NCBI RefSeq assembly: GCF_002117485.1
Contig: NZ_CP021030.1
Span: forward strand, 3,289,001-3,353,000
Direction: 5' to 3'
Source of the DNA: Rhizobium sp. NXC14
Lineage (GTDB): Bacteria > Pseudomonadota > Alphaproteobacteria > Rhizobiales > Rhizobiaceae
DNA: 64,000 nucleotides
In this document: positions 1 through 64,000 of the stretch, in pieces
Position numbering within the stretch: position 1 is the first letter of the stretch
Layout: each line of letters begins with the position of its first letter
Program-made: the position numbers and the translations under genes
Notes under the pieces: model-generated
What the model was told of the DNA's origin: nothing
Databases searched by the model: none
What the model saw: the letters and a program-made list of their open reading frames with translations, nothing else

Positions 1-1429
1 ACATGGCATGCGTCGCATCCCGCATCATTTCGCCGAGCCGCTCGAGGGCTGCGCGCGTCTCGTGGATTTCCTTTTCCCGTTCGCGCACCGCCGAAATATC
101 GGCATAGGTGAGCAGAATGCGCTCGTTGGAGATGCGGCGGCTGTCGAAGATCACGGATTTGCCGCCCGCCCAGCCAAGCTCGATCGGCTCGGGCTCCTCG
201 GCTTCGAACAGATGTTTGCGGAAGGCGTAGATCTCTTCCGGCGTCTTCGTCCCGTCATAGCGGCCGAGCTCGTCATTACGGCGGATGACGTCGATGAACG
301 GGCGGCCGTCGAAGCGATCGTCGAGCGGCAGTTCCCAGATGCTGTAGAATTCGTCGTTGGCGTAGAGAATCCGGTGGTCATTATCGAGGATCAGCACGCC
401 GATTGGCAGCGATCGCAGAATGCTCTCGATGTCCCGATGTAGTATTTCTTGCTGTTTGCGCGATTCAATCAGCGCCTTCTCGCGTTCCTTGAGCGGCGAG
501 ATGTCGGAAAAGGAGCCGACGACATAGGTTCGCCCATCCGCCGTCACCACGCGATTGACGCGCGAAATGACGGGATAGACATGGCCGCTATTGCTCGGCA
601 TCTCGCTTTCGAGCTCCACCGAAATGCCGTCCCTGAGCGCCAGCAGGTTTTCCTGGTAGATCGCCTCAGCACCTTCTGGCCCGAACATTTCGTGTTCGGT
701 CATTCCCAGATATTCGGAGCGGGCGCGGCCACTGAAGGTTTCATAATATTTGTTGGCATAGACCAGGCGATGCTTGTCGTCGCGGACGAAGACCGCCACA
801 GGCAGATCCTCCAAGACGGTGCGGAGTACGTCGAGTTCATTGACACTCTCTCCCCAGGCCGATTCCCCGGCGACCACAGGCGTCGCGCCGTTGCGATAGG
901 CTGCGTTGACGACCAGCGGGCGTCCGTCGGCTGCAAAGATGCCGATTGGGTGATCAAGGTTCTCCAGTGCCTCGCGCACTTGGGCGAGATCGGCGGCACT
1001 TCCGAAATCGTTTACAGTCTTAGAGCTGCCGGCAATCCCGGGTTTGCCGGCACCCCCCCCAAGGGCAACGGCGCGGCGCTCGCGGGCTTCGAAGATGCCG
1101 AGCACATAGATTCGGTCCGGCGACGGCGAGAAGCTTTCGATCTGGACGCGCTCATGGCCCTGGCCTGCGGCATCGAAGCAGATGGCGTTTTCCTCGGTGC
1201 CGAACACCAGCGCGCGGCGTTCCCTATCCTCGCGATCCTCTTCTTCGGGGCGGTCAAAGAGTTCGCGGCTGCGCCTGCCGATGAAATCGGAAATCTCGCG
1301 GCCCAGGAAATTGGCATAGGCCTCGTTGACGGCGACATAGCGCAGCTCGCTATTCTTGACATAGGCCGGGGTGTCCAGATCGGCGATCCGGCGGCAAGCC
1401 AATTCGAGAATGTCCCCGGATGATTTCAA
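1..1429 (-). CDS. Multi-PAS sensor protein, N-terminal part (runs off left edge)
   Basis: The reading frame is open on the minus strand from about 1465 to the left edge, so only the N-terminal 476 or so residues are present. It shows three consecutive PAS-like modules, for example 'YVKNSELRYVAVNEAYANFL', 'VFVRDDKHRLVYANKYYETF' and 'GVLILDNDHRILYANDEFYS', the last one leading into a coiled-coil-like stretch with many Glu and Arg residues. Such proteins usually continue into a histidine kinase, often with a receiver domain, but that part is outside the window. No ATG opens the frame; I chose TTG at 1427-1429, which has GGGAG about 10 nt upstream. A run of eight G (coding strand) lies in the linker after the first PAS. 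The kinase function is inferred. Confidence 0.75.
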   Translation of the reverse strand, partial: MKSSGDILELACRRIADLDTPAYVKNSELRYVAVNEAYANFLGREISDFIGRRSRELFDRPEEEDREDRERRALVFGTEENAICFDAAGQGHERVQIESFSPSPDRIYVLGIFEARERRAVALGGGAGKPGIAGSSKTVNDFGSAADLAQVREALENLDHPIGIFAADGRPLVVNAAYRNGATPVVAGESAWGESVNELDVLRTVLEDLPVAVFVRDDKHRLVYANKYYETFSGRARSEYLGMTEHEMFGPEGAEAIYQENLLALRDGISVELESEMPSNSGHVYPVISRVNRVVTADGRTYVVGSFSDISPLKEREKALIESRKQQEILHRDIESILRSLPIGVLILDNDHRILYANDEFYSIWELPLDDRFDGRPFIDVIRRNDELGRYDGTKTPEEIYAFRKHLFEAEEPEPIELGWAGGKSVIFDSRRISNERILLTYADISAVREREKEIHETRAALERLGEMMRDATHAM

Positions 1430-1661
1430 GAAATCGTCGCTCCCGCAATGAGTGGAATATCAACGACAAAGACTATAACGCCAAGGCTTTTAACAAGGTT
1501 TTAACCATAAATTTCGAAGGCGGAATTTTACAATCGGCGTACAGACCGGAGAAGCGCCGTATGCTGCACGAAACCGAAGGGATGACTGCAGAACTGCGGC
1601 CGGCCGCAATCCGCTCTTTACTCTTGGCTGGCCATTGAAATCATGACTAAAATTTAATGCG

Positions 1662-1705
1662 GGCCGCCCTTGTGCGGCCATCGCTCCGCCGCGATCCGGG
1701 CGGAG
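1662..1705 (+). other. Two tandem hairpins in gap 1430-1751
   Basis: The 320-bp gap holds two adjacent GC stems, GGCCGC/GCGGCC (1662-1679) and CTCCGCC/GGCGGAG (1684-1705), about 45 nt upstream of the next start. Neither is followed by a T run, so they look like leader structure or a factor-dependent terminator rather than an intrinsic one. I see no gene in the rest of the gap. Confidence 0.35.
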
Positions 1706-1751
1706 TCTGGCCATGGCTTTTATAGAAGCCAGTCTAGATAAGGAAGTTACC

Positions 1752-2060
1752 ATGTCCGTTCTTCATAAGACCATGGCGACGGGCCTGATCGCGCTGACCT
1801 TTGCCGGCGCCTCGCTCGCCACTGCCACCACCGCCGATGCCCGTCCGCGCGATGCCTTCTGGGGCGGCCTTGCGGCCGGCGTCGTCGGCGGCGCCCTGCT
1901 GTCGGAGGCCGCCCGCCCCGCCTACCCCGTCTATCCGGCTTACCCTGTCTACCGTCCCTACCCCGTCTATCGGACCTATTACCGGCCGCACTATTGCCAC
2001 CTCGAATGGCGTTACGACCGCTGGGGCGAGTCCTACCGCGTGAAAGTCTGCCCGGAATAG
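1752..2060 (+). CDS. Small secreted Tyr/Pro-rich protein
   Basis: This 102-residue protein starts with a clear signal peptide (Lys, then a hydrophobic run ending near 'TADARPRD', residues 1-31). A glycine-rich segment 'GGLAAGVVGGALLSEA' follows, then repeated 'YPVYPAYPVYRPYPVY' units, and a C-terminal part with Tyr and Arg and two cysteines. Similar short proteins with glycine-rich then Tyr/Pro-rich parts are common in rhizobia as exported proteins of unknown role. ATG 1752 was chosen because AAGGAAG stands 6-12 nt upstream and the signal peptide begins there. The function is unknown. Confidence 0.75.
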   Translation: MSVLHKTMATGLIALTFAGASLATATTADARPRDAFWGGLAAGVVGGALLSEAARPAYPVYPAYPVYRPYPVYRTYYRPHYCHLEWRYDRWGESYRVKVCPE

Positions 2061-2128
2061 CAAGACCGCATCCGGCGCCGCTTGACCTCCCGGCGGCGCT
2101 GGTCCAATCCTCCCGCAGGAGGATCAGC

Positions 2129-3268
2129 ATGCCGGAACCGCTCAAGAAACTGCTGCATGAAGAGCTCGTCGGTGATATGGCCGATCACGTTGCGGCCCAT
2201 GCGCCCGCCTTCGACCGGGAACGTTTCGTAACTCTGGCGACCGATGGCCTTGTAGCCCTGGAACTGATGGAGCGCTCCGCATTGATCCGTGACGCGCTGC
2301 TTGCCACGCTTCCCGGAGATTTTCCTAAAGCAGCCTCTATCCTCAAGGCAAGCCTGCCGGCCGCCGACACGCCGGGACTCTCCGGCTGGATGCTGCTGCC
2401 GGTCAATCAGTTCATCGCCGCCCGCGGCACCGATCATTTCGATCTCGGCCTCGACCTCCTCAAGGCGCTGACGCCGCATTTCACCGGCGAATTCGGCATC
2501 CGGCAATTCATCCATCGCGACCAGCAACGTGCGCTCGCCACCATTTCCACCTGGGTCGGCGATCCCGACCAGCATGAGCGCCGGCTGGCGAGCGAGGGAA
2601 CGCGGCCGCGCCTGCCTTGGGCCATGCGCCTGCCGCAACTTGTGAAAGACCCCGCACCGATCCTGCCGATCCTGACCGCGCTGATGGATGATCCGGAGGA
2701 TTATGTGCGCCGCTCCGTCGCCAACAGCTTGAACGACATCGCCAAGGATCATCCAGATCTGGTCGCCGCCTTTATCGCCGGCCATATCGACGGCGCGTCC
2801 GCCGAGCGCCGCCGGCTGCTGAAACACGCCTCTCGCACGATGCTCAAGAAAGGCCATGCGCAGGCGCTTGCCAATTTCGGTTTCGACCCGGCAACCGCGC
2901 TGACATGCGAGCTGCGCCTTCAGAACGGCGAAGTGGCGTTCGGCGAAGGGCTGGATTTTGAAATCCGCCTGACCAATTCAGGCGAAACCGCGCACTCACT
3001 AATGATCGACTACGCCATTCACCACATCAAGGCCGACGGCTCGCTCTCGCCCAAAGTCTTCAAATGCAAGACGCTCACGCTCGCGCCGGGGCAGAGCCAC
3101 GCAATCGAGCGCCGCCATGCCATGCGGCCGATCACGACGCGGCGCTATTATCCCGGCGAGCACCGCATCGCCGTGCTCGTCAATGGCGCCGAAAGCGCAT
3201 CGGAAAGTTTCGTCCTCAGAATGCCGTCGCCTGACCCGGGCCAATGCCTTTTTGTGCGCTGCACTTGA
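2129..3268 (+). CDS. AlkC-like DNA alkylation repair protein
   Basis: The 379-residue protein matches the DNA alkylation-repair family built of HEAT-like helical repeats (AlkC/AlkD type), which remove alkylated bases such as 3-methyladenine. Visible signs are the N-terminal 'MPEPLKKLLHEELVGDMADH', the block 'FGIRQFIHRDQQRALATIS', and 'DDPEDYVRRSVANSLNDIAKDHPDLV' (shown in part), a typical HEAT repeat carrying the conserved Asp-Tyr-Val-Arg. About 110 residues at the C terminus look like a beta-sandwich extension ('CELRLQNGEVAFGEGLDFEI', later 'YYPGEHRIAVLVNG'), as in longer AlkC relatives. The start is ATG 2129 with CAGGAGGA 6 nt upstream. It stands alone, 68 bp after the secreted protein. Enzyme activity is inferred from the family. 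Confidence 0.8.
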   Translation: MPEPLKKLLHEELVGDMADHVAAHAPAFDRERFVTLATDGLVALELMERSALIRDALLATLPGDFPKAASILKASLPAADTPGLSGWMLLPVNQFIAARGTDHFDLGLDLLKALTPHFTGEFGIRQFIHRDQQRALATISTWVGDPDQHERRLASEGTRPRLPWAMRLPQLVKDPAPILPILTALMDDPEDYVRRSVANSLNDIAKDHPDLVAAFIAGHIDGASAERRRLLKHASRTMLKKGHAQALANFGFDPATALTCELRLQNGEVAFGEGLDFEIRLTNSGETAHSLMIDYAIHHIKADGSLSPKVFKCKTLTLAPGQSHAIERRHAMRPITTRRYYPGEHRIAVLVNGAESASESFVLRMPSPDPGQCLFVRCT

Positions 3269-3539
3269 CTTTCCACGCAAACTAGCCCAAATGCGGCTCA
3301 GCTTTCACCCTTCCGGCCGCCGCGTGAGCGTGCCCCTGCTCGAAAATACGAAACGCAGGAAGAAGGGACAAAAGCGCATTTCGACAGAGCGCCGCACTCT
3401 CAAGAGCGGCCAGAAGCGCTGGAAAGCTTTTTCCAACTTGCAAGTTCCCACTTCACGCGGGGTTCTTGACGCCAGAATGAAACCGGATCGCATGGTGCGT
3501 TCCGGCGCTAGTCGTTGTGGCGCCCCGAAAGGTTATGCC

Positions 3540-5225
3540 TTGACTAATTTTGAATCGCTTGGTGTCTCCAAGCCGATCGTCGCCACCTTGTTCCAGCTCG
3601 GCATCGAAACGCCGACGCCGATCCAGGAACAGGCCATTCCCCTCCTCATTTCAGGCCGCGATCTGATCGGCCTTGCCCAGACCGGCACCGGAAAGACCGC
3701 CGCCTTCGGCCTGCCGCTCATCGAAAAGCTGCTCGCTGACGAGCGCCGCCCCGACAACCGCACGACGCGGACGTTGATCCTGGCGCCGACCCGCGAGCTG
3801 GTGAACCAGATCGCCGAGAACCTGAAGAAGTTCATCCGCAAGTCGCCGCTGCGCATCAACGTCGTCGTCGGCGGTGTGTCGATCAACAAGCAGCAGCTGC
3901 AGCTCGAAAAGGGAACCGACATCCTGGTCGCGACCCCCGGTCGCCTGCTCGATCTCGTCAACCGCCGCGCCATCACGCTGACGACGGTGCGCTATCTCGT
4001 GCTCGACGAGGCCGACCAGATGCTCGACCTCGGCTTCGTGCACGACCTGCGCAAGATCGCCAAACTGGTGCCGAAGAAGCGTCAGACCATGCTGTTTTCG
4101 GCCACCATGCCGAAGGCGATCGCCGATCTCGCCGGCGACTATCTCGTCGATCCCGTCAAGGTCGAAGTCACGCCTCCCGGCAAGGCTGCCGACAAGGTCG
4201 AGCAGTATGTCCATTTCGTCGGCGGCAAGAACGACAAGACGGAACTGCTACGTAGATCGCTGACCGAAAATCCGGACGGCCGCGCCATCGTCTTCCTGCG
4301 CACCAAGCATGGTGCGGAGAAGCTGATGAAGCACCTCGACAATATCGGCTATTCCGTCGCCTCGATCCACGGCAACAAGAGCCAGGGTCAGCGCGAGCGG
4401 GCGCTGAAGGCCTTCCGCGAGGGCAGCATCAAGACGCTGATCGCGACAGACGTCGCCGCCCGCGGCATCGACATCCCGGCCGTCAGCCACGTCTACAACT
4501 ACGACCTGCCCGAAGTGCCGGATGCCTATGTCCATCGCATCGGCCGCACGGCGCGCGCAGGCCGCGACGGCATTGCCATCGCCTTCTGCGCCCCTGACGA
4601 AGCCAAGCTGCTGCGAGATATCGAGCGCCTGATGGGCATCGACATATCAGTTGCCAGCGGTGAACCGCCGGCACATATCAGCGCCGGCGGCCCGCGCCGA
4701 GGCAACGGCAATGGCAACAACCGCAATCGGGGCGGCAGCCAGGGGCGCGGCGAAGGCCGCGGCGATGCCAACCGCTCGGAGCATCGCGGCAGCCGCCAGG
4801 AACGCCGCCCGCGCCGCGAAGGCGAAGGCAGCGAAATCCGCGCCGGCGGCGAGGAGCGCCGCGAGCGCCGTCCTCGTCCCGAACGCTCAGGCCGTAACGA
4901 GGACTTCCGCGGTCAGCGCCGCGGCGAAGCAGCCCCGGATTTCGGCCCCGACAACGATCTTGCCTCGACCTCCGATTTCCGCCCGGCAAAGCCGCAGCGC
5001 CCTGCGCATAACGGCCCCAATGGCCATCATGCCAATGGCGAACCGAGCGGCCATCACCGCGGCAACGGCCGCCACGCTCACGGCCGCCCGGCCCGCAAGC
5101 ACGGCGAAGACCGTGGACCGCATCAGGCTCAGGGCGGCGAACAGCGCCGCGACGGCAATGGCGGCAACCGCCGCGGCGGCTCGGGCTCTCGCAATGGCGG
5201 CGGCCAGCGCCGCGAACGCGCCTGA
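3540..5225 (+). CDS. DEAD-box ATP-dependent RNA helicase, RhlE type
   Basis: An RNA-unwinding ATPase of 561 residues, probably acting in RNA decay, ribosome assembly or cold growth. Seen motifs: Q-motif 'PTPIQEQAIP' (about 25-34), Walker A AQTGTGKT (46-53), PTREL, TPGRLLD, DEAD (156-159), SAT (187-189), and in domain 2 'IVFLRTKHGAEKL', 'LIATDVAARGIDIP' and 'HRIGRTARAG'. The last 190 residues are a low-complexity tail rich in Gly, Asn, Arg and His, typical of RhlE-like proteins and likely to bind RNA. The frame is open far upstream, but TTG 3540 fits best: GAAAGG lies 8 nt before it and 'MTNFESLG' begins the conserved part. The 270-bp gap upstream has no gene and may be a long leader. Confidence 0.93.
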   Translation: MTNFESLGVSKPIVATLFQLGIETPTPIQEQAIPLLISGRDLIGLAQTGTGKTAAFGLPLIEKLLADERRPDNRTTRTLILAPTRELVNQIAENLKKFIRKSPLRINVVVGGVSINKQQLQLEKGTDILVATPGRLLDLVNRRAITLTTVRYLVLDEADQMLDLGFVHDLRKIAKLVPKKRQTMLFSATMPKAIADLAGDYLVDPVKVEVTPPGKAADKVEQYVHFVGGKNDKTELLRRSLTENPDGRAIVFLRTKHGAEKLMKHLDNIGYSVASIHGNKSQGQRERALKAFREGSIKTLIATDVAARGIDIPAVSHVYNYDLPEVPDAYVHRIGRTARAGRDGIAIAFCAPDEAKLLRDIERLMGIDISVASGEPPAHISAGGPRRGNGNGNNRNRGGSQGRGEGRGDANRSEHRGSRQERRPRREGEGSEIRAGGEERRERRPRPERSGRNEDFRGQRRGEAAPDFGPDNDLASTSDFRPAKPQRPAHNGPNGHHANGEPSGHHRGNGRHAHGRPARKHGEDRGPHQAQGGEQRRDGNGGNRRGGSGSRNGGGQRRERA

Positions 5226-5249
5226 GCGCCAATTGATTCAAAGGAGAAG

Positions 5250-5309
5250 AGGCCGGACCTTCGGCCTTGAATATTAGGAGGCCGGAGCATCTGGTGGGAT
5301 GCCCGGCCT
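5250..5309 (+). terminator. Tandem hairpins after the helicase gene
   Basis: Two stems follow the helicase stop: AGGCCG/CGGCCT (5250-5267) and a longer one, AGGCCGG-a-GCAT paired with ATGC-CCGGCCT (5279-5309), followed by TTCTC. The second has an 11-bp stem and a short pyrimidine run, so it is a likely transcription terminator. Confidence 0.7.
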
Positions 5310-5428
5310 TTCTCATTGTAGTGACGACACCACTGCGACGGCAGTACTCGGTCACGTTTCCCGGTTTCTGAACGCACGCAGTTGACGAGATCGAAGCCCT
5401 TCGCAGCGCCGGCGGGAGCCTTGCGGTA

Positions 5429-5510
5429 TCAATGCGCTGTGAACCCGCCGTCGACGGGCAGCGTGACGCCGCAAAGAACCGCGCCGCGAAGCCGGACCGC
5501 TTGCGTCCCG
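5429..5510 (-). pseudogene. C-terminal remnant of a short-chain dehydrogenase
   Basis: On the minus strand a short frame reads 'RGAVLCGVTLPVDGGFTAH' and stops at 5429-5431. This is the usual end of a classical SDR oxidoreductase ('...G..L.VDGG....'). No Rossmann motif or other SDR sequence is found upstream, where the divergent AraC gene starts at 5536. I read it as the last 25 or so codons of a deleted SDR gene. The rest of gap 5310-5535 shows nothing further. Confidence 0.55.
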
Positions 5511-5535
5511 GACGTTTGAGACCTAAATTGGCTCC

Positions 5536-6525
5536 ATGCTTGACCATCCGTCCCGGCCATTGTCGCCGCCAACTATCCCAATGGACGCCCTGAGCGAAGT
5601 CCTGCAAGACTTTCGCTTGAGTGGAGTCAATTATGGACGCTGCGAGCTCAGGCATCCATGGAGCATCGCCTTTCCGCAACAACAGCTGCTTCGTTTTCAC
5701 TTCGTCAGCCAGGGTCCATGCTGGATCCATACCGAAACCCACGGATGGCAGGCGTTGAACGATGGCGATCTGGTGCTGCTGCCGCAAGGTAACGCACACC
5801 GGTTGGCGAGCGCGCCTGATGTTGAGGGCGACTCGCTTAAAAGTTGCCAGATTACAAAATTGGGCAGCAACGTCTGCGACGTCGTGCGGGAAGGAACGGG
5901 CGCCACCAGCACCCTTTTCTGCGGCTCCATGGCTTTGGGCGCCCATGCGCTTAATCCCTTAATCGCCTTGATGCCCCCAATCATCAAGGGCTGCGATGTG
6001 GCCGGCAACGACCCGATCGTAGGCCCCCTGCTGGCCGCTATGTCGGCGGAGGCGACACAACCCCAGATGGGAAGTGCGACGGTCTTGTCACGTATGGCGG
6101 ACTTGCTCGCTGCGCGGCTTATCCGTTGCTGGGTCAACTGCAGCGGAGCCTCGACCACCGGCTGGCTCGCTGCCATCCGCGATCCCCAGATCGGTCGTGT
6201 GCTGGCGGCCATGCACCGAGATCCCGGCCATAACTGGACCCTTGAAAGCCTCGCTGGTGTGGCAGGCCAGTCGCGCTCGATCTTCGCCGAGCGCTTCAGC
6301 GCTATCTTGGGAGAAGGCGCGGCACATTATCTCGCCCGTCTGCGTATGCAGCTTGCCCGCGATTTGTTGGCGCAGAACGGCATGTCGGTCGCCGAGGTAG
6401 CCTCACGATTGGGCTATGAGTCCGAGGCGTCTTTCGCGCGTGCCTTCAAGCGGGTCACCAACCTTTCACCGGGGATTGTGCGTCGCACAAATTCCGGACG
6501 AACGGACATGGATTTCGGATTTTAA
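5536..6525 (+). CDS. AraC-family regulator with N-terminal cupin domain
   Basis: A 329-residue DNA-binding regulator. Residues 1-190 or so resemble the cupin_6 ligand domain found in many proteobacterial AraC regulators ('DGDLVLLPQGNAHRLAS'). The last 100 residues hold the double helix-turn-helix: 'WTLESLAGVAGQSRSIFAER' and 'MSVAEVASRLGYESEASFAR', ending in 'AFKRVTNLSPGIVRR'. It lies 58 bp upstream of an MFS exporter in the same direction, the usual arrangement of a regulator and the efflux gene it controls. ATG 5536 is the first start; ATG 5581 ('MDALSEV') is an alternative and is where related proteins often begin. The ligand is unknown. Confidence 0.88.
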   Translation: MLDHPSRPLSPPTIPMDALSEVLQDFRLSGVNYGRCELRHPWSIAFPQQQLLRFHFVSQGPCWIHTETHGWQALNDGDLVLLPQGNAHRLASAPDVEGDSLKSCQITKLGSNVCDVVREGTGATSTLFCGSMALGAHALNPLIALMPPIIKGCDVAGNDPIVGPLLAAMSAEATQPQMGSATVLSRMADLLAARLIRCWVNCSGASTTGWLAAIRDPQIGRVLAAMHRDPGHNWTLESLAGVAGQSRSIFAERFSAILGEGAAHYLARLRMQLARDLLAQNGMSVAEVASRLGYESEASFARAFKRVTNLSPGIVRRTNSGRTDMDFGF

Positions 6526-6583
6526 GACACATATCATCCTGAAAACTTCGTCTATGAAATCTCCGAACACAGGAGATCCATCT

Positions 6584-7792
6584 ATGACGGACACAACATC
6601 ACAATTCGACGAGGCTGCAATTGGCCTGGAGACGGCTGAACCATCCGCGTGGAGCGCGGCGACTTGGTTTGCCGTTGTTTCGATGGCGGCCACCAGCTTT
6701 GCACTGGTATCTGCTGAGTTCCTGCCGGCGGGACTGTTGACGCCAATGGCGCGCGATCTCGGCATTTCCGAGGGAACGGCCGGACAGGTCGTCACCGCCA
6801 CCGCTTCCGTCGGCGCTGTGACGGCCCTTTTGAGCAATGTTCTTATCGGCAGACTGAACCGCAAGGTGGTGCTGGTCGGTCTCAGTGCGTTGGCGGTCGG
6901 CTCCAATATACTCGCATCTTTAGCAACCGATTTTTGGCTGTTGTTGTTGGGCCGGGCTGGGCTGGGCATCGCGTTGAGCGGCTTTTGGGCGCTTTCCGTG
7001 GCGGTCGTGGCGAGGCTGGTCGGCGCCAACGCGACAGGTCGGGGCATGGCTATCGTCACCCTCGGCGTTTCGCTCGCCACGATAGCTGCACCATCAATGG
7101 GTGCTTTGATCAGCGATTGGCTGGGATGGCGCAGCGCCATGGCGATGACAGCCGGGCTTGCCGCGCTTGCCATGCTGCTGCAGGTGCTCAGCTTGCCGAC
7201 GCTCCCGGCAAACACAAGCAACAGTCTCGCTGATGTTTTCCGGCTGACACGACGGCGCGGTGTTCAACTGGGAATGCTTGCTATCCTTTTGCTGATGACC
7301 GGACATTTTGCCGGATCGGTTTATGTGCGTCCCTTCCTTGAACAAGTGACGCTCCTTGAAACCAGATCGATCGCCCTGGCACTGCTCGGGTTTGGCATCG
7401 CCTCGGTGATCGGCAATCTTGCCGGTGGCCGGATGGCCGACGCGAGCATCCGCATAGCGCTCGCAGTCACGGCGGTGTTGATGGCTTTTGCCGCACTCGC
7501 TCTGTTGCTTTGGGGCGCTCATACCGCCGTCGCGTTTGCGCTCGTTGCGCTTTGGGGCTTTGCCTTCGGCATGGCGCCGGTAGTGCTGCCGACCAATCTT
7601 TCCCGCGCGGCCGCCGACGCTCTGGAGGCGGCGGGCAGCCTGATGGTCGTCTCCTTTCAGGTGGCCATCAGTAGCGGCGCGATTTTTGGCGGCTATATCG
7701 TCGACCACTACGGCGCTGCGGGACCATTGACGCTCACCGCTCTCCTGGCGGCGTCGACGGTTGCCTTGGCGCTGCTGCAGCCCCGCAGCTGA
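6584..7792 (+). CDS. MFS transporter, DHA1-type drug/metabolite exporter
   Basis: A 402-residue inner-membrane protein with about 12 hydrophobic segments. It has the loop 2-3 pattern 'GRLNRKVVLVGLSALAVGSN' and motif C-like 'GVSLATIAAPSMGALISDWL', which marks proton-coupled antiporters such as the AraJ/NepI/Bcr group. Start ATG 6584 has AGGAG 8 nt upstream; ATG 6554 is in frame but has no good ribosome site. It follows the AraC gene closely and probably shares its control. The substrate cannot be read from the sequence. Confidence 0.88.
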   Translation: MTDTTSQFDEAAIGLETAEPSAWSAATWFAVVSMAATSFALVSAEFLPAGLLTPMARDLGISEGTAGQVVTATASVGAVTALLSNVLIGRLNRKVVLVGLSALAVGSNILASLATDFWLLLLGRAGLGIALSGFWALSVAVVARLVGANATGRGMAIVTLGVSLATIAAPSMGALISDWLGWRSAMAMTAGLAALAMLLQVLSLPTLPANTSNSLADVFRLTRRRGVQLGMLAILLLMTGHFAGSVYVRPFLEQVTLLETRSIALALLGFGIASVIGNLAGGRMADASIRIALAVTAVLMAFAALALLLWGAHTAVAFALVALWGFAFGMAPVVLPTNLSRAAADALEAAGSLMVVSFQVAISSGAIFGGYIVDHYGAAGPLTLTALLAASTVALALLQPRS

Positions 7793-7844
7793 TCGTCGCT
7801 TGCTGCTTGATGGGCCGAGTAGCACTCTACGACGCTCTAGATAT

Positions 7845-7872
7845 GAGGTCGTCGGCAATCGCCGGCGACCTC
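7845..7872. terminator. Hairpin between convergent MFS and EamA genes
   Basis: GAGGTCGTCGGC pairs with GCCGGCGACCTC over 12 positions (one G-U wobble) around an AATC loop. It sits in the 133-bp gap between two genes that face each other, so it could end transcription from both sides, although there is no T run. Confidence 0.5.
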
Positions 7873-7925
7873 GCTCAGTTGAGGTTCAAGCCATCCGATT
7901 GTTCGACCTTGGCCCAGCCATCAGC

Positions 7926-8825
7926 CTATACGCTCGCCTGCGCTTGCTGAACGACCCTGCGGTTTGTCATATATACGCCCATCACTACGATCGCGGTGCC
8001 GATGATCAACGGCAGCGTCAGCGGTTCCCCGAAGGCAACGAAGGCCTCCAACGCCACCGCCGGCGGCATCAGGTAGATGAGCGAGGCGGCGCGCGAGACC
8101 TGTCCGCGGCGGATGAGGTAAAGCAGCAGCCCGACACCGCCCATCGAGAGGCCGAAGACCGACCAGAGAAGCGCGCCCCAGGCCTGCGCGGTGCCATCGA
8201 AATGCTGGTTTTCGAAGATCAGCGACAACGGCAGGGTGAGGATTAACGCACCGACATACTGCAGCGTCGCGATGCTTCTGAGATCACCCGACTGCAAGTG
8301 TTTCTTTTGGTAAAGCGTGCCGTAAGTGACGGAGCCCATGGCGATGAGGTTGATCGCCAGCGGCAGCGCCGCATGGCTGAGATCGGCCGTCGCCGGATCG
8401 AAGAGCTTCGGCGAAATCGCGATGGCGATACCGATGAAACCGAGCCCGAGGCCGAGCTTCTGTGTCTGTTGCAACCGCTCGCCGACGAGAAAGGGCGCCG
8501 CCATTGCGGTCAGCAGCGGCTGCAGCGCCGCGATGATCCCCGATATGCCGGCCGGCACGCCATTGGCAATCGCCCACCAGAGGCCGGCGAGATAGAAACC
8601 ATGCAGGAAGAAGCCGGAATAGATGGCGCGCAGCCACGTCGCCCGGCTTGTCGGCCATTGCGCCCGCATCAACAGGCAGAGCACCAGGAATGCCAGGGCC
8701 GACAGCGCGTAGCGTATCGAAAGAAAGGTGAAGGGCTCGGAATGCAGCGCCGCATATCTCGCCACCACCCATCCCGTGGACCAGAGCAGAACGAAGAGAG
8801 CGGGGGCAAGGCGATCGAGGGACAT
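7926..8825 (-). CDS. EamA/DMT-family transporter
   Basis: A 299-residue membrane protein with about ten hydrophobic helices arranged as two similar halves, the hallmark of EamA (drug/metabolite transporter, RhaT/YdcZ-like). Typical parts are 'FVLLWSTGWVVARYA' in helix 1 and 'PLLTAMAAPFLVGERL' near the end of the first half, mirrored by 'PAVALEAFVAFGEPLTL' in the second. It probably exports a small metabolite or amino acid. The start at ATG 8825 fits the family; an upstream extension in frame lacks hydrophobic character. The gene stands alone. Confidence 0.85.
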   Translation of the reverse strand: MSLDRLAPALFVLLWSTGWVVARYAALHSEPFTFLSIRYALSALAFLVLCLLMRAQWPTSRATWLRAIYSGFFLHGFYLAGLWWAIANGVPAGISGIIAALQPLLTAMAAPFLVGERLQQTQKLGLGLGFIGIAIAISPKLFDPATADLSHAALPLAINLIAMGSVTYGTLYQKKHLQSGDLRSIATLQYVGALILTLPLSLIFENQHFDGTAQAWGALLWSVFGLSMGGVGLLLYLIRRGQVSRAASLIYLMPPAVALEAFVAFGEPLTLPLIIGTAIVVMGVYMTNRRVVQQAQASV

Positions 8826-8980
8826 GGGGGCTCGCAAGAAAGATTCGCCGTGCTGATAACGGCACCCGGGCACCGCAGTCAAAGGCGAAGCGTTGATGCT
8901 TACGTGAAATTTCGCTGATGTTGCGGGCGACAGGCGGGGCCATGCCACCACGGCGAAGAATCACCGGCACTTTCCCAATC

Positions 8981-9119
8981 TCCCTCATTCCTGTGCTCGT
9001 CACAGGAATCCAGTGCGCCCCAAGTCCTTGGGCGCGGGAGACTCTCATCATCGTCACAGAGTCATTCACCCGCAGACGCGCGGTGGCTGGATTGCTGTGA
9101 CCGGCACAGGAATGAGGGA
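8981..9119. repeat. Rhizobial palindromic intergenic repeat (RIME-like)
   Basis: About 33 bp at 8981-9013 (TCCCTCATTCCTGTGC..., ending AATCCAG) is repeated inverted at 9087-9119 with few mismatches. A second, inner GCGCCCAAG-type palindrome lies between. I recognise the 'CTCATTCCTGTGC..CACAGGAAT' ends from many rhizobial intergenic repeats. The rest of gap 8826-9344 has no gene that I can support. Confidence 0.75.
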
Positions 9120-9344
9120 GGAAGCGCATGCACCCTTTAAACCGCTTGACCGAAAAACCATCACCTGCCTGGATTTTGCGCAGCCCCGGCAGACTGACCA
9201 CCCTCTCCGCCGCGCCACCTCACTCCGAATGCCCGGATTTTTACCGTTTTCTCGCAGCGCAAAATCTTTTCCCCGAACTGCGCATGGTTCTTGCATTGCA
9301 ATTTGCGTTGTATTCAAATGAACAAAAAAAGGGGAGCCGCACCT

Positions 9345-10754
9345 TTGGCATTTGATGAAATGATTACCGGGGACGAAAGCCCCCGCCCGCCTTATGAAAA
9401 ATATTTCGAGTGGTACAACAGCCAAGACCGGTCGCATCTGATTGCCAAGTCCCGCGACGCGGAAAACATCTTCCGGAAGACCGGCATCACCTTCGCCGTT
9501 TACGGCCATGCCGACAGTTCCGAAAAGCTCATCCCCTTCGATATCATCCCCCGCATCATCTCCGCCCGCGAATGGCGCAAGCTGGCCCAGGGCATCGAGC
9601 AGCGGGTGATCGCGCTCAACGCCTTTCTGGATGATATCTATCACAAGCAGGAGATCATCCGTGCCGGTCGCATCCCGCGTGAACTGATCGAAAACAACGT
9701 CGCCTTCCTTTCCGAGATGATCGGCTTCCGGCCGCCTGGCGGCGTCTACACCCATATCGTCGGCACCGACATCGTACGAACAGGCGAAGACCAGTTTTAC
9801 GTGCTGGAGGACAATGCCCGCACGCCTTCCGGTGTCAGCTACATGCTGGAAAACCGGGAAACCATGATGCAGATGTTCCCGGAGCTCTTCCATGAGAACA
9901 AGGTGCAGCGCGTCGAGGATTACCCCTATCTCTTGCGCCAGAGCCTTGCGTCGCTTGCGCCCCCCGGCTGTACCGGCAAGCCGCGCGTCGCGGTGCTGAC
10001 CCCCGGCATCTACAATTCTGCGTACTACGAACATTCGTTCCTGGCCGACATGATGGGCGTCGAACTGGTCGAGGGCTCGGACCTGCGCGTCATTGACGGC
10101 AAGGTGAAGATGCGCACGACCCGTGGCTACGAGGCGATCGACGTGCTCTATCGCCGCGTCGACGACGATTTCCTCGATCCGCTGACATTCCGGGCCGATT
10201 CCGCCCTTGGCATTCCCGGCATCATGGATGTCTACCGCTCCGGCAACATCACCATCGCCAATGCGCCGGGCACCGGCATATCGGACGACAAGGCCATCTA
10301 TTCCTACATGCCGGAGATCGTCGAATTCTATACCGGCCGCAAGGCGCTTCTGGAAAACGTCCCGACCTGGCGCTGCTCGGAAGCATCAAGCCTGAAATAC
10401 GTGCTGGAGCACTTGGAGGAGCTCGTCGTCAAGGAAGTGCACGGCTCCGGCGGCTACGGCATGCTTGTGGGACCGACGGCATCGAAGAAGGAACGCGCAG
10501 ATTTCGCCGAAAAGCTGAAGGCCAAACCGAACAATTACATCGCCCAGCCGACCCTGTCGCTCTCCACCGTGCCGATCCTCGTCAACAAAGGGATCGCGCC
10601 GCGCCATGTCGACCTTCGTCCCTATGTACTCGTTTCCGACAAGGTCCAGATCATTCCGGGCGGTCTCACCCGCGTGGCGTTGAAGCAGGGCTCGCTGGTG
10701 GTCAACTCCAGTCAGGGCGGCGGCACCAAAGACACCTGGGTACTGGAGGACTGA
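9345..10754 (+). CDS. Circularly permuted ATP-grasp type 2 protein
   Basis: A 469-residue protein of the circularly permuted ATP-grasp family, thought to form an amide or peptide bond using ATP. Recognisable blocks are 'YGHADSSEKLIPFDIIPRII', 'FVLEDNARTPSGVSYMLENR'-like (here 'YVLEDNARTPSGVSYMLENR'), 'PGTGISDDKAIYSYMPEIV' and 'KEVHGSGGYGMLVG'. The substrate is unknown. It is the first gene of a tight set: the next gene overlaps it by one base (TGATG) and a transglutaminase follows. TTG 9345 was chosen because AGGGGAG ends 8 nt before it; ATG 9318 is an in-frame alternative without such a site. Confidence 0.88.
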   Translation: MAFDEMITGDESPRPPYEKYFEWYNSQDRSHLIAKSRDAENIFRKTGITFAVYGHADSSEKLIPFDIIPRIISAREWRKLAQGIEQRVIALNAFLDDIYHKQEIIRAGRIPRELIENNVAFLSEMIGFRPPGGVYTHIVGTDIVRTGEDQFYVLEDNARTPSGVSYMLENRETMMQMFPELFHENKVQRVEDYPYLLRQSLASLAPPGCTGKPRVAVLTPGIYNSAYYEHSFLADMMGVELVEGSDLRVIDGKVKMRTTRGYEAIDVLYRRVDDDFLDPLTFRADSALGIPGIMDVYRSGNITIANAPGTGISDDKAIYSYMPEIVEFYTGRKALLENVPTWRCSEASSLKYVLEHLEELVVKEVHGSGGYGMLVGPTASKKERADFAEKLKAKPNNYIAQPTLSLSTVPILVNKGIAPRHVDLRPYVLVSDKVQIIPGGLTRVALKQGSLVVNSSQGGGTKDTWVLED

Positions 10755-11695
10755 TGCTCGGAAGAACTGCAAACGGCCTCTACTGGATGTTCCGTTACAT
10801 CGAGCGCGCCGAAAATATCGCCCGCCTGATCGACGCCGGGCTGCGCATGTCGTTGACCCGCAGCAGCGCCGGCGACGACAACTGGGATGGCGTGCTGCAA
10901 AGTGCCGGCGTGCGCGAGGCCTATGACGAGGGCCACGCCAAGCTGACCAATGCCGATGCGATCGATTATCTCCTGCGCGATCGCTCTAACCCGTCAAGCG
11001 TCATGTCCTGCATCGACTCGGGCCGCAACAATGCCCGCATGGTGCGCACCGCGCTGACGCGGGAGACCTGGGAAGCAACCAACGAATGCTGGATCGATCT
11101 GAAATCTTTGCTCGAAAAGCGCGTGAAAGCCGCCGACATGCCGGAGGTGATCGACGTCATCAAGCGCCGCGCTGGCCTCATCCGCGGCGCCTTCCACGGT
11201 TCGACGCTACGCAACGAACTCTATAACTTTGCCCGCATCGGCACTTTCATCGAGCGGGCGGACAATACGAGCCGCATCCTCGACGTCAAATATTACGTGC
11301 TGCTGCCCTCGGTTTCGGCCGTCGGCTCCTCACTCGACAACGTGCAGTGGGAATCGATCCTGCGCTCGGTCTCCGCGCACCGCGCCTATAGCTGGGCCTA
11401 TGACGGCGAGTACCGGGCGATGAACATCGCCGACTTCCTCACCCTGAATGTGCAGATGCCCCGCTCGCTGGCTTATTGCTACGAGAAGATCGTCAGCAAT
11501 CTCGGCTATCTCGCCCAGGATTACGAGGAAAGGCTTCCCGCCCACGATACGGCGGACGCGATCCGCACCACCCTGCAGACGCGGGCGATCCGCGACATCA
11601 TGGATCAAGGCCTGCATGAGTTCCTCGAGGATTTCGTCGCGCGCAACAACCAGCTCGGCATGGAAATTTCCGACGGCTACCGGTTCTACGTTTAA
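10754..11695 (+). CDS. Alpha-E domain protein
   Basis: A 313-residue mostly helical protein of the alpha-E family, recognised from its start 'MLGRTANGLYWMFRYIERAE' and later 'ARIGTFIERADNTSRILDVK'. The two 'YIERAENIAR'/'FIERADNTSR' blocks are conserved, charged helices likely to line an active or binding site. The biochemical role is not known. In many bacteria this family is encoded between a permuted ATP-grasp protein and a transglutaminase-like protein, exactly as here. Its ATG overlaps the upstream stop, which points to translational coupling. Confidence 0.88.
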   Translation: MLGRTANGLYWMFRYIERAENIARLIDAGLRMSLTRSSAGDDNWDGVLQSAGVREAYDEGHAKLTNADAIDYLLRDRSNPSSVMSCIDSGRNNARMVRTALTRETWEATNECWIDLKSLLEKRVKAADMPEVIDVIKRRAGLIRGAFHGSTLRNELYNFARIGTFIERADNTSRILDVKYYVLLPSVSAVGSSLDNVQWESILRSVSAHRAYSWAYDGEYRAMNIADFLTLNVQMPRSLAYCYEKIVSNLGYLAQDYEERLPAHDTADAIRTTLQTRAIRDIMDQGLHEFLEDFVARNNQLGMEISDGYRFYV

Positions 11696-11707
11696 GCGGA
11701 TCAGAAT

Positions 11708-12532
11708 ATGAGACTGAAGATCAGCCACCTCACCGAATACCGCTACGACGATCCGGCGAAATTCTCCCTGCAACGGCTGAGACTGACACCGCCGACAAAC
11801 AATGGCCAGACTGTGCTCGGCTGGTCGCTGAAGGTCGAGGGTGCGACGCCCGAAGTCGAATATGACGACCAGTTCGGCAACCACGTCAATCTGGTCTCGC
11901 TGGAAGGCGAGCAGCAGGTGACGCGCATTCTCGCCGAAGGCGAGGTTGAAACCATGGATCAGAACGGCGTCACCGGGCCGCATACCGGTTTCTGTCCACT
12001 CTGGCTCTTCCTGCGCGAAACGCCGCTCACCAGGAGCGGCAAGCTGGTGAAGGAACTGATCAGAACCGTCAACGGCGATAACGAGCTCGCCCGCATGCAT
12101 GCGCTGATGGCAGCCATTCACGAGACCGTCATCTACAGGCCAGGAACCAGCGACGCTGCGACGACGGCCGAACAGGCGCTGGAGAAGAAGAGCGGTGTCT
12201 GTCAGGATCACGCGCATATCTTCGTTGCCGCCGCCCGCGCCCTGCAGGTGCCGGCGCGGTATGTCTCCGGCTATCTGATGATGGAAGAAAAGGTCGAACA
12301 GGCGGCGACCCATGCCTGGGCCGAAGCCCATATTCCCGGCCTCGGCTGGGTCGGCTTCGATCCGGCCAACGAGATCTGCCCGGATGAACGATATGTCCGC
12401 ATCGCCTCGGGCCTCTGCTACCGCGACGCTGCCCCGATTTCAGGCATGCGCATCGGTACACCGGGCGAAACGCTGTCGGTCACCGTGAAGGTCGAGGACG
12501 GTGGACAGATGCAGAGCCAGAGCCAAAGCTGA
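11708..12532 (+). CDS. Transglutaminase-like cysteine protease family protein
   Basis: A 274-residue protein with an N-terminal beta domain ('MRLKISHLTEYRYDDPA') and a transglutaminase core. The catalytic triad can be read as Cys in 'KSGVCQDHAH', His in 'ATHAWAEAHIPG' and Asp in 'GWVGFDPANE'. Bacterial members more often act as peptidases than as crosslinkers. It starts 12 bp after the alpha-E gene and completes the ATP-grasp/alpha-E/transglutaminase set, suggested in the literature to make and process an unknown peptide. The C terminus ends in a low-complexity Gln/Ser stretch. Confidence 0.88.
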   Translation: MRLKISHLTEYRYDDPAKFSLQRLRLTPPTNNGQTVLGWSLKVEGATPEVEYDDQFGNHVNLVSLEGEQQVTRILAEGEVETMDQNGVTGPHTGFCPLWLFLRETPLTRSGKLVKELIRTVNGDNELARMHALMAAIHETVIYRPGTSDAATTAEQALEKKSGVCQDHAHIFVAAARALQVPARYVSGYLMMEEKVEQAATHAWAEAHIPGLGWVGFDPANEICPDERYVRIASGLCYRDAAPISGMRIGTPGETLSVTVKVEDGGQMQSQSQS

Positions 12533-12540
12533 GCGGCATC

Positions 12541-12741
12541 TCACAGCCCATAGCCAGCCATTCCGGAAACTTGGCTAGAAGCGGCGATCAGCAACGGTAC
12601 GCGATGAAACCGGGCCGTAGCGGCAATGATGCGGTCGGCGGGGTATGAAACTCGCCAGGTTAGCCGGCCGCTGTCCATCGCGATGGAAGGCTCGATGGGC
12701 GCGAGCTGAAGCCAGGCAACGACAGCGGTCTGTCGATCCAT
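12541..12741 (-). pseudogene. C-terminal remnant of a PIN-domain (VapC-like) toxin
   Basis: On the minus strand the frame reads '..LAPIEPSIAMDSGRL' and then 'YPADRIIAATARFHRVPLLI'. This is the end of a PIN-domain ribonuclease of VapC type, whose conserved Asp-Arg pair comes in 'DPxDRxIxAxA'. After 'PLLI' the expected 'TADxxI' ending is lost, and a neighbouring frame reads 'ADRRF', so an indel has probably broken the end. The N-terminal half with the first catalytic Asp is absent, and so is any antitoxin. It is a relic lying against the IS66 insertion. Confidence 0.55.
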
Positions 12742-12788
12742 CGCCTGATATCGTCGCCACCATATCCTTATCGAACACTGCGACGGGG

Positions 12789-12809
12789 AAGGCGGCTCTC
12801 ACCCGCCTT
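12789..12809. terminator. Hairpin downstream of the transglutaminase gene
   Basis: AAGGCGG (12789-12795) pairs with CCGCCTT (12803-12809) around a 7-nt loop. It is a plausible transcription end for the + strand set that stops at 12532, although the PIN remnant lies in between and there is only a weak T run. Confidence 0.35.
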
Positions 12810-12825
12810 CAGCTCTTCACTCAAA

Positions 12826-12912
12826 GTCATCCTCGGCCTTGAGCTGCCTTGTGCCGAGGATCTGCTGCCCTATCGAACGGAGGCAGATGCTCGGGATAGG
12901 CCCGAGCATGAC
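12826..12912. repeat. Mosaic palindromic repeat (RIME-like)
   Basis: Three nested or tandem inverted repeats: CCTCGGC/GCCGAGG (12831-12859), ATCTGC...GCAGAT around 12859-12888, and ATGCTCGGG/CCCGAGCAT (12887-12909). The outer ends GTCAT and ATGAC also pair. This 'GTCATCCTCGG...GAGCATGAC' arrangement is a repeat I know from many rhizobial intergenic regions. It ends 18 bp before the IS66 left end. Confidence 0.7.
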
Positions 12913-12922
12913 GAAAGAGGCG

Positions 12923-12930
12923 TTCGCGAC
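12923..12930. repeat. Target-site duplication, left of IS66
   Basis: TTCGCGAC directly abuts the left inverted repeat and is identical to the 8 bases at 15487-15494. Eight-bp duplications are the rule for the IS66 family. Confidence 0.95.
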
Positions 12931-12955
12931 GTAAGCCTCCGGTGAAGGCCGCAGG

Positions 12956-14611
12956 TCAGGCCGCTTGAGCGTTGACGGTCGGCGGCGTCCAATTCCACGG
13001 AAGCAACTGCTCCAGCCTGGTAATCGACGTATCAGCGATGCGGGCAAGAACGTCGGCCAGCCACACCTGCGGATCGATGTCGTTGAGTTTTGCCGTCATA
13101 ATCAATGTGGCCATGAAGGCCGCACGATCTGCACCGCGGTCTGATCCGGCGAAGAGCCAGGATTTTCTGCCGAGCGCAAAGCCTCTGAGCGCTCGCTCTG
13201 CCGCATTATTCGTCAGGCAAATCCGGCCGTCCTGCAGAAATGATGTGAAGCCATCCCAGCGCTTGAGCATGTAGTCGATCGCCTCCGCCACCGGAGAACT
13301 GCGTGAGAGCTTTGCCCGCTCGGTTTGAAGCCAGACCTGCAGATCATCGACGAGTGGCAGACAGTCTCTCCGGCGACGCTCCAGGCGTTGATCGGCCGTA
13401 AGCCCGTTGATCTCGCGCTCAATATCGAACAGGCCGTCGATCCGTTTGACGGCTTCGAGCGCCATAGGCGAGATCGGCGCGGCATTCTTTCCACGCTTGG
13501 CATTTGCGGCGATGTCGGCGAGCACGAAGAACTTACGCCGCGAGTGTGCCCAACAAAACGCCTGCCTTAGAGGATTTGGATCGCGATCAACCTTGAACAG
13601 CGGATTGTAGCCGCCATAGGCGTCCGCCTGCAGAATGCCGTTGAAGGTCTTCAGGTGGCGCTCCGGATGCTCCTGCCGTCGGTCCCGCGAGGCATAGTAA
13701 AGGGCCGCCGGCGGAGAGAGCCCTCCGAACGGCCGATCGTCCCGGACATAGGTCCAGATGCGGCCCGTATCGGTCTTTCCCTTGGCCAGGATCGGCACGG
13801 TCGTGTCGTCGCCGTGCAGACGTTCGGCAGCAAGGACATGCGCCTCGATCAGGGAGTGAATGGGCTTCAACGCCGCGGCACATGCTCCAACCTGATCGGC
13901 CAGCGTCGACAAGCTGAGGTCGACGCCCTCGCGGGCGTAGCGCTCGCTCTGGCGATTGAGCGGCTGGTGCTGGGCGAACTTCTCAAACAGGATCATCGCC
14001 AGCAGGTTCGGCCCGGCAAAACCGCGGGGTGTCACATGGAAGGGTGCGGGTGACTGCGTGATCTTCTCACACTCGCGGCAGGTGAACTTCTCCCGCACCG
14101 TCTGGATGACCTTCCACTGACGCGGGATGACTTCCAAGGTCTCGGTAATGTCTTCGCCAAGCTTCGACAGTTTAACCGATCCACAACAGGCGCAATTCGT
14201 GGGAGCGGCGATTACGACGCGCTCACGCGGCAGGTGTTCGGGAAAGGGCTTGCGTGACGGACGCTTGCGCTCGAAGGCTTTGACGGCTGAAGCTTTGGCT
14301 GCGATCTCCGCCGCCAGTTCATCTTCACCGGCGTCCGCTTCCAACTCCTCGAGCTGCAGTTCCATCTGCTCCAGGAGCCGCGCCTTGCGCTCGGACCGGC
14401 TGCCGTAGAGTGCACGGCGAACCTTGTCGATCTCCAGCTTCAGCCGCGCGATCAGCGCCTCGGAATGCGATACGAGTGCCTTTGCGCTGGCGGCTTCTGC
14501 CTTGGAGGTCGCTGCTTCTGCTTCGGCTGCGACACGTCGAGCGCGTTCCTGGGCCAGCAGTGCAAGCGCACTGGCAAGGTCGTCCGGAAGCTCTTCGGTC
14601 GCATTGCTCAT
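12956..14611 (-). CDS. tnpC: IS66 transposase TnpC
   Basis: The 551-residue DDE transposase of the element. It has an N-terminal coiled coil (residues 1-100, rich in Ala, Glu and Arg), a zinc-finger-like part 'CACCGSVKLSKLGEDI' followed by 'KFTCRECEKI', and the catalytic core with 'LHGDDTTVPI' (first Asp), 'QADAYGGYNPLF' (second Asp) and 'CLTNNAAERALRGFALGRKS' (Glu). The C-terminal 'MATLIMTAKLNDIDPQVWLA' is the IS66 C-terminal domain. Length and motifs are complete. Confidence 0.97.
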   Translation of the reverse strand: MSNATEELPDDLASALALLAQERARRVAAEAEAATSKAEAASAKALVSHSEALIARLKLEIDKVRRALYGSRSERKARLLEQMELQLEELEADAGEDELAAEIAAKASAVKAFERKRPSRKPFPEHLPRERVVIAAPTNCACCGSVKLSKLGEDITETLEVIPRQWKVIQTVREKFTCRECEKITQSPAPFHVTPRGFAGPNLLAMILFEKFAQHQPLNRQSERYAREGVDLSLSTLADQVGACAAALKPIHSLIEAHVLAAERLHGDDTTVPILAKGKTDTGRIWTYVRDDRPFGGLSPPAALYYASRDRRQEHPERHLKTFNGILQADAYGGYNPLFKVDRDPNPLRQAFCWAHSRRKFFVLADIAANAKRGKNAAPISPMALEAVKRIDGLFDIEREINGLTADQRLERRRRDCLPLVDDLQVWLQTERAKLSRSSPVAEAIDYMLKRWDGFTSFLQDGRICLTNNAAERALRGFALGRKSWLFAGSDRGADRAAFMATLIMTAKLNDIDPQVWLADVLARIADTSITRLEQLLPWNWTPPTVNAQAA

Positions 14612-14656
14612 GACAGGATGGAATCATATTCGACCCTGTCATTCCAGTGTTTTTGC

Positions 14657-15004
14657 TTATCCGGCCGACGTCGGCCGCCAGGTCTTTTGCGGCATCCGCC
14701 AGTCGATACCTTCCAGCAGATAACCGAGCTGCGCAGGCGTGATCACCACCGTGCCATCGGCCGCTGATGGCCAGATGAAGCGGCCGCGCTCCAGCTTCTT
14801 CGTGAACAGGCAAGCGCCCTGGCCGTCATGCCAGATCACCTTGATCAGACCGCCACCGCGGCCGCGGAATACGAACAGGTGTCCACACATCGGGTCGCGC
14901 TTCAGCGCCTCCTGCACCATCAACGACAAACCGGGGAAGCCCTTTCGCATATCGGTGTGGCCTGTCGCCAGCCAGACCTTCACGCCACTCGGAACCGGAA
15001 TCAT
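14657..15004 (-). CDS. tnpB: IS66 accessory protein TnpB
   Basis: A 115-residue protein of the IS66 Orf2 family, recognised from 'MIPVPSGVKVWLATGHTDMR' and 'HLFVFRGRGGGLIKVIWHDG'. It is needed for transposition in this family, with an unclear role. ATG 15002-15004 overlaps the tnpA stop (ATGA), which implies coupled translation; a longer frame to 15022 exists but does not fit the family start. It stops 45 bp before tnpC begins. Confidence 0.95.
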   Translation of the reverse strand: MIPVPSGVKVWLATGHTDMRKGFPGLSLMVQEALKRDPMCGHLFVFRGRGGGLIKVIWHDGQGACLFTKKLERGRFIWPSAADGTVVITPAQLGYLLEGIDWRMPQKTWRPTSAG

Positions 15005-15408
15005 CGCAGCCCCAGCACGCAATCGAGAATCCGGCCAAGGGCATCCGTATCGATGTCGCTATCCACGCGCACGCGCCGACCCCGTCCAAGCTCGATTGTC
15101 ACATCGCTACGCTTCCGACGAGGGTGGGATGTGGTGGGCGATTCCGGTTGAACGGGAGAGACTGTCGAAGCGGCCTCGGATACGATCACCGGCACCAAAG
15201 TCGCCGTATCAGACCTTGGCTCCTCGATCCGGCAAAGCTCTTTGCGCCAACGGAACAACTGGCTGACATGGATGCCGGCCGCGCGGGCAATCTCGGAGAT
15301 GACCGCGTCTGGCTCAAAGCACGCAGCGACAAGGCGCTCTTTATCTTCGCGTGACCAGCGCCGACGGCGCTCTACAGACGTGATCACCTCAATTGGATGC
15401 TTCGTCAT
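15001..15408 (-). CDS. tnpA: IS66 accessory protein TnpA
   Basis: A 135-residue protein with an N-terminal helix-turn-helix of the transposase_8 type ('RRRWSREDKERLVAACFEPD', then 'ISEIARAAGIHVSQLFRWRK'). It probably binds the element ends. The C-terminal half is basic with a hydrophobic end 'ALGRILDCVLGLR'. It is the first gene of the IS66 operon and ends in a 4-bp overlap with tnpB. Confidence 0.95.
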   Translation of the reverse strand: MTKHPIEVITSVERRRRWSREDKERLVAACFEPDAVISEIARAAGIHVSQLFRWRKELCRIEEPRSDTATLVPVIVSEAASTVSPVQPESPTTSHPRRKRSDVTIELGRGRRVRVDSDIDTDALGRILDCVLGLR

Positions 15409-15486
15409 ATGACTACTCCTAGTGTTACCACTAGGACTGGCAGTCAGAAGCCCTCTATCGCAAGACGGCCTTCACCGTGGGCTTAC

Positions 15487-15494
15487 TTCGCGAC
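15487..15494. repeat. Target-site duplication, right of IS66
   Basis: TTCGCGAC directly follows the right inverted repeat and is identical to 12923-12930. Confidence 0.95.
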
Positions 15495-15505
15495 TTGTCA
15501 GCAAC

Positions 15506-15530
15506 AAAAAGGCGGGGCTCTCACCCCGCC
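15506..15530 (-). terminator. Intrinsic terminator of the ggu/arabinose operon
   Basis: On the minus strand GGCGGGG/CCCCGCC forms a 7-bp GC stem with a 6-nt loop, followed at once by TTTTT (15510-15506). It lies 35 bp past the dehydratase stop and closes the long minus-strand operon. The IS66 element stands only 20 bp further on. Confidence 0.85.
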
Positions 15531-15565
15531 CTTTCAAAGATTCCAATCTCTGAATGCGTTTTCGC

Positions 15566-17305
15566 TCAGTGGCTGTCCTTGCCGACAGCATTTCCGCGAC
15601 ATCCCTTGAGGAAGTCGAGATCGGCGCCGGTATCGGCTCCTTCGACATGCTGCTGGTGCAGGAAGGCATACCCCGAGGTCGGCAGATCATGGTTCGGCTG
15701 CCATTCGGCAAGACGGCGCGCCAGTTCCTCGTCTGAGATGTCGAGATGCAGGCGGCGGTTCGGGACGTCGAGCTCGATCATGTCGCCGTTCTTCACGACT
15801 GCGAGCGGGCCGCCGACTGCCGCTTCCGGCGAGGTGTGCAGCACGACGGTTCCGTAGGCCGTTCCGGACATGCGAGCGTCGGAAATGCGCACCATGTCGA
15901 GGATGCCTTTCTTCAGCACCTTCGGCGGCAGCCCCATATTGCCGACCTCGGCCATACCGGGATAACCCTTGGGCCCGCAATTCTTCATCACCATGACGCA
16001 ATTCTCGTCGATGTCGAGATTGTCGTCGTTGATCTTGGCCTTGTAGTCGTCGATGTCCTCAAACACGACCGCCCTGCCCCGGTGCACCAGAAGATGCGGC
16101 GAAGCCGCCGAGGGCTTCAGCACTGCGCCCTTGGGCGCGAGGTTGCCGCGCAGCACGACGATGCCGCCGGACGACGTCAGCGCCTTCTCGGTGGGCAGGA
16201 TGACCTCCTCATTCCAGTTGACGACATCCTTGACTTCGTCCCAGACGGTTTCGCCGGAGACCGTCAGCGCGTCCTTGTGCAGAAGGCCGGCTTCGCCGAG
16301 GCGCTTCAGCACGACAGGCAGGCCGCCCGCATAGAAGAACTCTTCCATCAGGTACTTGCCCGACGGCATCAGGTTGACGATCGTCGGAACGTCGCGGCCA
16401 CAGCGGTCCCAGTCGTCGAGCGTCAGATCGATGCCGACGCGGCCGGCAATGGCGAGCAGATGGATGACGGCATTGGTCGATCCACCGATCGCCGCATTGG
16501 TGCGGATAGCGTTCTCGAAGGCCTGCTTCGTCATGATCTCTGAAGGCTTCAGATCGTCCTTGACCATCTGCACAATACGGCGGCCGGTCAACTGCGCCAT
16601 GACCTTGCGGCGGGAATCGACGCCCGGGATCGCGGCATTGCCTGACAGCGCCATGCCGAGCGCCTCGGCCATCGACGCCATCGTCGAGGCCGTGCCCATC
16701 GTATTGCAAGTGCCCGACGAACGGCTCATCGACGCTTCCGCTTCGAGGAATTCGGCCTGCGTCATCTCACCGGCCTTCACCATCTCGGAGAACTTCCAGA
16801 GATGCGTGCCGGAGCCGACGCGTTCACCGCGGAAATAGCCGTTGAGCATCGGTCCGCCGGTGACGACGATCGACGGCAGGTCGCAGGAGGCAGCGCCCAT
16901 CAGCAGCGACGGCGTGGTCTTGTCGCAGCCGACGAGCAGCACGCAGCCATCCATCGGCTGACCGCGGATCGCCTCTTCTACCGCCAGCGCGGCGAGGTTG
17001 CGATACATCATCGCAGTCGGGCGGAAGGTGTTTTCGGACGCGGAGAACACCGGCACCTCGAGCGGGAAGCCGCCGGCCTCCCACACACCCGCCTTCACCT
17101 TTTCGGCGAGTTCTCTCAGATGACCGTTGCAGGGGGTCATATCCGACCAGGTGTTGAGGATGCCGATGACCGGCCGTCCGTCGAACAGATCGTGCGGATA
17201 ACCCTGGTTCTTAAGCCAGCCGCGATGATAAATCACGTCGCGGCTCGTGCCGCCGTACCATTCCTGCGACCTCAGCCTGCGCGGCCATTCCGCTTTCTTC
17301 TTCAT
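15566..17305 (-). CDS. L-arabinonate dehydratase (IlvD/EDD family)
   Basis: A 579-residue iron-sulphur dehydratase that converts L-arabinonate to L-2-keto-3-deoxyarabonate. The three cluster cysteines are visible at 59 (DMTPCNGH), 127 (VGCDKT) and 200 (SGTCNTMG). The sequence is very close, from memory, to the structurally studied R. leguminosarum bv. trifolii L-arabinonate dehydratase, which has the same length and starts 'MKKKAEWPRRLRSQEWYGGT'. It is the last gene of the chvE-ggu operon, which supports a sugar-acid substrate rather than dihydroxyisovalerate. ATG 17305 fits the known N terminus. Other pentonates such as D-fuconate may also be used. Confidence 0.92.
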   Translation of the reverse strand: MKKKAEWPRRLRSQEWYGGTSRDVIYHRGWLKNQGYPHDLFDGRPVIGILNTWSDMTPCNGHLRELAEKVKAGVWEAGGFPLEVPVFSASENTFRPTAMMYRNLAALAVEEAIRGQPMDGCVLLVGCDKTTPSLLMGAASCDLPSIVVTGGPMLNGYFRGERVGSGTHLWKFSEMVKAGEMTQAEFLEAEASMSRSSGTCNTMGTASTMASMAEALGMALSGNAAIPGVDSRRKVMAQLTGRRIVQMVKDDLKPSEIMTKQAFENAIRTNAAIGGSTNAVIHLLAIAGRVGIDLTLDDWDRCGRDVPTIVNLMPSGKYLMEEFFYAGGLPVVLKRLGEAGLLHKDALTVSGETVWDEVKDVVNWNEEVILPTEKALTSSGGIVVLRGNLAPKGAVLKPSAASPHLLVHRGRAVVFEDIDDYKAKINDDNLDIDENCVMVMKNCGPKGYPGMAEVGNMGLPPKVLKKGILDMVRISDARMSGTAYGTVVLHTSPEAAVGGPLAVVKNGDMIELDVPNRRLHLDISDEELARRLAEWQPNHDLPTSGYAFLHQQHVEGADTGADLDFLKGCRGNAVGKDSH

Positions 17306-17328
17306 AATCTCTGTCCTTCAGGTGATTG

Positions 17329-17351
17329 CCGGGCCGCCTCGTACGGCCCGG
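17329..17351 (-). other. Hairpin between dehydrogenase and dehydratase genes
   Basis: CCGGGCCG and CGGCCCGG form an 8-bp stem with a 7-nt loop in the 61-bp gap. There is no T run, so an RNA-stability or processing element is more likely than a terminator. Confidence 0.5.
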
Positions 17352-17366
17352 GTCATCGGATATCTC

Positions 17367-18800
17367 TCAAGCCAGTGTGTAGGCCGTCTTGACCACAGTA
17401 AAGAATTCGCTCGCATACTTGCCCTGCTCACGCGGGCCATAGGACGAGCCCTTGCGGCCGCCGAACGGAACGTGAAAATCGACGCCTGCCGTCGGCAGGT
17501 TGACCATGACCATGCCGGCTTCGGAATTGCGCTTGAAATGCGTCGCATGTTTCAGGCTGGTCGTGGCGATGCCGGCGGAAAGGCCGAACGGCGTGTCATT
17601 GGCGATGGCAAGCGCCTCGTCGTAGTCCTTCGCCCGGATCACCGAGACCACAGGCCCGAAGATTTCCTCACGCGAAATGCGCATCTGGTTGGTCGCTTCG
17701 GTAAACAGCGTCGGCTGAAGGTAGAAGCCGGGTGTTTCGCGCGAGATGACCTCGCCGCCAAAGGCGAGCTTGGCGCCTTCCTTCTTGCCGATCTCGATAT
17801 AGTCGGTATCGGTCTTCAGCTGCCGTTCGTCGACGACGGGACCGATATGGGTACCGGCCTTGAGCGCATTGTCGACGACGAGCGTCTTCAGCTTGTCGGT
17901 CAGAGCCGCGACGAACTTGTCATGAATGCCCTCGGTGACGATCAGGCGCGACGAAGCCGTGCAGCGCTGGCCGGTGGAGAAGAAGCCGGAATTGGCGGCG
18001 GCTTCGACGGCGACGTTGAGGTCGGCGTCGTCGAGCACGACCATCGGGTTCTTGCCGCCCATCTCGAGCTGGAACTTGCGGTTATGCTCGATGGAGGCGG
18101 CGGCGACGCGCCGGCCGGTGCCGGTGGAACCGGTAAAGGTGATGCCGTGAACGTCGGGGCTTTCGAGCATGGCCTGGCCGACGACCGAGCCCTTGCCCAT
18201 GACGAGGTTCAGGACGCCCTTCGGCAGCCCTGCCCGGTTGAGGATATCGACGATCGCCCAGGAGCAGGCCGGCACCAGCTCGGCCGGCTTGAAGACAATC
18301 GTGTTGCCATAGCAGAGCGCCGGCGCGATCTTCCAGGCGGGAATGGCAATCGGGAAGTTCCACGGCGTGATGATGCCGATGACGCCGAGCGCCTCCCGGG
18401 TGATCTCGACACCGATGTTCGGGCGAACCGACGGGATGACCTCGCCGGCCAGCCGAAGGGCCTCGCCAGCGAAGAATTCGAAAATCTGCGAGGCGCGGAT
18501 GACTTCGCCGGTCGCTTCCGGCAAGGTCTTGCCCTCTTCGCGGGCAAGCAGCGCGCCGAGCTCGTCCTTGCGCGCCATGATCTCGTCGCCAGTCTTCTTC
18601 AGGATGACGTGGCGTTCCCAGATGCCCGAGCGCGACCAGGCCGGAAATGCGGCCTTGGCGGCGGCGATGGCGTTTCTCGTATCTTCCGCGCTGCCGTCGG
18701 CATAGAGGCCGACGACCTCGTTCGTATCCGACGGATTGATGTTCTTCGTCGCGTTCGTGCCGACCCATTCGCCGGCGATCAGGTTTTGATAAATGGTCAT
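17367..18800 (-). CDS. 2-oxoglutarate semialdehyde dehydrogenase (ALDH family)
   Basis: A 477-residue NAD(P)-dependent aldehyde dehydrogenase. The catalytic Cys is residue 280 in 'STGQRCTASS', the general-base Glu is 246 in 'LEMGGKNP', and the cofactor loop 'FTGSTGTGRR' and 'PWNFPIAIPAWK' are complete. Its closest relatives oxidise alpha-ketoglutaric semialdehyde, the last step of the non-phosphorylative pentose route. It stands between gguC and the arabinonate dehydratase, which supports that reaction. The product 2-oxoglutarate enters the TCA cycle. Substrate assignment is inferred from context and family. Confidence 0.88.
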   Translation of the reverse strand: MTIYQNLIAGEWVGTNATKNINPSDTNEVVGLYADGSAEDTRNAIAAAKAAFPAWSRSGIWERHVILKKTGDEIMARKDELGALLAREEGKTLPEATGEVIRASQIFEFFAGEALRLAGEVIPSVRPNIGVEITREALGVIGIITPWNFPIAIPAWKIAPALCYGNTIVFKPAELVPACSWAIVDILNRAGLPKGVLNLVMGKGSVVGQAMLESPDVHGITFTGSTGTGRRVAAASIEHNRKFQLEMGGKNPMVVLDDADLNVAVEAAANSGFFSTGQRCTASSRLIVTEGIHDKFVAALTDKLKTLVVDNALKAGTHIGPVVDERQLKTDTDYIEIGKKEGAKLAFGGEVISRETPGFYLQPTLFTEATNQMRISREEIFGPVVSVIRAKDYDEALAIANDTPFGLSAGIATTSLKHATHFKRNSEAGMVMVNLPTAGVDFHVPFGGRKGSSYGPREQGKYASEFFTVVKTAYTLA

Positions 18801-18834
18801 GGGCTGAACAAGCCTCCTTTACCGTTTACATCAC

Positions 18835-18859
18835 GATCCGGCCACCAGGCGGCCGGATC
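18835..18859 (-). other. Hairpin between gguC and the dehydrogenase gene
   Basis: GATCCGGCC and GGCCGGATC form a perfect 9-bp stem with a 7-nt loop in the 66-bp gap inside the operon. It is not followed by a T run on the minus strand and probably shapes mRNA stability. Confidence 0.5.
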
Positions 18860-18866
18860 TCAAAAA

Positions 18867-19862
18867 TCAGAGCTGCTTGACGGCGATTTCTTCTTCGGCC
18901 GCGATCTTCAGCGGATTCCTGAGCGGCAGGCCGAATTCGGCGACTTCGATCTCGAAGACGTCGCCCTCTTCCGTCTTAATGCCGTCGGCAAAGGACAGGG
19001 TCGCCGTGCCGAACATATGGACATGGACATCGCCGGGAACACGGAAGAGGCCATATTTGAAATGGTGATATTCGAGGTTCGCGAAGGTGTGCGACATGTT
19101 CGCCTCGCCCGACAGGAAGGGCTTTTCGAAGATCACCTTGTCGCCGCGCTTGATGCGCGAAGTGCCGCGGATATCGTCGGGTGCGGCGCCGATGCGGATT
19201 TCCGGACCATAGGCGGCCGGGCGCAGTTTCGAGTGGGCCAGATAGAGATAGTTGATCCGTTCGGTGACGTGGTCCGAAAACTCGTTCGACAGCGCAAAGC
19301 CGATGCGGAACGGCGTACCGTCCTTGGCGATGACGTAAATGCCGGCCATTTCAGGCTCTTCGCCGCCATCGAGCGCGAAGGAGGGCGAGATGAGCGGAGC
19401 GCCGGGGGCAGCCGTGCCATAGCCGTTGCCCTTGTAGAACCATTCGGGCTGCACGCCTTTTTCACCGGATTTCGGCTTGCCGTTCTCCAGGCCCATCTTG
19501 AACATCTTCATCGAGTCGGTCAGCGTTTCCTCGGCCGCCTCGCTGGTCTTCTTGTGCATCGAATCGCGCGTAGCGGCGGAGCCGAGATGGGTCAGGCCAG
19601 TGCCGGTCAGATGCAGGTGGGCGGCGTCGGGATGGGTGATCGGCGGCAGGAAGCGGCCTTCCGCATAGGCCTTTTCGAGATCGACGGCATCGCCGTAACC
19701 ATGAGCCTCGATAACCGTGGCAAGCGACATGCCGCCGTCGGCGGCTTCCATCGCCAGCGCATAGACACTGCCGGCATTTATGACCGACCTTGCCGCACCG
19801 CCCTGCTCGCGCACGGCGACGACGATCTCTCCGTTGGCACCCTTGATCTGGGAAATAAGCAC
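18867..19862 (-). CDS. gguC: GguC / AraD1-family L-2-keto-3-deoxyarabonate dehydratase
   Basis: A 331-residue protein of the fumarylacetoacetate-hydrolase-like AraD1 group. In Agrobacterium this position (after gguB) is gguC, long of unknown function; characterised AraD1 homologues dehydrate L-2-keto-3-deoxyarabonate to alpha-ketoglutaric semialdehyde. Here the flanking genes code for the step before and the step after, so that role fits well. Blocks seen: 'LTGTGLTHLGSAATRDSMHK', 'EPEMAGIYVIAKDGTPFRIG' and 'VPGDVHVHMFGTATLSFADG'. I chose GTG 19862, with AGAAGG 9 nt upstream, because the frame before it (to 19946) reads through a hairpin. Confidence 0.88.
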   Translation of the reverse strand: MLISQIKGANGEIVVAVREQGGAARSVINAGSVYALAMEAADGGMSLATVIEAHGYGDAVDLEKAYAEGRFLPPITHPDAAHLHLTGTGLTHLGSAATRDSMHKKTSEAAEETLTDSMKMFKMGLENGKPKSGEKGVQPEWFYKGNGYGTAAPGAPLISPSFALDGGEEPEMAGIYVIAKDGTPFRIGFALSNEFSDHVTERINYLYLAHSKLRPAAYGPEIRIGAAPDDIRGTSRIKRGDKVIFEKPFLSGEANMSHTFANLEYHHFKYGLFRVPGDVHVHMFGTATLSFADGIKTEEGDVFEIEVAEFGLPLRNPLKIAAEEEIAVKQL

Positions 19863-19912
19863 GACTTCAATCCTTCTCGTTTCGGCGAGTCTTGAGAAAA
19901 AGCTCCGCCTGT

Positions 19913-19932
19913 CCGGCTCCCACGGGAGCCGG
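19913..19932 (-). other. Hairpin between gguB and gguC
   Basis: CCGGCTCCC and GGGAGCCGG form a 9-bp stem with only 2 nt between the arms. On the minus strand a TTTTT run (19900-19896) follows about 12 nt later, so it might act as a partial terminator that lowers expression of the catabolic genes after the transport genes. Confidence 0.55.
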
Positions 19933-19979
19933 AATCCATCATTCATATGACTGCGAATGCCTGGACTGCGCTTAGGCGC

Positions 19980-21191
19980 TCAGCCCTTGTTCTTGTTGTA
20001 GACGTCGAAGAACACGGCGGCGAGAAGCACCGCACCCTTGACCATCTGCTGCGAGTCGGTGCCGAGACCGTGGATCGACATGCCGTTGTTCATGATACCC
20101 ATGATAAGCGCGCCGATCACCGCACCCGTCACCTTGCCGACGCCGCCCTGGGCCGACGCGCCGCCGATGAAGCAGGCGGCGATGACGTCGAGTTCGAGAC
20201 CGAAACCGCCCTTGGCCGTCGCCGAGTTGAGGCGCAGCGCTACGATGAGGCCGGCAAGACCGGCAAGCAGGCCCATATTGGCGAAGGTCAGGAAGGTCAG
20301 CCGCTCGGTATTGATACCGGAAAGCTTCGTCGCCTTCTCGTTGCCGCCCATGGCGTAGATGCGGCGGCCGATCGTCGTACGGCGGGTAATGAAGGCATAG
20401 GCGGCGACGAGAACGAGCATGACGACCAGCACGTTCGGGAAGCCGCGATAGATCGACAGTTGGTAGCCGAGCCCCAGGATCGCGAGCGAGACAATAATGT
20501 TCTGGGCGAGGAAGAAGCCCATCGGCTCGACGTCATTGCCGTGCTTCTCGTTCGACAGGCGCTTGCGCCAGGCCAAGTAGAACAGGGTGACGGCGCCGAC
20601 GACGGTCAGGATGATCGAGGTCGAGTTGATGCCGCCCATATCGAAGAGGTTGGGCAGGAAGCCGATGCTGATCAGCTGGAACTCCGGCGGGAACGGACCG
20701 ATGCTGGTGCCGGTGCCCGATGCCGTCATCACGAACAGCGTCAGACCGCGGAAAACCAGCATGCCGGCGAGTGTGACGATGAAGGACGGGATCTTGTGAT
20801 AGGCGACGAAATAGCCCTGCAGACCGCCGACCAGCGCGCCGAGCGCCAGGCAGACGACGCCTGCCAGGACATAATTCATGTGCCACTGCACCGTCATCAC
20901 GCCGGCGATGGCGCCGATGAAGCCGACGACGGAGCCGACCGACAGATCGATATGGCCGGCGACGATGACGAGCAGCATGCCGAGCGCCATGATGACGATG
21001 AACGAGTTCTGCAGGATGATGTTGGTCAGGTTGAGCGGCCTGAAGAGAACGCCGCCGGTCGAGAACTGGAAGAACACCATGATCGCGATGAGTGCGATGA
21101 ACATGCCGTATTCGCGGATGTTGCCGCGAATGTAGTCTCCGATCGAGACGACACGCCCCTGCTCAGCGATGGGTTGATTGATCGGCGTCAT
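19980..21191 (-). CDS. gguB: Sugar ABC transporter permease GguB
   Basis: A 403-residue inner-membrane permease of the carbohydrate transporter type 2 group (RbsC/XylH-like), with about ten or more hydrophobic segments. Typical parts are '[20 protein letters not shown]' early and '[20 protein letters not shown]' in the cytoplasmic coupling loop, then '[20 protein letters not shown]'. With GguA and the binding protein ChvE it imports sugars such as arabinose, galactose and xylose. Its start ATGA overlaps the end of gguA by four bases. Confidence 0.93.
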
Positions 21192-22726
21192 TGTTTCTTC
21201 TCCCCTGAGCGCATGATAGCGCGCATGATGGTTTCCTGGCTTGCTTCTCCCTTCGGCAGTTCAGCGACGATGCGTCCTTCGTTCATCACGTAGATGCGGT
21301 CACAAGTGCCAAGCAGTTCGGGCATTTCCGACGAGATCATCAGAACGCCTTTCCCATCGGCGGCAAGCTGGTTGATGATAGTATAGATTTCGTATTTCGC
21401 GCCGACATCGATGCCGCGCGTCGGCTCGTCCAGGATCAGGACATCGGGGCCGGAGAACAGCCACTTCGACAGCACCACCTTCTGCTGGTTGCCGCCGGAA
21501 AGATTGACCGTCTCCTGGAAGATGCTGGAGGAGCGGATGCGCAGCTTCGACCGATAGTCGGCCGCAACGCGCGATTCCTTGACGCTGTCGATGACCGAGG
21601 CATTCGACACAGCCTTCAGATTGACGAGGGTCGTATTGTGCAGGATCGTGTCGTTGAGCACCAGGCCCAGTTGCTTGCGGTCTTCGGTGACATAGGCGAG
21701 ACCGGCGTCGATCGCCTTGCGCACGGTGCTGACATCGACCGGCTTGCCGTGCATCAATGCTTCGCCCGAGATCTTGTGGCCATAGGACTTGCCGAACAGG
21801 CTCATGGCGAATTCGGTGCGCCCTGCCCCCATCAGCCCGGCGATACCGACGACCTCGCCCTTGCGGACCGTAATGTTGATATTGTGCAGGACCTGACGGT
21901 CGCGGTGCTGCTGGTGATAGGCGTTCCAGTTCTTCACTTCGAGAATGGTTTCGCCGATCGGCACCGAACGCGGGGGATAGCGGTCTTCGAGATCGCGGCC
22001 GACCATGTTGCGGATGATGATGTCTTCGCTGATCTCGTCGGCGTGACAGTCTAGCGTCTTGACGGTCATGCCGTCGCGCAGGACCGTGATCTGGTCGGCG
22101 ACCTTGCGGATTTCGTTCAGCTTGTGGGAAATGATGATCGAGGTGATGCCCTGCTTGCGGAACTCCATCAGCAGCATGAGCAGCGCATCGGAATCGCTTT
22201 CATTGAGCGAGGCCGTCGGCTCGTCGAGGATGAGCAGCTTGACGCTCTTCGACAGCGCCTTCGCGATCTCGACGAGCTGCTGCTTGCCGACACCGATGTC
22301 GGTCACCAGCGTGTTCGGAGATTCGGACAGGCCGACCTTCTTGAGCAACTGCTTGGTGCGGTTGAAGGTCTCATCCCAGCTGATGACGCCATTCTTGGCG
22401 TTCTCGTTGCCGAGAAAGATGTTTTCGCCGATCGACAGCAGCGGCACGAGCGCCAGTTCCTGGTGGATGATGACGATGCCGATTTCTTCGGAGTCCCTCA
22501 GCGCCTTGAAGTGACGCGTCTCGCCTTCATAGACGATATCGCCGTCATAACTTCCGGTGGGATAAACACCCGATAGCACTTTCATCAGGGTCGATTTGCC
22601 GGCCCCGTTTTCGCCTACCAATGCGTGAATTTCACCCTTGCGAACCTTGAGGTTCACGTTCTCCAGCGCCTTGACGCCCGGGAACGTCTTGGTGATGCTC
22701 CGCATTTCGAGGATGGTATTGTCCAT
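21188..22726 (-). CDS. gguA: Sugar ABC transporter ATPase GguA
   Basis: A 512-residue double ATPase of the AraG/RbsA/XylG group. The first half has Walker A 'GENGAGKST' and Walker B '[11 protein letters not shown]'. The second half has a degenerate Walker A 'GLMGAGRTE', the signature 'LSGGNQQKV' and Walker B '[14 protein letters not shown]', as usual for the family. It energises sugar import through GguB. I chose ATG 22726 (GGAAA 7 nt upstream) rather than TTG 22732. The gene follows chvE after a 96-bp gap that holds a hairpin. Confidence 0.93.
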
Positions 22727-22781
22727 AGTCAAATTTCCAGCGTCCCCAGCCCGTCAATGGGTGGGTAATCATAAAATCGAA

Positions 22782-22811
22782 GGCCGGAACCCGCAAGCGC
22801 AGGCTCCGGCC
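22782..22811 (-). other. Hairpin between chvE and gguA
   Basis: GGCCGGA and TCCGGCC pair across a 16-nt loop that itself contains CGC/GCG. Stem-loops after binding-protein genes commonly protect the upstream mRNA, giving more binding protein than membrane components. That role is inferred here. Confidence 0.5.
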
Positions 22812-22822
22812 TCCAGCTTAAC

Positions 22823-23887
22823 TTACTTCAGCTTGTCTTCGGTGTAGTAACCGCTGTCGATCAGGACCTGCTTGTAGTTGGTCTTGTCGACGGCAACCGG
22901 CTTCAGCAGATAGGACGGTACGACCTTGACGCCGTTGTCGTAGGTCTTGGTGTCGTTGACCTCGGGCTCCTTGCCGGACATGACGGCATCGACCATGGAA
23001 ACCGTGACCTTGGCGAGTTCGCGGGTGTCCTTGAAGATCGTCGAGTACTGTTCGCCGGCGATGATCGACTTGACCGACGGGATTTCAGCGTCCTGGCCGG
23101 TGACGATTGGCAGCGGCTGGCTGGCAGTGCCGTAACCAACGCCCTTCAGCGAGGAGATGATGCCAATCGAGAGGCCGTCATAGGGAGACAGGACGGCGTC
23201 GACCTTGGCGTCGGTGTAGTTGGCCGAGAGCAGGTTGTCCATGCGGGCCTGGGCCGTTGCCGGATCCCAACGCAGCGTGCCGACCTTGTCCATGCCGGTC
23301 TGGCCGGACTTCACGACGAGCTTGCCCGAGTCGATGTAGGGCTGCAGGACGGACATGGCGCCATCATAGAAGAAGAAGGCGTTGTTATCATCCGGCGAAC
23401 CGCCGAAGAGTTCGATGTTGAACGGGCCCTTGCCGTCCTTGAGGCCGAGACCGTCAACGATGGAGTTGGCCTGAAGAACGCCGACCTGGAAGTTGTCGAA
23501 GGTGGCGTAGTAGTCGACGTTGGCCGAATCGCGGATCAGGCGGTCATAAGCGATGACCTTGATGCCGGCATCATGGGCCTTCTGGAGAACGTCGGAAAGC
23601 GTCGTGCCGTCGATCGAAGCGATGACGAGGACCTTGACGCCCTTGGTCACCATGTTTTCGATCTGCGACAGCTGGTTCGGAATGTCGTCGTCGCCATACT
23701 GCAGGTCGGTGCCGTAACCGGCGGCCTGCAGCTGCTTGACAATGTTGTTGCCGTCGTCGATCCAGCGAGCCGAAGCCTTGGTCGGCATTGCAATGCCGAC
23801 GGTGCCCTTGTCCGCGGCCATCGCCGGTGCAACGAATGAAGCGACGCCGAAGGCAGCCGCAGCCATCAATGAGATAATGGATTTCAT
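22823..23887 (-). CDS. chvE: Periplasmic multi-sugar-binding protein ChvE
   Basis: A 354-residue exported binding protein with a signal peptide (residues 1-24, ending 'APAMAADKG'). The mature start '[20 protein letters not shown]' and '[20 protein letters not shown]' are characteristic of ChvE and the related xylose/galactose-binding proteins. In Agrobacterium ChvE binds several aldoses, feeds the GguAB importer and also contacts the VirA sensor; only the transport role can be assumed here. ATG 23887 has GGGAGAG upstream. It is the first gene of the operon, and the divergent regulator gene gbpR is 271 bp away. Confidence 0.94.
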
Positions 23888-24158
23888 TTCTCTCTCCCTT
23901 GTTAATAGAGCAGCGGACGAAAAATCGCCCGCCCCGAAACTGTGGCAGGTTCCGTATTGGATAGTTACTTCAGATGGTGAGAAACGAAGTAGGTCTCCTC
24001 CACGATCTCACACGTGTTGAGTGCCAACCAGCACACGGCGGCAAACTGGTATGGATTCCTATAACTGTCAAATAGAATAAGTGGTAATGTGCATAACAAT
24101 TTTGGTATATCGTTAAAAAGTATTACTTTTGATGGAGCGCAGTGGGGAGGCTGCAACC
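23888..24158. promoter_or_regulatory. Divergent chvE-gbpR control region
   Basis: This 271-bp region separates chvE and gbpR. It is AT-rich at 24055-24130. On the minus strand a TTGACA (24071-24066) could be the -35 of chvE, but no good -10 lies 16-18 nt later, as expected for an activator-dependent promoter. A perfect palindrome AAAAGTA-T-TACTTTT sits at 24116-24130, 28 bp before the gbpR start, and could be an operator. Confidence 0.5.
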
Positions 24159-25166
24159 ATGACGATCGTTTCAGAGCCCGTTTTGATGGATCACGTCGAT
24201 ATCCACAGCGACAATTTTGGCGACGACAGCTTTCTCCGTTCGGGACTTAAGCTGAATCACCTGCGCATTATCGTCGCAATCGAAGATAGTGGACAGATTT
24301 CCGCGGCCGCAGAAGTTCTCAACATCTCACAGCCCGCCGCATCGCGCATGCTGTCGGAAATGGAGGCGATTACCAAGACATCGCTCTATGAGCGCGTCGC
24401 CCGCGGCGTGGTGCTGACGACCTTCGGCGCGGCGCTTGCCAGACGCGCCCGCAAGATCCTTCTGGAGTTGCGAGAGGCGAGCCGCGAGATCGGCGAATTG
24501 AAGAGCGGCAAGGGCGGCTCGGTCTTCATCGGTGCGGTGACGGCGCCGGCCATGAGCCTCGTCGTGCCGGCGATCGACAGGGTGCGCAAGGCCTATCCTG
24601 GAATCGAGATCAACATCCAGGTGGAGACGAGCAACGTGCTCGCCCGCGAGTTGCTTGCCGCCCGTCACGACTTCATCATCGGCCGCATTCCCGACGACCT
24701 CAACCCGCGCCTGTTCGAGGTGAAAGAGATCGGCATCGAACGGGCCTGCCTGATCGTGCGCAACCGCCATCCGCTCTTGAAAAGGAAGAAGACGAGCAGC
24801 CTTATCGATGTCCGGGATTACGACTGGGTGTTCCAGCCGCCGGGCACGCTGCTACGCCGCACGATCGAGGACATCTTCCTGTCACACGACGTGGCACTGC
24901 CGGAGAACATCGTCAACACCTCGTCACTGTTGCTCACCTGCGCCATCGTCTGCGAAACCGATGCGATCGCCCCCGTCGCCGTCGACGTTGCCCATTTCCT
25001 CGCAAGCCAAGGCGCGAGGGCGTCCGATGTGCGCATGCTGCCGATCGATTTCGACATCAACGTCAAGCCCTACAGCCTGATCACCGCGAGAGAACGGGCC
25101 CTGCCGCCGAGCGCCAAGCTGCTCTATAACATCATCATCGAGGAGAGCCGCAAGCAGGGCGGTTAG
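24159..25166 (+). CDS. gbpR: LysR-family regulator GbpR
   Basis: A 335-residue LysR-type regulator. The helix-turn-helix is at about residues 22-65 ('LNHLRIIVAIEDSGQISAAA', then 'LNISQPAASRMLSEMEAITK'), and the effector domain follows from about 100 ('VFIGAVTAPAMSLVVPAIDR'). In Agrobacterium GbpR is encoded beside chvE and activates it in the presence of sugars; position and divergence are the same here. Start ATG 24159 has GGGAGG 8 nt upstream; ATGs at 24129 and 24132 are further upstream but have weaker sites. Confidence 0.9.
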   Translation: MTIVSEPVLMDHVDIHSDNFGDDSFLRSGLKLNHLRIIVAIEDSGQISAAAEVLNISQPAASRMLSEMEAITKTSLYERVARGVVLTTFGAALARRARKILLELREASREIGELKSGKGGSVFIGAVTAPAMSLVVPAIDRVRKAYPGIEINIQVETSNVLARELLAARHDFIIGRIPDDLNPRLFEVKEIGIERACLIVRNRHPLLKRKKTSSLIDVRDYDWVFQPPGTLLRRTIEDIFLSHDVALPENIVNTSSLLLTCAIVCETDAIAPVAVDVAHFLASQGARASDVRMLPIDFDINVKPYSLITARERALPPSAKLLYNIIIEESRKQGG

Positions 25167-25273
25167 ATCCCGGCGCCGGGCCGCGGTTCTCGGACGACAG
25201 ATGCTCCACCGAGTTTAACCCGGCAAGCCCTGCGCCATCTTGCCAGGATCTAATGTCTTCGAGAGGAAGGCGC

Positions 25274-25735
25274 ATGCTGTTCGGACAATCGGTATTTCAA
25301 TCAGTGCTCGAGCGGCTGAGGGCGGAAGAAGAACCGGCCGAAGAGACGCAAGCGCCGGCTGCCCACCGCGTATCCGGGCTTGCCACCGGCCTCGCATTCG
25401 ATGTCATGCAAGGCATCTCGGTCGCCTCGCAGCGGATTGGCGAAGCCTATTTCGATTATCTGGCAAGCGGGCCTGCGGCCGAGGAGGCTCCCCCGCCGCA
25501 GCCGGAGCCCGTCATGCCAAACCATCTCGCCCGCATTGCCCCCGAAGAGATCGCCATCGAACTGGCGATCGCTGCCGCCGATACGCAACAGACGCTGAAC
25601 GAGAAGCGGCGCGCCTTTGCCAAGGCCAATCATCCTGATGGTGTCGCAGCGCCTTTCCGCGACAATGCCAACAGGCGCATGATGATCGCCAATCTGCTGA
25701 TCGACGAGGCGATGCGCCGCCTGCCGCGTAGCTGA
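25274..25735 (+). CDS. Small protein with a J-domain-like C terminus
   Basis: A 153-residue soluble protein. The last 55 residues, 'LNEKRRAFAKANHPDGVAAP' followed by 'RDNANRRMMIANLLIDEAMR', resemble helices II and III of a DnaJ J-domain, with the HPD tripeptide intact. The N-terminal two thirds have no recognisable domain and contain a short Pro-rich stretch. It may stimulate an Hsp70 partner, but this is inferred from one motif. ATG 25274 was chosen for AGGA 6 nt upstream; ATG 25253 is also in frame. Confidence 0.7.
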   Translation: MLFGQSVFQSVLERLRAEEEPAEETQAPAAHRVSGLATGLAFDVMQGISVASQRIGEAYFDYLASGPAAEEAPPPQPEPVMPNHLARIAPEEIAIELAIAAADTQQTLNEKRRAFAKANHPDGVAAPFRDNANRRMMIANLLIDEAMRRLPRS

Positions 25736-25804
25736 AAACTTTCTCCCATGCAGCCAAATTTTCCGGGCTTTGAGGAGCCGTCGATTTGCGACAGCTATAT
25801 GGGC

Positions 25805-26160
25805 TGCGTCGATGGATTCGACCTCGGCTACGGAAGTGATCAACAAGCTCAGCCTGGGCCTGGCAATCCTGCTTACCGTCGGATACGCGCTGGGACTGCT
25901 GTTCACCCTCAAGACGCATCGGGAGTTTTTTGCTGCCGCCGAGCACGCCGAGACCGACGAAACCCGGTGGCCGATCGGGGTGGCGCTGACCACACTCGCC
26001 GGTGTGACGATACTGGTCGCCCTGGTCAGCGAAATCTTCGTCGAGTCGGTGCAGGAGGCTGCCAAGGTTTTTGGGATGACGCCCGCCTTTGTCGGTTTCA
26101 TCGTCGTCGCACTGGTGGGCGGCGCAGCCGAAATGGCATCGGCATTTTCCGGTGCACGCA
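25805..26160 (+). pseudogene. Truncated copy of the Ca2+/H+ antiporter gene
   Basis: These 356 bp match 44306-44661 of the intact antiporter without any gap and with about 12 differences counted by eye. They cover the middle of the protein ('MDSTSATEVINKLSLGLAIL' to 'GGAAEMASAFSGAR'). Both ends of the gene are missing. At 26160 the sequence switches directly to a piece of a different gene. It has no start region or ribosome site of its own. Confidence 0.9.
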
Positions 26161-26302
26161 GGCTTAAATTTTGCGAAAGGCTTAGCAGACCAGCTGATGA
26201 AAGCGGAAAATCTTGTCGTGCTCGGACCCGATCGGCCGGGTGCCCAACCAATCGTTCCACAGTTCGATCTGCAGGGAAGCGTGGTTATCGAGGGATCGGC
26301 CT
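26160..26302 (+). pseudogene. Fragment of the cyclase-like gene fused to the antiporter fragment
   Basis: These 143 bp match 46196-46350 of the intact gene at 45564-46526, with three base differences and a 12-bp deletion (the codons for four residues in 'DQLLTKLMKAE'). Relative to the intact locus, 1.53 kb including the end of the antiporter gene and the whole K+ channel gene are missing. The fragment is out of frame with the antiporter piece. The following 42 bp up to 26344 show nothing. Confidence 0.9.
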
Positions 26303-26344
26303 TTCCTGGAGTCTGACGAAGCCCATCAAGGATGTCTCCATAGC

Positions 26345-26689
26345 CTAGCGTTTCAGATCATATGTTTGATGGGATGCGCGAAGCTCCGCCAAGGTTTTGC
26401 CGACGCAGGTGCCTCCACCTTCGCCGCCGATCGCCTTGGCCTTGCCGTCAAGGGTGATCGTGCCGGCGATGCGTTCGGACGCCTGATAGGTTGCAACGCC
26501 ATCCTGCGAGATGCGTGACAAGTAGAAGGTGTGGTAGGTTTCATTGTACTTGCACTGGATGACCAAAGGAAATTGCTCAAACAGATCGTCCTGCGCCTGT
26601 ACGGCGAGTAGAAAGGTCACCAGCCACAGCAGACCCGCAACGCATGTAGTGACCGCGGCATTCGATCTCCGGCCGAATAAATATCTCAT
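26345..26689 (-). CDS. Small exported protein of unknown function
   Basis: A 114-residue protein with a membrane/signal segment at 12-32 ('AVTTCVAGLLWLVTFLLAVQ') and a mature part with two cysteines ('VIQCKYNE', 'GGTCVGKT') that could form one disulphide. The mature part looks like a small beta domain ('HTFYLSRISQDGVATYQASE'). ATG 26689 has GAGGGG 7 nt upstream. It is encoded 101 bp after the FixK-like gene on the same strand, so it may belong to that transcription unit. I do not recognise a family. Confidence 0.7.
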   Translation of the reverse strand: MRYLFGRRSNAAVTTCVAGLLWLVTFLLAVQAQDDLFEQFPLVIQCKYNETYHTFYLSRISQDGVATYQASERIAGTITLDGKAKAIGGEGGGTCVGKTLAELRASHQTYDLKR

Positions 26690-26790
26690 TGTTTAACCCC
26701 TCTTTGAACGATCAATCCATCGCGGCTTTTGCTTCCGTGCTTCTGCATTACCTTGTTCCCGAAGCGCCCCCGACGTCCGGGCGAAATGCG

Positions 26791-27432
26791 TCAGGTGGTG
26801 AGCGCGATGAGCGCATCACGATCCAGAAGGCGAACGACACGCTGCAGCTTGCCTTTCAGGCAAAGGACGCCTTTTTCGCGGAGTTTCGTGAAGCAGCGGG
26901 CAACCGTCTCGACTGTCAGCCCGAGATAGTCGGCGACATCGCTGCGCGACATCATCATGTCGAATTCCAGATCTTTCGGATGACGGTCGGCCATTTCACA
27001 AACGAAAGCCGCGACCCGCTTCAGCGCACTTTGCTCAGTGATGACGAGCTGCTTGTGCTGCGCCTTTGCGAGGTTCGTCAGCGCGATGTGAAGAAGATCG
27101 ACAGGAACGACTGCGTTCTGATTGGTTCGAAAGGGCTTGATGGAGGTCTCGCAGACGGCTTCCGCGAAGTCGGTTCGAACATTCGTTTCAAGGCCGAACC
27201 ATTCGCCCTCGCCGCAAAATGCTAGGATATATCGCTGTCCACTGGCCATCAGGCGATAAATTCGCACCGCACCGGTTTCGACCTGATAGATCGCAAGTGC
27301 ATGTTCGCCTTCGCTGTAGATTGTCTCGTTGGCCTTGAGCTTGATCGACTGATCTTTGGTTGTTCCGACAGCTGTTCCGTGTCGACTGGCCGGAATTGCC
27401 GTTTGCCTTATGGTCGCGTGGTGTTGAAGCAT
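26791..27432 (-). CDS. FixK-like Crp/Fnr-family regulator
   Basis: A 213-residue regulator with a cyclic-nucleotide-type beta-roll (about 35-130) and a C-terminal winged helix 'MSRSDVADYLGLTVETVARC'. The N-terminal cysteine cluster of FNR is absent, so it should not sense oxygen by an Fe-S cluster; this is the FixK pattern. The recognition helix reads E-T-V-A-R, where FNR has E-T-I-S-R, which still suits a TTGAT-type site. Four such sites lie within 9 kb. It follows the FixL/FixJ-like pair on the same strand. Upstream, at about 27500-27516, 'CTTAAGTA' weakly recalls a FixJ target; I give that little weight. Confidence 0.88.
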   Translation of the reverse strand: MLQHHATIRQTAIPASRHGTAVGTTKDQSIKLKANETIYSEGEHALAIYQVETGAVRIYRLMASGQRYILAFCGEGEWFGLETNVRTDFAEAVCETSIKPFRTNQNAVVPVDLLHIALTNLAKAQHKQLVITEQSALKRVAAFVCEMADRHPKDLEFDMMMSRSDVADYLGLTVETVARCFTKLREKGVLCLKGKLQRVVRLLDRDALIALTT

Positions 27433-27556
27433 ATGCGTTGCCCCCCAAATCCGCTTGGCAACATAACCAATCGCCGCCTGCCCCGATATTCGAGAAACCC
27501 CTTAAGTATCGCTACGGAAGCCTGGTCACCGACAGCTCTCTGCCGCGGCGCCTGGC

Positions 27557-28216
27557 CTATCGGGCAGGCGCCCAAGCACCGTGGCCGGAAAGGGCCTTGG
27601 CGTTTTCGATAGGCTGCGCTACCGCAATGGCCATTCGCATGAGTTCCGCCAGATTACGGGCGCCCATTTTCGCCATCACATTGGCGCGGTGGACTTCGAC
27701 GGTGCGTGCACTGATACCAAGCTGATACGCGATCATCTTGTTCTGCAAGCCGTCAAGAACGCCGGCCAGAACCTGGTGTTCGCGTTCCGTGAGCTGGCGA
27801 AGCCGTGCTGCAACGCTCTCAGAATCTGCGATGATCCCACCCGAGCGCTTCTGTCCTACCGCCGCGTTGATCGCCGCTATCAGCGCCTCTTCTCTGAGGG
27901 GTTTTTCAAGGAAATCCGATGCGCCGGCCTTCATTGCCCGGACGGCGGCGGCGATGTCGCCCTGAGCGGTAATGACAATGACCGGAACGTTCAGTCTCAA
28001 ACGGCGCAGGCGCTGGAGCAGCTCGATGCCATCAATTTCGGGCATGCGCAGGTCCGTCACGAGGCAGCTTCGTCTCGAAAGCGGCAACAGTTCCAGAAAG
28101 GCTTTGGCAGAACTATGCGTCCGAACGGCGAAACCTGCCGATACCAACAGAAACGTCAAAGATCGCCTGAGCGACTCCTCGTCATCGACGAGATGGATCG
28201 TAAGGTCGTTTGCCAT
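27557..28216 (-). CDS. FixJ-like response regulator
   Basis: A 219-residue two-component regulator: receiver domain (about 5-120) with phospho-acceptor Asp55 in 'CLVTDLRMPE', the acidic pair DDE at 11-13 and Lys in 'DFLEKPL', then a LuxR/FixJ-type helix-turn-helix 'LTEREHQVLAGVLDGLQNKM' with 'ISARTVEVHRANVMAKMGAR'. It probably activates target promoters when phosphorylated by the kinase encoded just before it. ATG 28216 lies inside the kinase gene (35-bp overlap) and has GGAGA upstream; the frame continues to 28267 but that part does not resemble a receiver. Confidence 0.9.
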   Translation of the reverse strand: MANDLTIHLVDDEESLRRSLTFLLVSAGFAVRTHSSAKAFLELLPLSRRSCLVTDLRMPEIDGIELLQRLRRLRLNVPVIVITAQGDIAAAVRAMKAGASDFLEKPLREEALIAAINAAVGQKRSGGIIADSESVAARLRQLTEREHQVLAGVLDGLQNKMIAYQLGISARTVEVHRANVMAKMGARNLAELMRMAIAVAQPIENAKALSGHGAWAPAR

Positions 28217-29429
28217 TGGTTGTTGTCTCCAGCAGCGGAAGGGAAAACGAAAGGATGGAACCGCCATCCCTTTGATTTTGCGCGCTTATACGGCCGCCAT
28301 GCGCCTCGATGATGCGCTTGGACAGTGCCAGACCCATGCCGAGGCCGCGCGGTTTGCTGGTTACGAAGGGATGAAACAGCGCCTCTTCGATATCGGCCGC
28401 AATTCCGCAGCCGTTGTCGGACACGTCGACAATGAGACGGGATAAATCGTCGGTTCTGGTTCGGATGGTGATATGCGGCCGCGCAATACCGTCGGTAGCC
28501 TCCACGGCGTTGCGAACAAGGTTCGTCAGCACCTGCACGATCTGGACACGGTCGGCAAGCACGACGTCCCGCTCCGCTTCGAGCCGAAAATCGGCGCAAA
28601 GGCCGTTTCGCTGTGATCCGGCAAGCGCGAAAGCCGTCGCCTCATGGATGAGCGCGTGCATCGCCTCAATCTTTCTCTCTTCGGCGCCGCGCTTCGCGAA
28701 TTCCGCGATGTTCTGTACGATCTTTCCCGCCCACAGGGCGTGCTGCGTAATCTCGGACAAGGCCTCACGGAGTTCTTCGCCGTGGCTACGACGATCCTTC
28801 CTCACAAGCAGCTCGCAACCTTGCGCGTATGCCGCGATCGATGTCAGCGGCTGGGCAAGTTCGTGAGCCAGCGTCGATGTCATCTCCCCGAGCGCAACTA
28901 TTCTGGCGATACGGGCAAGCTCACGCTGAAGCTCCTGAACACGCTGCAAAGTCTCGCGCTCGGTGCGGAAGTCCTCGAAGATCACCGCAGAGAAGTGTCC
29001 TTTGCCACCCTGCTCTCTGATGATCGTCAGGACGCTTGGAAATTGAACGCCGCTTCTGGTCATCGCCATACCGGCCCGCACCACTCCGCGGTCCGCCCAA
29101 CGTCCCTTCAACGGTACATCCGGCGTCGGATACCAGACAAGGTCGATCCTCTGACCCAGCAATTCGTCTTCCTCATAACCGAACAACGCCACAGCAGCCC
29201 TGTTGCAGGCCGAAATTCGGTGGCAATCGGTGACGAAGAATACCGCGTCAGGCAGCTGTTGATAGAATTGCCGGATCCAGTCCGTCGACGGTCCGTCATC
29301 CTCCTCGCGCAAAGCGCCTGGCCCGTCGCGGCGCGTCATGCGAGATTCTATGAACGAGGTCCTTCCCGCGACGTCCGGTTCAGTGCTATCGCATTCGTCA
29401 ACATGCGGCGCCTCCATCTTGATAGTCAC
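28182..29429 (-). CDS. FixL-like sensor histidine kinase without haem-pocket histidine
   Basis: A 415-residue kinase with one PAS domain (about 55-155), a coiled coil, an H-box with phospho-His 189 in 'TLAHELAQPL', and a HATPase domain ('LVRNAVEATDG', 'DVSDNGCGIA', 'GLGMGLALSK'). From the PAS to the end it follows FixL closely ('RVQELQRELARIARIVALGE'). However, the PAS segment between 'PTPD' and 'SGVQFP' is about ten residues shorter than in FixL and has no histidine, whereas FixL places the haem ligand there. It is therefore unlikely to be a haem oxygen sensor. The GTG start at 29429 has GGAGG 8 nt upstream; ATG 29417 is an alternative. No transmembrane segment is seen. Confidence 0.88.
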   Translation of the reverse strand: MTIKMEAPHVDECDSTEPDVAGRTSFIESRMTRRDGPGALREEDDGPSTDWIRQFYQQLPDAVFFVTDCHRISACNRAAVALFGYEEDELLGQRIDLVWYPTPDVPLKGRWADRGVVRAGMAMTRSGVQFPSVLTIIREQGGKGHFSAVIFEDFRTERETLQRVQELQRELARIARIVALGEMTSTLAHELAQPLTSIAAYAQGCELLVRKDRRSHGEELREALSEITQHALWAGKIVQNIAEFAKRGAEERKIEAMHALIHEATAFALAGSQRNGLCADFRLEAERDVVLADRVQIVQVLTNLVRNAVEATDGIARPHITIRTRTDDLSRLIVDVSDNGCGIAADIEEALFHPFVTSKPRGLGMGLALSKRIIEAHGGRISAQNQRDGGSILSFSLPLLETTTNGKRPYDPSRR

Positions 29430-29611
29430 GATGGTTTCCTCCGCCCTTTGACCCGGTCAGCCCCTTGACGGGCTTTTTGCCTCTCACAAGACTTGAGATT
29501 ACCACTTTTGGAAAAAGGGTCGGTGTAGTATCGCGTAGCCTCTATGGGTATCTCCGTGCAAATGACCGGTCGAAAGGCCTGACCTGCCTCGGTTTTGATC
29601 GGCTGCTTGCA

Positions 29612-29625
29612 TTGATCCGGCTCAA
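29612..29625 (+). promoter_or_regulatory. FixK/FNR-type box upstream of small gene 29835
   Basis: TTGAT-CCGG-CTCAA, part of a longer palindrome GCATTGA-N6-TCAATGC. A -10-like TACTCT (29648-29653) stands at the same distance as at the other three sites. It lies in the 405-bp gap between the FixL-like gene (minus) and gene 29835 (plus); nothing else was found in that gap except an open frame from 29705 that I do not trust. Confidence 0.6.
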
Positions 29626-29834
29626 TGCCGCGGCCTCATTCTTCCGCTACTCTTATAGGCGATTGGTACACGGCCACCAATGAGCAGGAAGATCGGAAGG
29701 GCGGGATGATGATGTTGTTACGCCGCCGCCCGCAAAACGCCAGCTGGAAAAGCTGTTCCGGACGAGCAACCGGGTTGCCTAAGAATAGCACCGTATCCGA
29801 TCGACGCTCGTGCATCATCGGGGAGGGATCGGTG

Positions 29835-30041
29835 ATGTGGCGGTTGGTGGTCGAAGCGCCCTTCGACGAGGATATCGAGCTCGCCGTCATAGACGGCGAT
29901 GGTATCCATGCCCTGGTTTTTCCCTGCCAGCGCTTCACAAGCGGATGGGCCAATGCCCTGACGGGCGAGATCCTGGACGTTCATCCCACCCATTGGCGCC
30001 CATGGCAGATACCGCGAAATGATCTGTCCGATCTTCACTGA
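29835..30041 (+). CDS. Small conserved-looking protein, unknown function
   Basis: A 68-residue soluble protein, 'MWRLVVEAPFDEDIELAVID' then 'HALVFPCQRFTSGWANALTG' and 'DVHPTHWRPW'. I recall short rhizobial proteins with this 'W.L..EAPFD.D.ELAVID..G.HALVFPC' pattern, but know no function. ATG 29835 has GGAGG 8 nt upstream. The frame is open back to 29705 ('MMMLLRRRPQ'), giving a longer but compositionally different alternative. A FixK-type site lies about 210 bp upstream. Confidence 0.6.
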   Translation: MWRLVVEAPFDEDIELAVIDGDGIHALVFPCQRFTSGWANALTGEILDVHPTHWRPWQIPRNDLSDLH

Positions 30042-30089
30042 GCGCTTCCAGGTGCTGGGCGGCGCCGGGCTCAAATGCTGCACCGCACC

Positions 30090-30103
30090 TTGTCTGCAAT
30101 CAA
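30090..30103 (+). promoter_or_regulatory. FixK/FNR-type box of the arcABC promoter
   Basis: TTGTC-TGCA-ATCAA, with one half perfect and the other one base off the TTGAC/T consensus. A -10-like TATTCT at 30127-30132 puts the box centre at about -42 from the expected transcription start, the place used by FNR/FixK activators. The arcA start follows at 30193. Confidence 0.65.
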
Positions 30104-30192
30104 TGACATGAGTGGACCGGCCAAAATATTCTGATGCGGTTCAAAGAGCCGGCCGCGCGGCCGCTATCCCCTATGGCTGGAAGGAGGACTAC

Positions 30193-31422
30193 ATGCGTGG
30201 TTTCGGTGTTCATTCTGAGGTCGGAAAGCTGAGAACAGTCATGGTCTGTCGACCATCCCTGGCTCATCAGCGCCTGACGCCTGCAAACTGCCATGATCTT
30301 CTTTTTGACGATGTTCTCTGGGTCCATGAGGCGCAGAAGGACCACTACGATTTCGTCTTGAAGATGCAGGAAAGAGGTGTCGAGGTTCTCGAGCTCCACG
30401 ATCTGCTTGGTCAGACGCTCTCAAACAAGCAGGCGCGCGATTTCATTCTCGATCGGCGGATAACCCCGAACGTGCTTGGCTCGCAGGTTGCCGAGGCGAT
30501 GCGGCCATGGCTCGACGAAATGCCGGCCACACAGCTTGCCGCATTCATGATCGGCGGCATCGCAATCTCCGACCTCCCCGATGTCAAGGCCAAGGCATTG
30601 ATGCTCAGCGCCTTGCCGGAAAGCGATTTCGTCATCCCACCAATCCCCAACACGCTGTTCCAACGCGACCCCTCCTGCTGGATTTACAACGGTGTGACCT
30701 GCAATCCAATGTTTTGGCCCGCGCGGCGTGCCGAGACATTGGTTCAGCGTGCCATCTACAAATTTCATCCAATCTTCCAGGGCGGCGGTTTCCAGATCTG
30801 GTGGGGTGATGCCGACCATCAATTCGCCAACGCCTCGATGGAAGGCGGCGACGTCATGCCGATCGGCAACGGCACGGTGCTGATCGGCATGGGCGAGCGC
30901 ACCACCTATCAGGCCGTCGGCCAGGTGGCTCAGGCCCTTTTCAGAAGCAAGGCGGCGAAACGGGTGATCGGCTGCCTGATGCCGAAGAGCCGCGCGGCAA
31001 TGCATCTCGATACGGTTTTCAGCTTCTGCGACCGCGACGTCGTTACGCTGTTTGCCGAGGTGGTCGACCAGATCCGCTGCTACAGCATGCATCCCAAGGA
31101 CGACGACGGCACATTCGAGATCCATCCCGAAAATACGCCGATGCTCGATGTCGTCGCCGGAGCGCTCGACCTGTCGAAGCTACGAACCGTCGAGACCGGC
31201 GGCAATTCCTATCAGGCCGAACGCGAACAATGGGACGACGGCAACAATGTCGTTGCACTCGAACCCGGCGTTGTCGTCGCCTACGACCGAAACACCTACA
31301 CGAATACGCTGCTGCGCAAGGCGGGTGTCGAGGTCATCACCATTCGCGGCTCCGAACTCGGACGTGGCCGTGGTGGCGGGCACTGCATGACGTGCCCAAT
31401 CTGGCGCGACCCCGCTTACTGA
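30193..31422 (+). CDS. arcA: Arginine deiminase
   Basis: A 409-residue cytoplasmic enzyme that hydrolyses L-arginine to citrulline and ammonia, first step of the ADI pathway. Family marks: '[20 protein letters not shown]', '[20 protein letters not shown]', '[20 protein letters not shown]', '[15 protein letters not shown]', and the nucleophile Cys398 in 'GGGHCMTCP'. Length is normal. ATG 30193 has AAGGAGG just upstream; the frame extends to 30112 without a site. It is the first gene of arcA-arcB-arcC. The released ammonia also raises pH, so the pathway gives both ATP and acid tolerance. Confidence 0.95.
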
Positions 31423-31457
31423 CCTTCCATCCACGAACCAGACGACGGAGCAAGACC

Positions 31458-32462
31458 ATGAGTTTCAATCTGCGCAATCGATCGCTTCTGACCGTGCAGG
31501 ACTATACGCCGCGGGAATTCCGCTATCTCCTCGATCTCGCCCGCGATCTGAAGCGGGCCAAATACGCCCGCACCGAGCAGGAGCATCTGAAGGGCAAGGA
31601 AATCTGCCTGATCTTCGAGAAAACCTCGACAAGAACGAGATGCGCCTTCGAAGTCGCCTGCTCGGACCAGGGCGCCAACGTGACCTATCTCGATCCGTCC
31701 GGCTCACAGATCGGCCACAAGGAATCCTTTGAGGACACGGCGCGGGTGCTGGGGCGCATGTATGATGCGATCGAATATCGCGGCTCCGCCCAGAAGGGAG
31801 TGGAGACGCTGGCAAAATACGCCGGCGTCCCGGTCTATAATGGCCTGACCGATGAGTATCATCCGACGCAGATGATCGCAGACGTCATGACCATGCGCGA
31901 GCACAGCGACAAGCCGATCGCTGAGATCAAATATGCCTATGTCGGCGACACCCGCTCGAATATGGGGCATTCCCTGCTAATCGTGGGCTGCCTACTCGGC
32001 ATGGATGTGCGCATCTGCGGCCCGAGATCGCTGTGGCCTTCGGAAGAATACATGAAGATCGCCAGGGATTTGCAGCAGGCCTCGGGCGCGCGGCTCCTGG
32101 TTACCGAAGATCCGAGAGAGGCGGTCAAGGACGTTGATTTCATCCACACCGACGTCTGGGTCTCGATGGGCGAGCCGAAGGACGTCTGGCGCGAACGCAT
32201 CAAGCTGCTCACCCCTTACCAAGTCAATCAGGACCTGATGAAGGCGACCGGCAATCCGCAGACCAAGTTCATGCATTGCCTGCCGGCATTCCACGACACC
32301 GAGACAACGCTCGGCAAGCAGATTGCCGAAGATTACGGCATGGAGAACGGGCTCGAGGTGACCAACGACGTCTTCGAATCCGAAGCCAACGTCGCCTTCG
32401 AACAGGCAGAAAACCGCCTGCACACGATCAAGGCCCTACTCGTTGCAACCTTGGGAGATTAG
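31458..32462 (+). CDS. arcB: Catabolic ornithine carbamoyltransferase
   Basis: A 334-residue transferase. In this operon it should run in the phosphorolytic direction, splitting citrulline into ornithine and carbamoyl phosphate. Motifs: carbamoyl-phosphate loop STRTR (57-61), '[20 protein letters not shown]' and the ornithine-site '[20 protein letters not shown]'. It aligns better with long catabolic ArcB proteins than with shorter anabolic ArgF. ATG 31458 has ACGGAG 7 nt upstream. The spacing of 35 bp after arcA and 1 bp before arcC marks one operon. Confidence 0.95.
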
Positions 32463-32463
32463 C

Positions 32464-33402
32464 ATGCGTGTGGTCATTGCGCTTGGCGGCAACGCGCTTC
32501 TCCGGCGCGGGGAAGCGATGACCGCCGATACCCAGAGGCGGAACGCGCGCATCGCCGCTGAGGCGATCGCGCCCCTGGCGGCCGAACACGAGATCGTCGT
32601 AACCCACGGCAACGGGCCGCAGGTCGGGCTGCTCGCGCTCCAGGGGGCGGCCTACAAACCAGAAGAGGCCTATCCGCTCGATGTTCTCGGCGCCGAGACC
32701 GAGGGCATGATCGGCTATATGCTGGAGCAGGAGCTGGGCAATCTCCTGCCGTTCGAGCAGCCCTTGGCAACGCTTCTCACCATGGTTGAAGTCGACGCCG
32801 AGGATCCCGGTTTCCAGAACCCTACCAAATTCGTCGGGCCGGTCTACGACAAGGGCGAGGCGGATCGGATCCGCACGGAGAAGGGTTGGGTGTTCAAGCA
32901 GGATGGCGAAAAATGGCGACGTGTCGTCGCCTCGCCGGCGCCGAAGCGCATCTTCGAGATCCGGCCCGTGCGCTGGCTTCTGGAGCAGCGCACCATCGTC
33001 ATCTGTGCCGGCGGCGGCGGAATTCCAACGATGTACGAAAAGGGCGCCGATCGAAAACTGATCGGCGTCGAGGCCGTGATCGACAAGGATCTGTGCTCGG
33101 AACTGCTGGCGCGAGAACTCCAGGCCGATCTTTTGATCATGGCGACGGATGCCGAGGCTGTGTGCATCGATTGGGGCAAGCCGTCACAGAAGGCGATCCA
33201 CCGCGCTCGTCCTGACGATCTCGCCCAGTTCTCCTTCCCGGCCGGCTCTATGGGCCCGAAGGTCGATGCTGCCTGCCATTTTGCCCGGGCAAACGGCAAG
33301 ACGGCCGCAATCGGCTCTCTTGCCGAAATCGCCGGGATGGTGCGCGGCGACCGCGGGACGATCATCAACGAGCGTTTTGACACCCTGAGCTGGCATGCCT
33401 GA
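32464..33402 (+). CDS. arcC: Carbamate kinase
   Basis: A 312-residue kinase that uses carbamoyl phosphate to make ATP from ADP, the energy-yielding last step of the ADI pathway. Family marks are '[17 protein letters not shown]', '[15 protein letters not shown]', '[16 protein letters not shown]', '[20 protein letters not shown]' and '[17 protein letters not shown]'. ATG 32464 follows the arcB stop by one base, with GGGAG upstream. It ends 12 bp from the convergent APC transporter gene. Confidence 0.95.
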
Positions 33403-33414
33403 GGGCCCGGTCGA

Positions 33415-34782
33415 TCAGGCAAACTTATCCTGAGACGGCAGCGGTTGCGTTACGGCGCTCGCTGCCGTCTCCTTGTCTGTCGCGCCAGCCGCATTGCGTC
33501 TTTGCCAGACATAGACGGGGATGCCGAGCATCAGCAGCACGAGGCCGTAGAGCACCGGTTCGGCGCCGGAGCCGTAAAGGGTGAAGATCGCAAAGAGGAA
33601 CGCGATGAGTTCGATCACGCTCACTCGCGGCATTCGCCCATCAGTCATGCCCGCGACAAGGCTTCCGGCAAGCGCGCAGAAAGCATAGGGAACGACGGCG
33701 GCCATGGTGCTGAGCCCGACCATCAGCCGATAGACGGCGGCAAAGCCTTCGGAACCGAGCGCCTGGACGAGCACGAGGAGCGTTGCGAACGAGGCCGAGA
33801 TGATCATGCCCCACGCCGGCACGCCTCGTGGGGAGAGCCGGGCAAACAGCGGCGGAAACAGTCCGTCGCGGGCGGCAGCCATCGGAACCTGCCCCATCAG
33901 CAGGGTCCAGCCGTTGAGCGCGCCGATCGAGGAGACCAGAACTGCAAGCGAGATCGCCAACTCGCCGGTGCGTCCCCACATGATCCCCGCCGCCTGGGAA
34001 AATGGCGCGACAGACTGAGCGAGCTGTTCTCGCGGTACGAGGCCCATCACCACGATCGTGCCGAGCACATAGAGGGCAGCGGCGATGGAAATGCCGAGCA
34101 CGGTGGATCGCGGGATTGTCCGCTCCGCGTTCTCCACGTCGCCGGCTGGAACGGTCGCCGATTCCAGCCCCAGATAAGCAAACATGGTGAGGGGCGCCAG
34201 TGTCGCAAAGGACTGCAGTAGCGGCTGACCGCTCGGATTGAATTCGGCGAAATGCGACGTATCGATGTAGAGAAGGCCGATAATGGCAACGGCGCCGAAC
34301 GGCAGCAGCTTGGCGTAAGTCGTGACCTGCGCGAAGACACCCGCCGCGTGAACGCCGCGAAGATTGACCAGCACGATCGCCCAGATCACACCGAGCGTCA
34401 ACACGGTCGCGGCGAAGCGGTTGGCGAGAGCAGGGAAGAGATCGACCATCACGCCGGCAAAGGCAATCGCGATGACGGGCAGAGATGTCCATATCGAGAT
34501 CCAGTAACCCCAGGCGATCAGAAAGCCGGCGAAATCGCCATAGGCGAGTCTGGTATAGGCGTAGGGGCCGCCGACAGCGGGCACGAGGCTCGCCAGACGC
34601 GCGAAGGTCAGACCCAGGCAAATCGCGCCGGCGCCCATGATGATCCAGACGACAATCGCAAGGTTGCCATAGGGCGCAACCGCGGCCGGTGAAAGATAAA
34701 AGCCCGATCCCACCATATTGCCGACGACAATGGCGGTGCAGGCAGCAAGTCCGAGGCTCTTGCCATTTGGCGAGGTTGTCAT
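33415..34782 (-). CDS. APC-family amino acid antiporter (AdiC/ArcD-like role)
   Basis: A 455-residue membrane protein with about 12 helices. The start of helix 1, 'VVGNMVGSGFYLSPAAVAPY', is the substrate-binding unwound segment of basic amino acid/polyamine antiporters such as AdiC, CadB and PotE. Beside arcABC it most likely exchanges arginine for ornithine (or agmatine); no other arcD-like gene is present. It faces the arc operon and so has its own promoter. Start ATG 34782 ('MTTSPNGKSLG') fits the family; the frame upstream is not membrane-like. Substrate is inferred. Confidence 0.85.
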   Translation of the reverse strand: MTTSPNGKSLGLAACTAIVVGNMVGSGFYLSPAAVAPYGNLAIVVWIIMGAGAICLGLTFARLASLVPAVGGPYAYTRLAYGDFAGFLIAWGYWISIWTSLPVIAIAFAGVMVDLFPALANRFAATVLTLGVIWAIVLVNLRGVHAAGVFAQVTTYAKLLPFGAVAIIGLLYIDTSHFAEFNPSGQPLLQSFATLAPLTMFAYLGLESATVPAGDVENAERTIPRSTVLGISIAAALYVLGTIVVMGLVPREQLAQSVAPFSQAAGIMWGRTGELAISLAVLVSSIGALNGWTLLMGQVPMAAARDGLFPPLFARLSPRGVPAWGMIISASFATLLVLVQALGSEGFAAVYRLMVGLSTMAAVVPYAFCALAGSLVAGMTDGRMPRVSVIELIAFLFAIFTLYGSGAEPVLYGLVLLMLGIPVYVWQRRNAAGATDKETAASAVTQPLPSQDKFA

Positions 34783-34983
34783 GGTTCCCTCCGAGAGATG
34801 CCCTTTCCGGTGCCGATGTCGCCTCGGACATCGGCTCTCGGTGACAATCTTCCACTCAAAGGATGGGCGCCGCAATCCGGTTCAATGCGTAGTGGGGCGA
34901 CCGCCTGAACAGTTGCGTTGACGTCAGGCGTCGCGCTTTCGGAAAATCTGGTTGCTGTCCGTAGCCCAGTTGTTGGAGGATCA

Positions 34984-34997
34984 TTGATCCTACTCAA
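34984..34997 (+). promoter_or_regulatory. FixK/FNR-type box upstream of gene 35065
   Basis: TTGAT-CCTA-CTCAA inside CATTGA-N6-TCAATG. A -10-like TATCTT (35020-35025) gives a box centre of about -41.5. The same gap (34783-35064) also has an imperfect inverted repeat GCGACCGCCTGA/TCAGGCGTCGC at about 34897-34934. Confidence 0.62.
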
Positions 34998-35064
34998 TGC
35001 CGAGCTCCTGCGCATGAGCTATCTTCCGCAACCGAACATCAATCAGTCCTCGGGAGTTAGAGTG

Positions 35065-35424
35065 ATGAAGATGGCCATGATAATTGGACTTGCCGTAGTA
35101 ACTGCCGCCGCTGGGATTGCGCCGGTCGAGGCTCAACAGACTCGACGTGAATATCGGAGGATGAACTGGAGCGAGAACCTGCCTGACGCGGTGCGAGCTT
35201 ACCACGACAGGCGATTCACGATCGTCAGTTATCGAGTTGCAGATTTTTCAGAGACCGGCTCACATCCTACACCGGGAAGCGAAGAGCATGTCAAAGCCAT
35301 AAGAGACGCGATTCGCTCGAACAAATGGCTCGTAGCGCAGCTCAAGACGAAGAAACTCACTGCGAACGACATCGAATGGGTTTCGCGGGCCCGCAATGGC
35401 AACATGACTTTCTACACAAAATGA
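35065..35424 (+). CDS. Small exported protein, unknown function
   Basis: A 119-residue protein with a signal peptide (residues 1-23, 'MKMAMIIGLAVVTAAAGIAP', cut after 'VEAQ'). The mature part is basic and soluble ('RREYRRMNWSENLPDAVRAY', 'VKAIRDAIRSNKWLVAQLKT', ending 'GNMTFYTK'). I do not recognise a family. GGGAG lies 8 nt before ATG 35065. The FixK-type site upstream suggests it belongs to the same anaerobic or acid response as the arc and decarboxylase genes. Confidence 0.75.
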   Translation: MKMAMIIGLAVVTAAAGIAPVEAQQTRREYRRMNWSENLPDAVRAYHDRRFTIVSYRVADFSETGSHPTPGSEEHVKAIRDAIRSNKWLVAQLKTKKLTANDIEWVSRARNGNMTFYTK

Positions 35425-35528
35425 CCGGTCTCCGCCAGGCTAACTTCAGGCTGCAGCAGGCCACACGGCCTCCTTGTCGACCCCACCGTTTCAAACCGCG
35501 CCTCAGCGACCAGCGTAAGTACTAGCGC

Positions 35529-35562
35529 TCGGCTCGAAAATCGCTTCCGGTTTTCGGGCCGA
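35529..35562. repeat. Hairpin / possible dispersed repeat before the cation efflux gene
   Basis: TCGGCTCGAAAA pairs with TTTTCGGGCCGA (one wobble) around a 10-nt loop. I recall similar 'CTCGAAAATCG..TTCCGGTTTTCGGGCCGA' segments between rhizobial genes. It may end transcription of gene 35065. The last base is part of ATG 35562, which speaks against that ATG as the next gene's start. Confidence 0.5.
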
Positions 35563-35606
35563 TGCTTAGATTGAGTATTGGGGCTGCGGATGTCGAGGCG
35601 GGGCAA

Positions 35607-36533
35607 GTGTTAAGCGAGCAAGGGTTTCTCCGGACATCGATTGCAGCGACCGTCGTGGTCGCCACGCTTGGCGTCGTCTTCGGCATTTTTTCCGGCTCCT
35701 TCTCGATCGCCTTCGACGGCGTTTATTCGCTGGCTGATGCGGCGATGACCGGACTGGCGCTCTGGGTTTCCAGCCTGATCCTGAAGTCGACGCAGAGCGA
35801 CGCTCGATCCGGCAGAATCCGGAACCGCTTCACCATGGGATTCTGGCATCTCGAGCCCATCGTGCTGATGCTCAACGGCTGCCTGTTGATGACGGTTGGC
35901 ATCTATGCGCTGATCAGCGCGATCATCAGCATCTTAAACGGCGGTCACGAACTGCGCTTCGGCGTGGCGATCGCCTATTCTGCGGCGACCCTGCTCGTTT
36001 GCGCCGCCATGGCCTTCCTCGGCGTCAGAGTGAATGCCCACACCAAATCCGATTTCATCTCGCTCGACATCAAGGCCTGGATCATGTCGGGCGGCATTGC
36101 GCTTGCCCTGCTCATTGCATTCCTAATTGGCATGGCCGTGCAGGCGACCCCGGCTGCCTGGCTTGCTAGCTATATGGACCCGGCGGTTCTGGCGCTGGTT
36201 TGCCTCATCATGATTCCGCTTCCGATTGGCGTCGTTTGGAGGTCGTTGACGGAGATCCTGCTGATCGCCCCTGTCGACCTCCAGGAGCACGTCGATCGTG
36301 TCGCCTCGGAAACGGTCCGCCGCCTCGGCTTCCTCTACCACCGCTCCTATGTTGCCCGGGTCGGCCGCGCGATGCAGATCGAACTTTATTTCATCGTCCC
36401 TCAAGGGCTTCCTGCAAAGACCGTGGAGGAGTGGGACGCGCTCCGCGACGAGATAGGGAACGCGATCGGCGACGAAAGCGCCAATCGCTGGCTGACGATC
36501 GCCTTCACCGCCGATGCGGAGTGGGCCGAATAG
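35607..36533 (+). CDS. Cation diffusion facilitator family transporter
   Basis: A 308-residue inner-membrane protein with six hydrophobic helices in about 210 residues and a soluble C-terminal domain, as in CDF metal/proton antiporters. The conserved metal-site helix is 'FDGVYSLADAAMTGLALWVS' (two Asp), matched later by 'SDFISLDIKAWIMSGGIALA' with Asp. Substrates of the family are Zn2+, Fe2+, Mn2+ and similar ions; which one is not clear. I chose GTG 35607, with GAGG 8 nt upstream, over ATG 35562, because the latter lies in a hairpin repeat. It ends 162 bp before the decarboxylase operon. Confidence 0.8.
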   Translation: MLSEQGFLRTSIAATVVVATLGVVFGIFSGSFSIAFDGVYSLADAAMTGLALWVSSLILKSTQSDARSGRIRNRFTMGFWHLEPIVLMLNGCLLMTVGIYALISAIISILNGGHELRFGVAIAYSAATLLVCAAMAFLGVRVNAHTKSDFISLDIKAWIMSGGIALALLIAFLIGMAVQATPAAWLASYMDPAVLALVCLIMIPLPIGVVWRSLTEILLIAPVDLQEHVDRVASETVRRLGFLYHRSYVARVGRAMQIELYFIVPQGLPAKTVEEWDALRDEIGNAIGDESANRWLTIAFTADAEWAE

Positions 36534-36584
36534 CCTAATCAAAATCCAAGTTCCCCCGACGACGTCGAAATGCTTCGGGTCACC

Positions 36585-36598
36585 TTGATTGCAATCAA
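36585..36598 (+). promoter_or_regulatory. Perfect FixK/FNR box of the decarboxylase operon
   Basis: TTGATTGCAATCAA, a perfect anaerobox inside the 18-bp palindrome CCTTGATTGCAATCAAGG (36583-36600). A -10-like TACGAT at 36621-36626 places the box centre at about -41.5, the class II activator position. The next start is ATG 36696. Confidence 0.82.
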
Positions 36599-36695
36599 GG
36601 ACGCTGCACGACCCGTCATGTACGATCCTCCAACCTGAGATGCACGCGGGCTGCATGGCGGCCGCAGCCTTTGACGTCCGGTTCTGGAGGAACGC

Positions 36696-38957
36696 ATGGA
36701 ATTCCAGATGGCATTTCCGATAGCCGTTATCGACGAGGATTTTGACGGCAAGAGCGCTGCCGGACGCGGTATGCGCGACCTCGCTGCCGCCATCGAAAGG
36801 GAAGGGTTCCGGATCGTTTCCGGCGTTTCCTATGAAGATGCCCGCCGTCTCGTCCATGTCTTCAACACAGAGTCCTGCTGGCTGGTCTCCGTCGACGGCA
36901 CCGAAGACAAGACAACGCGCTGGCAGGTGCTGGGAGAGGTGCTCGCCGCGAAGCGGCAGAGGAACGACCGCCTGCCGATCTTCCTCTTCGGCGACGACAC
37001 GACGGCGGAAGACGTGCCGACGCCGGTATTGCGCCATGCCAATGCCTTCTTTCGGCTGTTCGAGGATTCGGCCGAATTCATGGCGCGCGCCATCGCGCAG
37101 GCTGCCCGCAACTATCTCGACCGGCTACCGCCGCCGATGTTCAAGGCGTTGATGGATTATACGCTGGAAGGCGCTTATTCATGGCATACGCCCGGCCATG
37201 GCGGCGGCATTGCGTTTCGCAAGAGTCCGGTGGGCCAGCTCTTCTACACGTTCTTCGGCGAAAATACGCTGCGATCGGATATTTCCGTATCGGTCGGCAG
37301 CATCGGTTCGCTTCTCGATCATGTCGGGCCAATCGCCGAGGGCGAGCGCAATGCCGCGCGCATCTTCGGCACCGATAAAACCCTCTTCGTCGTCGGCGGC
37401 ACGTCGACTGCCAACAAGATCATCTGGCACGGCATGGTCGGGCGCGGCGATCTCGTCCTGTGCGACCGTAACTGTCACAAATCAATCCTGCATTCCCTCA
37501 TCATGACGGGCGCCACGCCAATTTATCTGACGCCGTCGCGCAACGGGCTCGGCATCATCGGTCCGATTTCCAAGGATCAGTTCACGCCTGAAGCCATCGC
37601 CGGCAAGATCGCCGCCAGCCCTTTTGCCGGACAGACCAGCGGCAAAGTCCGGCTGATGGTCATCACCAACTCGACCTATGATGGCCTCTGCTACAATGTC
37701 GATGCGATCAAGGCGTCGCTCGGCGACGCGGTGGAGGTGCTGCATTTCGACGAAGCCTGGTACGCCTATGGCAACTTCCACGAATTCTACGACGGTTTCC
37801 ACGGGATATCGTCAAACCAGCCGGCACGGTCGAAGAACGCCATCACCTTTGCCACGCACTCGACGCACAAGCTGCTGGCCGCCCTTTCCCAGGCATCGAT
37901 GATCCATATCCAGCATGCCGAGACCAAGCGTCTCGACATCACCCGCTTCAACGAAGCCTTCATGATGCATACCTCGACCTCGCCGCAATATGGCATCATC
38001 GCCTCCTGCGATGTCGCGGCCGCCATGATGGAACAGCCAGCCGGCCGCGCCCTGGTGCAGGAGACGATCGATGAGGCGATCAGCTTCCGCCGGGCGATGA
38101 ACGCGGTGAGGAAACAGACGGAAGGCACCTGGTGGTTTGACGTCTGGGAGCCGACGGCTGCCGGACAGACGCCGAGCGATACCCGTGCCGATTGGGTCCT
38201 GAAGCCGGATGATGCCTGGCATGGTTTTGCCGGCCTTGCCGAAAACCATGTCATGGTCGACCCGATCAAGGTCACAATCCTGTCGCCGGGCCTGTCGGCG
38301 AGCGGAGTGATGGATGAGCACGGCATACCGGCTGCCGTTATCACCAAGTTCCTGTCGTCGCGGCGCATTGAGATCGAGAAAACCGGTCTCTATTCCTTCC
38401 TCGTGCTTTTCTCGATGGGTATTACCCGCGGCAAATGGAGCACGCTGATCACTGAGCTCCTCAATTTCAAGGATCTCTATGATGCCAACGCGCCGTTGAC
38501 GCGAGCGCTGCCCGCGCTCGCCGCCGCGCATCAGGAAGCCTATGCCGGCATGGGGTTGAAGGATCTCTGCGCGCAGATCCATGCGATCTACCGCAAAGAT
38601 GACGTCCCGAAGGCGCAGCGCGAGATGTACACTGTCCTGCCCGAAATGGCATTGCGTCCGGCGGACGCCTATGACCGGCTGGTCAAAGGCAGGATCGAGA
38701 GCGTCGAGATTAACAATCTCATGAACCGCATCCTCGCCGTGATGATCGTTCCCTATCCGCCGGGAATTCCGCTGATCATGCCCGGCGAGAGGATCACCCA
38801 ATCGACGAAATCGATTCAGGATTACCTGCTCTACGCCCGCGATTTCGATCGCAAGTTCCCCGGTTTCGAAACCGATATCCATGGTCTTCGCTTCGCTCCC
38901 GGCGACGGCGGACGCCGCTATCTCGTCGATTGCATTGCAGAGGAGGCGCCAGAATGA
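36696..38957 (+). CDS. AdiA-like arginine/lysine decarboxylase
   Basis: A 753-residue PLP enzyme of the acid-inducible Orn/Lys/Arg decarboxylase family. Residues 1-140 form the receiver-like wing domain, and the PLP lysine is Lys392 in 'ATHSTHKLLAALSQASMIH'. 'VITNSTYDGLCYN', 'LHFDEAWYAYGNF' and 'FSMGITRGKWSTLI' follow E. coli AdiA closely, so arginine to agmatine is the best guess, with lysine possible. The reaction uses a cytoplasmic proton and raises pH. ATG 36696 follows GGAGG; a perfect FixK box lies 100 bp upstream. Its stop overlaps the next gene by four bases (ATGA). Confidence 0.88.
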   Translation: MEFQMAFPIAVIDEDFDGKSAAGRGMRDLAAAIEREGFRIVSGVSYEDARRLVHVFNTESCWLVSVDGTEDKTTRWQVLGEVLAAKRQRNDRLPIFLFGDDTTAEDVPTPVLRHANAFFRLFEDSAEFMARAIAQAARNYLDRLPPPMFKALMDYTLEGAYSWHTPGHGGGIAFRKSPVGQLFYTFFGENTLRSDISVSVGSIGSLLDHVGPIAEGERNAARIFGTDKTLFVVGGTSTANKIIWHGMVGRGDLVLCDRNCHKSILHSLIMTGATPIYLTPSRNGLGIIGPISKDQFTPEAIAGKIAASPFAGQTSGKVRLMVITNSTYDGLCYNVDAIKASLGDAVEVLHFDEAWYAYGNFHEFYDGFHGISSNQPARSKNAITFATHSTHKLLAALSQASMIHIQHAETKRLDITRFNEAFMMHTSTSPQYGIIASCDVAAAMMEQPAGRALVQETIDEAISFRRAMNAVRKQTEGTWWFDVWEPTAAGQTPSDTRADWVLKPDDAWHGFAGLAENHVMVDPIKVTILSPGLSASGVMDEHGIPAAVITKFLSSRRIEIEKTGLYSFLVLFSMGITRGKWSTLITELLNFKDLYDANAPLTRALPALAAAHQEAYAGMGLKDLCAQIHAIYRKDDVPKAQREMYTVLPEMALRPADAYDRLVKGRIESVEINNLMNRILAVMIVPYPPGIPLIMPGERITQSTKSIQDYLLYARDFDRKFPGFETDIHGLRFAPGDGGRRYLVDCIAEEAPE

Positions 38958-41317
38958 TCCCGCGCGATGTGAAGTCTCCAACGGTCGCCATACCGTTCCA
39001 CAAGCTGCTGAAAATCGTCGCCGTCGTCGACCGCGACAATCCCCAGGCGCAGGAGCTCGTGGCGCAGATCACCGCCCAGGGCTTCGAGGTGGAAGTGCGG
39101 GGCGACTATTCAGCCGATGTATCCGAGGATGCCGACGTCGGCGCTTATATCGGCTCGGTCGAGGACGGGCGGCTGCTCTCGGCACGCAGCTTCCTTCGCT
39201 GCGTCAGGGAGATCGGTTTTCGCACGCCGATCTGGGCGATGGCCGATACGCTGACCATCGCGGATATGGATGTCGTGGAAATGGCTGGCGAAGTGGATGG
39301 GTTCGTCTATCTCGGTCAGCAGACACCAGTCTTCTATGCCAAGCAGATCGTGTCCAGCGCCATCAACTACGGCAAATCGCTGCTCCCGCCATTCTTCGGC
39401 GGCATGATGGCCTATGATGGGGAAGCCAATATCGCCTTCGATTGCCCAGGGCACCAGGGCGGCCAGTTCTATCGAAAGTCACCGGCCGGCCAGCTCTTCT
39501 TCAAATATTTCGGCGAAAGCATTTTCCGCAACGACCTCTGCAATGCAGATGTGGACCTCGGCGATCTGCTCATCCATGAAGGGCCAGCCGTCGAAGCTCA
39601 GAAAGCGGCCGCGCGCGTCTTCGGCGCCGACCGCACCTATTTCATCCTGAACGGTACGAGCACCTCCAACAAGGTGGTGGCGAACGCAGTGTTGCGTAGC
39701 GGCGATCTCGTGCTCTTCGATCGCAACAATCACAAGTCGCTGCACCAGGGCGCCCTCGTACAGGCCGGGGCGATCCCGATTTTTCTGCCGACCGCCCGCA
39801 ATTCCTTCGGCATGATCGGCGCTGTCGACTGGGCAGCCTGGGACGAAGCCTGGCTACGGCAAAAGATCGAGGAACACCCGCTCGTCACGGACAAGAGCCG
39901 TGCGCAGGCGGAGAGGCCATTCCGTCTGGCCTGCATCCAGCTCGCGACCTATGACGGCACGATCTACAATGTCGCCCAAGTGATGGAGAAGCTCGGCCAT
40001 CTCTGCGACTACGTCCTCTGGGACGAGGCCTGGATCGGCTACAACGCCTTCCACCCGCTCTTCGAGGGGCACAGCCCGATGCGTCTCAAGGATCTCAGGG
40101 CTGACATGCCCGGGCTGTTCTCCACGCAATCGGTGCACAAGCAGGGCGCCGGCTTCTCGCAGGCATCGCAGATCCACAAACGCGACGAACATATCAGCGG
40201 CCAGCGCCGCTTCGTCGAACATAAGCGCTTCAATGAATCGCTGCTGATGCATGTGTCGACGTCTCCCTTCTACCCGCTGTTCGCCTCGCTCGATGTCAAT
40301 GCCAAGGTGCATGAGGGCAAGGCTGGCGAGATGCTCTGGGACCGCTGCATCGAACTCGGGATCGAGGTTCGCAAGAAGCTGCGCGGTTTCGTGGAGCATT
40401 ACGAAACCAAGGCCGCGCACCCGGAAGAGCAGTGGTTCTTCGATCCTTTCGTGCCGGACAGGGTGACGGTTTCGCGCTCGAAGCACACCGGCGATCTTGC
40501 CGCCGCCAAGTGGGAAGATGTCCCGACGGAGGTGCTGAAACGCGAGCAGCAATGCTGGCGGTTCGATCCAGAGGCGAGCTGGCACGGTTATTCAGGTTAC
40601 GCGCCCGGCTACACCATGGTCGACCCCAACAAGCTTGCAATACTGACACCCGGCATCGACCGGAAGACCGGCGAATATCGCGAGTTCGGCATTCCGGCGA
40701 CCGTCGTCGCCAACTATCTGCGCGAGCAGCGGGTCGTGGCGGAAAAATGCGACTTGAACAGCCTGCTCTTTTTGCTGACGCCGGCTGAAGACGAGAGCAA
40801 GCTGAACACGCTGGTCGCCAAGCTCGTCAAGTTCAAAAACCTGTGGGATCGCGACGCACCCTTGCCAGAAGTGCTGCCGACCGTCTTTGCGGCCAATCGC
40901 GAGCGTTATGCCGGCTACAGCGTCCGCCAGGTCTGCAGGGAGATGCATTCCTTCTATCGCGACGCGGGTGTCAAGGAGCTGCAGCGCCTGTGCTTCCGCT
41001 CCGAAAGCTTCCCGGAACCGGCAATCGCACCCAAACAGGCCTATGAGGCACTCGTCGCCAACAATGTCGACTATGTGCCGCTGACGGAAGCCGCCGGCCG
41101 CATCTCGGCAACCTTGGCGCTGATCTATCCGCCCGGTATCGGCGTGATCGTGCCTGGAGAACGCTGGGACGAGAGGGCGCGGCCGATGCGGGACTATTTC
41201 CTCGCCTTCGAAGAATCCTTCAACCGCTTCCCCGGCTTCAATTACGAGGTCCAAGGCGTGTTCCAGGAGCGGATCGATGGGCGGATCAAGTTCCACACAT
41301 ATGTCGTGCGCGAGTAG
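38954..41317 (+). CDS. SpeF-like ornithine decarboxylase
   Basis: A 787-residue PLP decarboxylase with wing domain (1-145), PLP lysine Lys396 in 'TQSVHKQGAGFSQASQIHKR', and the SpeF-like blocks 'LATYDGTIYNVAQVMEKLGH' and 'REFGIPATVVANYLREQRVV'. It should turn ornithine, the end product of the ADI pathway, into putrescine with uptake of a proton. It is about 55-65 residues longer than E. coli SpeF, with extra length around 'VEHYETKAAHPEEQWFFDPF'. ATG 38954 has AGGAGG 7 nt upstream and overlaps the adiA-like stop. A potE-like antiporter gene follows, as in E. coli speF-potE. Confidence 0.9.
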   Translation: MIPRDVKSPTVAIPFHKLLKIVAVVDRDNPQAQELVAQITAQGFEVEVRGDYSADVSEDADVGAYIGSVEDGRLLSARSFLRCVREIGFRTPIWAMADTLTIADMDVVEMAGEVDGFVYLGQQTPVFYAKQIVSSAINYGKSLLPPFFGGMMAYDGEANIAFDCPGHQGGQFYRKSPAGQLFFKYFGESIFRNDLCNADVDLGDLLIHEGPAVEAQKAAARVFGADRTYFILNGTSTSNKVVANAVLRSGDLVLFDRNNHKSLHQGALVQAGAIPIFLPTARNSFGMIGAVDWAAWDEAWLRQKIEEHPLVTDKSRAQAERPFRLACIQLATYDGTIYNVAQVMEKLGHLCDYVLWDEAWIGYNAFHPLFEGHSPMRLKDLRADMPGLFSTQSVHKQGAGFSQASQIHKRDEHISGQRRFVEHKRFNESLLMHVSTSPFYPLFASLDVNAKVHEGKAGEMLWDRCIELGIEVRKKLRGFVEHYETKAAHPEEQWFFDPFVPDRVTVSRSKHTGDLAAAKWEDVPTEVLKREQQCWRFDPEASWHGYSGYAPGYTMVDPNKLAILTPGIDRKTGEYREFGIPATVVANYLREQRVVAEKCDLNSLLFLLTPAEDESKLNTLVAKLVKFKNLWDRDAPLPEVLPTVFAANRERYAGYSVRQVCREMHSFYRDAGVKELQRLCFRSESFPEPAIAPKQAYEALVANNVDYVPLTEAAGRISATLALIYPPGIGVIVPGERWDERARPMRDYFLAFEESFNRFPGFNYEVQGVFQERIDGRIKFHTYVVRE

Positions 41318-41330
41318 GGCTGGAGCAGTC

Positions 41331-41427
41331 ATGAAAAGTGCGAAGCGGTTTTTGCGGAAACGACATGTGTGAAAACAGAGAGTTAAAGCGTGAGCCAAGC
41401 CAACCTGCAGGATCGCAACGCGCTTTA
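41331..41427. repeat. Possible dispersed repeat between speF- and potE-like genes
   Basis: The 124-bp gap starts with 'CATGAAAAGTGCGAAGCGG' followed by a 'GGAAACGACATG' part, wording I know from many Rhizobiales intergenic repeats, and contains the inverted pair TAAAGCG (41384-41390) / CGCTTTA (41421-41427). It may form a stem within the operon and reduce potE expression. Repeat status is from memory. Confidence 0.45.
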
Positions 41428-41441
41428 GGGAGGATTTCGTC

Positions 41442-42800
41442 ATGACCGACAACACGATGCATCTTGCGGCCGAGGCCACAACCAAGAAAAAGATGAACCT
41501 GGTGCAGCTCACCTTTATCGTCGCCGTCAACATGATGGGGTCGGGGATCATTATGCTGCCTGCCAATATGGCGCAGGTCGGGGCGATCTCGCTGCTCTCC
41601 TGGCTCGTGACCGCCATCGGCTCGATGGCGATCGCCTATGGCTTCGCCCAGGCCGGGCTGTTCAACCAGCGCCCCGGTGGCATGTCCGCCTATGCGGAGG
41701 ATGCCTATGGGAAGGACGGCTACTTCATGGTGTTCTTCCTGTATTTCCTGTCGCTTGCCGTCGGCAATGTGGCGATCGGCATCTCGGCCGTCGGGTACTT
41801 TGCCGGTTTCTTTCCGGTGCTGACCTCGACGCCGATCATGACCTGCCTGGCGCTGATCGTGCTCTTGTGGCTGACCACGGCCGCCAATTTCGGTGGACCG
41901 CGCATTACCGGCCGCATCGGCTCGGTCACTGTCTGGGGCGTCATCCTTCCCGTCGGCCTGCTGTCGATCCTCGGCTGGCTCTGGTTCAGCTCCAGTACCT
42001 TCGCCGCCGCCTGGAACCCGCAAGGCTTGACACTTGGGCAGGGAATGGGATCGAGCATCTCGCTTACCCTCTGGGCTTTCCTCGGCATGGAGTCCGCGGC
42101 GCAGAATTCCGATGCCGTCGAAAATCCCAAGCGTGACGTACCGCTCGCCTGCATGTTCGGCACGCTGGGCGCCGCCGTCATCTACATCCTGTCGACGACG
42201 GTCATTCAAGGCATCGTGCCGAATGCGGATCTTGCTACCTCAACGGGACCTTTCGCACTCGCCTATGCCACCATGTTCAATTCCACCATTGGCTCCATCG
42301 TCATGGCGCTTGCCGTGCTGGCATGCCTGGGCTCGCTACTCGGATGGCAGTTTACGATCGCGCAGACGGCGAAAACCGCCGCCGATGAGAGAATGTTCCC
42401 ATCCATATTCTCGCGGGTGAACGAGATGGGGGCTCCCATGGCCGGCATGATCATTCTTGGCATCGTGCAGACATGCCTTGCCTTAATGACCATATCGCCG
42501 ACTTTGAGCGAACAGTTCTCAGCGCTCGTCAACCTCGCCGTCGTCACCAACGTACTGCCCTATATCATCGCGCTTTCGTCGCTGTTCGTCATGATGAAGG
42601 CTGCCCGCGTGCCACAGCCGAAATACCGGCTGAATGCGACCATCGCCCTGGTCGGGATGGCCTACAGCCTCTTCGCCATCTATGCCTCCGGAAAGGATGC
42701 GGTGCTCGGCGGCATGATCGTCACAGGCATCGGCTTCATCATCTACGGCTTGATCGCCCCGCGTTTCGCCAGCGGCACGAACCGGCTTCCGGCCGAGTAA
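41442..42800 (+). CDS. PotE-like putrescine/ornithine antiporter
   Basis: A 452-residue APC transporter with about 12 helices. It follows E. coli PotE almost block by block: 'VNMMGSGIIMLPANMAQVGA', 'LTLWAFLGMESAAQNSDAVE', 'GSLLGWQFTIAQ', 'ALMTISPTLSEQFSALVNLA'. It should export putrescine in exchange for ornithine, completing the proton-consuming cycle with the SpeF-like enzyme before it. ATG 41442 has GGGAGG upstream. In this window it can also draw on ornithine made by arcAB. Confidence 0.9.
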   Translation: MTDNTMHLAAEATTKKKMNLVQLTFIVAVNMMGSGIIMLPANMAQVGAISLLSWLVTAIGSMAIAYGFAQAGLFNQRPGGMSAYAEDAYGKDGYFMVFFLYFLSLAVGNVAIGISAVGYFAGFFPVLTSTPIMTCLALIVLLWLTTAANFGGPRITGRIGSVTVWGVILPVGLLSILGWLWFSSSTFAAAWNPQGLTLGQGMGSSISLTLWAFLGMESAAQNSDAVENPKRDVPLACMFGTLGAAVIYILSTTVIQGIVPNADLATSTGPFALAYATMFNSTIGSIVMALAVLACLGSLLGWQFTIAQTAKTAADERMFPSIFSRVNEMGAPMAGMIILGIVQTCLALMTISPTLSEQFSALVNLAVVTNVLPYIIALSSLFVMMKAARVPQPKYRLNATIALVGMAYSLFAIYASGKDAVLGGMIVTGIGFIIYGLIAPRFASGTNRLPAE

Positions 42801-42816
42801 CAGAGGAGGATCAGAC

Positions 42817-43743
42817 ATGTCACGAGAAAATGCTCGGTGGGCGGGTATCACAGCCTCTGCCCTCGCCGCAACGGCTTTGTTTGCCCTCAGCACGCCCACG
42901 CAGGCTCAGACGCTCGATCGCGTCAGAACAAGCAGCGCGCTGAAGCTCGGCTACGATCCGGATGCGAGGCCCTTTTCGTTCAATGGCGAACAGGGACGGC
43001 CGGATGGCTATGCCGTCGCCCTCTGCAACAAGATTGCCGATAGCCTGAGGGCACAGCTGAACCTGCCGAAGCTCGATGTCGAATGGGTTTCGCTTTCAGG
43101 CGACGTCAAGACACGAGCGATAGAGAGCGGTACCGCTGATATTGTCTGCGGTGCGGAGCCGGTGACATTGACGCGCCGGCAGCAGGTGTCGTTTTCCATC
43201 CCGATCTTCCCGAGCGGCACCGGCGCGCTCCTGAGCGCCAGCTCGCCGCTGGCCTTGCGGGAAGTGCTGCAGTATGGCGAACCTTCGACCCGCCCCGTCT
43301 GGCGCGGTTCACCGGCGCGCACGATCCTCGAGCACAAGACCTTCTCCTCAATTGCCGGCACGACGAGCGAAGGCTGGCTAAGCGACAGGATCAAGACTTT
43401 TCAACTCGCTGCGACGGCTGCGCCGGTCGACAATTACCAGCAGGGGATCGAGCGCGTCGTAGATGGCAGTTCGGCGGTGCTCTTCGGCGACATGCCGATC
43501 CTGATGGATGCCGCCGCCCGCAGTGACAATTCCGGCAATCTGATCGTCCTGCAGCGCCATTTCACCTACGAACCGCTCGGCCTTGAGCTCGCGCGCGGCG
43601 ATGAGGACTTCCGCCTTGCCGTCGATCGCGCGCTCAGCCAGGCCTATGCCGGGCCGGATTTCCGGACATTCTTCACAACCTGGTTCGGGCCGCCGGACGA
43701 AGGGACCGTGACATTTTTCCAGCAAACAGCGCTGCCGGAATAG
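42817..43743 (+). CDS. Periplasmic amino acid-binding protein (SBP_bac_3)
   Basis: A 308-residue exported protein with signal peptide (1-30, ending 'STPTQAQTL'). The mature start 'LKLGYDPDARPFSFNGEQGR' with 'ADIVCGAEPVTLTRRQQVSF' is typical of family 3 solute-binding proteins for polar amino acids. No permease or ATPase gene is beside it, so it either shares another transporter or only buffers or senses its ligand. It starts 16 bp after the potE-like gene with GAGGAGG, hence the same operon. Arginine or ornithine are reasonable ligands by context only. Confidence 0.82.
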   Translation: MSRENARWAGITASALAATALFALSTPTQAQTLDRVRTSSALKLGYDPDARPFSFNGEQGRPDGYAVALCNKIADSLRAQLNLPKLDVEWVSLSGDVKTRAIESGTADIVCGAEPVTLTRRQQVSFSIPIFPSGTGALLSASSPLALREVLQYGEPSTRPVWRGSPARTILEHKTFSSIAGTTSEGWLSDRIKTFQLAATAAPVDNYQQGIERVVDGSSAVLFGDMPILMDAAARSDNSGNLIVLQRHFTYEPLGLELARGDEDFRLAVDRALSQAYAGPDFRTFFTTWFGPPDEGTVTFFQQTALPE

Positions 43744-43847
43744 CACTGCGACGGATCGAGCCGCCAAACACGTGGCGTGCTCCGGAGCGGGCCATATTGA
43801 TCTGCAAACCCGCTGAACGGCTGAAGCAACTGAACGGGAGCGACGGG

Positions 43848-44942
43848 GTGAGTCTTCTCTGGAAAGAAATCCGTCACAATCCCATGCTGTGGCTGCTCGC
43901 CGCGGTGCCGGTGGTCTTCGTCGCTGCGGGCGTTGCCCCCGAGGCTCATACGGTGCTCTTCATCCTGTCGGTGCTTGCCGTGATACCCCTGGCTGGGCTC
44001 CTCAGTCACGCTACCGAATCCGTTGCGGCGAAAACCGGCGACGCCGCTGGCGGGCTGCTCAATGCCACGCTTGGCAATCTGACGGAGCTCGTCATCGCGC
44101 TGACGGCCTTAAGTGCAGGCCAATATACGCTGGTAAAATCATCGGTTGCCGGTGCGATCGTCACCAACACCTTGTTCATGCTGGGGGCATCGTTTTTGCT
44201 CGGCGGCCTCAAACATCACAGCCAGGAATTCAACCGAGCCAATGCGCGTCTTCAGGCCGGTCTGCTCTTCCTCGCCACGATCGGCCTGCTGATGCCATCG
44301 GCGGTTGCGTCAATGGATTCGACCTCGGCTACGGAAGTGATCAACAAGCTCAGCTTAGGCTTGGCGGTCCTGCTTATCGTCGGATACGCGCTGGGACTGC
44401 TGTTCACCCTCAAGACGCATCGGGAGTTTTTTGCTGCCGCCGAGCACGCCGAGACCGACGAAACCCCGTGGCCGATCGGGGTGGCGCTGACCACACTCGC
44501 CGGTGTGACGATACTGGTCGCCCTGGTCAGCGAAATCTTCGTCGAGTCGGTGCAGGAGGCTGCCAAGGTTTTTGGAATGACGTCCGCCTTTGTCGGTTTC
44601 ATCGTCGTAGCACTGGTGGGCGGCGCAGCCGAAATGGCTTCGGCATTTTCCGGTGCACGCAAGAACCGCCTCGACCTGAGCGTGGGCATAGCGCTTGGAA
44701 GCGCCTCGCAGATAGCCCTTTTCGTGGCGCCCGTGCTGGTGCTGTTGAGCTACGTCATCGGGCCGACGCCGATGGATCTGCAGTTTTCTCCGGGCGTGGT
44801 CGTCATGGTTTTGCTGGCGACCATGACGGCGATGTTCGTCACCAACAGCGGGCGTTCAGCGTGGTTCGTCGGCATATTGGTGCTGATGGTTTACATGATC
44901 TTCGCCACGACTTTGTATGTTTTGCCCGATCGGGGCTCTTGA
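43848..44942 (+). CDS. Ca2+/H+ antiporter (CaCA family, ChaA-like)
   Basis: A 364-residue membrane protein with about 11 helices in two homologous halves. The paired ion-site motifs are seen as 'LLNATLGNLTELVIALTALS' and 'VALVGGAAEMASAFSGARKN', each with the essential acidic residue. It exchanges cytoplasmic Ca2+ (or Na+/K+) for protons. GTG 43848 has GGGAG 8 nt upstream. A 356-bp piece of this gene is also present at 25805-26160. Confidence 0.9.
   Translation: MSLLWKEIRHNPMLWLLAAVPVVFVAAGVAPEAHTVLFILSVLAVIPLAGLLSHATESVAAKTGDAAGGLLNATLGNLTELVIALTALSAGQYTLVKSSVAGAIVTNTLFMLGASFLLGGLKHHSQEFNRANARLQAGLLFLATIGLLMPSAVASMDSTSATEVINKLSLGLAVLLIVGYALGLLFTLKTHREFFAAAEHAETDETPWPIGVALTTLAGVTILVALVSEIFVESVQEAAKVFGMTSAFVGFIVVALVGGAAEMASAFSGARKNRLDLSVGIALGSASQIALFVAPVLVLLSYVIGPTPMDLQFSPGVVVMVLLATMTAMFVTNSGRSAWFVGILVLMVYMIFATTLYVLPDRGS
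44306..44661 (+). repeat. Intact partner of direct repeat 25805-26160
   Basis: This part of the antiporter gene matches 25805-26160 in the same orientation, without gaps, at about 97% identity by eye. The two copies are 18,501 bp apart (start to start). Confidence 0.92.
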
Positions 44943-45053
44943 GGCCGCATAATGGCTTGGCAAATGCGCGAGATCGACGTGAGGCTCGGTTGCCGGCGAT
45001 AATGCTGCGTAAGTCTGACCAATGCCCTGATCCAACTGCAGGAAGGCCGGAAG

Positions 45054-45398
45054 GTGTCGGTAAGAGCTGGCCGAAAGTCGAGCCATAGACGGATGCGGCG
45101 CCTGTTTTTCATCGCGCTCGCAACGCAGCTTCGTGTGATCTGGCCAATCGTGTCAGGGATCGTCTCCCTGATGGTCGGATCCGGGCTTGCAATCTGGCGT
45201 ATCGAAAACTGGCGCATTGACGAAGCGATGTATTTCACTTTCGTCACCGGCCTGACGATCGGCTACGGCGATTTTACCCCCAAACATATTACGTCGCGGA
45301 TTTTGGCGCTGGTGATCGGCTTTGCGGGCATCGTGCTGACCGGCGTCGTCGCGGCCGTTACGGTGAAAGCTCTGAATGCGGACGACCAGGAGCCTTGA
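45054..45398 (+). CDS. Two-helix potassium channel protein
   Basis: A 114-residue membrane protein with the minimal channel fold: helix 1 (about 28-49, 'VIWPIVSGIVSLMVGSGLAI'), pore helix, selectivity filter TIGYGDF (68-74) and helix 2 (about 82-103). A tetramer would form a K+ pore. The gating domain is missing, as in KcsA-like proteins. GTG 45054 has GGAAGG 7 nt upstream; ATG 45093 would shorten the basic N terminus. It lies between the Ca2+/H+ antiporter and the cyclase-like gene. Confidence 0.87.
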   Translation: MSVRAGRKSSHRRMRRLFFIALATQLRVIWPIVSGIVSLMVGSGLAIWRIENWRIDEAMYFTFVTGLTIGYGDFTPKHITSRILALVIGFAGIVLTGVVAAVTVKALNADDQEP

Positions 45399-45563
45399 TT
45401 CCTGCTCTGCTGCGCTATTGCAACGGCGTCGCCGGCGGCCGGACTTAGTTCTCAATCATTGCGCAAGACGCGCCCGGGAGTGCCGCTCAGTTACGTATTG
45501 CTACGGAAGTCCAGAGCCATCAGCGGGTGTATAAGGCAACAGGTAGCGTCGCGGGAGGGCTCG

Positions 45564-46526
45564 ATGGTATCGGATGAGGGAAGAACCAGCCCCGCACATT
45601 ACGATCCCGCAGCCGTTCGCGAGCAGCTCGATCGCATCCTCGCCAGTCCCGAATTTCATGCTCCCGAGCGTGGGAGGCGTTTCCTGCAATATATCGTCGA
45701 GGAGATGCTGGAAGGACGCGGCGAACAGCTCAAGGCCTATACGATTGCGCAGGCGGTTTTCGGGCGCGACGCCTCGTTCGATGCGCAGAATGACCCGGTC
45801 GTGCGCATCGAGGCGGGGCGGATTCGCCGCGCGCTCGAGCGATATTACCTCGTCAGCGGAAGAAGCGATCCGATCGGGATAACCATCCCCAAAGGAGGCT
45901 ATTCGCCGCATTTTTCAAGCACCAATGGCACCGCGAATTCCGGCGTTGTTGGAATGAATTCGCAAAACCCCGGAAACAAGCAGGGCGGTCTTGATCGGCC
46001 GATCGCCTATCGCGATCTTCTGCTGCCGATTGGCCTACCGGCGCTCTTGGGCGTGATCGCGATTCTGGCTGTCATCCGCCCGTTGGAAGATTATTTTTCA
46101 AGGCCAAAGGCGCCGCCGGCGCCCGCCGCGTCGACGCTTGCAAGCAAGGCCAGCATCGTCGTCGAGCCCTTCGCGGCTCTCGGCGGCAGCTCCGAAGGCT
46201 TAAATTTTGCGAAAGGCTTAGCAGACCAGCTGCTGACGAAGCTGATGAAAGCGGAAAATCTTGTCGTGCTCGGGCCCGATCGGCCGGGTGCCCAACCGAT
46301 CGTTCCACAGTTCAATCTGCAGGGAAGCGTGGTTATCGAGGGATCGGCCCTTCATCTGCATGTCCGCCTGATCAATGGCGCCGACGGCACGGTCATATGG
46401 GCAAATCGATATGATCGCGAGCTCCAAGGCCGAACCATTCTCGATATCGAGGACGAGATCGCCATGCAAATCGCTCTGGAAATTTCGGAAAGCCGCAAGC
46501 AGAGCACCACACCGCCTGATCGATAA
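45564..46526 (+). CDS. Cyclase-like membrane regulator paralogue, short form
   Basis: A 320-residue protein. Residues 15-115 form a conserved domain ('RGRRFLQYIVEEMLEGRGEQ', 'VFGRDASFDAQNDPVVRIEA', 'GITIPKGGYSPHF') that looks like a winged-helix unit. A transmembrane helix follows at about 153-174, then a TolB/FlgO-like domain 'IVVEPFAALGGSSEGLNFAK' to 'LINGADGTVIWANRYDREL'. Rhizobial relatives are often labelled adenylate cyclase, but no cyclase catalytic motif is present. Unlike its two paralogues here it lacks the TPR part and ends after the FlgO-like domain. ATG 45564 follows GGGAGGG. Confidence 0.8.
   Translation: MVSDEGRTSPAHYDPAAVREQLDRILASPEFHAPERGRRFLQYIVEEMLEGRGEQLKAYTIAQAVFGRDASFDAQNDPVVRIEAGRIRRALERYYLVSGRSDPIGITIPKGGYSPHFSSTNGTANSGVVGMNSQNPGNKQGGLDRPIAYRDLLLPIGLPALLGVIAILAVIRPLEDYFSRPKAPPAPAASTLASKASIVVEPFAALGGSSEGLNFAKGLADQLLTKLMKAENLVVLGPDRPGAQPIVPQFNLQGSVVIEGSALHLHVRLINGADGTVIWANRYDRELQGRTILDIEDEIAMQIALEISESRKQSTTPPDR
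46196..46350 (+). repeat. Intact partner of fragment 26160-26302
   Basis: This part of the cyclase-like gene is matched by 26160-26302, where 12 bp between CTG repeats are deleted and three bases differ. Confidence 0.9.
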
Positions 46527-46531
46527 GCGCC

Positions 46532-48307
46532 TTATCTTGCCGCGGTGGCGTCGATATCAAGCCCCGAGGCACGCAATCCGTTCAGCAAGCGCTCCTGATC
46601 TTCAGGCCGTTGCAAGCGCAGCGAAACTTCCTCGCGGATATTGACCATCAATGCCGGCGCATGGGTATAAAGCCAGCGCTTTTCCGCTTCGGCTTCCTCG
46701 GTCTTGCCGGCGGCCCCGAGAATGGATAGCAGGACGAGACGATGGACAGGGTTCGAGCCGAGATCGGATTTTCGCGACCAGCGCTCCGCCTGTTCGAGAT
46801 CGCCTTTGATGAATGCACAGAGCGCCATGCCGGCTTCATAATATCCGCTGGGACCGACGCCTCTGTTGAGGGCGATCGAGAGTAGTTCGCAGCCTGACTG
46901 CCATTTTCCGGAAAGCGCCAGTCGATAGCCATATTCGCCCGCGACTTCGACGTCGCCGGGATTGGCGGCGTAGGCCGCCGTGCCAGCCTTCAGCGCCTTG
47001 TCGACATCTCCCTGGAAGAAGCCCACCAACATCAGCGCCTGCAGAACCCGGGGATCGCCGGGCGCGAGTGATGCCGCCCTCTCCACCGCAGCGTTTGCCA
47101 TTTCGAGCGATCGAACCGAAGAGGGGGTGCTGAGCTTGTAGCGAAACCGCACCTCATCAAGATAGACCATGGAAAGCAATGTCCAGGAAGCAACGTTATC
47201 GGGGAAACGCTGTGTCGCCTGCCGGAGGCATTCCAGTGCGGCAGCGTGGCTTTGCGCGGTCATGGCCTGACGGTAGCTGTAATAGGCGCGCGTGCAGGCA
47301 TAGTCATCCTGGTCGCCATTCTGCGCTGGTCCGACGATCTTATCCGTCTCGGTTTGAAGGATGGCGCCATTAGGATGCGCGATAGCGGTGGAAATCTGCC
47401 GGGAGATGTTGGCTTGGATGACGAGCTTGTTCTCGGCTTGAAGATCGGCATCGAAATTTCTGGCCCAGATGACCGCGCCATCCGATTGGCGCACGAGCCT
47501 CGCTGAGGCGCGCAACCTGCTTTTGTCGAGCTGGACATTGCCGTGGAGCGAGTAGTCGGCAACGGCGGCCCGCCCGCCGCGTAGCGGATCGGCAACGACG
47601 ATGATGTCGTCGATCCGGGCAAGCTGACCGATTACATCGTCCCTCAGGCCGCGAGCGATGTCCGAACCGGCGCCGGCGGAGCCGCTTTCGGAAAAGAATT
47701 CGACGAGCACCTTCGGATGGGCGCTCGCCAGCGGCAGCGTCGCAGTCGGTCGCCCGTTCCAAACAGACAGCGCAATTGCAAGGGCCAAGGCGAAGACCCC
47801 AAACCCCACTGATATGACGATCCCGAAGCCTCGAGCTGCCGACAGCGTCGGAGCACGCATCGTGCTACGAGGGCTGTCATGGACGTTGAGCTCTGCAGCC
47901 TGAGGTTCTTCCGGATTTATCGAAGACGGAGGCGGGACTTCCTGGGCATATTCGAAATGCGGCACATATCCGCCTTTCGGCACGGTAATGACGACCTCGT
48001 CCGTGCGGCCTGCGACGAGGTAATAACGCTCGAGCGCCTTTCTGATCCGACCGGCCTCGATCCGGACGACAGGATCATTCTGCGGGTCAAATGAAGCCTC
48101 GCGGCCAAAAACAACATTCGCGATCGTAAAAGCTTTCAGGAACCCCGATCGGCCGGCGAGCGTCTCGTTGACGACGAACTCGAGGAAATCCCGCCCCCGC
48201 TTCGGCGCATGAAATTCCTCGCTTGCGAGAATTCGTTCGACCTGACGGCAGATTTCATCAACCGTCGGCTCGAGACTGCCCAAAACATTGACTTTTGCGT
48301 ACCTCAT
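46532..48307 (-). CDS. Cyclase-like membrane regulator paralogue with TPR repeats
   Basis: A 591-residue protein with the same layout as gene 57184: winged-helix-like domain (about 10-105, 'VFGREASFDPQNDPVVRIEA', 'ITVPKGGYVPHFEY'), one transmembrane helix near 165-185, a FlgO/TolB-like domain ('LHGNVQLDKSRLRASARLVR') and TPR-like repeats to the end ('RFPDNVASWTLLSMVYLDEV', 'GYYEAGMALCAFIKGDLEQA'). Such layout suggests a membrane-bound regulator with the DNA-binding part inside and the sensor outside, as in CadC/ToxR, but this is inference. It converges on gene 45564 with 5 bp between the stops. ATG 48307 has only a weak GGGG site. Confidence 0.82.
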   Translation of the reverse strand: MRYAKVNVLGSLEPTVDEICRQVERILASEEFHAPKRGRDFLEFVVNETLAGRSGFLKAFTIANVVFGREASFDPQNDPVVRIEAGRIRKALERYYLVAGRTDEVVITVPKGGYVPHFEYAQEVPPPSSINPEEPQAAELNVHDSPRSTMRAPTLSAARGFGIVISVGFGVFALALAIALSVWNGRPTATLPLASAHPKVLVEFFSESGSAGAGSDIARGLRDDVIGQLARIDDIIVVADPLRGGRAAVADYSLHGNVQLDKSRLRASARLVRQSDGAVIWARNFDADLQAENKLVIQANISRQISTAIAHPNGAILQTETDKIVGPAQNGDQDDYACTRAYYSYRQAMTAQSHAAALECLRQATQRFPDNVASWTLLSMVYLDEVRFRYKLSTPSSVRSLEMANAAVERAASLAPGDPRVLQALMLVGFFQGDVDKALKAGTAAYAANPGDVEVAGEYGYRLALSGKWQSGCELLSIALNRGVGPSGYYEAGMALCAFIKGDLEQAERWSRKSDLGSNPVHRLVLLSILGAAGKTEEAEAEKRWLYTHAPALMVNIREEVSLRLQRPEDQERLLNGLRASGLDIDATAAR

Positions 48308-48588
48308 GATCGCCCCACGACAAGTCACGCAATTATCTAAGCCCGTTCTAATACATCATACCGCGCCTGCCCTTGGTTGCAAGTTTTGCTTTGGGATTCG
48401 CGCAGAACGCCACAAATTTGGGCGCGGACCGTTCTTGGCGCGGATGAGCGGCGCCGATTGTCCGGTACCGAACTAATCTGGCAATGTTGTCTTCCGGTCT
48501 GATACAGTCAATGTTACCTCGGGAACAATCCGGCACCTTTGTGACTTCGTACCAATTGCAGGACGCGGTACCAATGCGGAGCTAGTTC
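48308..48588. other. Divergent gap 48308-48588
   Basis: This 281-bp region separates the cyclase-like gene (minus) from a small gene (plus). No gene, strong hairpin or FixK-type site was found in it. Confidence 0.5.
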
Positions 48589-48825
48589 ATGAGCCAAGAA
48601 CGCGGCCGCAGAAAACTGATGTTGCGGCTTCCGGATATCCGCCATCTGCTGGCGGACATAACCAACGAGACCCTCGGAGAACTGTTCGAGGCCTACGATC
48701 TTGCAGTCGATGCGCTGGATCGGTTCCGGACCCAGAGCCCGAGAGAAGACAGGCTCATTGCGGAATATGAGGAGCTCTGTCGCGACATAGAGCAGGAGGT
48801 CGTGGTCTACTGTACCAGCAGGTAG
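48589..48825 (+). CDS. Small acidic helical protein, unknown function
   Basis: A 78-residue soluble protein after a basic start ('MSQERGRRKLMLRLPDIRHL'). The rest is strongly acidic and helical ('LADITNETLGELFEAYDLAV', 'EYEELCRDIEQEVVVYCTSR'). I do not recognise it. The ribosome site before ATG 48589 is modest (GGAGC 8 nt upstream). It ends 15 bp before the convergent permease gene. Conservation elsewhere would be needed to be sure it is a gene. Confidence 0.55.
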   Translation: MSQERGRRKLMLRLPDIRHLLADITNETLGELFEAYDLAVDALDRFRTQSPREDRLIAEYEELCRDIEQEVVVYCTSR

Positions 48826-48840
48826 ATACGCCGAAGAAGA

Positions 48841-49983
48841 CTATCCGGCGCGCTCGACCTCAAGGGCCGGCGCGCGATCATGTTCTGATCCTTCCGTCAT
48901 TGCCGCAGGCCAGGCCCAGGCTCTCAGCAGCTCGTAGAAGACGCTGAGCACTACCGGCCCCAGAAAAAGCCCCAGCAGCCCGTGGGACAGAGTGCCGCCG
49001 ATCACGCCGATCAGGATGACGGGCATGGGAGTCGAGAGGCCTCTCGCCATCAGGATGGGTTTCAGGATGTTGTCGACGATCGAGATCGGCACGGCGAGGC
49101 AGGTAAAGGCAAAGGCACTGGCGAATGACCAGGAGAACCACGCCCAGATGACGAGGGGAAGGAGCACCAGCGCTGGCCCGAGTTGCATGACGCACAGGAT
49201 GAAGACGACGAAGGTGAGCGCTCCACGCGCTGGAACGTCGAAGATGGCAAAACACAATCCGCAAAGCAGAGTCTGCAGGAAAGCCACACCGATGACACCG
49301 CGTGAGACATTCCGGACCGTGGTTCCCGACAGCCGGGCGAAACCGACGCCCTTGTCGCCCGCGACCCGGCTTGCCAGAATCTGTATCGCTGCCGCCAGGC
49401 GCGTTGACTGGGTGAGGAACAGGCCGGAGAGCATTATAGAGACGACGAAACTCAATACACCGCCGCCGATCGAGGCAAGCTTTGTGACCACTGCGCCCAT
49501 GACCTCACGGATGGGCGCCTGAAACTTGATGATCGTCGAAGCCAGATCGCCGGCAAGGCGGTTCCAAATGTCATGGAGCCGCTCACCGACAACCGGCCAA
49601 TCCCTGATGGCGTCAGGCGCTGCCGGCAGGGTAAATTCTCCCGTTCGTAACTTGCCGATCAACGCCTCTGCGGTGTCGGCGAAATTGACCGCGACAAGGG
49701 CGAGCGGCGCGATGATCAGGACGAGGCAACCGGCGACGATGACGATGGCGGCGATCACCGGCCGGTTTCCGATCAGCCGCGAGAGCGTCGCAAACATCGG
49801 AAAGAGAGCGACGGCGAGGATGGCGGCCCAGATGAGAATAAGCGCGAAAGGAGCAATCAGCGTCATCGTCCAATAAGCGAAAAGGCCGATAATGCCCAGA
49901 CGGACGAGATCGCTTACTCTCGCCTCTATCGAAATCTGACCTGCGCCGGTCCCTTGCGTTGTCGTATCGGCTGTCTGCTCCAT
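48841..49983 (-). CDS. AI-2E family transporter
   Basis: A 380-residue inner-membrane protein with eight or so hydrophobic segments, of the AI-2E/YdiK/PerM family. The signs are 'MTLIAPFALILIWAAILAVA' in the first helix pair and the C-terminal 'ILKPILMARGLSTPMPVILI' with 'GLLGLFLGPVVLSVFYELLR'. Members export autoinducer-2, sodium or unknown solutes, so the substrate is open. Start ATG 49983. It precedes nothing on the same strand but follows the ppk2 gene by 38 bp, so it may be the last gene of SulP-ppk2-AI-2E. Confidence 0.87.
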   Translation of the reverse strand: MEQTADTTTQGTGAGQISIEARVSDLVRLGIIGLFAYWTMTLIAPFALILIWAAILAVALFPMFATLSRLIGNRPVIAAIVIVAGCLVLIIAPLALVAVNFADTAEALIGKLRTGEFTLPAAPDAIRDWPVVGERLHDIWNRLAGDLASTIIKFQAPIREVMGAVVTKLASIGGGVLSFVVSIMLSGLFLTQSTRLAAAIQILASRVAGDKGVGFARLSGTTVRNVSRGVIGVAFLQTLLCGLCFAIFDVPARGALTFVVFILCVMQLGPALVLLPLVIWAWFSWSFASAFAFTCLAVPISIVDNILKPILMARGLSTPMPVILIGVIGGTLSHGLLGLFLGPVVLSVFYELLRAWAWPAAMTEGSEHDRAPALEVERAG

Positions 49984-50021
49984 CGTCGCATCCGTCGGGT
50001 TACAGGCCGGACCGTCATGCC

Positions 50022-50864
50022 CTACGATGTCATGTCAGGCACGACATGGCGGACGCTGCGATCCTCAGTGAAATCGGCCGGCCGTTTTTGCCGTTTGCCC
50101 AGGTCGGGCTCGTCGAACTTCAGCCGTTCATAAGGAATGGACTGCAGGATGTGCGAGATGCAGTTGATCCGGGCGCGCTTCTTGTCGTCGGAAGGCACGA
50201 TCCACCACGGAGCGTGTTTGGAGTCGGTCATCCGCAGCATATCGTCATAGGCGCGCGTATAATCCCACCAGCGCTGGTAGGATTCGACATCCATCGGGCT
50301 GAGCTTCCATTGCCGCAGGGGATCGTCGATCCGGCGCCTGAAGCGGCGCTCCTGTTCCTCCTCGCTGACCGTCAGGAAATATTTGAGCAGAATGACGCCG
50401 CTCTCGACGATCGCCGCTTCGAAGCGAGGGGCAAGCTCGAGAAAGCGCTGCGCCTTCTTCTCGCTGGTGAAGCCCATGACACGGTCGACGCCGGCCCGGT
50501 TATACCAGCTGCGATCGAATATCACGATTTCACCGGCCGCCGGCAGATGAGCGATATAACGCTGCATGTAGATCTGCGACTTCTCGCGGTCGGTGGGCGC
50601 GGGCAGCGCCACGACGCGGAAAACCCGAGGACTGACCCTCTCCGTTATCCGCTTGATCATGCCGCCCTTGCCGGCGGCGTCCCGCCCCTCGAAGATGATG
50701 ACGATCCTTGCGCCCGACTTTTTCACCCAGGCCTGAAGATGCGCCAGTTCCACCTGCAGCCGGTTGATCTCCTTCTCATAATCCCAAGATTTCTTTTTAT
50801 TTTTATCCTTGCCGCTGCGGGTTGGCTCTGCGTCGGCCTCTCTCGGCTCATAATTTTCGTCCAT
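50022..50864 (-). CDS. ppk2: Polyphosphate kinase 2
   Basis: A 280-residue PPK2-family enzyme that transfers phosphate between polyphosphate and nucleotides. Walker A 'EGRDAAGKGGMIKRI' is at about 59-73, the lid and Walker B region 'EIVIFDRSWYNRAGVDRVMG' and 'SEEEQERRFRRRIDDPLRQW' are intact. This short single-domain form often makes GTP or ATP from polyphosphate. The N-terminal 25 residues are charged and probably flexible. ATG 50864 has GGAGGG upstream. It starts 17 bp after the SulP gene on the same strand. Confidence 0.93.
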   Translation of the reverse strand: MDENYEPREADAEPTRSGKDKNKKKSWDYEKEINRLQVELAHLQAWVKKSGARIVIIFEGRDAAGKGGMIKRITERVSPRVFRVVALPAPTDREKSQIYMQRYIAHLPAAGEIVIFDRSWYNRAGVDRVMGFTSEKKAQRFLELAPRFEAAIVESGVILLKYFLTVSEEEQERRFRRRIDDPLRQWKLSPMDVESYQRWWDYTRAYDDMLRMTDSKHAPWWIVPSDDKKRARINCISHILQSIPYERLKFDEPDLGKRQKRPADFTEDRSVRHVVPDMTS

Positions 50865-50881
50865 GGCTCTCCCTCCTTCTG

Positions 50882-52603
50882 TCACTGAGATATATTGCTG
50901 GCCTGAACGGTGCGGTCGGGCTGGGGGATATCGCCGATCAGCGCCCGCAAGGCTTCTTCCCTGCCGTTGAAGAGATTGTCGGCGCCGATCGTCTCGATGA
51001 CCCCGGCGCGGGTAAGAATGGCGCGGCTTTCATCGCTGAGATCGGCAATCGCGAAGATGATGTTGCGTTTGGCAAGCAGTTCAGCCACGGCCTCGAGCGC
51101 GGTTGCCCCGGTGCTGTCGATATATGTGATGGCGCTTGCATCGAGGACCAGGCATCTGGTCTCGGCGGCCAGCCCCTTTATCACCGAAATTATGCGCAAG
51201 CGCACATAATCGGCGTTGTAGAACAGGATGCTGCCCTGGACTGCAAAGACGGCCGCGCCATCGATGGGACGGGCTTCCGGAAAGCGCTGCAGATCGAAGA
51301 AGCCGTGCCGCCCTTCGATGCGGCCAAGAAGGCCGTCGCGCGGAAACATGGTCTGACGCAGGAGATAGGCGAAGGTCGCCGCGATAGCGACAATCACCCC
51401 ATTGAGGACGCCGAAGCTGATCGCGCCCCACATCGCGATCAGCGCGAAGATGAATTCGATGCGGCTGATGCGCCAGATCTTCCTGAGTTCATCGACATCG
51501 ATGAGGCTGATCGCCGCCGTTGCAAGGATGGCCGCCAGCGCCGGGATCGGGAGAATGCGCAGCGCATCATTCAGGAAGACCAGCGCCGCAACCAGCGTCG
51601 CGGCAGAGACCAGACCTGCAAGTTGAGAGACACCTCCCGTCGACAGGTTTATGGCTGTGCGGGAATCCGACACGCTAATCGGAAACGAACCGAAAAGACC
51701 AGGTGCGATATTGGCGGCGCCAAGTCCGATCAATTCCTGGTTTGCATCGACTTCCTCGCCGGTGCGCGAGCCGAAGCTGCGCGCCGCCACTATGCCCGCA
51801 CCGAAGCTGACGAGAAAAATCGCGGCTGAACCGAGCACGATCTTGTCGAGAGGCATCTGATGAAACGCGGGCAGGGAGAGGGCCGGCAGGCCGCTTGGCA
51901 AGTCGCCGACCACGGCGATGCCCTGCCCGCGGAAATCGAAGATGGCCGACAGAACGACAGACACCACTACGACGAGAACCGGGCCGGGAACCTTCAAGTG
52001 CAGCGCCCGGACGATCCATAGCAGCGCAAACATCGCAAGGCCGAGGATGAGCGAAGGCCAATGGATCAGGCCGCTCTTGGCGAGCATTTCGACGAGCGGC
52101 GCGATCAGCCCGTCGGATTCGATCTTAACTCCGGTGAAGCGGCCGATCTGTCCGACCAGGATCGAAAGCGACACCCCGGCGAAAAACCCGACCAGAATTG
52201 GCCGGGACAGGAAGCTTGCGAGAACGCCGAGCCTCAATAGTTTCGCAGCGATGCAGAAGAGGCCGACACCGATGGCAAGCGCCGAAGCGATCGCGACCCG
52301 ATCGACAGCGGTACCGGCATGCAAGGCCGCGATGATGGCGCCCATGGCAGCGGCAAGCACCGTCATCGTCGCGGCATCCGGCCCGACGATCAGCAACCGC
52401 GACGGCCCGAAAATCGCATAAGCAATCGGCGCAAGAATGCTGGCATAGATGCCGGTTTCCGGCGGCAGACCGGCGATCGCCGGGTAGGCGATGGCGCTTG
52501 GCAGGCCGACGGCAGCGACCGACAGCCCGGCCGGGATATCGCTGCGAAGCCAATCCCAGCTGAAACCGCTCAGGCCTCGCAACATCGGAATGCTACCTAT
52601 CAC
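50882..52603 (-). CDS. SulP-family anion transporter with STAS domain
   Basis: A 573-residue membrane transporter. The core (about 15-420) has the SulP marks 'DIPAGLSVAAVGLPSAIAYP' and 'ETGIYASILAPIAYAIFGPS', and 'SFGAGIVAARSFGSRTGEEV DAN'-type helix 8-9. The C-terminal STAS domain is at about 435-560 ('VLDASAITYIDSTGATALEA'). It may carry sulphate, bicarbonate or a dicarboxylate. GTG 52603 has AGGAG 6 nt upstream; ATG 52585 is an alternative. It is the first gene of a unit with ppk2. Confidence 0.9.
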   Translation of the reverse strand: MIGSIPMLRGLSGFSWDWLRSDIPAGLSVAAVGLPSAIAYPAIAGLPPETGIYASILAPIAYAIFGPSRLLIVGPDAATMTVLAAAMGAIIAALHAGTAVDRVAIASALAIGVGLFCIAAKLLRLGVLASFLSRPILVGFFAGVSLSILVGQIGRFTGVKIESDGLIAPLVEMLAKSGLIHWPSLILGLAMFALLWIVRALHLKVPGPVLVVVVSVVLSAIFDFRGQGIAVVGDLPSGLPALSLPAFHQMPLDKIVLGSAAIFLVSFGAGIVAARSFGSRTGEEVDANQELIGLGAANIAPGLFGSFPISVSDSRTAINLSTGGVSQLAGLVSAATLVAALVFLNDALRILPIPALAAILATAAISLIDVDELRKIWRISRIEFIFALIAMWGAISFGVLNGVIVAIAATFAYLLRQTMFPRDGLLGRIEGRHGFFDLQRFPEARPIDGAAVFAVQGSILFYNADYVRLRIISVIKGLAAETRCLVLDASAITYIDSTGATALEAVAELLAKRNIIFAIADLSDESRAILTRAGVIETIGADNLFNGREEALRALIGDIPQPDRTVQASNISQ

Positions 52604-53169
52604 CGCTGGCTCCTATGCTCTTACCGTTGTTCTTCCCGATCATCGCGCTGCTTGGCCGCACGGTGGCGTCAACTACGATAGCCAAATCGCAAGACCGCGA
52701 ATTGAAACCGCCCGTTTGGCAGCGTTCGCGGCGTGCTGATGAGGGTGGTTTGATACGTTAGCAATCAGATCTGAACGCCGATCGCCATCACGTCTCAGAC
52801 AAGGATGGTGACGACGAAAACAGGGAGGCTCAAGGCAAGATAGTCGAAACACGGCCGCTCCTTCCGACCGGTCTGGCTCACCCTTTATCTCTATCAACGG
52901 TCGATATTAGGCCCGTTTCGGCGTGGAGGCTCGTAGCATCGTGTAATCTCTATCGGATCGCTAGCCGCCAGGCCCTTGCGGTGATCGTCAGCGCCTGAGG
53001 AGCGGCGCGACTCGATCGTCTAGATTCCTGCCATTCGGCCGTAGCCTCGAATTCCCCCGGTGACTCAAAAGCCGGCTACCGTAGAGGATCGCGTATTTTA
53101 CGTCAGCCACGGGTGCGGCTGTTGTATAGTTTTGACATCTGCTGAGCGCAGTCGGCGGCGGGGGCGGAG
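52604..53169. other. Gene-free gap 52604-53169
   Basis: This 566-bp divergent region has no reading frame I can support, no tRNA and no clear repeat. It presumably holds the promoters of the SulP gene and gene 53170. Confidence 0.5.
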
Positions 53170-53484
53170 ATGGCGTCGGGAGATAAAGGTTCGACATATC
53201 TATCCGCCCTTGAGACGGCCGAGACTTATTTTCCCAACCAGACGCGGCTTGTACAGCGGCTTTTCTACGTTAACGAGGCCTTTCACAGCATGTGTGAGGA
53301 TCTCGCGGCCGCCGCCCAGGCTCTGGCCCATGTCGAAGGTCTGCCGGAGGCGGTTCGCGAGGCGCGGCGGCAAGAATATGCGGGACTGGTCGAGGCTCTG
53401 CTGAAAGAGATGGGGGAGGCAATCGCCCAATCGAAAGTCGTCGTGCTGGGGCGACCGCCTCTCATCGCTCCGAAGTCTTCATAA
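53170..53484 (+). CDS. Small helical protein, unknown function
   Basis: A 104-residue soluble protein, mostly helical ('TRLVQRLFYVNEAFHSMCED', 'LPEAVREARRQEYAGLVEAL'), with a C-terminal Pro-rich tail. I do not recognise a family. ATG 53170 is preceded by GGCGGAG. It is 39 bp upstream of the DUF3300 gene in the same direction and may share its promoter. Confidence 0.6.
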   Translation: MASGDKGSTYLSALETAETYFPNQTRLVQRLFYVNEAFHSMCEDLAAAAQALAHVEGLPEAVREARRQEYAGLVEALLKEMGEAIAQSKVVVLGRPPLIAPKSS

Positions 53485-53523
53485 AGGCATCCGTCATTGT
53501 CTGATCCAAGGGAGGTCGATGCG

Positions 53524-54966
53524 ATGAAAGCCATTTCCTGCAAAGTGTTTGGGGGCCGATTCCCACTTGGCCAACTCATCGCCGGCCAAGTCATTGCTGG
53601 ATTGTCGGCTGTCGCGATCATCGCGCTGCAGCCGGCCTTGCCCGCGCGCGCCCAGGCGCCTGCACCAGCGGCCGCGCCGACACAGACTGCTGCCGAACAG
53701 CCTGCTTCGGCGCTTCTGTCGGACGATGAACTGGAAGTGCTCGTGGCGCGCATTGCCCTTTATCCAGACGAGTTGGTCGCAGCAATTTCGGCTGCCTCGC
53801 TCTTTCCGCTGCAGATCATCGAGGCACAGCGTTTCCTGGAGGCAAAAAAGAAGAATTCCGATCTCAAGCCGAAGAGCGATTGGGACGGCAGCGTCATTTC
53901 GCTGCTCAACTATCCCGACATCGTCAAGATGATGAGCGAGGACCTCGACTGGACGCAATCGCTGGCGGATGCGCTCACCAATCAGCAAAAGGATGTTCTG
54001 ATTGCCATCCAGCAGCTTCGCGACGAAGCGGTGGAAAAGAACATCATCAAGACGGATGACAAGGTGACCGTCGTTACCGAGAACGAGAATATCATCATCC
54101 GGCCGACCGATCCCGAGAAGATCTATATCCCGCAATATCCACCGGAAATGCTCTACGAACCGGGTTATGCCTCGGAGCCTATCTCCTACTATCCGGATTA
54201 TTACGACAGCTACTATTACCCCGGGGCGGGGTTTTTTGCGGCTGCGGTAACCGGGTTGACGTGGGCGGCCATCGTCAACTGGGACGACTGGGGCGTCTGG
54301 GGCGGCCGTTGGGACGGCGGCGATATCGACATCGACTGCAACAATTGCCTGAACGACCGCAATTTCAATGGGAAGCTCAAGCTTAACGACGTCGACTGGA
54401 GCAATGTCGATCGCAGCAAACTGAGTATAGGCAAGGACCAGTTTTCGAAGCTGGACCGGTCGTCGATCAAATCCAGTCTCCAGAGCGACAATCGCAACCA
54501 GCTGCGCAACAGGGCCAACGATATCCAGGCAAGCCAGAGGCCCGGCAATCGCGGTAACGCCGCACGCGCTGAAGACATCCGCAGAAACACGGCGCAAGGT
54601 TTGAAGGCCAAGCCCGCCGCCAATCGACCGGCGGCGAGCAATCGGCAGGCCGCCTCCCGGCCCGAAGCCCGTCCTCAGAAGGCCGCCAATCGCCCGGCCA
54701 AACCGGCCCAGAAATCCGTCAAGAAAGCCAACAAGCCGCAAATGGCTGCGAGACCAGACAATCGCGGACGCCAGCCAAGCGCTCTCGGCAACCCGCAGTC
54801 GGGTCGCCGGGAGGCCGTCTCCTCACACCGCGGCTCGCAGAGCATGGGCCAGCGTCCTTCGGCCCGTCCACCTCAGTATCGCCGCCCACCAGGCGGCGGC
54901 GGTGGCCGCGGTGGCGGTGGCGGTGGTCGTGGCGGCGGTGGCCGTGGCGGCGGTGGACGGCGGTAA
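53524..54966 (+). CDS. DUF3300 protein with Gly/Arg tail
   Basis: A 480-residue exported protein. After a signal peptide (about 1-44, ending 'PARAQAP') comes the DUF3300 domain, recognised from 'LVARIALYPDELVAAISAAS', 'NYPDIVKMMSEDLDWTQSLA' and 'IYIPQYPPEMLYEPGY'. A basic, disordered part rich in Asn, Arg, Ala and Pro follows, and the end is a Gly-rich tract with regularly spaced Arg. The function of the domain is unknown. ATG 53524 has AAGGGAGG 8 nt upstream. The partner DUF2950 gene comes 28 bp later, the usual pairing. Confidence 0.87.
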   Translation: MKAISCKVFGGRFPLGQLIAGQVIAGLSAVAIIALQPALPARAQAPAPAAAPTQTAAEQPASALLSDDELEVLVARIALYPDELVAAISAASLFPLQIIEAQRFLEAKKKNSDLKPKSDWDGSVISLLNYPDIVKMMSEDLDWTQSLADALTNQQKDVLIAIQQLRDEAVEKNIIKTDDKVTVVTENENIIIRPTDPEKIYIPQYPPEMLYEPGYASEPISYYPDYYDSYYYPGAGFFAAAVTGLTWAAIVNWDDWGVWGGRWDGGDIDIDCNNCLNDRNFNGKLKLNDVDWSNVDRSKLSIGKDQFSKLDRSSIKSSLQSDNRNQLRNRANDIQASQRPGNRGNAARAEDIRRNTAQGLKAKPAANRPAASNRQAASRPEARPQKAANRPAKPAQKSVKKANKPQMAARPDNRGRQPSALGNPQSGRREAVSSHRGSQSMGQRPSARPPQYRRPPGGGGGRGGGGGGRGGGGRGGGGRR

Positions 54967-54994
54967 CACCTGTTTCAGCTCAGGGAGTGACATC

Positions 54995-55933
54995 ATGAGA
55001 CGCCAATCGACTGTAATTTCGCTCATGTTCGCAGCAGCGCTCTGCACTTTTTCGGCAACGCCGACGCTCTCACTGGCGCAGGCGGATCTCTCCGCCTACA
55101 AGGCGGCGACGTCCTCGCCCAAGTTCGACAGTGCGCAGCTTGCGATCGACAAACTGAAGTCGGTGCTGGCTTCCAACAACATCGACGATCTTGCCGCCTT
55201 GCTGGGCCTCAACGCCGACAAGCTCCGTTCAAGCAACGAGGCGATGATCGCATACGGATTGATCCGCGAGGGCGCAGAGCGCCAAGTGGTTCTGAAGGAT
55301 CTCGGCAATCTGAAGGTCGCTGCGATCGGCGATCGGCTTTGGCCGCTGCCGTTTCCGCTGACCGAAGACAAGGATGGCAAATGGTTCTTCGATACTCAGC
55401 GTGGCCTTGAAGAAATCATCAATCGCCGCGTCGGCGAGAACGAGCTCGCCACCATCGATACCATGCGTGAATATGTGGCTGCCCAGTACTGGTTCGCATC
55501 CGAGGATCGTGACGGCGACGGCATCTACGAGTTCGCGAAGAAATTGATCAGCAGCCCCGGCAAGCTCGATGGTCTTTACTGGGATCCCAGCGTATACCCC
55601 GAGGAAAGCCCGGCAAGCGCGCTGGTCGAAACGGCCGCTTTCGGAGCCGCCAAACGCGGCGAGGGCTATTACGGATATCGCTACCGCATTCTGACATCCC
55701 AGGGCGACAACGTGCTTGGCGGCAAGCAAAGTTATATCATCAACGGCTATATGACCGGCGGCTTTGCACTGATCGCCTGGCCGGTCAAATACAGGGTCAC
55801 CGGCGTGCAGACGTTCATGGTCAACGGGATGAGCGTCATCTACCAGCGCGATCTGGGTCCGACAACGGAAGAGCGTGCCGCGGCGATCAAGAATTTCAAT
55901 CCGGACGCAAGCTGGACTGTGGTAAAGGATTGA
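54995..55933 (+). CDS. DUF2950 protein
   Basis: A 312-residue exported protein with signal peptide (1-28, ending 'LSLAQADL'). The family marks are 'WFFDTQRGLEEIINRRVGEN', 'QYWFASEDRDGDGIYEFAKK' and 'GYYGYRYRILTSQGDNVLGG'. The function is unknown; it is commonly encoded beside DUF3300 proteins, as here. ATG 54995 has CAGGGAG 7 nt upstream. Its last 38 bp overlap the end of the convergent CYTH gene. Confidence 0.88.
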   Translation: MRRQSTVISLMFAAALCTFSATPTLSLAQADLSAYKAATSSPKFDSAQLAIDKLKSVLASNNIDDLAALLGLNADKLRSSNEAMIAYGLIREGAERQVVLKDLGNLKVAAIGDRLWPLPFPLTEDKDGKWFFDTQRGLEEIINRRVGENELATIDTMREYVAAQYWFASEDRDGDGIYEFAKKLISSPGKLDGLYWDPSVYPEESPASALVETAAFGAAKRGEGYYGYRYRILTSQGDNVLGGKQSYIINGYMTGGFALIAWPVKYRVTGVQTFMVNGMSVIYQRDLGPTTEERAAAIKNFNPDASWTVVKD

Positions 55934-56423
55934 GAGGCCAGCCAGCAGTGCCCTGCGCCGCCAGCTGAGTACGGGGAGCAGCTGCCATGGCGCGGTTTGA
56001 GTATCGCTTCTCGCCCGTGACCTCGCGCCCCAGCCATTGCGGCAGATTGAACCGGTCATTCTCGCTCGCCATTTCGATTTCGGCGAGCGTTAATCCCTGG
56101 TAAGCGCCGGCGAATACGTCCACCTCCCAGCTCCGGCCGTCATGCAGGACGCGGTATCGCGTCTTTTCAAGGACATGACCTGCATGGAGCAGGAGGTCGC
56201 GTGCCTCCTCGACCGGAATGTCATACTCAAATTCCTCGCGAGCGAGGCCTGGCGAGCGGAATTTGATCGTCAGGCGCGCGGAATGCCCGTCGATCAGGCG
56301 GACGCGTATGCAGTTCTGATCGAGGCAGAGATAGGCCTGCTGCAGAACGTGCGGCTCGTCGGCGCAAGCGCGCCAACTGTCGTCCCGGACCAGGAACTTT
56401 CGCTCGATCTCTATCGCTTTCAA
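55896..56423 (-). CDS. CYTH-domain protein (triphosphate tunnel metalloenzyme)
   Basis: A 175-residue enzyme of the CYTH family. The signature ExExK is at the N terminus ('KAIEIERKFLV'), with further charged strands 'CIRVRLIDGHSARLTIKFRS', 'EFEYDIPVEEARDLLLHAG' and 'WEVDVFAGAYQGLTLAEIEM' forming the tunnel. Members hydrolyse triphosphate or act on phosphorylated thiamine or nucleotides. Polyphosphate-linked work is plausible since ppk2 is 5 kb away, but this is only context. TTG 56423 was chosen: AAGGA lies 9 nt upstream and the domain begins there. Confidence 0.87.
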   Translation of the reverse strand: MKAIEIERKFLVRDDSWRACADEPHVLQQAYLCLDQNCIRVRLIDGHSARLTIKFRSPGLAREEFEYDIPVEEARDLLLHAGHVLEKTRYRVLHDGRSWEVDVFAGAYQGLTLAEIEMASENDRFNLPQWLGREVTGEKRYSNRAMAAAPRTQLAAQGTAGWPLNPLPQSSLRPD

Positions 56424-56458
56424 TAGGATATTTCCTTGCTCACGCCTGCTCTTTGCCG

Positions 56459-56923
56459 TTACTCGACGGGGGGTTCCCAGGTGAGGAAGAAGCCGACGTC
56501 GCCGGGCATGCCGTCGGGGAAATTGATGATCATCGCCTTGAGCCCGTAGCCTTGCGGCTTGGCGACCTCCTCGAACAGTCCATGCAGTTCCTTCGCCTTT
56601 CCCTGTAACGTCTTCTGCCACCCAGGAAGGTTATTGTTGATGGCCCGGCCGCTGTCCGTGCAGAACGTCGATGGAAAGCTGTAGATCAGCGCCTCGTATT
56701 TGCCGTCCGCGGCCGCCTTCATCACGAGGCGTTTGATGACAGCGCGTTCCGCTTCTCCGATCTGCTTGCGGAAGAAATCCTCGACGAAGTCAGCATGCTT
56801 CTTCGCTTCGCGCGACTTGATCTTTTCGCTGCGCTCGATTTCCAGAAGCTGTAGTTCCAAAGCGCGTTTGCGCAAGTCCTCGGCGCTCGTCATGGATGAT
56901 GTGGACGCTTCGGGTGATGTCAT
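56459..56923 (-). CDS. Hypothetical protein with coiled-coil N terminus
   Basis: A 154-residue soluble protein. Residues 12-55 form a charged helix ('EDLRKRALELQLLEIERSEK'); the C-terminal half ('YEALIYSFPSTFCTDSGRAI', 'GYGLKAMIINFPDGMPGDVG') looks like a small alpha/beta domain. I do not recognise a family. ATG 56923 has GGAGGAGG about 5 nt upstream, a strong site. It lies 36 bp before the CYTH gene on the same strand, so the two form an operon. Confidence 0.72.
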   Translation of the reverse strand: MTSPEASTSSMTSAEDLRKRALELQLLEIERSEKIKSREAKKHADFVEDFFRKQIGEAERAVIKRLVMKAAADGKYEALIYSFPSTFCTDSGRAINNNLPGWQKTLQGKAKELHGLFEEVAKPQGYGLKAMIINFPDGMPGDVGFFLTWEPPVE

Positions 56924-57183
56924 CGTCGCCTCCTCCAGAATGTTTAGGCGATGATAGAGCGCACGGAGTGACGATGGCAGTAAAATACATGTCCGCGCCG
57001 GTAGGATACGGTATCCTACGCTGATACGGGTTATACTGGCCTGCATTGGCTATTGGCGACCATCGACTAAGGTGATCCTTAATTAGCACATTCTTGCAAA
57101 TCGCATTGCCGTTATGCCGACTCGGGTCTATCGTCGATGGCTAATACTGCAGGTTGATCGCAATCGGAGTCTTGGGGGAGCCG

Positions 57184-58980
57184 ATGCAAAATGCAGGCGC
57201 TGACAGGGCAGGCAGCGACATTTCTTCACCCGAAGAGGTGCAGCAGCAACTTGAGCGTATTCTGTCCAGTCCGGAGTTTCGTCTTCCGGAGCGGGCAGGA
57301 AGATTCCTTGAATTCGTGGTGACCGAGACGCTTGCCGGCCATCGCGACTACCTGAAGGCATTTACCATCGCACAGGCCGTTTTCGGCCGAGATGCAAGTT
57401 TCGATGCTCAGCAGGATCCGTGTGTCCGTATCGAAGCAGGACGACTGCGCAGGGAACTGGAACATTATTACCTGACCGCCGGAGCCAGCGACCGGGTTAT
57501 CATCACAATTCCCAGAGGCGGCTATGCGCCCATCTTCGAGGTAAGGCGAGGAGCCGAGCCTGCAGAAAGGCTGCAAATGGGACAGTCCGCTGAGCTGCGG
57601 CCCTCCCCAGACTATACGCAGCAGGTCCCTCCGGCAGCGGATGGGCGCCGCCGGGACAAGGCGGACCGGCGTGTGTCATGGCCCCGATATTGGCTTGCCG
57701 CAGGCGCGGTGGTCGTGTTTGCCGCCGCTGCCGCGGCGCTTCAGCATGTGAGGCTGTTCGATACCGGGAAAGAGATGCCGTCCGGAGCTGTCGGCCGCCC
57801 AATCATCGTCGTCGAGCGCTTCGAAAGCGCCTCCGGCAGCGGGGTAGCATCCGACATCTCCCAGGGCATCACCGACGACATCATCGAGAAACTGGTTCCC
57901 TTCAACGATATCATCGTCGCCGCCGTTCTGCCGCGCAATCGCGATGGTCAGTTGTCGTCGCAACCGATCTATGCCTTGCAGGGCAGTATCAGGCTGGAAG
58001 GCGAAACGCTGCGCTCGACGGCCAGGCTTGTGCGGCGAGGCGATGGGACCGTCATCTGGGCCAATAATTACGACGCCGACATGAAAGTCCAGGGTCTCCT
58101 GCAAACGCAGGCAAGTCTTGCCGAGGACATTGCGACGGCAGTTGCGCGCCCGTTCGGCGTGATATTTCAGGCGGACACCGCCAGCATCGCAGGAAACGCA
58201 GACGCGTTTTCCTGCATCCTGTCCTACTACAGCTACCGGAGCGAAATGACCCCGCAGGCGCAGGAAACGGCAAAATCATGCCTGAAGCATGCTGCCGAAA
58301 AGATGCCCGATGATTCCAATATCGCGGCTTTTCTTTCGCTCACCTATCTCGACGAATTCCGCTTTCCATATCAGCTGGACACGAAACCGACCGCTGCCAC
58401 GCTGGCAACTGCCAAGGAGCTAGCCGAACGAGCCGTGCGGCTCGATCCGAAGAATGCCCGAGCTCTGCAGGCGTTGATGCTTGCCAATTTTTTCGGCAAT
58501 GACCCGACCGAGGCCCTCCGAGCCGGTGAAGCGGCCTACGCCAGCAATTCGAACGACACGGAAGTTGCCGGCGAATACGGCCTGCGCCTGGCAATGTCGG
58601 GGAATTGGGAAAGGGGCTGCGAGCTGATTTCGCAGGCGGTCAGCAAGAATGCGGGACCGCAAGGGTATTATGAAGTTGGGATGGCGCTTTGTGCCTTCAT
58701 GCGGGGCGATACCCAGGCTGCCGAATTATGGTCCCGCATGTCGGACCTCAACTACAATCCGATGCATCGCCTCGTCCTGCTTTCGATCCTCGGCACCCTC
58801 GGAAAATCGGCGGAGGCAAAGGAGCAAATCGACTGGATCGAGGCCCGATCGCCCGCCTTGATCCTTAATGTCCGGCGTGAGGTCGTCCGGCGGCTGGCAA
58901 GGATCGAGGACCAGGAACGTTTTTTTGCCGGATTGGAGGCTGCCGGCCTGCCCGTTCCAAACGACCGGCCGGCGAATTGA
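57184..58980 (+). CDS. Cyclase-like membrane regulator paralogue with TPR repeats
   Basis: A 598-residue protein of the same family as genes 45564 and 46532. It has the winged-helix-like domain (about 18-120, 'FGRDASFDAQQDPCVRIEAG', 'ITIPRGGYAPIFEV'), a transmembrane helix near 172-193, a FlgO-like domain ('LQGSIRLEGETLRSTARLVR') and TPR-like repeats ('GYYEVGMALCAFMRGDTQAA'). The TPR half aligns block by block with gene 46532. No cyclase active site is seen. Start ATG 57184 has GGGGG 5 nt upstream; ATG 57154 is in frame. Confidence 0.82.
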   Translation: MQNAGADRAGSDISSPEEVQQQLERILSSPEFRLPERAGRFLEFVVTETLAGHRDYLKAFTIAQAVFGRDASFDAQQDPCVRIEAGRLRRELEHYYLTAGASDRVIITIPRGGYAPIFEVRRGAEPAERLQMGQSAELRPSPDYTQQVPPAADGRRRDKADRRVSWPRYWLAAGAVVVFAAAAAALQHVRLFDTGKEMPSGAVGRPIIVVERFESASGSGVASDISQGITDDIIEKLVPFNDIIVAAVLPRNRDGQLSSQPIYALQGSIRLEGETLRSTARLVRRGDGTVIWANNYDADMKVQGLLQTQASLAEDIATAVARPFGVIFQADTASIAGNADAFSCILSYYSYRSEMTPQAQETAKSCLKHAAEKMPDDSNIAAFLSLTYLDEFRFPYQLDTKPTAATLATAKELAERAVRLDPKNARALQALMLANFFGNDPTEALRAGEAAYASNSNDTEVAGEYGLRLAMSGNWERGCELISQAVSKNAGPQGYYEVGMALCAFMRGDTQAAELWSRMSDLNYNPMHRLVLLSILGTLGKSAEAKEQIDWIEARSPALILNVRREVVRRLARIEDQERFFAGLEAAGLPVPNDRPAN

Positions 58981-59143
58981 CGGCGGTGTGCGACCGGCTG
59001 TCCTCGCCATCGGCCAAACGAAGCGCAGGGTGCTGTTACCTGTAACATACAGGATCATACATGCCTGCGGCTTCGTCTTTGGCCCAATCTCTTCCATGCA
59101 GGACCGGGTCGATCCGGCAGCATGCGTCAGGGTGGGGAGCAGT

Positions 59144-60433
59144 GTGAACATAAGCAACATGCGCGGCAGTCAGGCCGCTTTTCGGCAGACGCTGCGACGG
59201 CTTCTGATCTGCGTTGCAATGATGTGCCTGTCAGGCTGCGGTGGGCATCCGAAAGGCGTGCTGACCCCGGTCGCAGAGACTGCTCCTCGCGCCGATCGCG
59301 TCGACATGCTGGTCGCCACGACGCGCAGCCGCTCGCCTGTTCCCGGAGAGATGTTCAGCGGCGAGCGCGCCCGCCAGCCCACCTTTGCCGATATCACCGT
59401 ATCGATTCCGCCTGGCCGCAAAGCCGGTGAAGTCGCCTGGCCGAAGAAGTTGCCGTCCAACCCCAAGACCGATTTTGCGACGCTCAAGGCAACGGAGTTG
59501 GATGTCGACGCCGCAAAGGCCTGGCTCAGCGCCAGCGTGCGTAAAAGCCCCGACAGGAGCGTTTTCGTCTTCATCCACGGCTACAACACGCGCTTCGAGG
59601 ACTCCGTCTACCGTTTTGCCCAGATCGTTCATGATTCCGGCGTGCACAGCGCGCCGGTGCTGGTGACGTGGCCCTCGCGCGGCCGGCTGCTCGCCTATGG
59701 TTATGATCGGGAGAGTACCAATTACACCCGCAATGCGCTGGAGAAGCTGTTTCAGTATCTCTACCATGATCCGGAGATCAAGGAAGTCTCGATCCTTGCC
59801 CATTCGATGGGCAATTGGCTTGCCATGGAAGGCCTGCGGCAGATGGCGATCCGCAATGGCCGCCTGCCAGCGAAATTCAAGAATGTCATGCTCGCGGCTC
59901 CCGACGTCGATGTCGACGTGTTCCGCCAGCAGATCGCCGACATGGGAAAGCAGCATCCCCAATTCACCCTCTTCGTATCGCGTGATGATAAGGCGCTCGC
60001 CGTCTCCCGAAGGGTCTGGGGCGATGTCGCCCGTCTCGGCTCAATCGATCCGGAACAGGCGCCTTACAAGCAGGAGCTCGAGGAATACGACATCAATGTC
60101 ATCGACCTGACGAAGGTGAAGACCAGCGACCGGCTCAACCACGCCAAATTCGCAGCCTCGCCCGCGATCGTCCAGCTGATCGGCGCCCGGATTTCGGAAG
60201 GACAGACGCTGACCGACAGCCGCGTCGGCCTCGGCGAGAGAATTCTTGCGGCGACGACTGAAACGGCGGCCGCCGCGGGCAGTGCTGCGGGCCTGGTACT
60301 GGCGGCGCCTGCCGCCGTCGTCGATCAGGACACACGCGACGCCTATGCCGCCGATGTCAGCGCGGTTGCCGGGCCCGGCGGCAAGTCGAAACCGGCATGT
60401 GGCAATGCGTTCAGGACGGAATGCCGGCCATAG
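59144..60433 (+). CDS. Lipoprotein alpha/beta hydrolase (DUF900 type)
   Basis: A 429-residue protein with a lipoprotein signal ('LICVAMMCLSGCGGHPKG', lipobox LSGC). The hydrolase core has the oxyanion strand 'RSVFVFIHGYNTRFEDSVYR', nucleophile Ser in 'ILAHSMGNWLAME' and Asp in 'MLAAPDVDVDVFRQQ', as in the DUF900 group of esterase-like proteins. The C terminus is Ala-rich. It probably sits in the periplasm, anchored to a membrane; substrate unknown. GTG 59144 follows GGGGAG closely; ATG 59159 is a possible start too. The 163-bp gap before it shows no gene. Confidence 0.82.
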   Translation: MNISNMRGSQAAFRQTLRRLLICVAMMCLSGCGGHPKGVLTPVAETAPRADRVDMLVATTRSRSPVPGEMFSGERARQPTFADITVSIPPGRKAGEVAWPKKLPSNPKTDFATLKATELDVDAAKAWLSASVRKSPDRSVFVFIHGYNTRFEDSVYRFAQIVHDSGVHSAPVLVTWPSRGRLLAYGYDRESTNYTRNALEKLFQYLYHDPEIKEVSILAHSMGNWLAMEGLRQMAIRNGRLPAKFKNVMLAAPDVDVDVFRQQIADMGKQHPQFTLFVSRDDKALAVSRRVWGDVARLGSIDPEQAPYKQELEEYDINVIDLTKVKTSDRLNHAKFAASPAIVQLIGARISEGQTLTDSRVGLGERILAATTETAAAAGSAAGLVLAAPAAVVDQDTRDAYAADVSAVAGPGGKSKPACGNAFRTECRP

Positions 60434-60468
60434 GGCGCCGTATTCGATACTCGGGATTGGGAGGGATC

Positions 60469-62619
60469 ATGCCGATAGTATCACCAAGGAATGGTCTTCG
60501 CACGCTGCTCCTGGCGGTGATGGCATCCCTCGCCGCCGCACTGACGGCCATTCCCGCGATGTCGCAGACGCCGCCGGCCGGACTGCCGGCCGAACGGATC
60601 GAGCAGTTCATAACCCTGTCCACCGATCCTGCGGTGCAGGAATGGCTGAAGCAGCAGGCGGCGGCAAAAGCGGCTGCCGAAACAGGCGAGGCGAAGCCAA
60701 GCGATCCCTCTTTCGCCGAATTCGCCACACGCTTCCGCCGGCATTCTTCGGATCTGATGGAGGCTGCAACCTCGTTTCCATCGCAGCTGATGGCTGCTGC
60801 GGCCGTGCTCGAGCGTGATATCCAGGCGAACGGCGGCACCCGGCCGGTAGTGCTCTTGATCGCCTTCATGGCGGCAGGTTTTGCCGCCCAATGGTTTTTC
60901 CGGCGGATCAGCGGCGGCTGGCGCGCCTGGATGGAGCGGGCGCCCTTTTCGACCGTCCGGGAGCGGCTTGTCCTTCTCGGCGCCAAGCTTCTCTGGGAAG
61001 CATGCCATGTGCTGGCTTTCGCGCTCGGCAGCATCGGCTTTTTCCTTGTCTTCGACTGGCCGCCGCTCGTGCGCGAAATCGTCGTCGGCTACCTCTTCGC
61101 ATTCGTCGCCTTCCGGCTCGCGGCCGCGCTTCTGCGCGCTTGGCTCGCGCCCCCCGCCGCCGTACAGCCAGCATTTCGCGTGGTCCCCGTCAGCGATCCG
61201 GCCGCGACTTACTGGGCGCGCCGCCTCGCCTATCTCTGCGGCTGGTTCGCTTTCGGCTGGGTGACGGTGCGGCTGCTTGCAACGCTCGGCCTTCCCCCCG
61301 CCTCGCGGCTGCTCGTCGCCTACATGCTGGGTGTCGTACTGTTGGTGATCGCCATCGAAAGCCTGTGGCGCCGACCCGTGGAAGAGCTGGCCGAGAGCCA
61401 AACGCCCCGCATCGGCCACACGATCCGCAGCTGGCTATGGACCGCCTATTTCATCGGTCTCTGGGCTCTCTGGGTGGTCGGTGCGATGAGACTCTTTTGG
61501 ATCGTCGCGGTATGTGCTGCCGTGCCGGCCATCCTTGCGCTCACTCGCGTCTCCATCGCCAATATTCTGTCGGCTCCTACCGGCGAGGAAAAGGCCGAGC
61601 AGGCGAGCGTCACCTCAGTGCTGGTGGAGCGCGGCGTACGGGCAGCCGTCATTGTCGGGGCCATCCTCCTGCTTGCCAAGGCTCTCGATGTCGAGTTGAC
61701 CCGCATGACGATGCAGGACACCCCGATGCTGCGGATCGTCATGGGCATGCTGAGCGCCGGTATCATCCTTCTCGTCATCGATCTCGCCTGGAGCCTCGTG
61801 CGCGTTGTCATCGACCGCAAGCTTCGCGAGACCGATACGACCCAAGAGGCAGGCACCGACAGGGCACGCCGCCGGGCGCGAATCCGTACGCTGCTGCCGA
61901 TCTTGCGCAACGTGCTGATGATCCTCTTCGCCGCCATTGCGGTGATGATGGCGCTGTCTTCGCTCGGCGTCGAGATCGGGCCGCTGATCGCCGGCGCCGG
62001 CGTCGTCGGCGTTGCGATCGGCTTCGGCGCCCAGACCGTCGTCAAGGATATTATCAGCGGTGTGTTTTATCTACTCGACGACGCCTTCCGCGTCGGCGAA
62101 TACATTCAGAGCGGCAATTACAAGGGAAGCGTTGAATCCTTCAGCCTCCGGTCGGTGAAACTCAGGCATCACCGTGGCGCCGTCTACATCGTGCCTTTCA
62201 GCGAACTCGGCGCGATTCAAAACATGAGCCGCGATTGGGTGATCGAGAAGATGACGATCACCGTCGCCTATGATGCCGATGTCGAAAAGGCCCGCAAGAT
62301 CATCAAGAAGATCGGCCAGGAACTGTTCGACGACCCCGAATTCAAGCCCGTTACGATCGAGCCCTTGAAGATGCAGGGCATCGACAGCCTCGGCGACTCC
62401 GGATTGCTGCTGCGCATGAAGTTCATGACGCTTCCCGGAGAGCAGTTCACACTGAAGCGCCGGGCGCTGCGGATGATCTATCAGGCCTTCAATGAAAACG
62501 GCATCCGCCTTGCCGTGCCGACCGTCCAGGTCGCCGGCGACAAGGCTGCCGATACGGTCGCAGCGGCGCAGCAGGCCCTGACGGCGCACAAACAGGCCTT
62601 GGCAGCAGGCGCCGGCTGA
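60469..62619 (+). CDS. MscS-family mechanosensitive channel, large form
   Basis: A 716-residue protein with a signal peptide (1-32), a periplasmic helical domain, about 10 further transmembrane segments and the MscS core near 500-680. The pore helix and beta domain are seen as 'GPLIAGAGVVGVAIGFGAQT' with 'VVKDIISGVFYLLDDAFRVG' and 'GSVESFSLRSVKLRHHRGAV'. It should open under osmotic downshock and release solutes. ATG 60469 has GGGAGGG upstream. It begins 35 bp after the hydrolase gene. Confidence 0.9.
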   Translation: MPIVSPRNGLRTLLLAVMASLAAALTAIPAMSQTPPAGLPAERIEQFITLSTDPAVQEWLKQQAAAKAAAETGEAKPSDPSFAEFATRFRRHSSDLMEAATSFPSQLMAAAAVLERDIQANGGTRPVVLLIAFMAAGFAAQWFFRRISGGWRAWMERAPFSTVRERLVLLGAKLLWEACHVLAFALGSIGFFLVFDWPPLVREIVVGYLFAFVAFRLAAALLRAWLAPPAAVQPAFRVVPVSDPAATYWARRLAYLCGWFAFGWVTVRLLATLGLPPASRLLVAYMLGVVLLVIAIESLWRRPVEELAESQTPRIGHTIRSWLWTAYFIGLWALWVVGAMRLFWIVAVCAAVPAILALTRVSIANILSAPTGEEKAEQASVTSVLVERGVRAAVIVGAILLLAKALDVELTRMTMQDTPMLRIVMGMLSAGIILLVIDLAWSLVRVVIDRKLRETDTTQEAGTDRARRRARIRTLLPILRNVLMILFAAIAVMMALSSLGVEIGPLIAGAGVVGVAIGFGAQTVVKDIISGVFYLLDDAFRVGEYIQSGNYKGSVESFSLRSVKLRHHRGAVYIVPFSELGAIQNMSRDWVIEKMTITVAYDADVEKARKIIKKIGQELFDDPEFKPVTIEPLKMQGIDSLGDSGLLLRMKFMTLPGEQFTLKRRALRMIYQAFNENGIRLAVPTVQVAGDKAADTVAAAQQALTAHKQALAAGAG

Positions 62620-62676
62620 CATGATCCATGCGGCCTGGCGGCCTGACCATTACGGCGTTCAGGAAAGGAGATTCCG

Positions 62677-63153
62677 ATGGAAGACTATCACTCCGCTCTC
62701 ACAAACCACGTGCCCGGCTTCATCACGGGACCGGGCCAGACGGACTATTTGTTCGTCGGCGTCATCGTATTTCTGATCGTGATGATTCTTGTGGTCGGCA
62801 ACCTCTACTTCCAGCTTCACGCCGTTCCCGAACGCATCGCCCATCACACGAACAAAGTGCAGATGGAGATCGTCGCGGTTCTGGCGCTGATCTCGCTCTT
62901 CACCCACAATCATCTCTACTGGATCCTGGGTCTGCTCCTGGCCTTCATTCGGTTTCCAGATTTTGCGACGCCGCTCTATTCGATCGCCCGGTCGCTCGCC
63001 AGGCTTGCTGGTCGGAATCCGGCCGAACTCGAGGACGAGGCGCCGGTAGCCGCCGATCATCCGGAACCGGTTCGAGCGCCGGCGCCGGAACCAGTGGCAG
63101 AGGCACCCGTCGCCCGGGCGCCCGCCAAGACGCTGCACGAAGAGGGGATCTGA
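62677..63153 (+). CDS. Small membrane protein before an HlyD-type gene
   Basis: A 158-residue protein with two hydrophobic helices (about 24-44 'YLFVGVIVFLIVMILVVGNL' and 65-92) and a Pro/Ala/Glu-rich soluble tail. I do not recognise a family by name. AGGAAAGGAG lies before ATG 62677. It is followed after 2 bp by the HlyD-like gene, so it is probably a small partner of that export system. Confidence 0.72.
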   Translation: MEDYHSALTNHVPGFITGPGQTDYLFVGVIVFLIVMILVVGNLYFQLHAVPERIAHHTNKVQMEIVAVLALISLFTHNHLYWILGLLLAFIRFPDFATPLYSIARSLARLAGRNPAELEDEAPVAADHPEPVRAPAPEPVAEAPVARAPAKTLHEEGI

Positions 63154-63155
63154 TC

Positions 63156-64000
63156 ATGCTCGAATTGCTGCTTTGCTCAATGCTGACGATCTTCCCGGAC
63201 TATCTCTACAGGCGCTATGTCCAGGGCAAGCGCATCGGCCAGGAGATCACCCTTTACAGCATGTGGTACGAACTACGCTGGGGCATTTCCGCCTGCCTGA
63301 TCCTGACCGTTTCGTTGATCACCATGATCTTCTATTTCCATCCCTCAACAAAAACGGTCACGGCGGTGTTCCGCACCGTCACGATCCTGCCGGAGGCCTC
63401 CGGCCGGGTCGATGAAGTCTTTGTCGGCGTCAACGAAAAGGTCGCCGCCGGCGCGCCTCTCTTCCGGCTCGACGATTCACAGCAGAAGGCGGCCCTTGAG
63501 ACCGCCCGCCGGAAGATTGCCGAGACCGAGGCGGAAGCGAGGGTCTCACAGACCGAGCTTGCGAGCATGGATGGCCAGATTCAGGAGGCCGAAGGCGCCT
63601 TGCGAGTAGCCGAGGACGAGTTGGAGATGAAGACGCAGCTTCTGAAAAACGATGCCGTCGCCCGCCGGGAGGTCGTCCGCCTCACCAATACGGTCCAAGG
63701 CCGCAAAGGCTCCCTGAGCGCTGCGCTCGCCAAGAAAGAGACGCTGGAAACCAAGCTCAGCGTTCTCCTTCCGGCGCAGAAGGCGAGCGCGGAGGCCGCC
63801 CAAGCCGAAGCGCAGGTGGAACTCGACAAGACAATCGTCAAGGCGGGGGTATCGGGCACCGTCCAGCAATTCACACTGCGCCCAGGCGATGTGCTGAACA
63901 CCATGCTGCGTCCTGCCGGCATCCTGGTGCCGAGCGAAGCGGGCCGCGGCACGCTCATCGCCGGTTTCGGGCAGATCGAGGCGCAGGTGATGAAACCCGG
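63156..64000 (+). CDS. HlyD/EmrA-type membrane fusion protein (runs off right edge)
   Basis: The first 281 residues of a periplasmic adaptor. There are two hydrophobic segments near the N terminus (about 1-18 and 44-62), then the lipoyl half-motif 'VTILPEASGRVDEVFVGVNE' with 'VAAGAPLFRLDDSQQKAALE', a long coiled-coil hairpin (about 108-225, Ala/Glu/Lys-rich) and the second lipoyl half 'VELDKTIVKAGVSGTVQQFT'. It links an inner-membrane pump to the outside in efflux or polymer export. ATG 63156 has AGAGGGG upstream. The C-terminal part and the rest of the operon are outside the window. Confidence 0.88.
   Translation, partial: MLELLLCSMLTIFPDYLYRRYVQGKRIGQEITLYSMWYELRWGISACLILTVSLITMIFYFHPSTKTVTAVFRTVTILPEASGRVDEVFVGVNEKVAAGAPLFRLDDSQQKAALETARRKIAETEAEARVSQTELASMDGQIQEAEGALRVAEDELEMKTQLLKNDAVARREVVRLTNTVQGRKGSLSAALAKKETLETKLSVLLPAQKASAEAAQAEAQVELDKTIVKAGVSGTVQQFTLRPGDVLNTMLRPAGILVPSEAGRGTLIAGFGQIEAQVMKP

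Follow-up and report, generated by a model that had tools for sequence, protein, structure and literature searches.

Conserved FixK/FNR-type promoters in an arginine deiminase and ornithine decarboxylase cluster of Rhizobium sp. NXC14, with an adjacent FixK-like gene as the likely activator

Genes of the cluster and four boxes with fixed spacing

The window, a 64,000-nucleotide (64-kb) stretch of the Rhizobium sp. NXC14 genome, carries arginine deiminase and ornithine decarboxylase genes together with four palindromic boxes, each followed by a -10-like hexamer. The boxes and hexamers had been proposed in a preliminary description of this DNA, with the hexamers 29.5-30.5 nt from the box centres. 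We found all of them at those positions on the + strand, and the spacing proved exact for all four. The offsets below count nucleotides from the first base of the box to the hexamer.

29612 to 29625, + strand: box 1, TTGATCCGGCTCAA, 9/10 consensus positions
29648 to 29653, + strand: -10-like TACTCT of box 1, offset 36, 29.5 nt past the box centre
29835 to 30041, + strand: conserved 68-aa protein (sequence comparison)
30090 to 30103, + strand: box 2, TTGTCTGCAATCAA, upstream of arcA, 8/10 consensus positions
30127 to 30132, + strand: -10-like TATTCT of box 2, offset 37, 30.5 nt past the box centre
30193 to 31422, + strand: arcA, arginine deiminase (PF02274, 435 bits)
31458 to 32462, + strand: arcB, ornithine carbamoyltransferase (annotated R. 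lentis orthologue)
32464 to 33402, + strand: arcC, carbamate kinase (annotated R. lentis orthologue)
33415 to 34782, - strand: basic amino acid/polyamine antiporter-like permease (NCBIfam score under the AdiC cut-off)
34984 to 34997, + strand: box 3, TTGATCCTACTCAA, 9/10 consensus positions
35020 to 35025, + strand: -10-like TATCTT of box 3, offset 36, 29.5 nt past the box centre
35065 to 35424, + strand: 119-aa exported protein, family unnamed (family search, Pfam, PDB comparison)
36585 to 36598, + strand: box 4, TTGATTGCAATCAA, 10/10 consensus positions
36621 to 36626, + strand: -10-like TACGAT of box 4, offset 36, 29.5 nt past the box centre
36696 to 38957, + strand: Orn/Lys/Arg decarboxylase family protein (Pfam/NCBIfam; no substrate assignable)
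38954 to 41317, + strand: ornithine decarboxylase (NCBIfam PRK13578, 903 bits, cut-off 794)
41442 to 42800, + strand: putrescine-ornithine antiporter PotE (R. lentis orthologue)

The gene at 36696 had been labelled adiA-like, a name that we do not retain, as its product reached no cut-off of the NCBIfam arginine, lysine and ornithine decarboxylase profiles. No Pfam or NCBIfam profile matched the 68-aa protein. The exported protein had no PDB match at E <= 0.001; its AlphaFold2 model gave a mean pLDDT of 71 and a pTM of 0.58, and Pfam placed no family above cut-off for the first member of its family and only weak matches for other members.

All four boxes are palindromes of the type TTGAT-N4-ATCAA, the anaerobox of FixK/FNR promoters. 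Counted by mismatches alone, boxes were mildly enriched in the window (31 matches with <=2 mismatches against 19.3 expected). When a box with at least 8/10 consensus positions was combined with TANNNT at offset 35-37, five places were found in the window, four of them being boxes 1-4, while Markov sequences gave a mean of 0.3 per window and a maximum of 1 in 60. Within the 7-kb region the four sites compare with 0.05 expected in Markov sequences, and four or more arose in 0/300. The fifth place, a box at 46866 on the - strand with TATTAT, was set aside as chance because it lies inside the reading frame 46532-48328. Genome-wide, the exact TTGATNNNNATCAA occurred 13 times and the reversed pattern not at all; TTGATNNNNNTCAA occurred 31 times forward and 34 times in reverse against 1 and 0, and TTGANNNNNNTCAA 77 times against 15. 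When 52 distinct sites of the genome were read in both orientations (104 in all), TANNNT peaked at offset 36 with six cases, every other offset having 0 to 3. Half of the six were boxes 1, 3 and 4; the other half lie on contig C3, within or close to a region with cbb3-oxidase and fixK genes, which leaves the local regulon that had been proposed no more than a candidate.

Conservation of the promoters in related genomes

In the alignments, 9 rows kept box 1 and its hexamer at the orthologous place, 8 rows did so for box 2, 5 for box 3 and 8 for box 4. TANNNT stood at offset 37 in 41/44 arcA boxes of relatives and at offset 36 in 42/47 exported-protein boxes. Across these 44 arcA and 47 exported-gene promoters the distance from box to gene varied while the offset from box to hexamer was fixed, a constant spacing to the -10 element as in FixK/FNR promoters. 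For the exported family, 55 matches less the window's own, G146:C9:56003, G137 and G138 (broken or weak) left 51 upstream regions; 46 of these carried box and hexamer when read by eye, and automatic choice of the best site gave a box in 47/51, with TANNNT at 35-37 in 45. Strains such as R. leguminosarum Ta9k, however, carry a 5-nt deletion 3' of the arcA box and have no TANNNT, which counts against the promoter reading.

The arcA box (box 2) and the exported-gene boxes each keep one constant off-consensus half, TTGT/TTGC on the far side in the former and CTCAA on the near side in the latter. Twenty-nine of the arcA boxes were found with a pattern that required T at position 4, and in the 15 further arcA genomes, examined without this requirement, position 4 was likewise never A. 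The decarboxylase boxes, ten in number (9 distinct), were drawn from perfect sites.

Box 1 had been assigned to the gene at 29835. The adjacency holds, but only because an intervening exported-protein gene has been deleted in this genome, which rules out the 68-aa gene as the original gene of the box. Judged by comparison with relatives, box 1 is a relic of the promoter of an exported-protein paralogue that has been lost, and it may now serve the 68-aa gene. This box without a gene of its own, and the persistence of box 2 in two genomes that have lost arcA (G021 and G057), would suit a reading of the boxes as chance or functionless relics. However, box and spacing are conserved genus-wide at promoters of intact genes, and we regard that reading as scarcely credible. 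By these alignments the boxes are real low-oxygen-type control sites, kept across related genomes, and low oxygen would fit the type of box.

A kinase, FixJ-like and FixK-like set beside the cluster

On the other side of box 1 lie three regulatory genes, with a conserved element before the FixK-like gene whose core recurs at 45491:

26791 to 27432, - strand: 213-aa FixK-like protein of the Crp/FNR family, recognition helix ETVAR, without an N-terminal Cys cluster (Pfam, structure relatives)
27485 to 27521, - strand: conserved element GCTTCCGTAGCGATACTTAAGGGGTTTCTCGAATATC before the local fixK, core 27502-27517 (locus alignment)
27557 to 28267, - strand: FixJ-like response regulator (Pfam; NCBIfam FixJ 255.9 bits, cut-off 255)
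28182 to 29429, - strand: cytosolic PAS histidine kinase, FixL-related (Pfam, NCBIfam, alignment)
45491 to 45506, - strand: second exact copy of the element core, before the membrane protein gene at 45564

The local FixK-like protein matched Pfam HTH_Crp_2, Crp and cNMP_binding and had FixK2 as its best solved relative; it has the Crp/FNR fold without an N-terminal Cys cluster, as expected of FixK, and scored 134.5 bits with the NCBIfam FixK (Caulobacter) profile, under the cut-off of 300. A FixK-like regulator with a compatible recognition helix had been proposed here; FixK-like it is, but the helix is only partly canonical, because it reads ETVAR where the other FixK of the genome has ETVSR. 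ETVAR was found in 29/29 parsed Rhizobium loci and departs from the E..SR of FixK, and ETVSR was found in the C3 FixK and three Sinorhizobium proteins. The arcA boxes of Sinorhizobium carry TTGTC or TTGTT despite these ETVSR regulators, which refutes the idea that the alanine of the helix explains the TTGT half-site. The same pairing speaks against half-sites distinguishing the FixKs.

Thirty-one fixK loci were entered, and 29 remained as L127 and L234 were not parsed. The element was present in 28/29 with at most three mismatches in an 18-nt core; the lone miss, L120 (Rhizobium sp. Pop5), probably reflects a wrongly chosen start codon, because the same gene in L020 carries the element. Its resemblance to the FixJ site TAAGTAATTTCCCTTA was equalled by 1574 and 1296 of 20000 shuffles (6-8%), and we dropped the element as a recognisable FixJ site.

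The FixJ-like regulator narrowly passed the FixJ cut-off, with FixJ as its best solved relative; in relatives it starts 17 codons further in (MANDL). The kinase scored far under the FixL cut-off. In FixL the heme ligand is the proximal histidine of the PAS domain; in the local kinase the aligned stretch is shortened, and a histidine was absent from it in 7/7 kinases, unlike the heme PAS of a FixLJ pair. The grouping of kinase, FixJ-like and FixK-like genes is that of the FixLJ-FixK cascade of Bradyrhizobium and Sinorhizobium, whereas the local sensor lacks the heme-histidine stretch and the element before fixK is a candidate FixJ site only. The local set, as far as its sequences tell, resembles a known oxygen-sensing chain and differs from it.

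The likely activator and its place among known systems

Boxes, spacing, conservation, gene content and co-occurrence were observed directly. From them we infer binding, start sites, the acting FixK, the kinase-to-fixK step, signal and physiology. What stands of the earlier proposal is FixK/FNR boxes at activator-like spacing with a FixK-like gene nearby, amended as described above. Our preferred reading, with a probability of roughly 0.68, is that boxes 2-4 are FixK-activated operators, that the local FixK-like protein is their likeliest activator, and that this protein is itself probably switched on by the adjacent pair. A FixK/FNR-family dimer would sit at boxes 2-4, about 41.5 bases (about 42.5 for arcA) before the predicted start, and would aid RNA polymerase at the TANNNT -10 element. 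Its targets would be arcABC, the gene of the small exported protein, and the operon that holds the Orn/Lys/Arg decarboxylase, ornithine decarboxylase and PotE. The likeliest dimer would be that of the local FixK-like protein, whose gene would probably be switched on by the kinase/FixJ-like pair through the conserved element. The output would be breakdown of arginine, giving ornithine along with ATP and ammonia, followed by conversion of ornithine to putrescine with antiport, supporting cells short of oxygen.

The local protein is no more than a likely activator, because contig C3 encodes another FixK, with a canonical helix, which could act at the cluster boxes. Were the boxes read mainly by this general FixK, the local protein would have another job or none, and the cluster would be part of a general low-oxygen regulon. 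Consistent with this are the ETVSR helix, the cbb3-oxidase and fixG-type genes of the C3 region (by their R. lentis counterpart), the C3 sites that share box and -10 spacing with the cluster, and the report of S. meliloti arcABC under FixK (PMC3164228). The distribution of the local gene argues against it. Among 148 Rhizobium genomes the local FixK-like gene (E <= 1e-50, a threshold of our choosing, with G113 at 7.6e-50 added) was present in 42/42 with this arcA type but in 13/106 others, a co-occurrence that is partly physical linkage among related genomes. The exact arcA box was found in 29 genomes, all with the local gene. Similarly, the exported-gene box and hexamer tracked the local FixK, being present in 45/46 upstream regions from genomes with it against 1/5 from genomes without (Fisher 1e-4); the exceptions were G069, whose exported gene lacks a box despite a local FixK, and G073, which has a box but no local FixK. 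We therefore consider the C3 FixK an unlikely, though serious, candidate for main reader of the boxes. Action of some other, not FixK-like member of the Crp/FNR family seems very improbable: the genome holds at least 32 HTH_Crp_2 matches (150 of 231 first-look candidates scored), but among the 15 stronger of these 32, which were read in translation, only the window and C3 proteins have an E..(A/S)R helix.

Beyond the preferred reading, we tentatively suggest, at somewhat less than even odds, a self-contained chain that travels with the Rhizobium arginine-deiminase/ornithine-decarboxylase cluster, apart from the general FixK. It would comprise a non-heme FixL-like kinase, a FixJ-like regulator that works through the CCGTAGCRATACKTAAGG element, and the ETVAR FixK, with a fixed promoter grammar in which gene-specific off-consensus half-sites set strength or distinguish the two FixKs. 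Because such a kinase is non-heme, its signal would be other than oxygen sensed via heme.

In Pseudomonas, the FNR-family protein Anr activates the arginine deiminase arc genes at low oxygen and, unlike a FixK-type chain, does the oxygen sensing itself. Already reported to include arcABC (PMC3164228, citing Bobik 2006), the FixK regulon of S. meliloti shares with the present cluster the arcABC genes and the anaerobox TTGAT-N4-ATCAA; there, fixK is under FixLJ with a heme FixL, whereas the present cluster itself contains a separate FixK-like gene and a kinase/FixJ-like pair. The 37-kb SMa0631-SMa0697 region of S. meliloti pSymA likewise joins a putative Fnr/Crp regulator (SMa0662) and the arc operon; it is described as co-expressed and enriched in an Fnr-like motif, and according to the same source no regulatory role is known for SMa0662, beside arc (PMC5596199). 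Regulators of the S. meliloti type have ETVSR and no fixK element, whereas the Rhizobium local FixK has ETVAR and the element. Anaeroboxes also serve the hFixL-FxkR-FixK and FnrN systems of R. leguminosarum 3841, 32-34 bases from the start by the counting of PMC7888657. FxkR is described there as not a FixJ homologue and as acting at the K-box GTTACA-N4-GTTACA (PMC7888657), and no such K-box was seen in the alignment of sequences upstream of the local fixK. The same text yielded no arginine genes.

What appears to be new here is the local kinase/FixJ-like/FixK-like set lacking the heme-histidine segment in its sensor, the conserved element before fixK, and the conserved gene-specific off-consensus half-sites. 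Since R. etli and R. leguminosarum have been described as without FixJ (PMC4999443), a set of FixJ-like and FixK-like regulators in Rhizobium deserves attention. Symbiosis of S. meliloti is reported to require arginine deiminase as well as a gene for an arginine/agmatine antiporter (PMC7268258). With a regulator set that is probably dedicated and three defined, conserved target promoters, the control of arginine use in nodule bacteria becomes testable.

Spaced boxes and their conservation

The preliminary description reported four FixK/FNR-type boxes (boxes 1-4), each followed by a -10-like hexamer TANNNT. Re-reading of the sequence showed that its coordinates for boxes and hexamers are exact.

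29612: box 1, before the 68-aa protein gene 29835-30041
30090: box 2, before arcA (30193-31422)
34984: box 3, before the exported-protein gene 35065-35424
36585: box 4, before the decarboxylase gene 36696
26791-27432 (minus strand): FixK-like gene (local FixK), beside genes for a FixJ-like regulator and a PAS kinase

The window occupies 3,289,001-3,353,000 on a contig of 4.49 Mb; the genome totals 6.69 Mb, in 4 contigs. In a plasmid-collection search, the closest matches to the window were from Rhizobium and Sinorhizobium. Since the box alone shows just a mild enrichment in the window (31 occurrences with up to two mismatches vs 19.3 expected), the case rests on spacing and conservation. Boxes with TANNNT at an offset of 35-37 from the box start numbered 4 in the 7-kb region, vs 0.05 expected, and none of 300 Markov sequences held at least four. 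Among eight annotated or unannotated relatives (loci L014-L018 and L020-L022), boxes 1 to 4 were kept at the orthologous place in 8, 7, 4 and 7, giving 9, 8, 5 and 8 aligned rows with the window, and the hexamer was kept in most. Box 1 reads TTGATCCGGCGCAA in L018, L021 and L022. Box 3 was present where the exported-protein gene comes after it (window, L015, L018, L021 and L022) and absent from L014, L016 and L017, where this gene is also absent. The observation is correct, and stronger than a reader of the sequence alone could know.

In the R. leguminosarum/R. indigoferae arcA promoters (L018 8281-8330, L021 9281-9330 and L022 9281-9330), a 5-nt deletion follows box 2, and 36 nt downstream lies another box, TTGATTGTGTTCAA, an arrangement that recalls the two-box fnrN promoter in the available part of PMC7888657. 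Four Sinorhizobium arcA loci (L019, L023, L025 and L026) likewise have a pair of boxes, separated by about 90-220 nt; one box of each pair is near-perfect and the other has a TTGTC or TTGTT half.

We further compared spacing across 44 arcA boxes, and found TANNNT at offset 37 in 41, at 36 in 2 and no TANNNT in locus L142, while the distance from box to ATG ranged from 85 to 132. Similarly, of 47 exported-gene boxes, 42 had an offset of 36, two of 37 and one of 35; the boxes lie 78-119 bases ahead of the first residue in the alignment (automatic site choice adds one at 56). This fixed box-hexamer distance combined with a variable gene distance is the requirement of an activator contacting RNA polymerase. 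Box and hexamer occurred in 46 of 51 upstream regions of the exported gene, namely 45/46 in genomes with the local FixK vs 1/5 without it (Fisher 9.8e-5, a guide only, as the genomes are related).

Half-sites, genes and a deleted paralogue

Each promoter type has its own half-sites. The exported-gene boxes, in 48 distinct rows, have A at position 4 in 48 and C at position 10 in 47. At arcA, where 29 boxes had been found by a pattern fixing T at position 4 and the other 15 genomes were examined without it, position 4 is T in 32 of 43 distinct rows, C in 11 and A in none; all 43 have a perfect ATCAA near half. Both halves are perfect in 9/9 distinct decarboxylase rows, which were drawn from perfect sites. 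Because the arcA-proximal boxes of the four Sinorhizobium loci also read TTGTC or TTGTT, the arcA deviation predates the genus.

Box 1 was described as preceding gene 29835, which holds for its position in the window; the original gene was another. In R. lentis, box 1 and the 68-aa gene are separated by an exported-protein gene paralogous to 35065-35424. When window 29590-29860 was aligned with L014 8886-9545, the paralogue proved to be gone from the window and both flanks to be left, indicating that box 1 is here a promoter without its gene. Of the two copies, loci L014, L016 and L017 have just the one at box 1, and the window and L015 just the one at box 3; L018 and L022 also have the latter, together with a remnant of the former. 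The exported-protein family comprises 27 proteins, from Rhizobium where named, and carries no Pfam name. For the 68-aa protein there are 678 relatives, spread far wider than the arc cluster.

The arcABC products would yield ornithine, ATP and ammonia. Of the two decarboxylases, the second scored above the ornithine decarboxylase cut-off, and potE is next downstream. The label adiA-like for the first was not borne out, as it reached no cut-off (LdcC, 708.7 against 968; arginine decarboxylase, 680.6 against 1167). The decarboxylase frames are broken in R. leguminosarum Ta9k, RCAM0610 and BG4 (L018, L022 and L016), with box 4 intact.

Co-occurrence with the local FixK

A survey of 148 genomes of the genus, including our own, found the local FixK (E <= 1e-50) in 54. 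The arcA type of the window occurred in 42 (41 at >=88% identity plus a 94% fragment in genome G010); a second type, at 54-58% identity in further genomes, is outside this count. With G113 included at 7.6e-50, all 42 carried the local FixK, vs 13/106 others. The arcA-box pattern TTGTCTGNRATCAATGA was found once each in 29 genomes, 29/29 with the local FixK, and its reversed pattern in none of the 148. This co-occurrence of box, arcA and local FixK is partly due to linkage and common descent.

Box 2 persists after arcA loss in two of the 29 pattern genomes, G021 and G057 (L141, L147 and L233). An arcA relic is retained in G021, where 1.2 Mb separates box 2 and the local fixK; none was found in an 8-kb stretch of G057.

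The regulators and their upstream element

The FixK-like protein, FixJ-like regulator and PAS kinase form one gene group, with FixK2 (1.2e-25), FixJ (5.2e-51) and FixL chimeras, respectively, as closest solved relatives. By NCBIfam, the FixJ-like protein is just above the FixJ cut-off; scores fall short for the kinase (253 bits, cut-off 850) and for the FixK-like protein (134.5 bits, cut-off 300). No histidine occurs in the part of the kinase that aligns with the heme-ligand region of FixL, as read in 7/7 relatives.

A protein search of our genome with the local FixK returned itself, a second FixK on contig C3, a weak third and no more. The C3 protein is 37% identical and has the recognition helix ETVSR, and the local helix is ETVAR in 29/29 parsed loci; the R. 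lentis counterpart of the C3 region carries ccoNOQP, ccoG, hemN and a PAS protein. Judged from sequence, the local FixK is a likelier activator of the boxes than the C3 FixK. An anaerobox-type site cluster lies in and beside the cbb3-oxidase/fixK region (G000:C3:75602-110050); the accessible text of PMC7888657 describes anaeroboxes and hFixL-FxkR-FixK.

A conserved 37-nt element precedes the local fixK; its 18-nt core has <=3 mismatches in 28/29 parsed loci, and the element is absent from three Sinorhizobium loci. It begins ~64 bases ahead of the start predicted from a TTATGT/TTATGC hexamer, a position similar to that of the FixJ sites described in the available part of PMC4999443, which gives R. 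etli and R. leguminosarum as being without FixJ. Its resemblance to a known FixJ site was matched by 6-8% of shuffles. A second exact core copy at 45491-45506 (minus strand), before membrane protein gene 45564, may mark another target of the same regulator. In L015, L017, L018 and L020, fixK has a divergent neighbouring gene of 960-966 bp. Window 25802-26160 repeats 44303-44661 and 26157-26305 repeats 46193-46353 (96% and 89% identity); these repeats beside fixK match parts of the cation exchanger and 45564 gene regions, 18-20 kb off, and are remnants of duplication or rearrangement.

In the open-licence literature that we searched, we found no published account of the local FixK-like gene in Rhizobium. 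According to the portions available, the S. meliloti FixK regulon includes arcABC (PMC3164228), the S. meliloti region SMa0631-SMa0697, with SMa0662 and arc, is co-regulated and shows enrichment for an Fnr-like motif (PMC5596199), and arcABC and adiC are essential in symbiosis (PMC7268258). The predicted mechanism would be of a known kind, FixK-type activation, in what appears to be a new arrangement.
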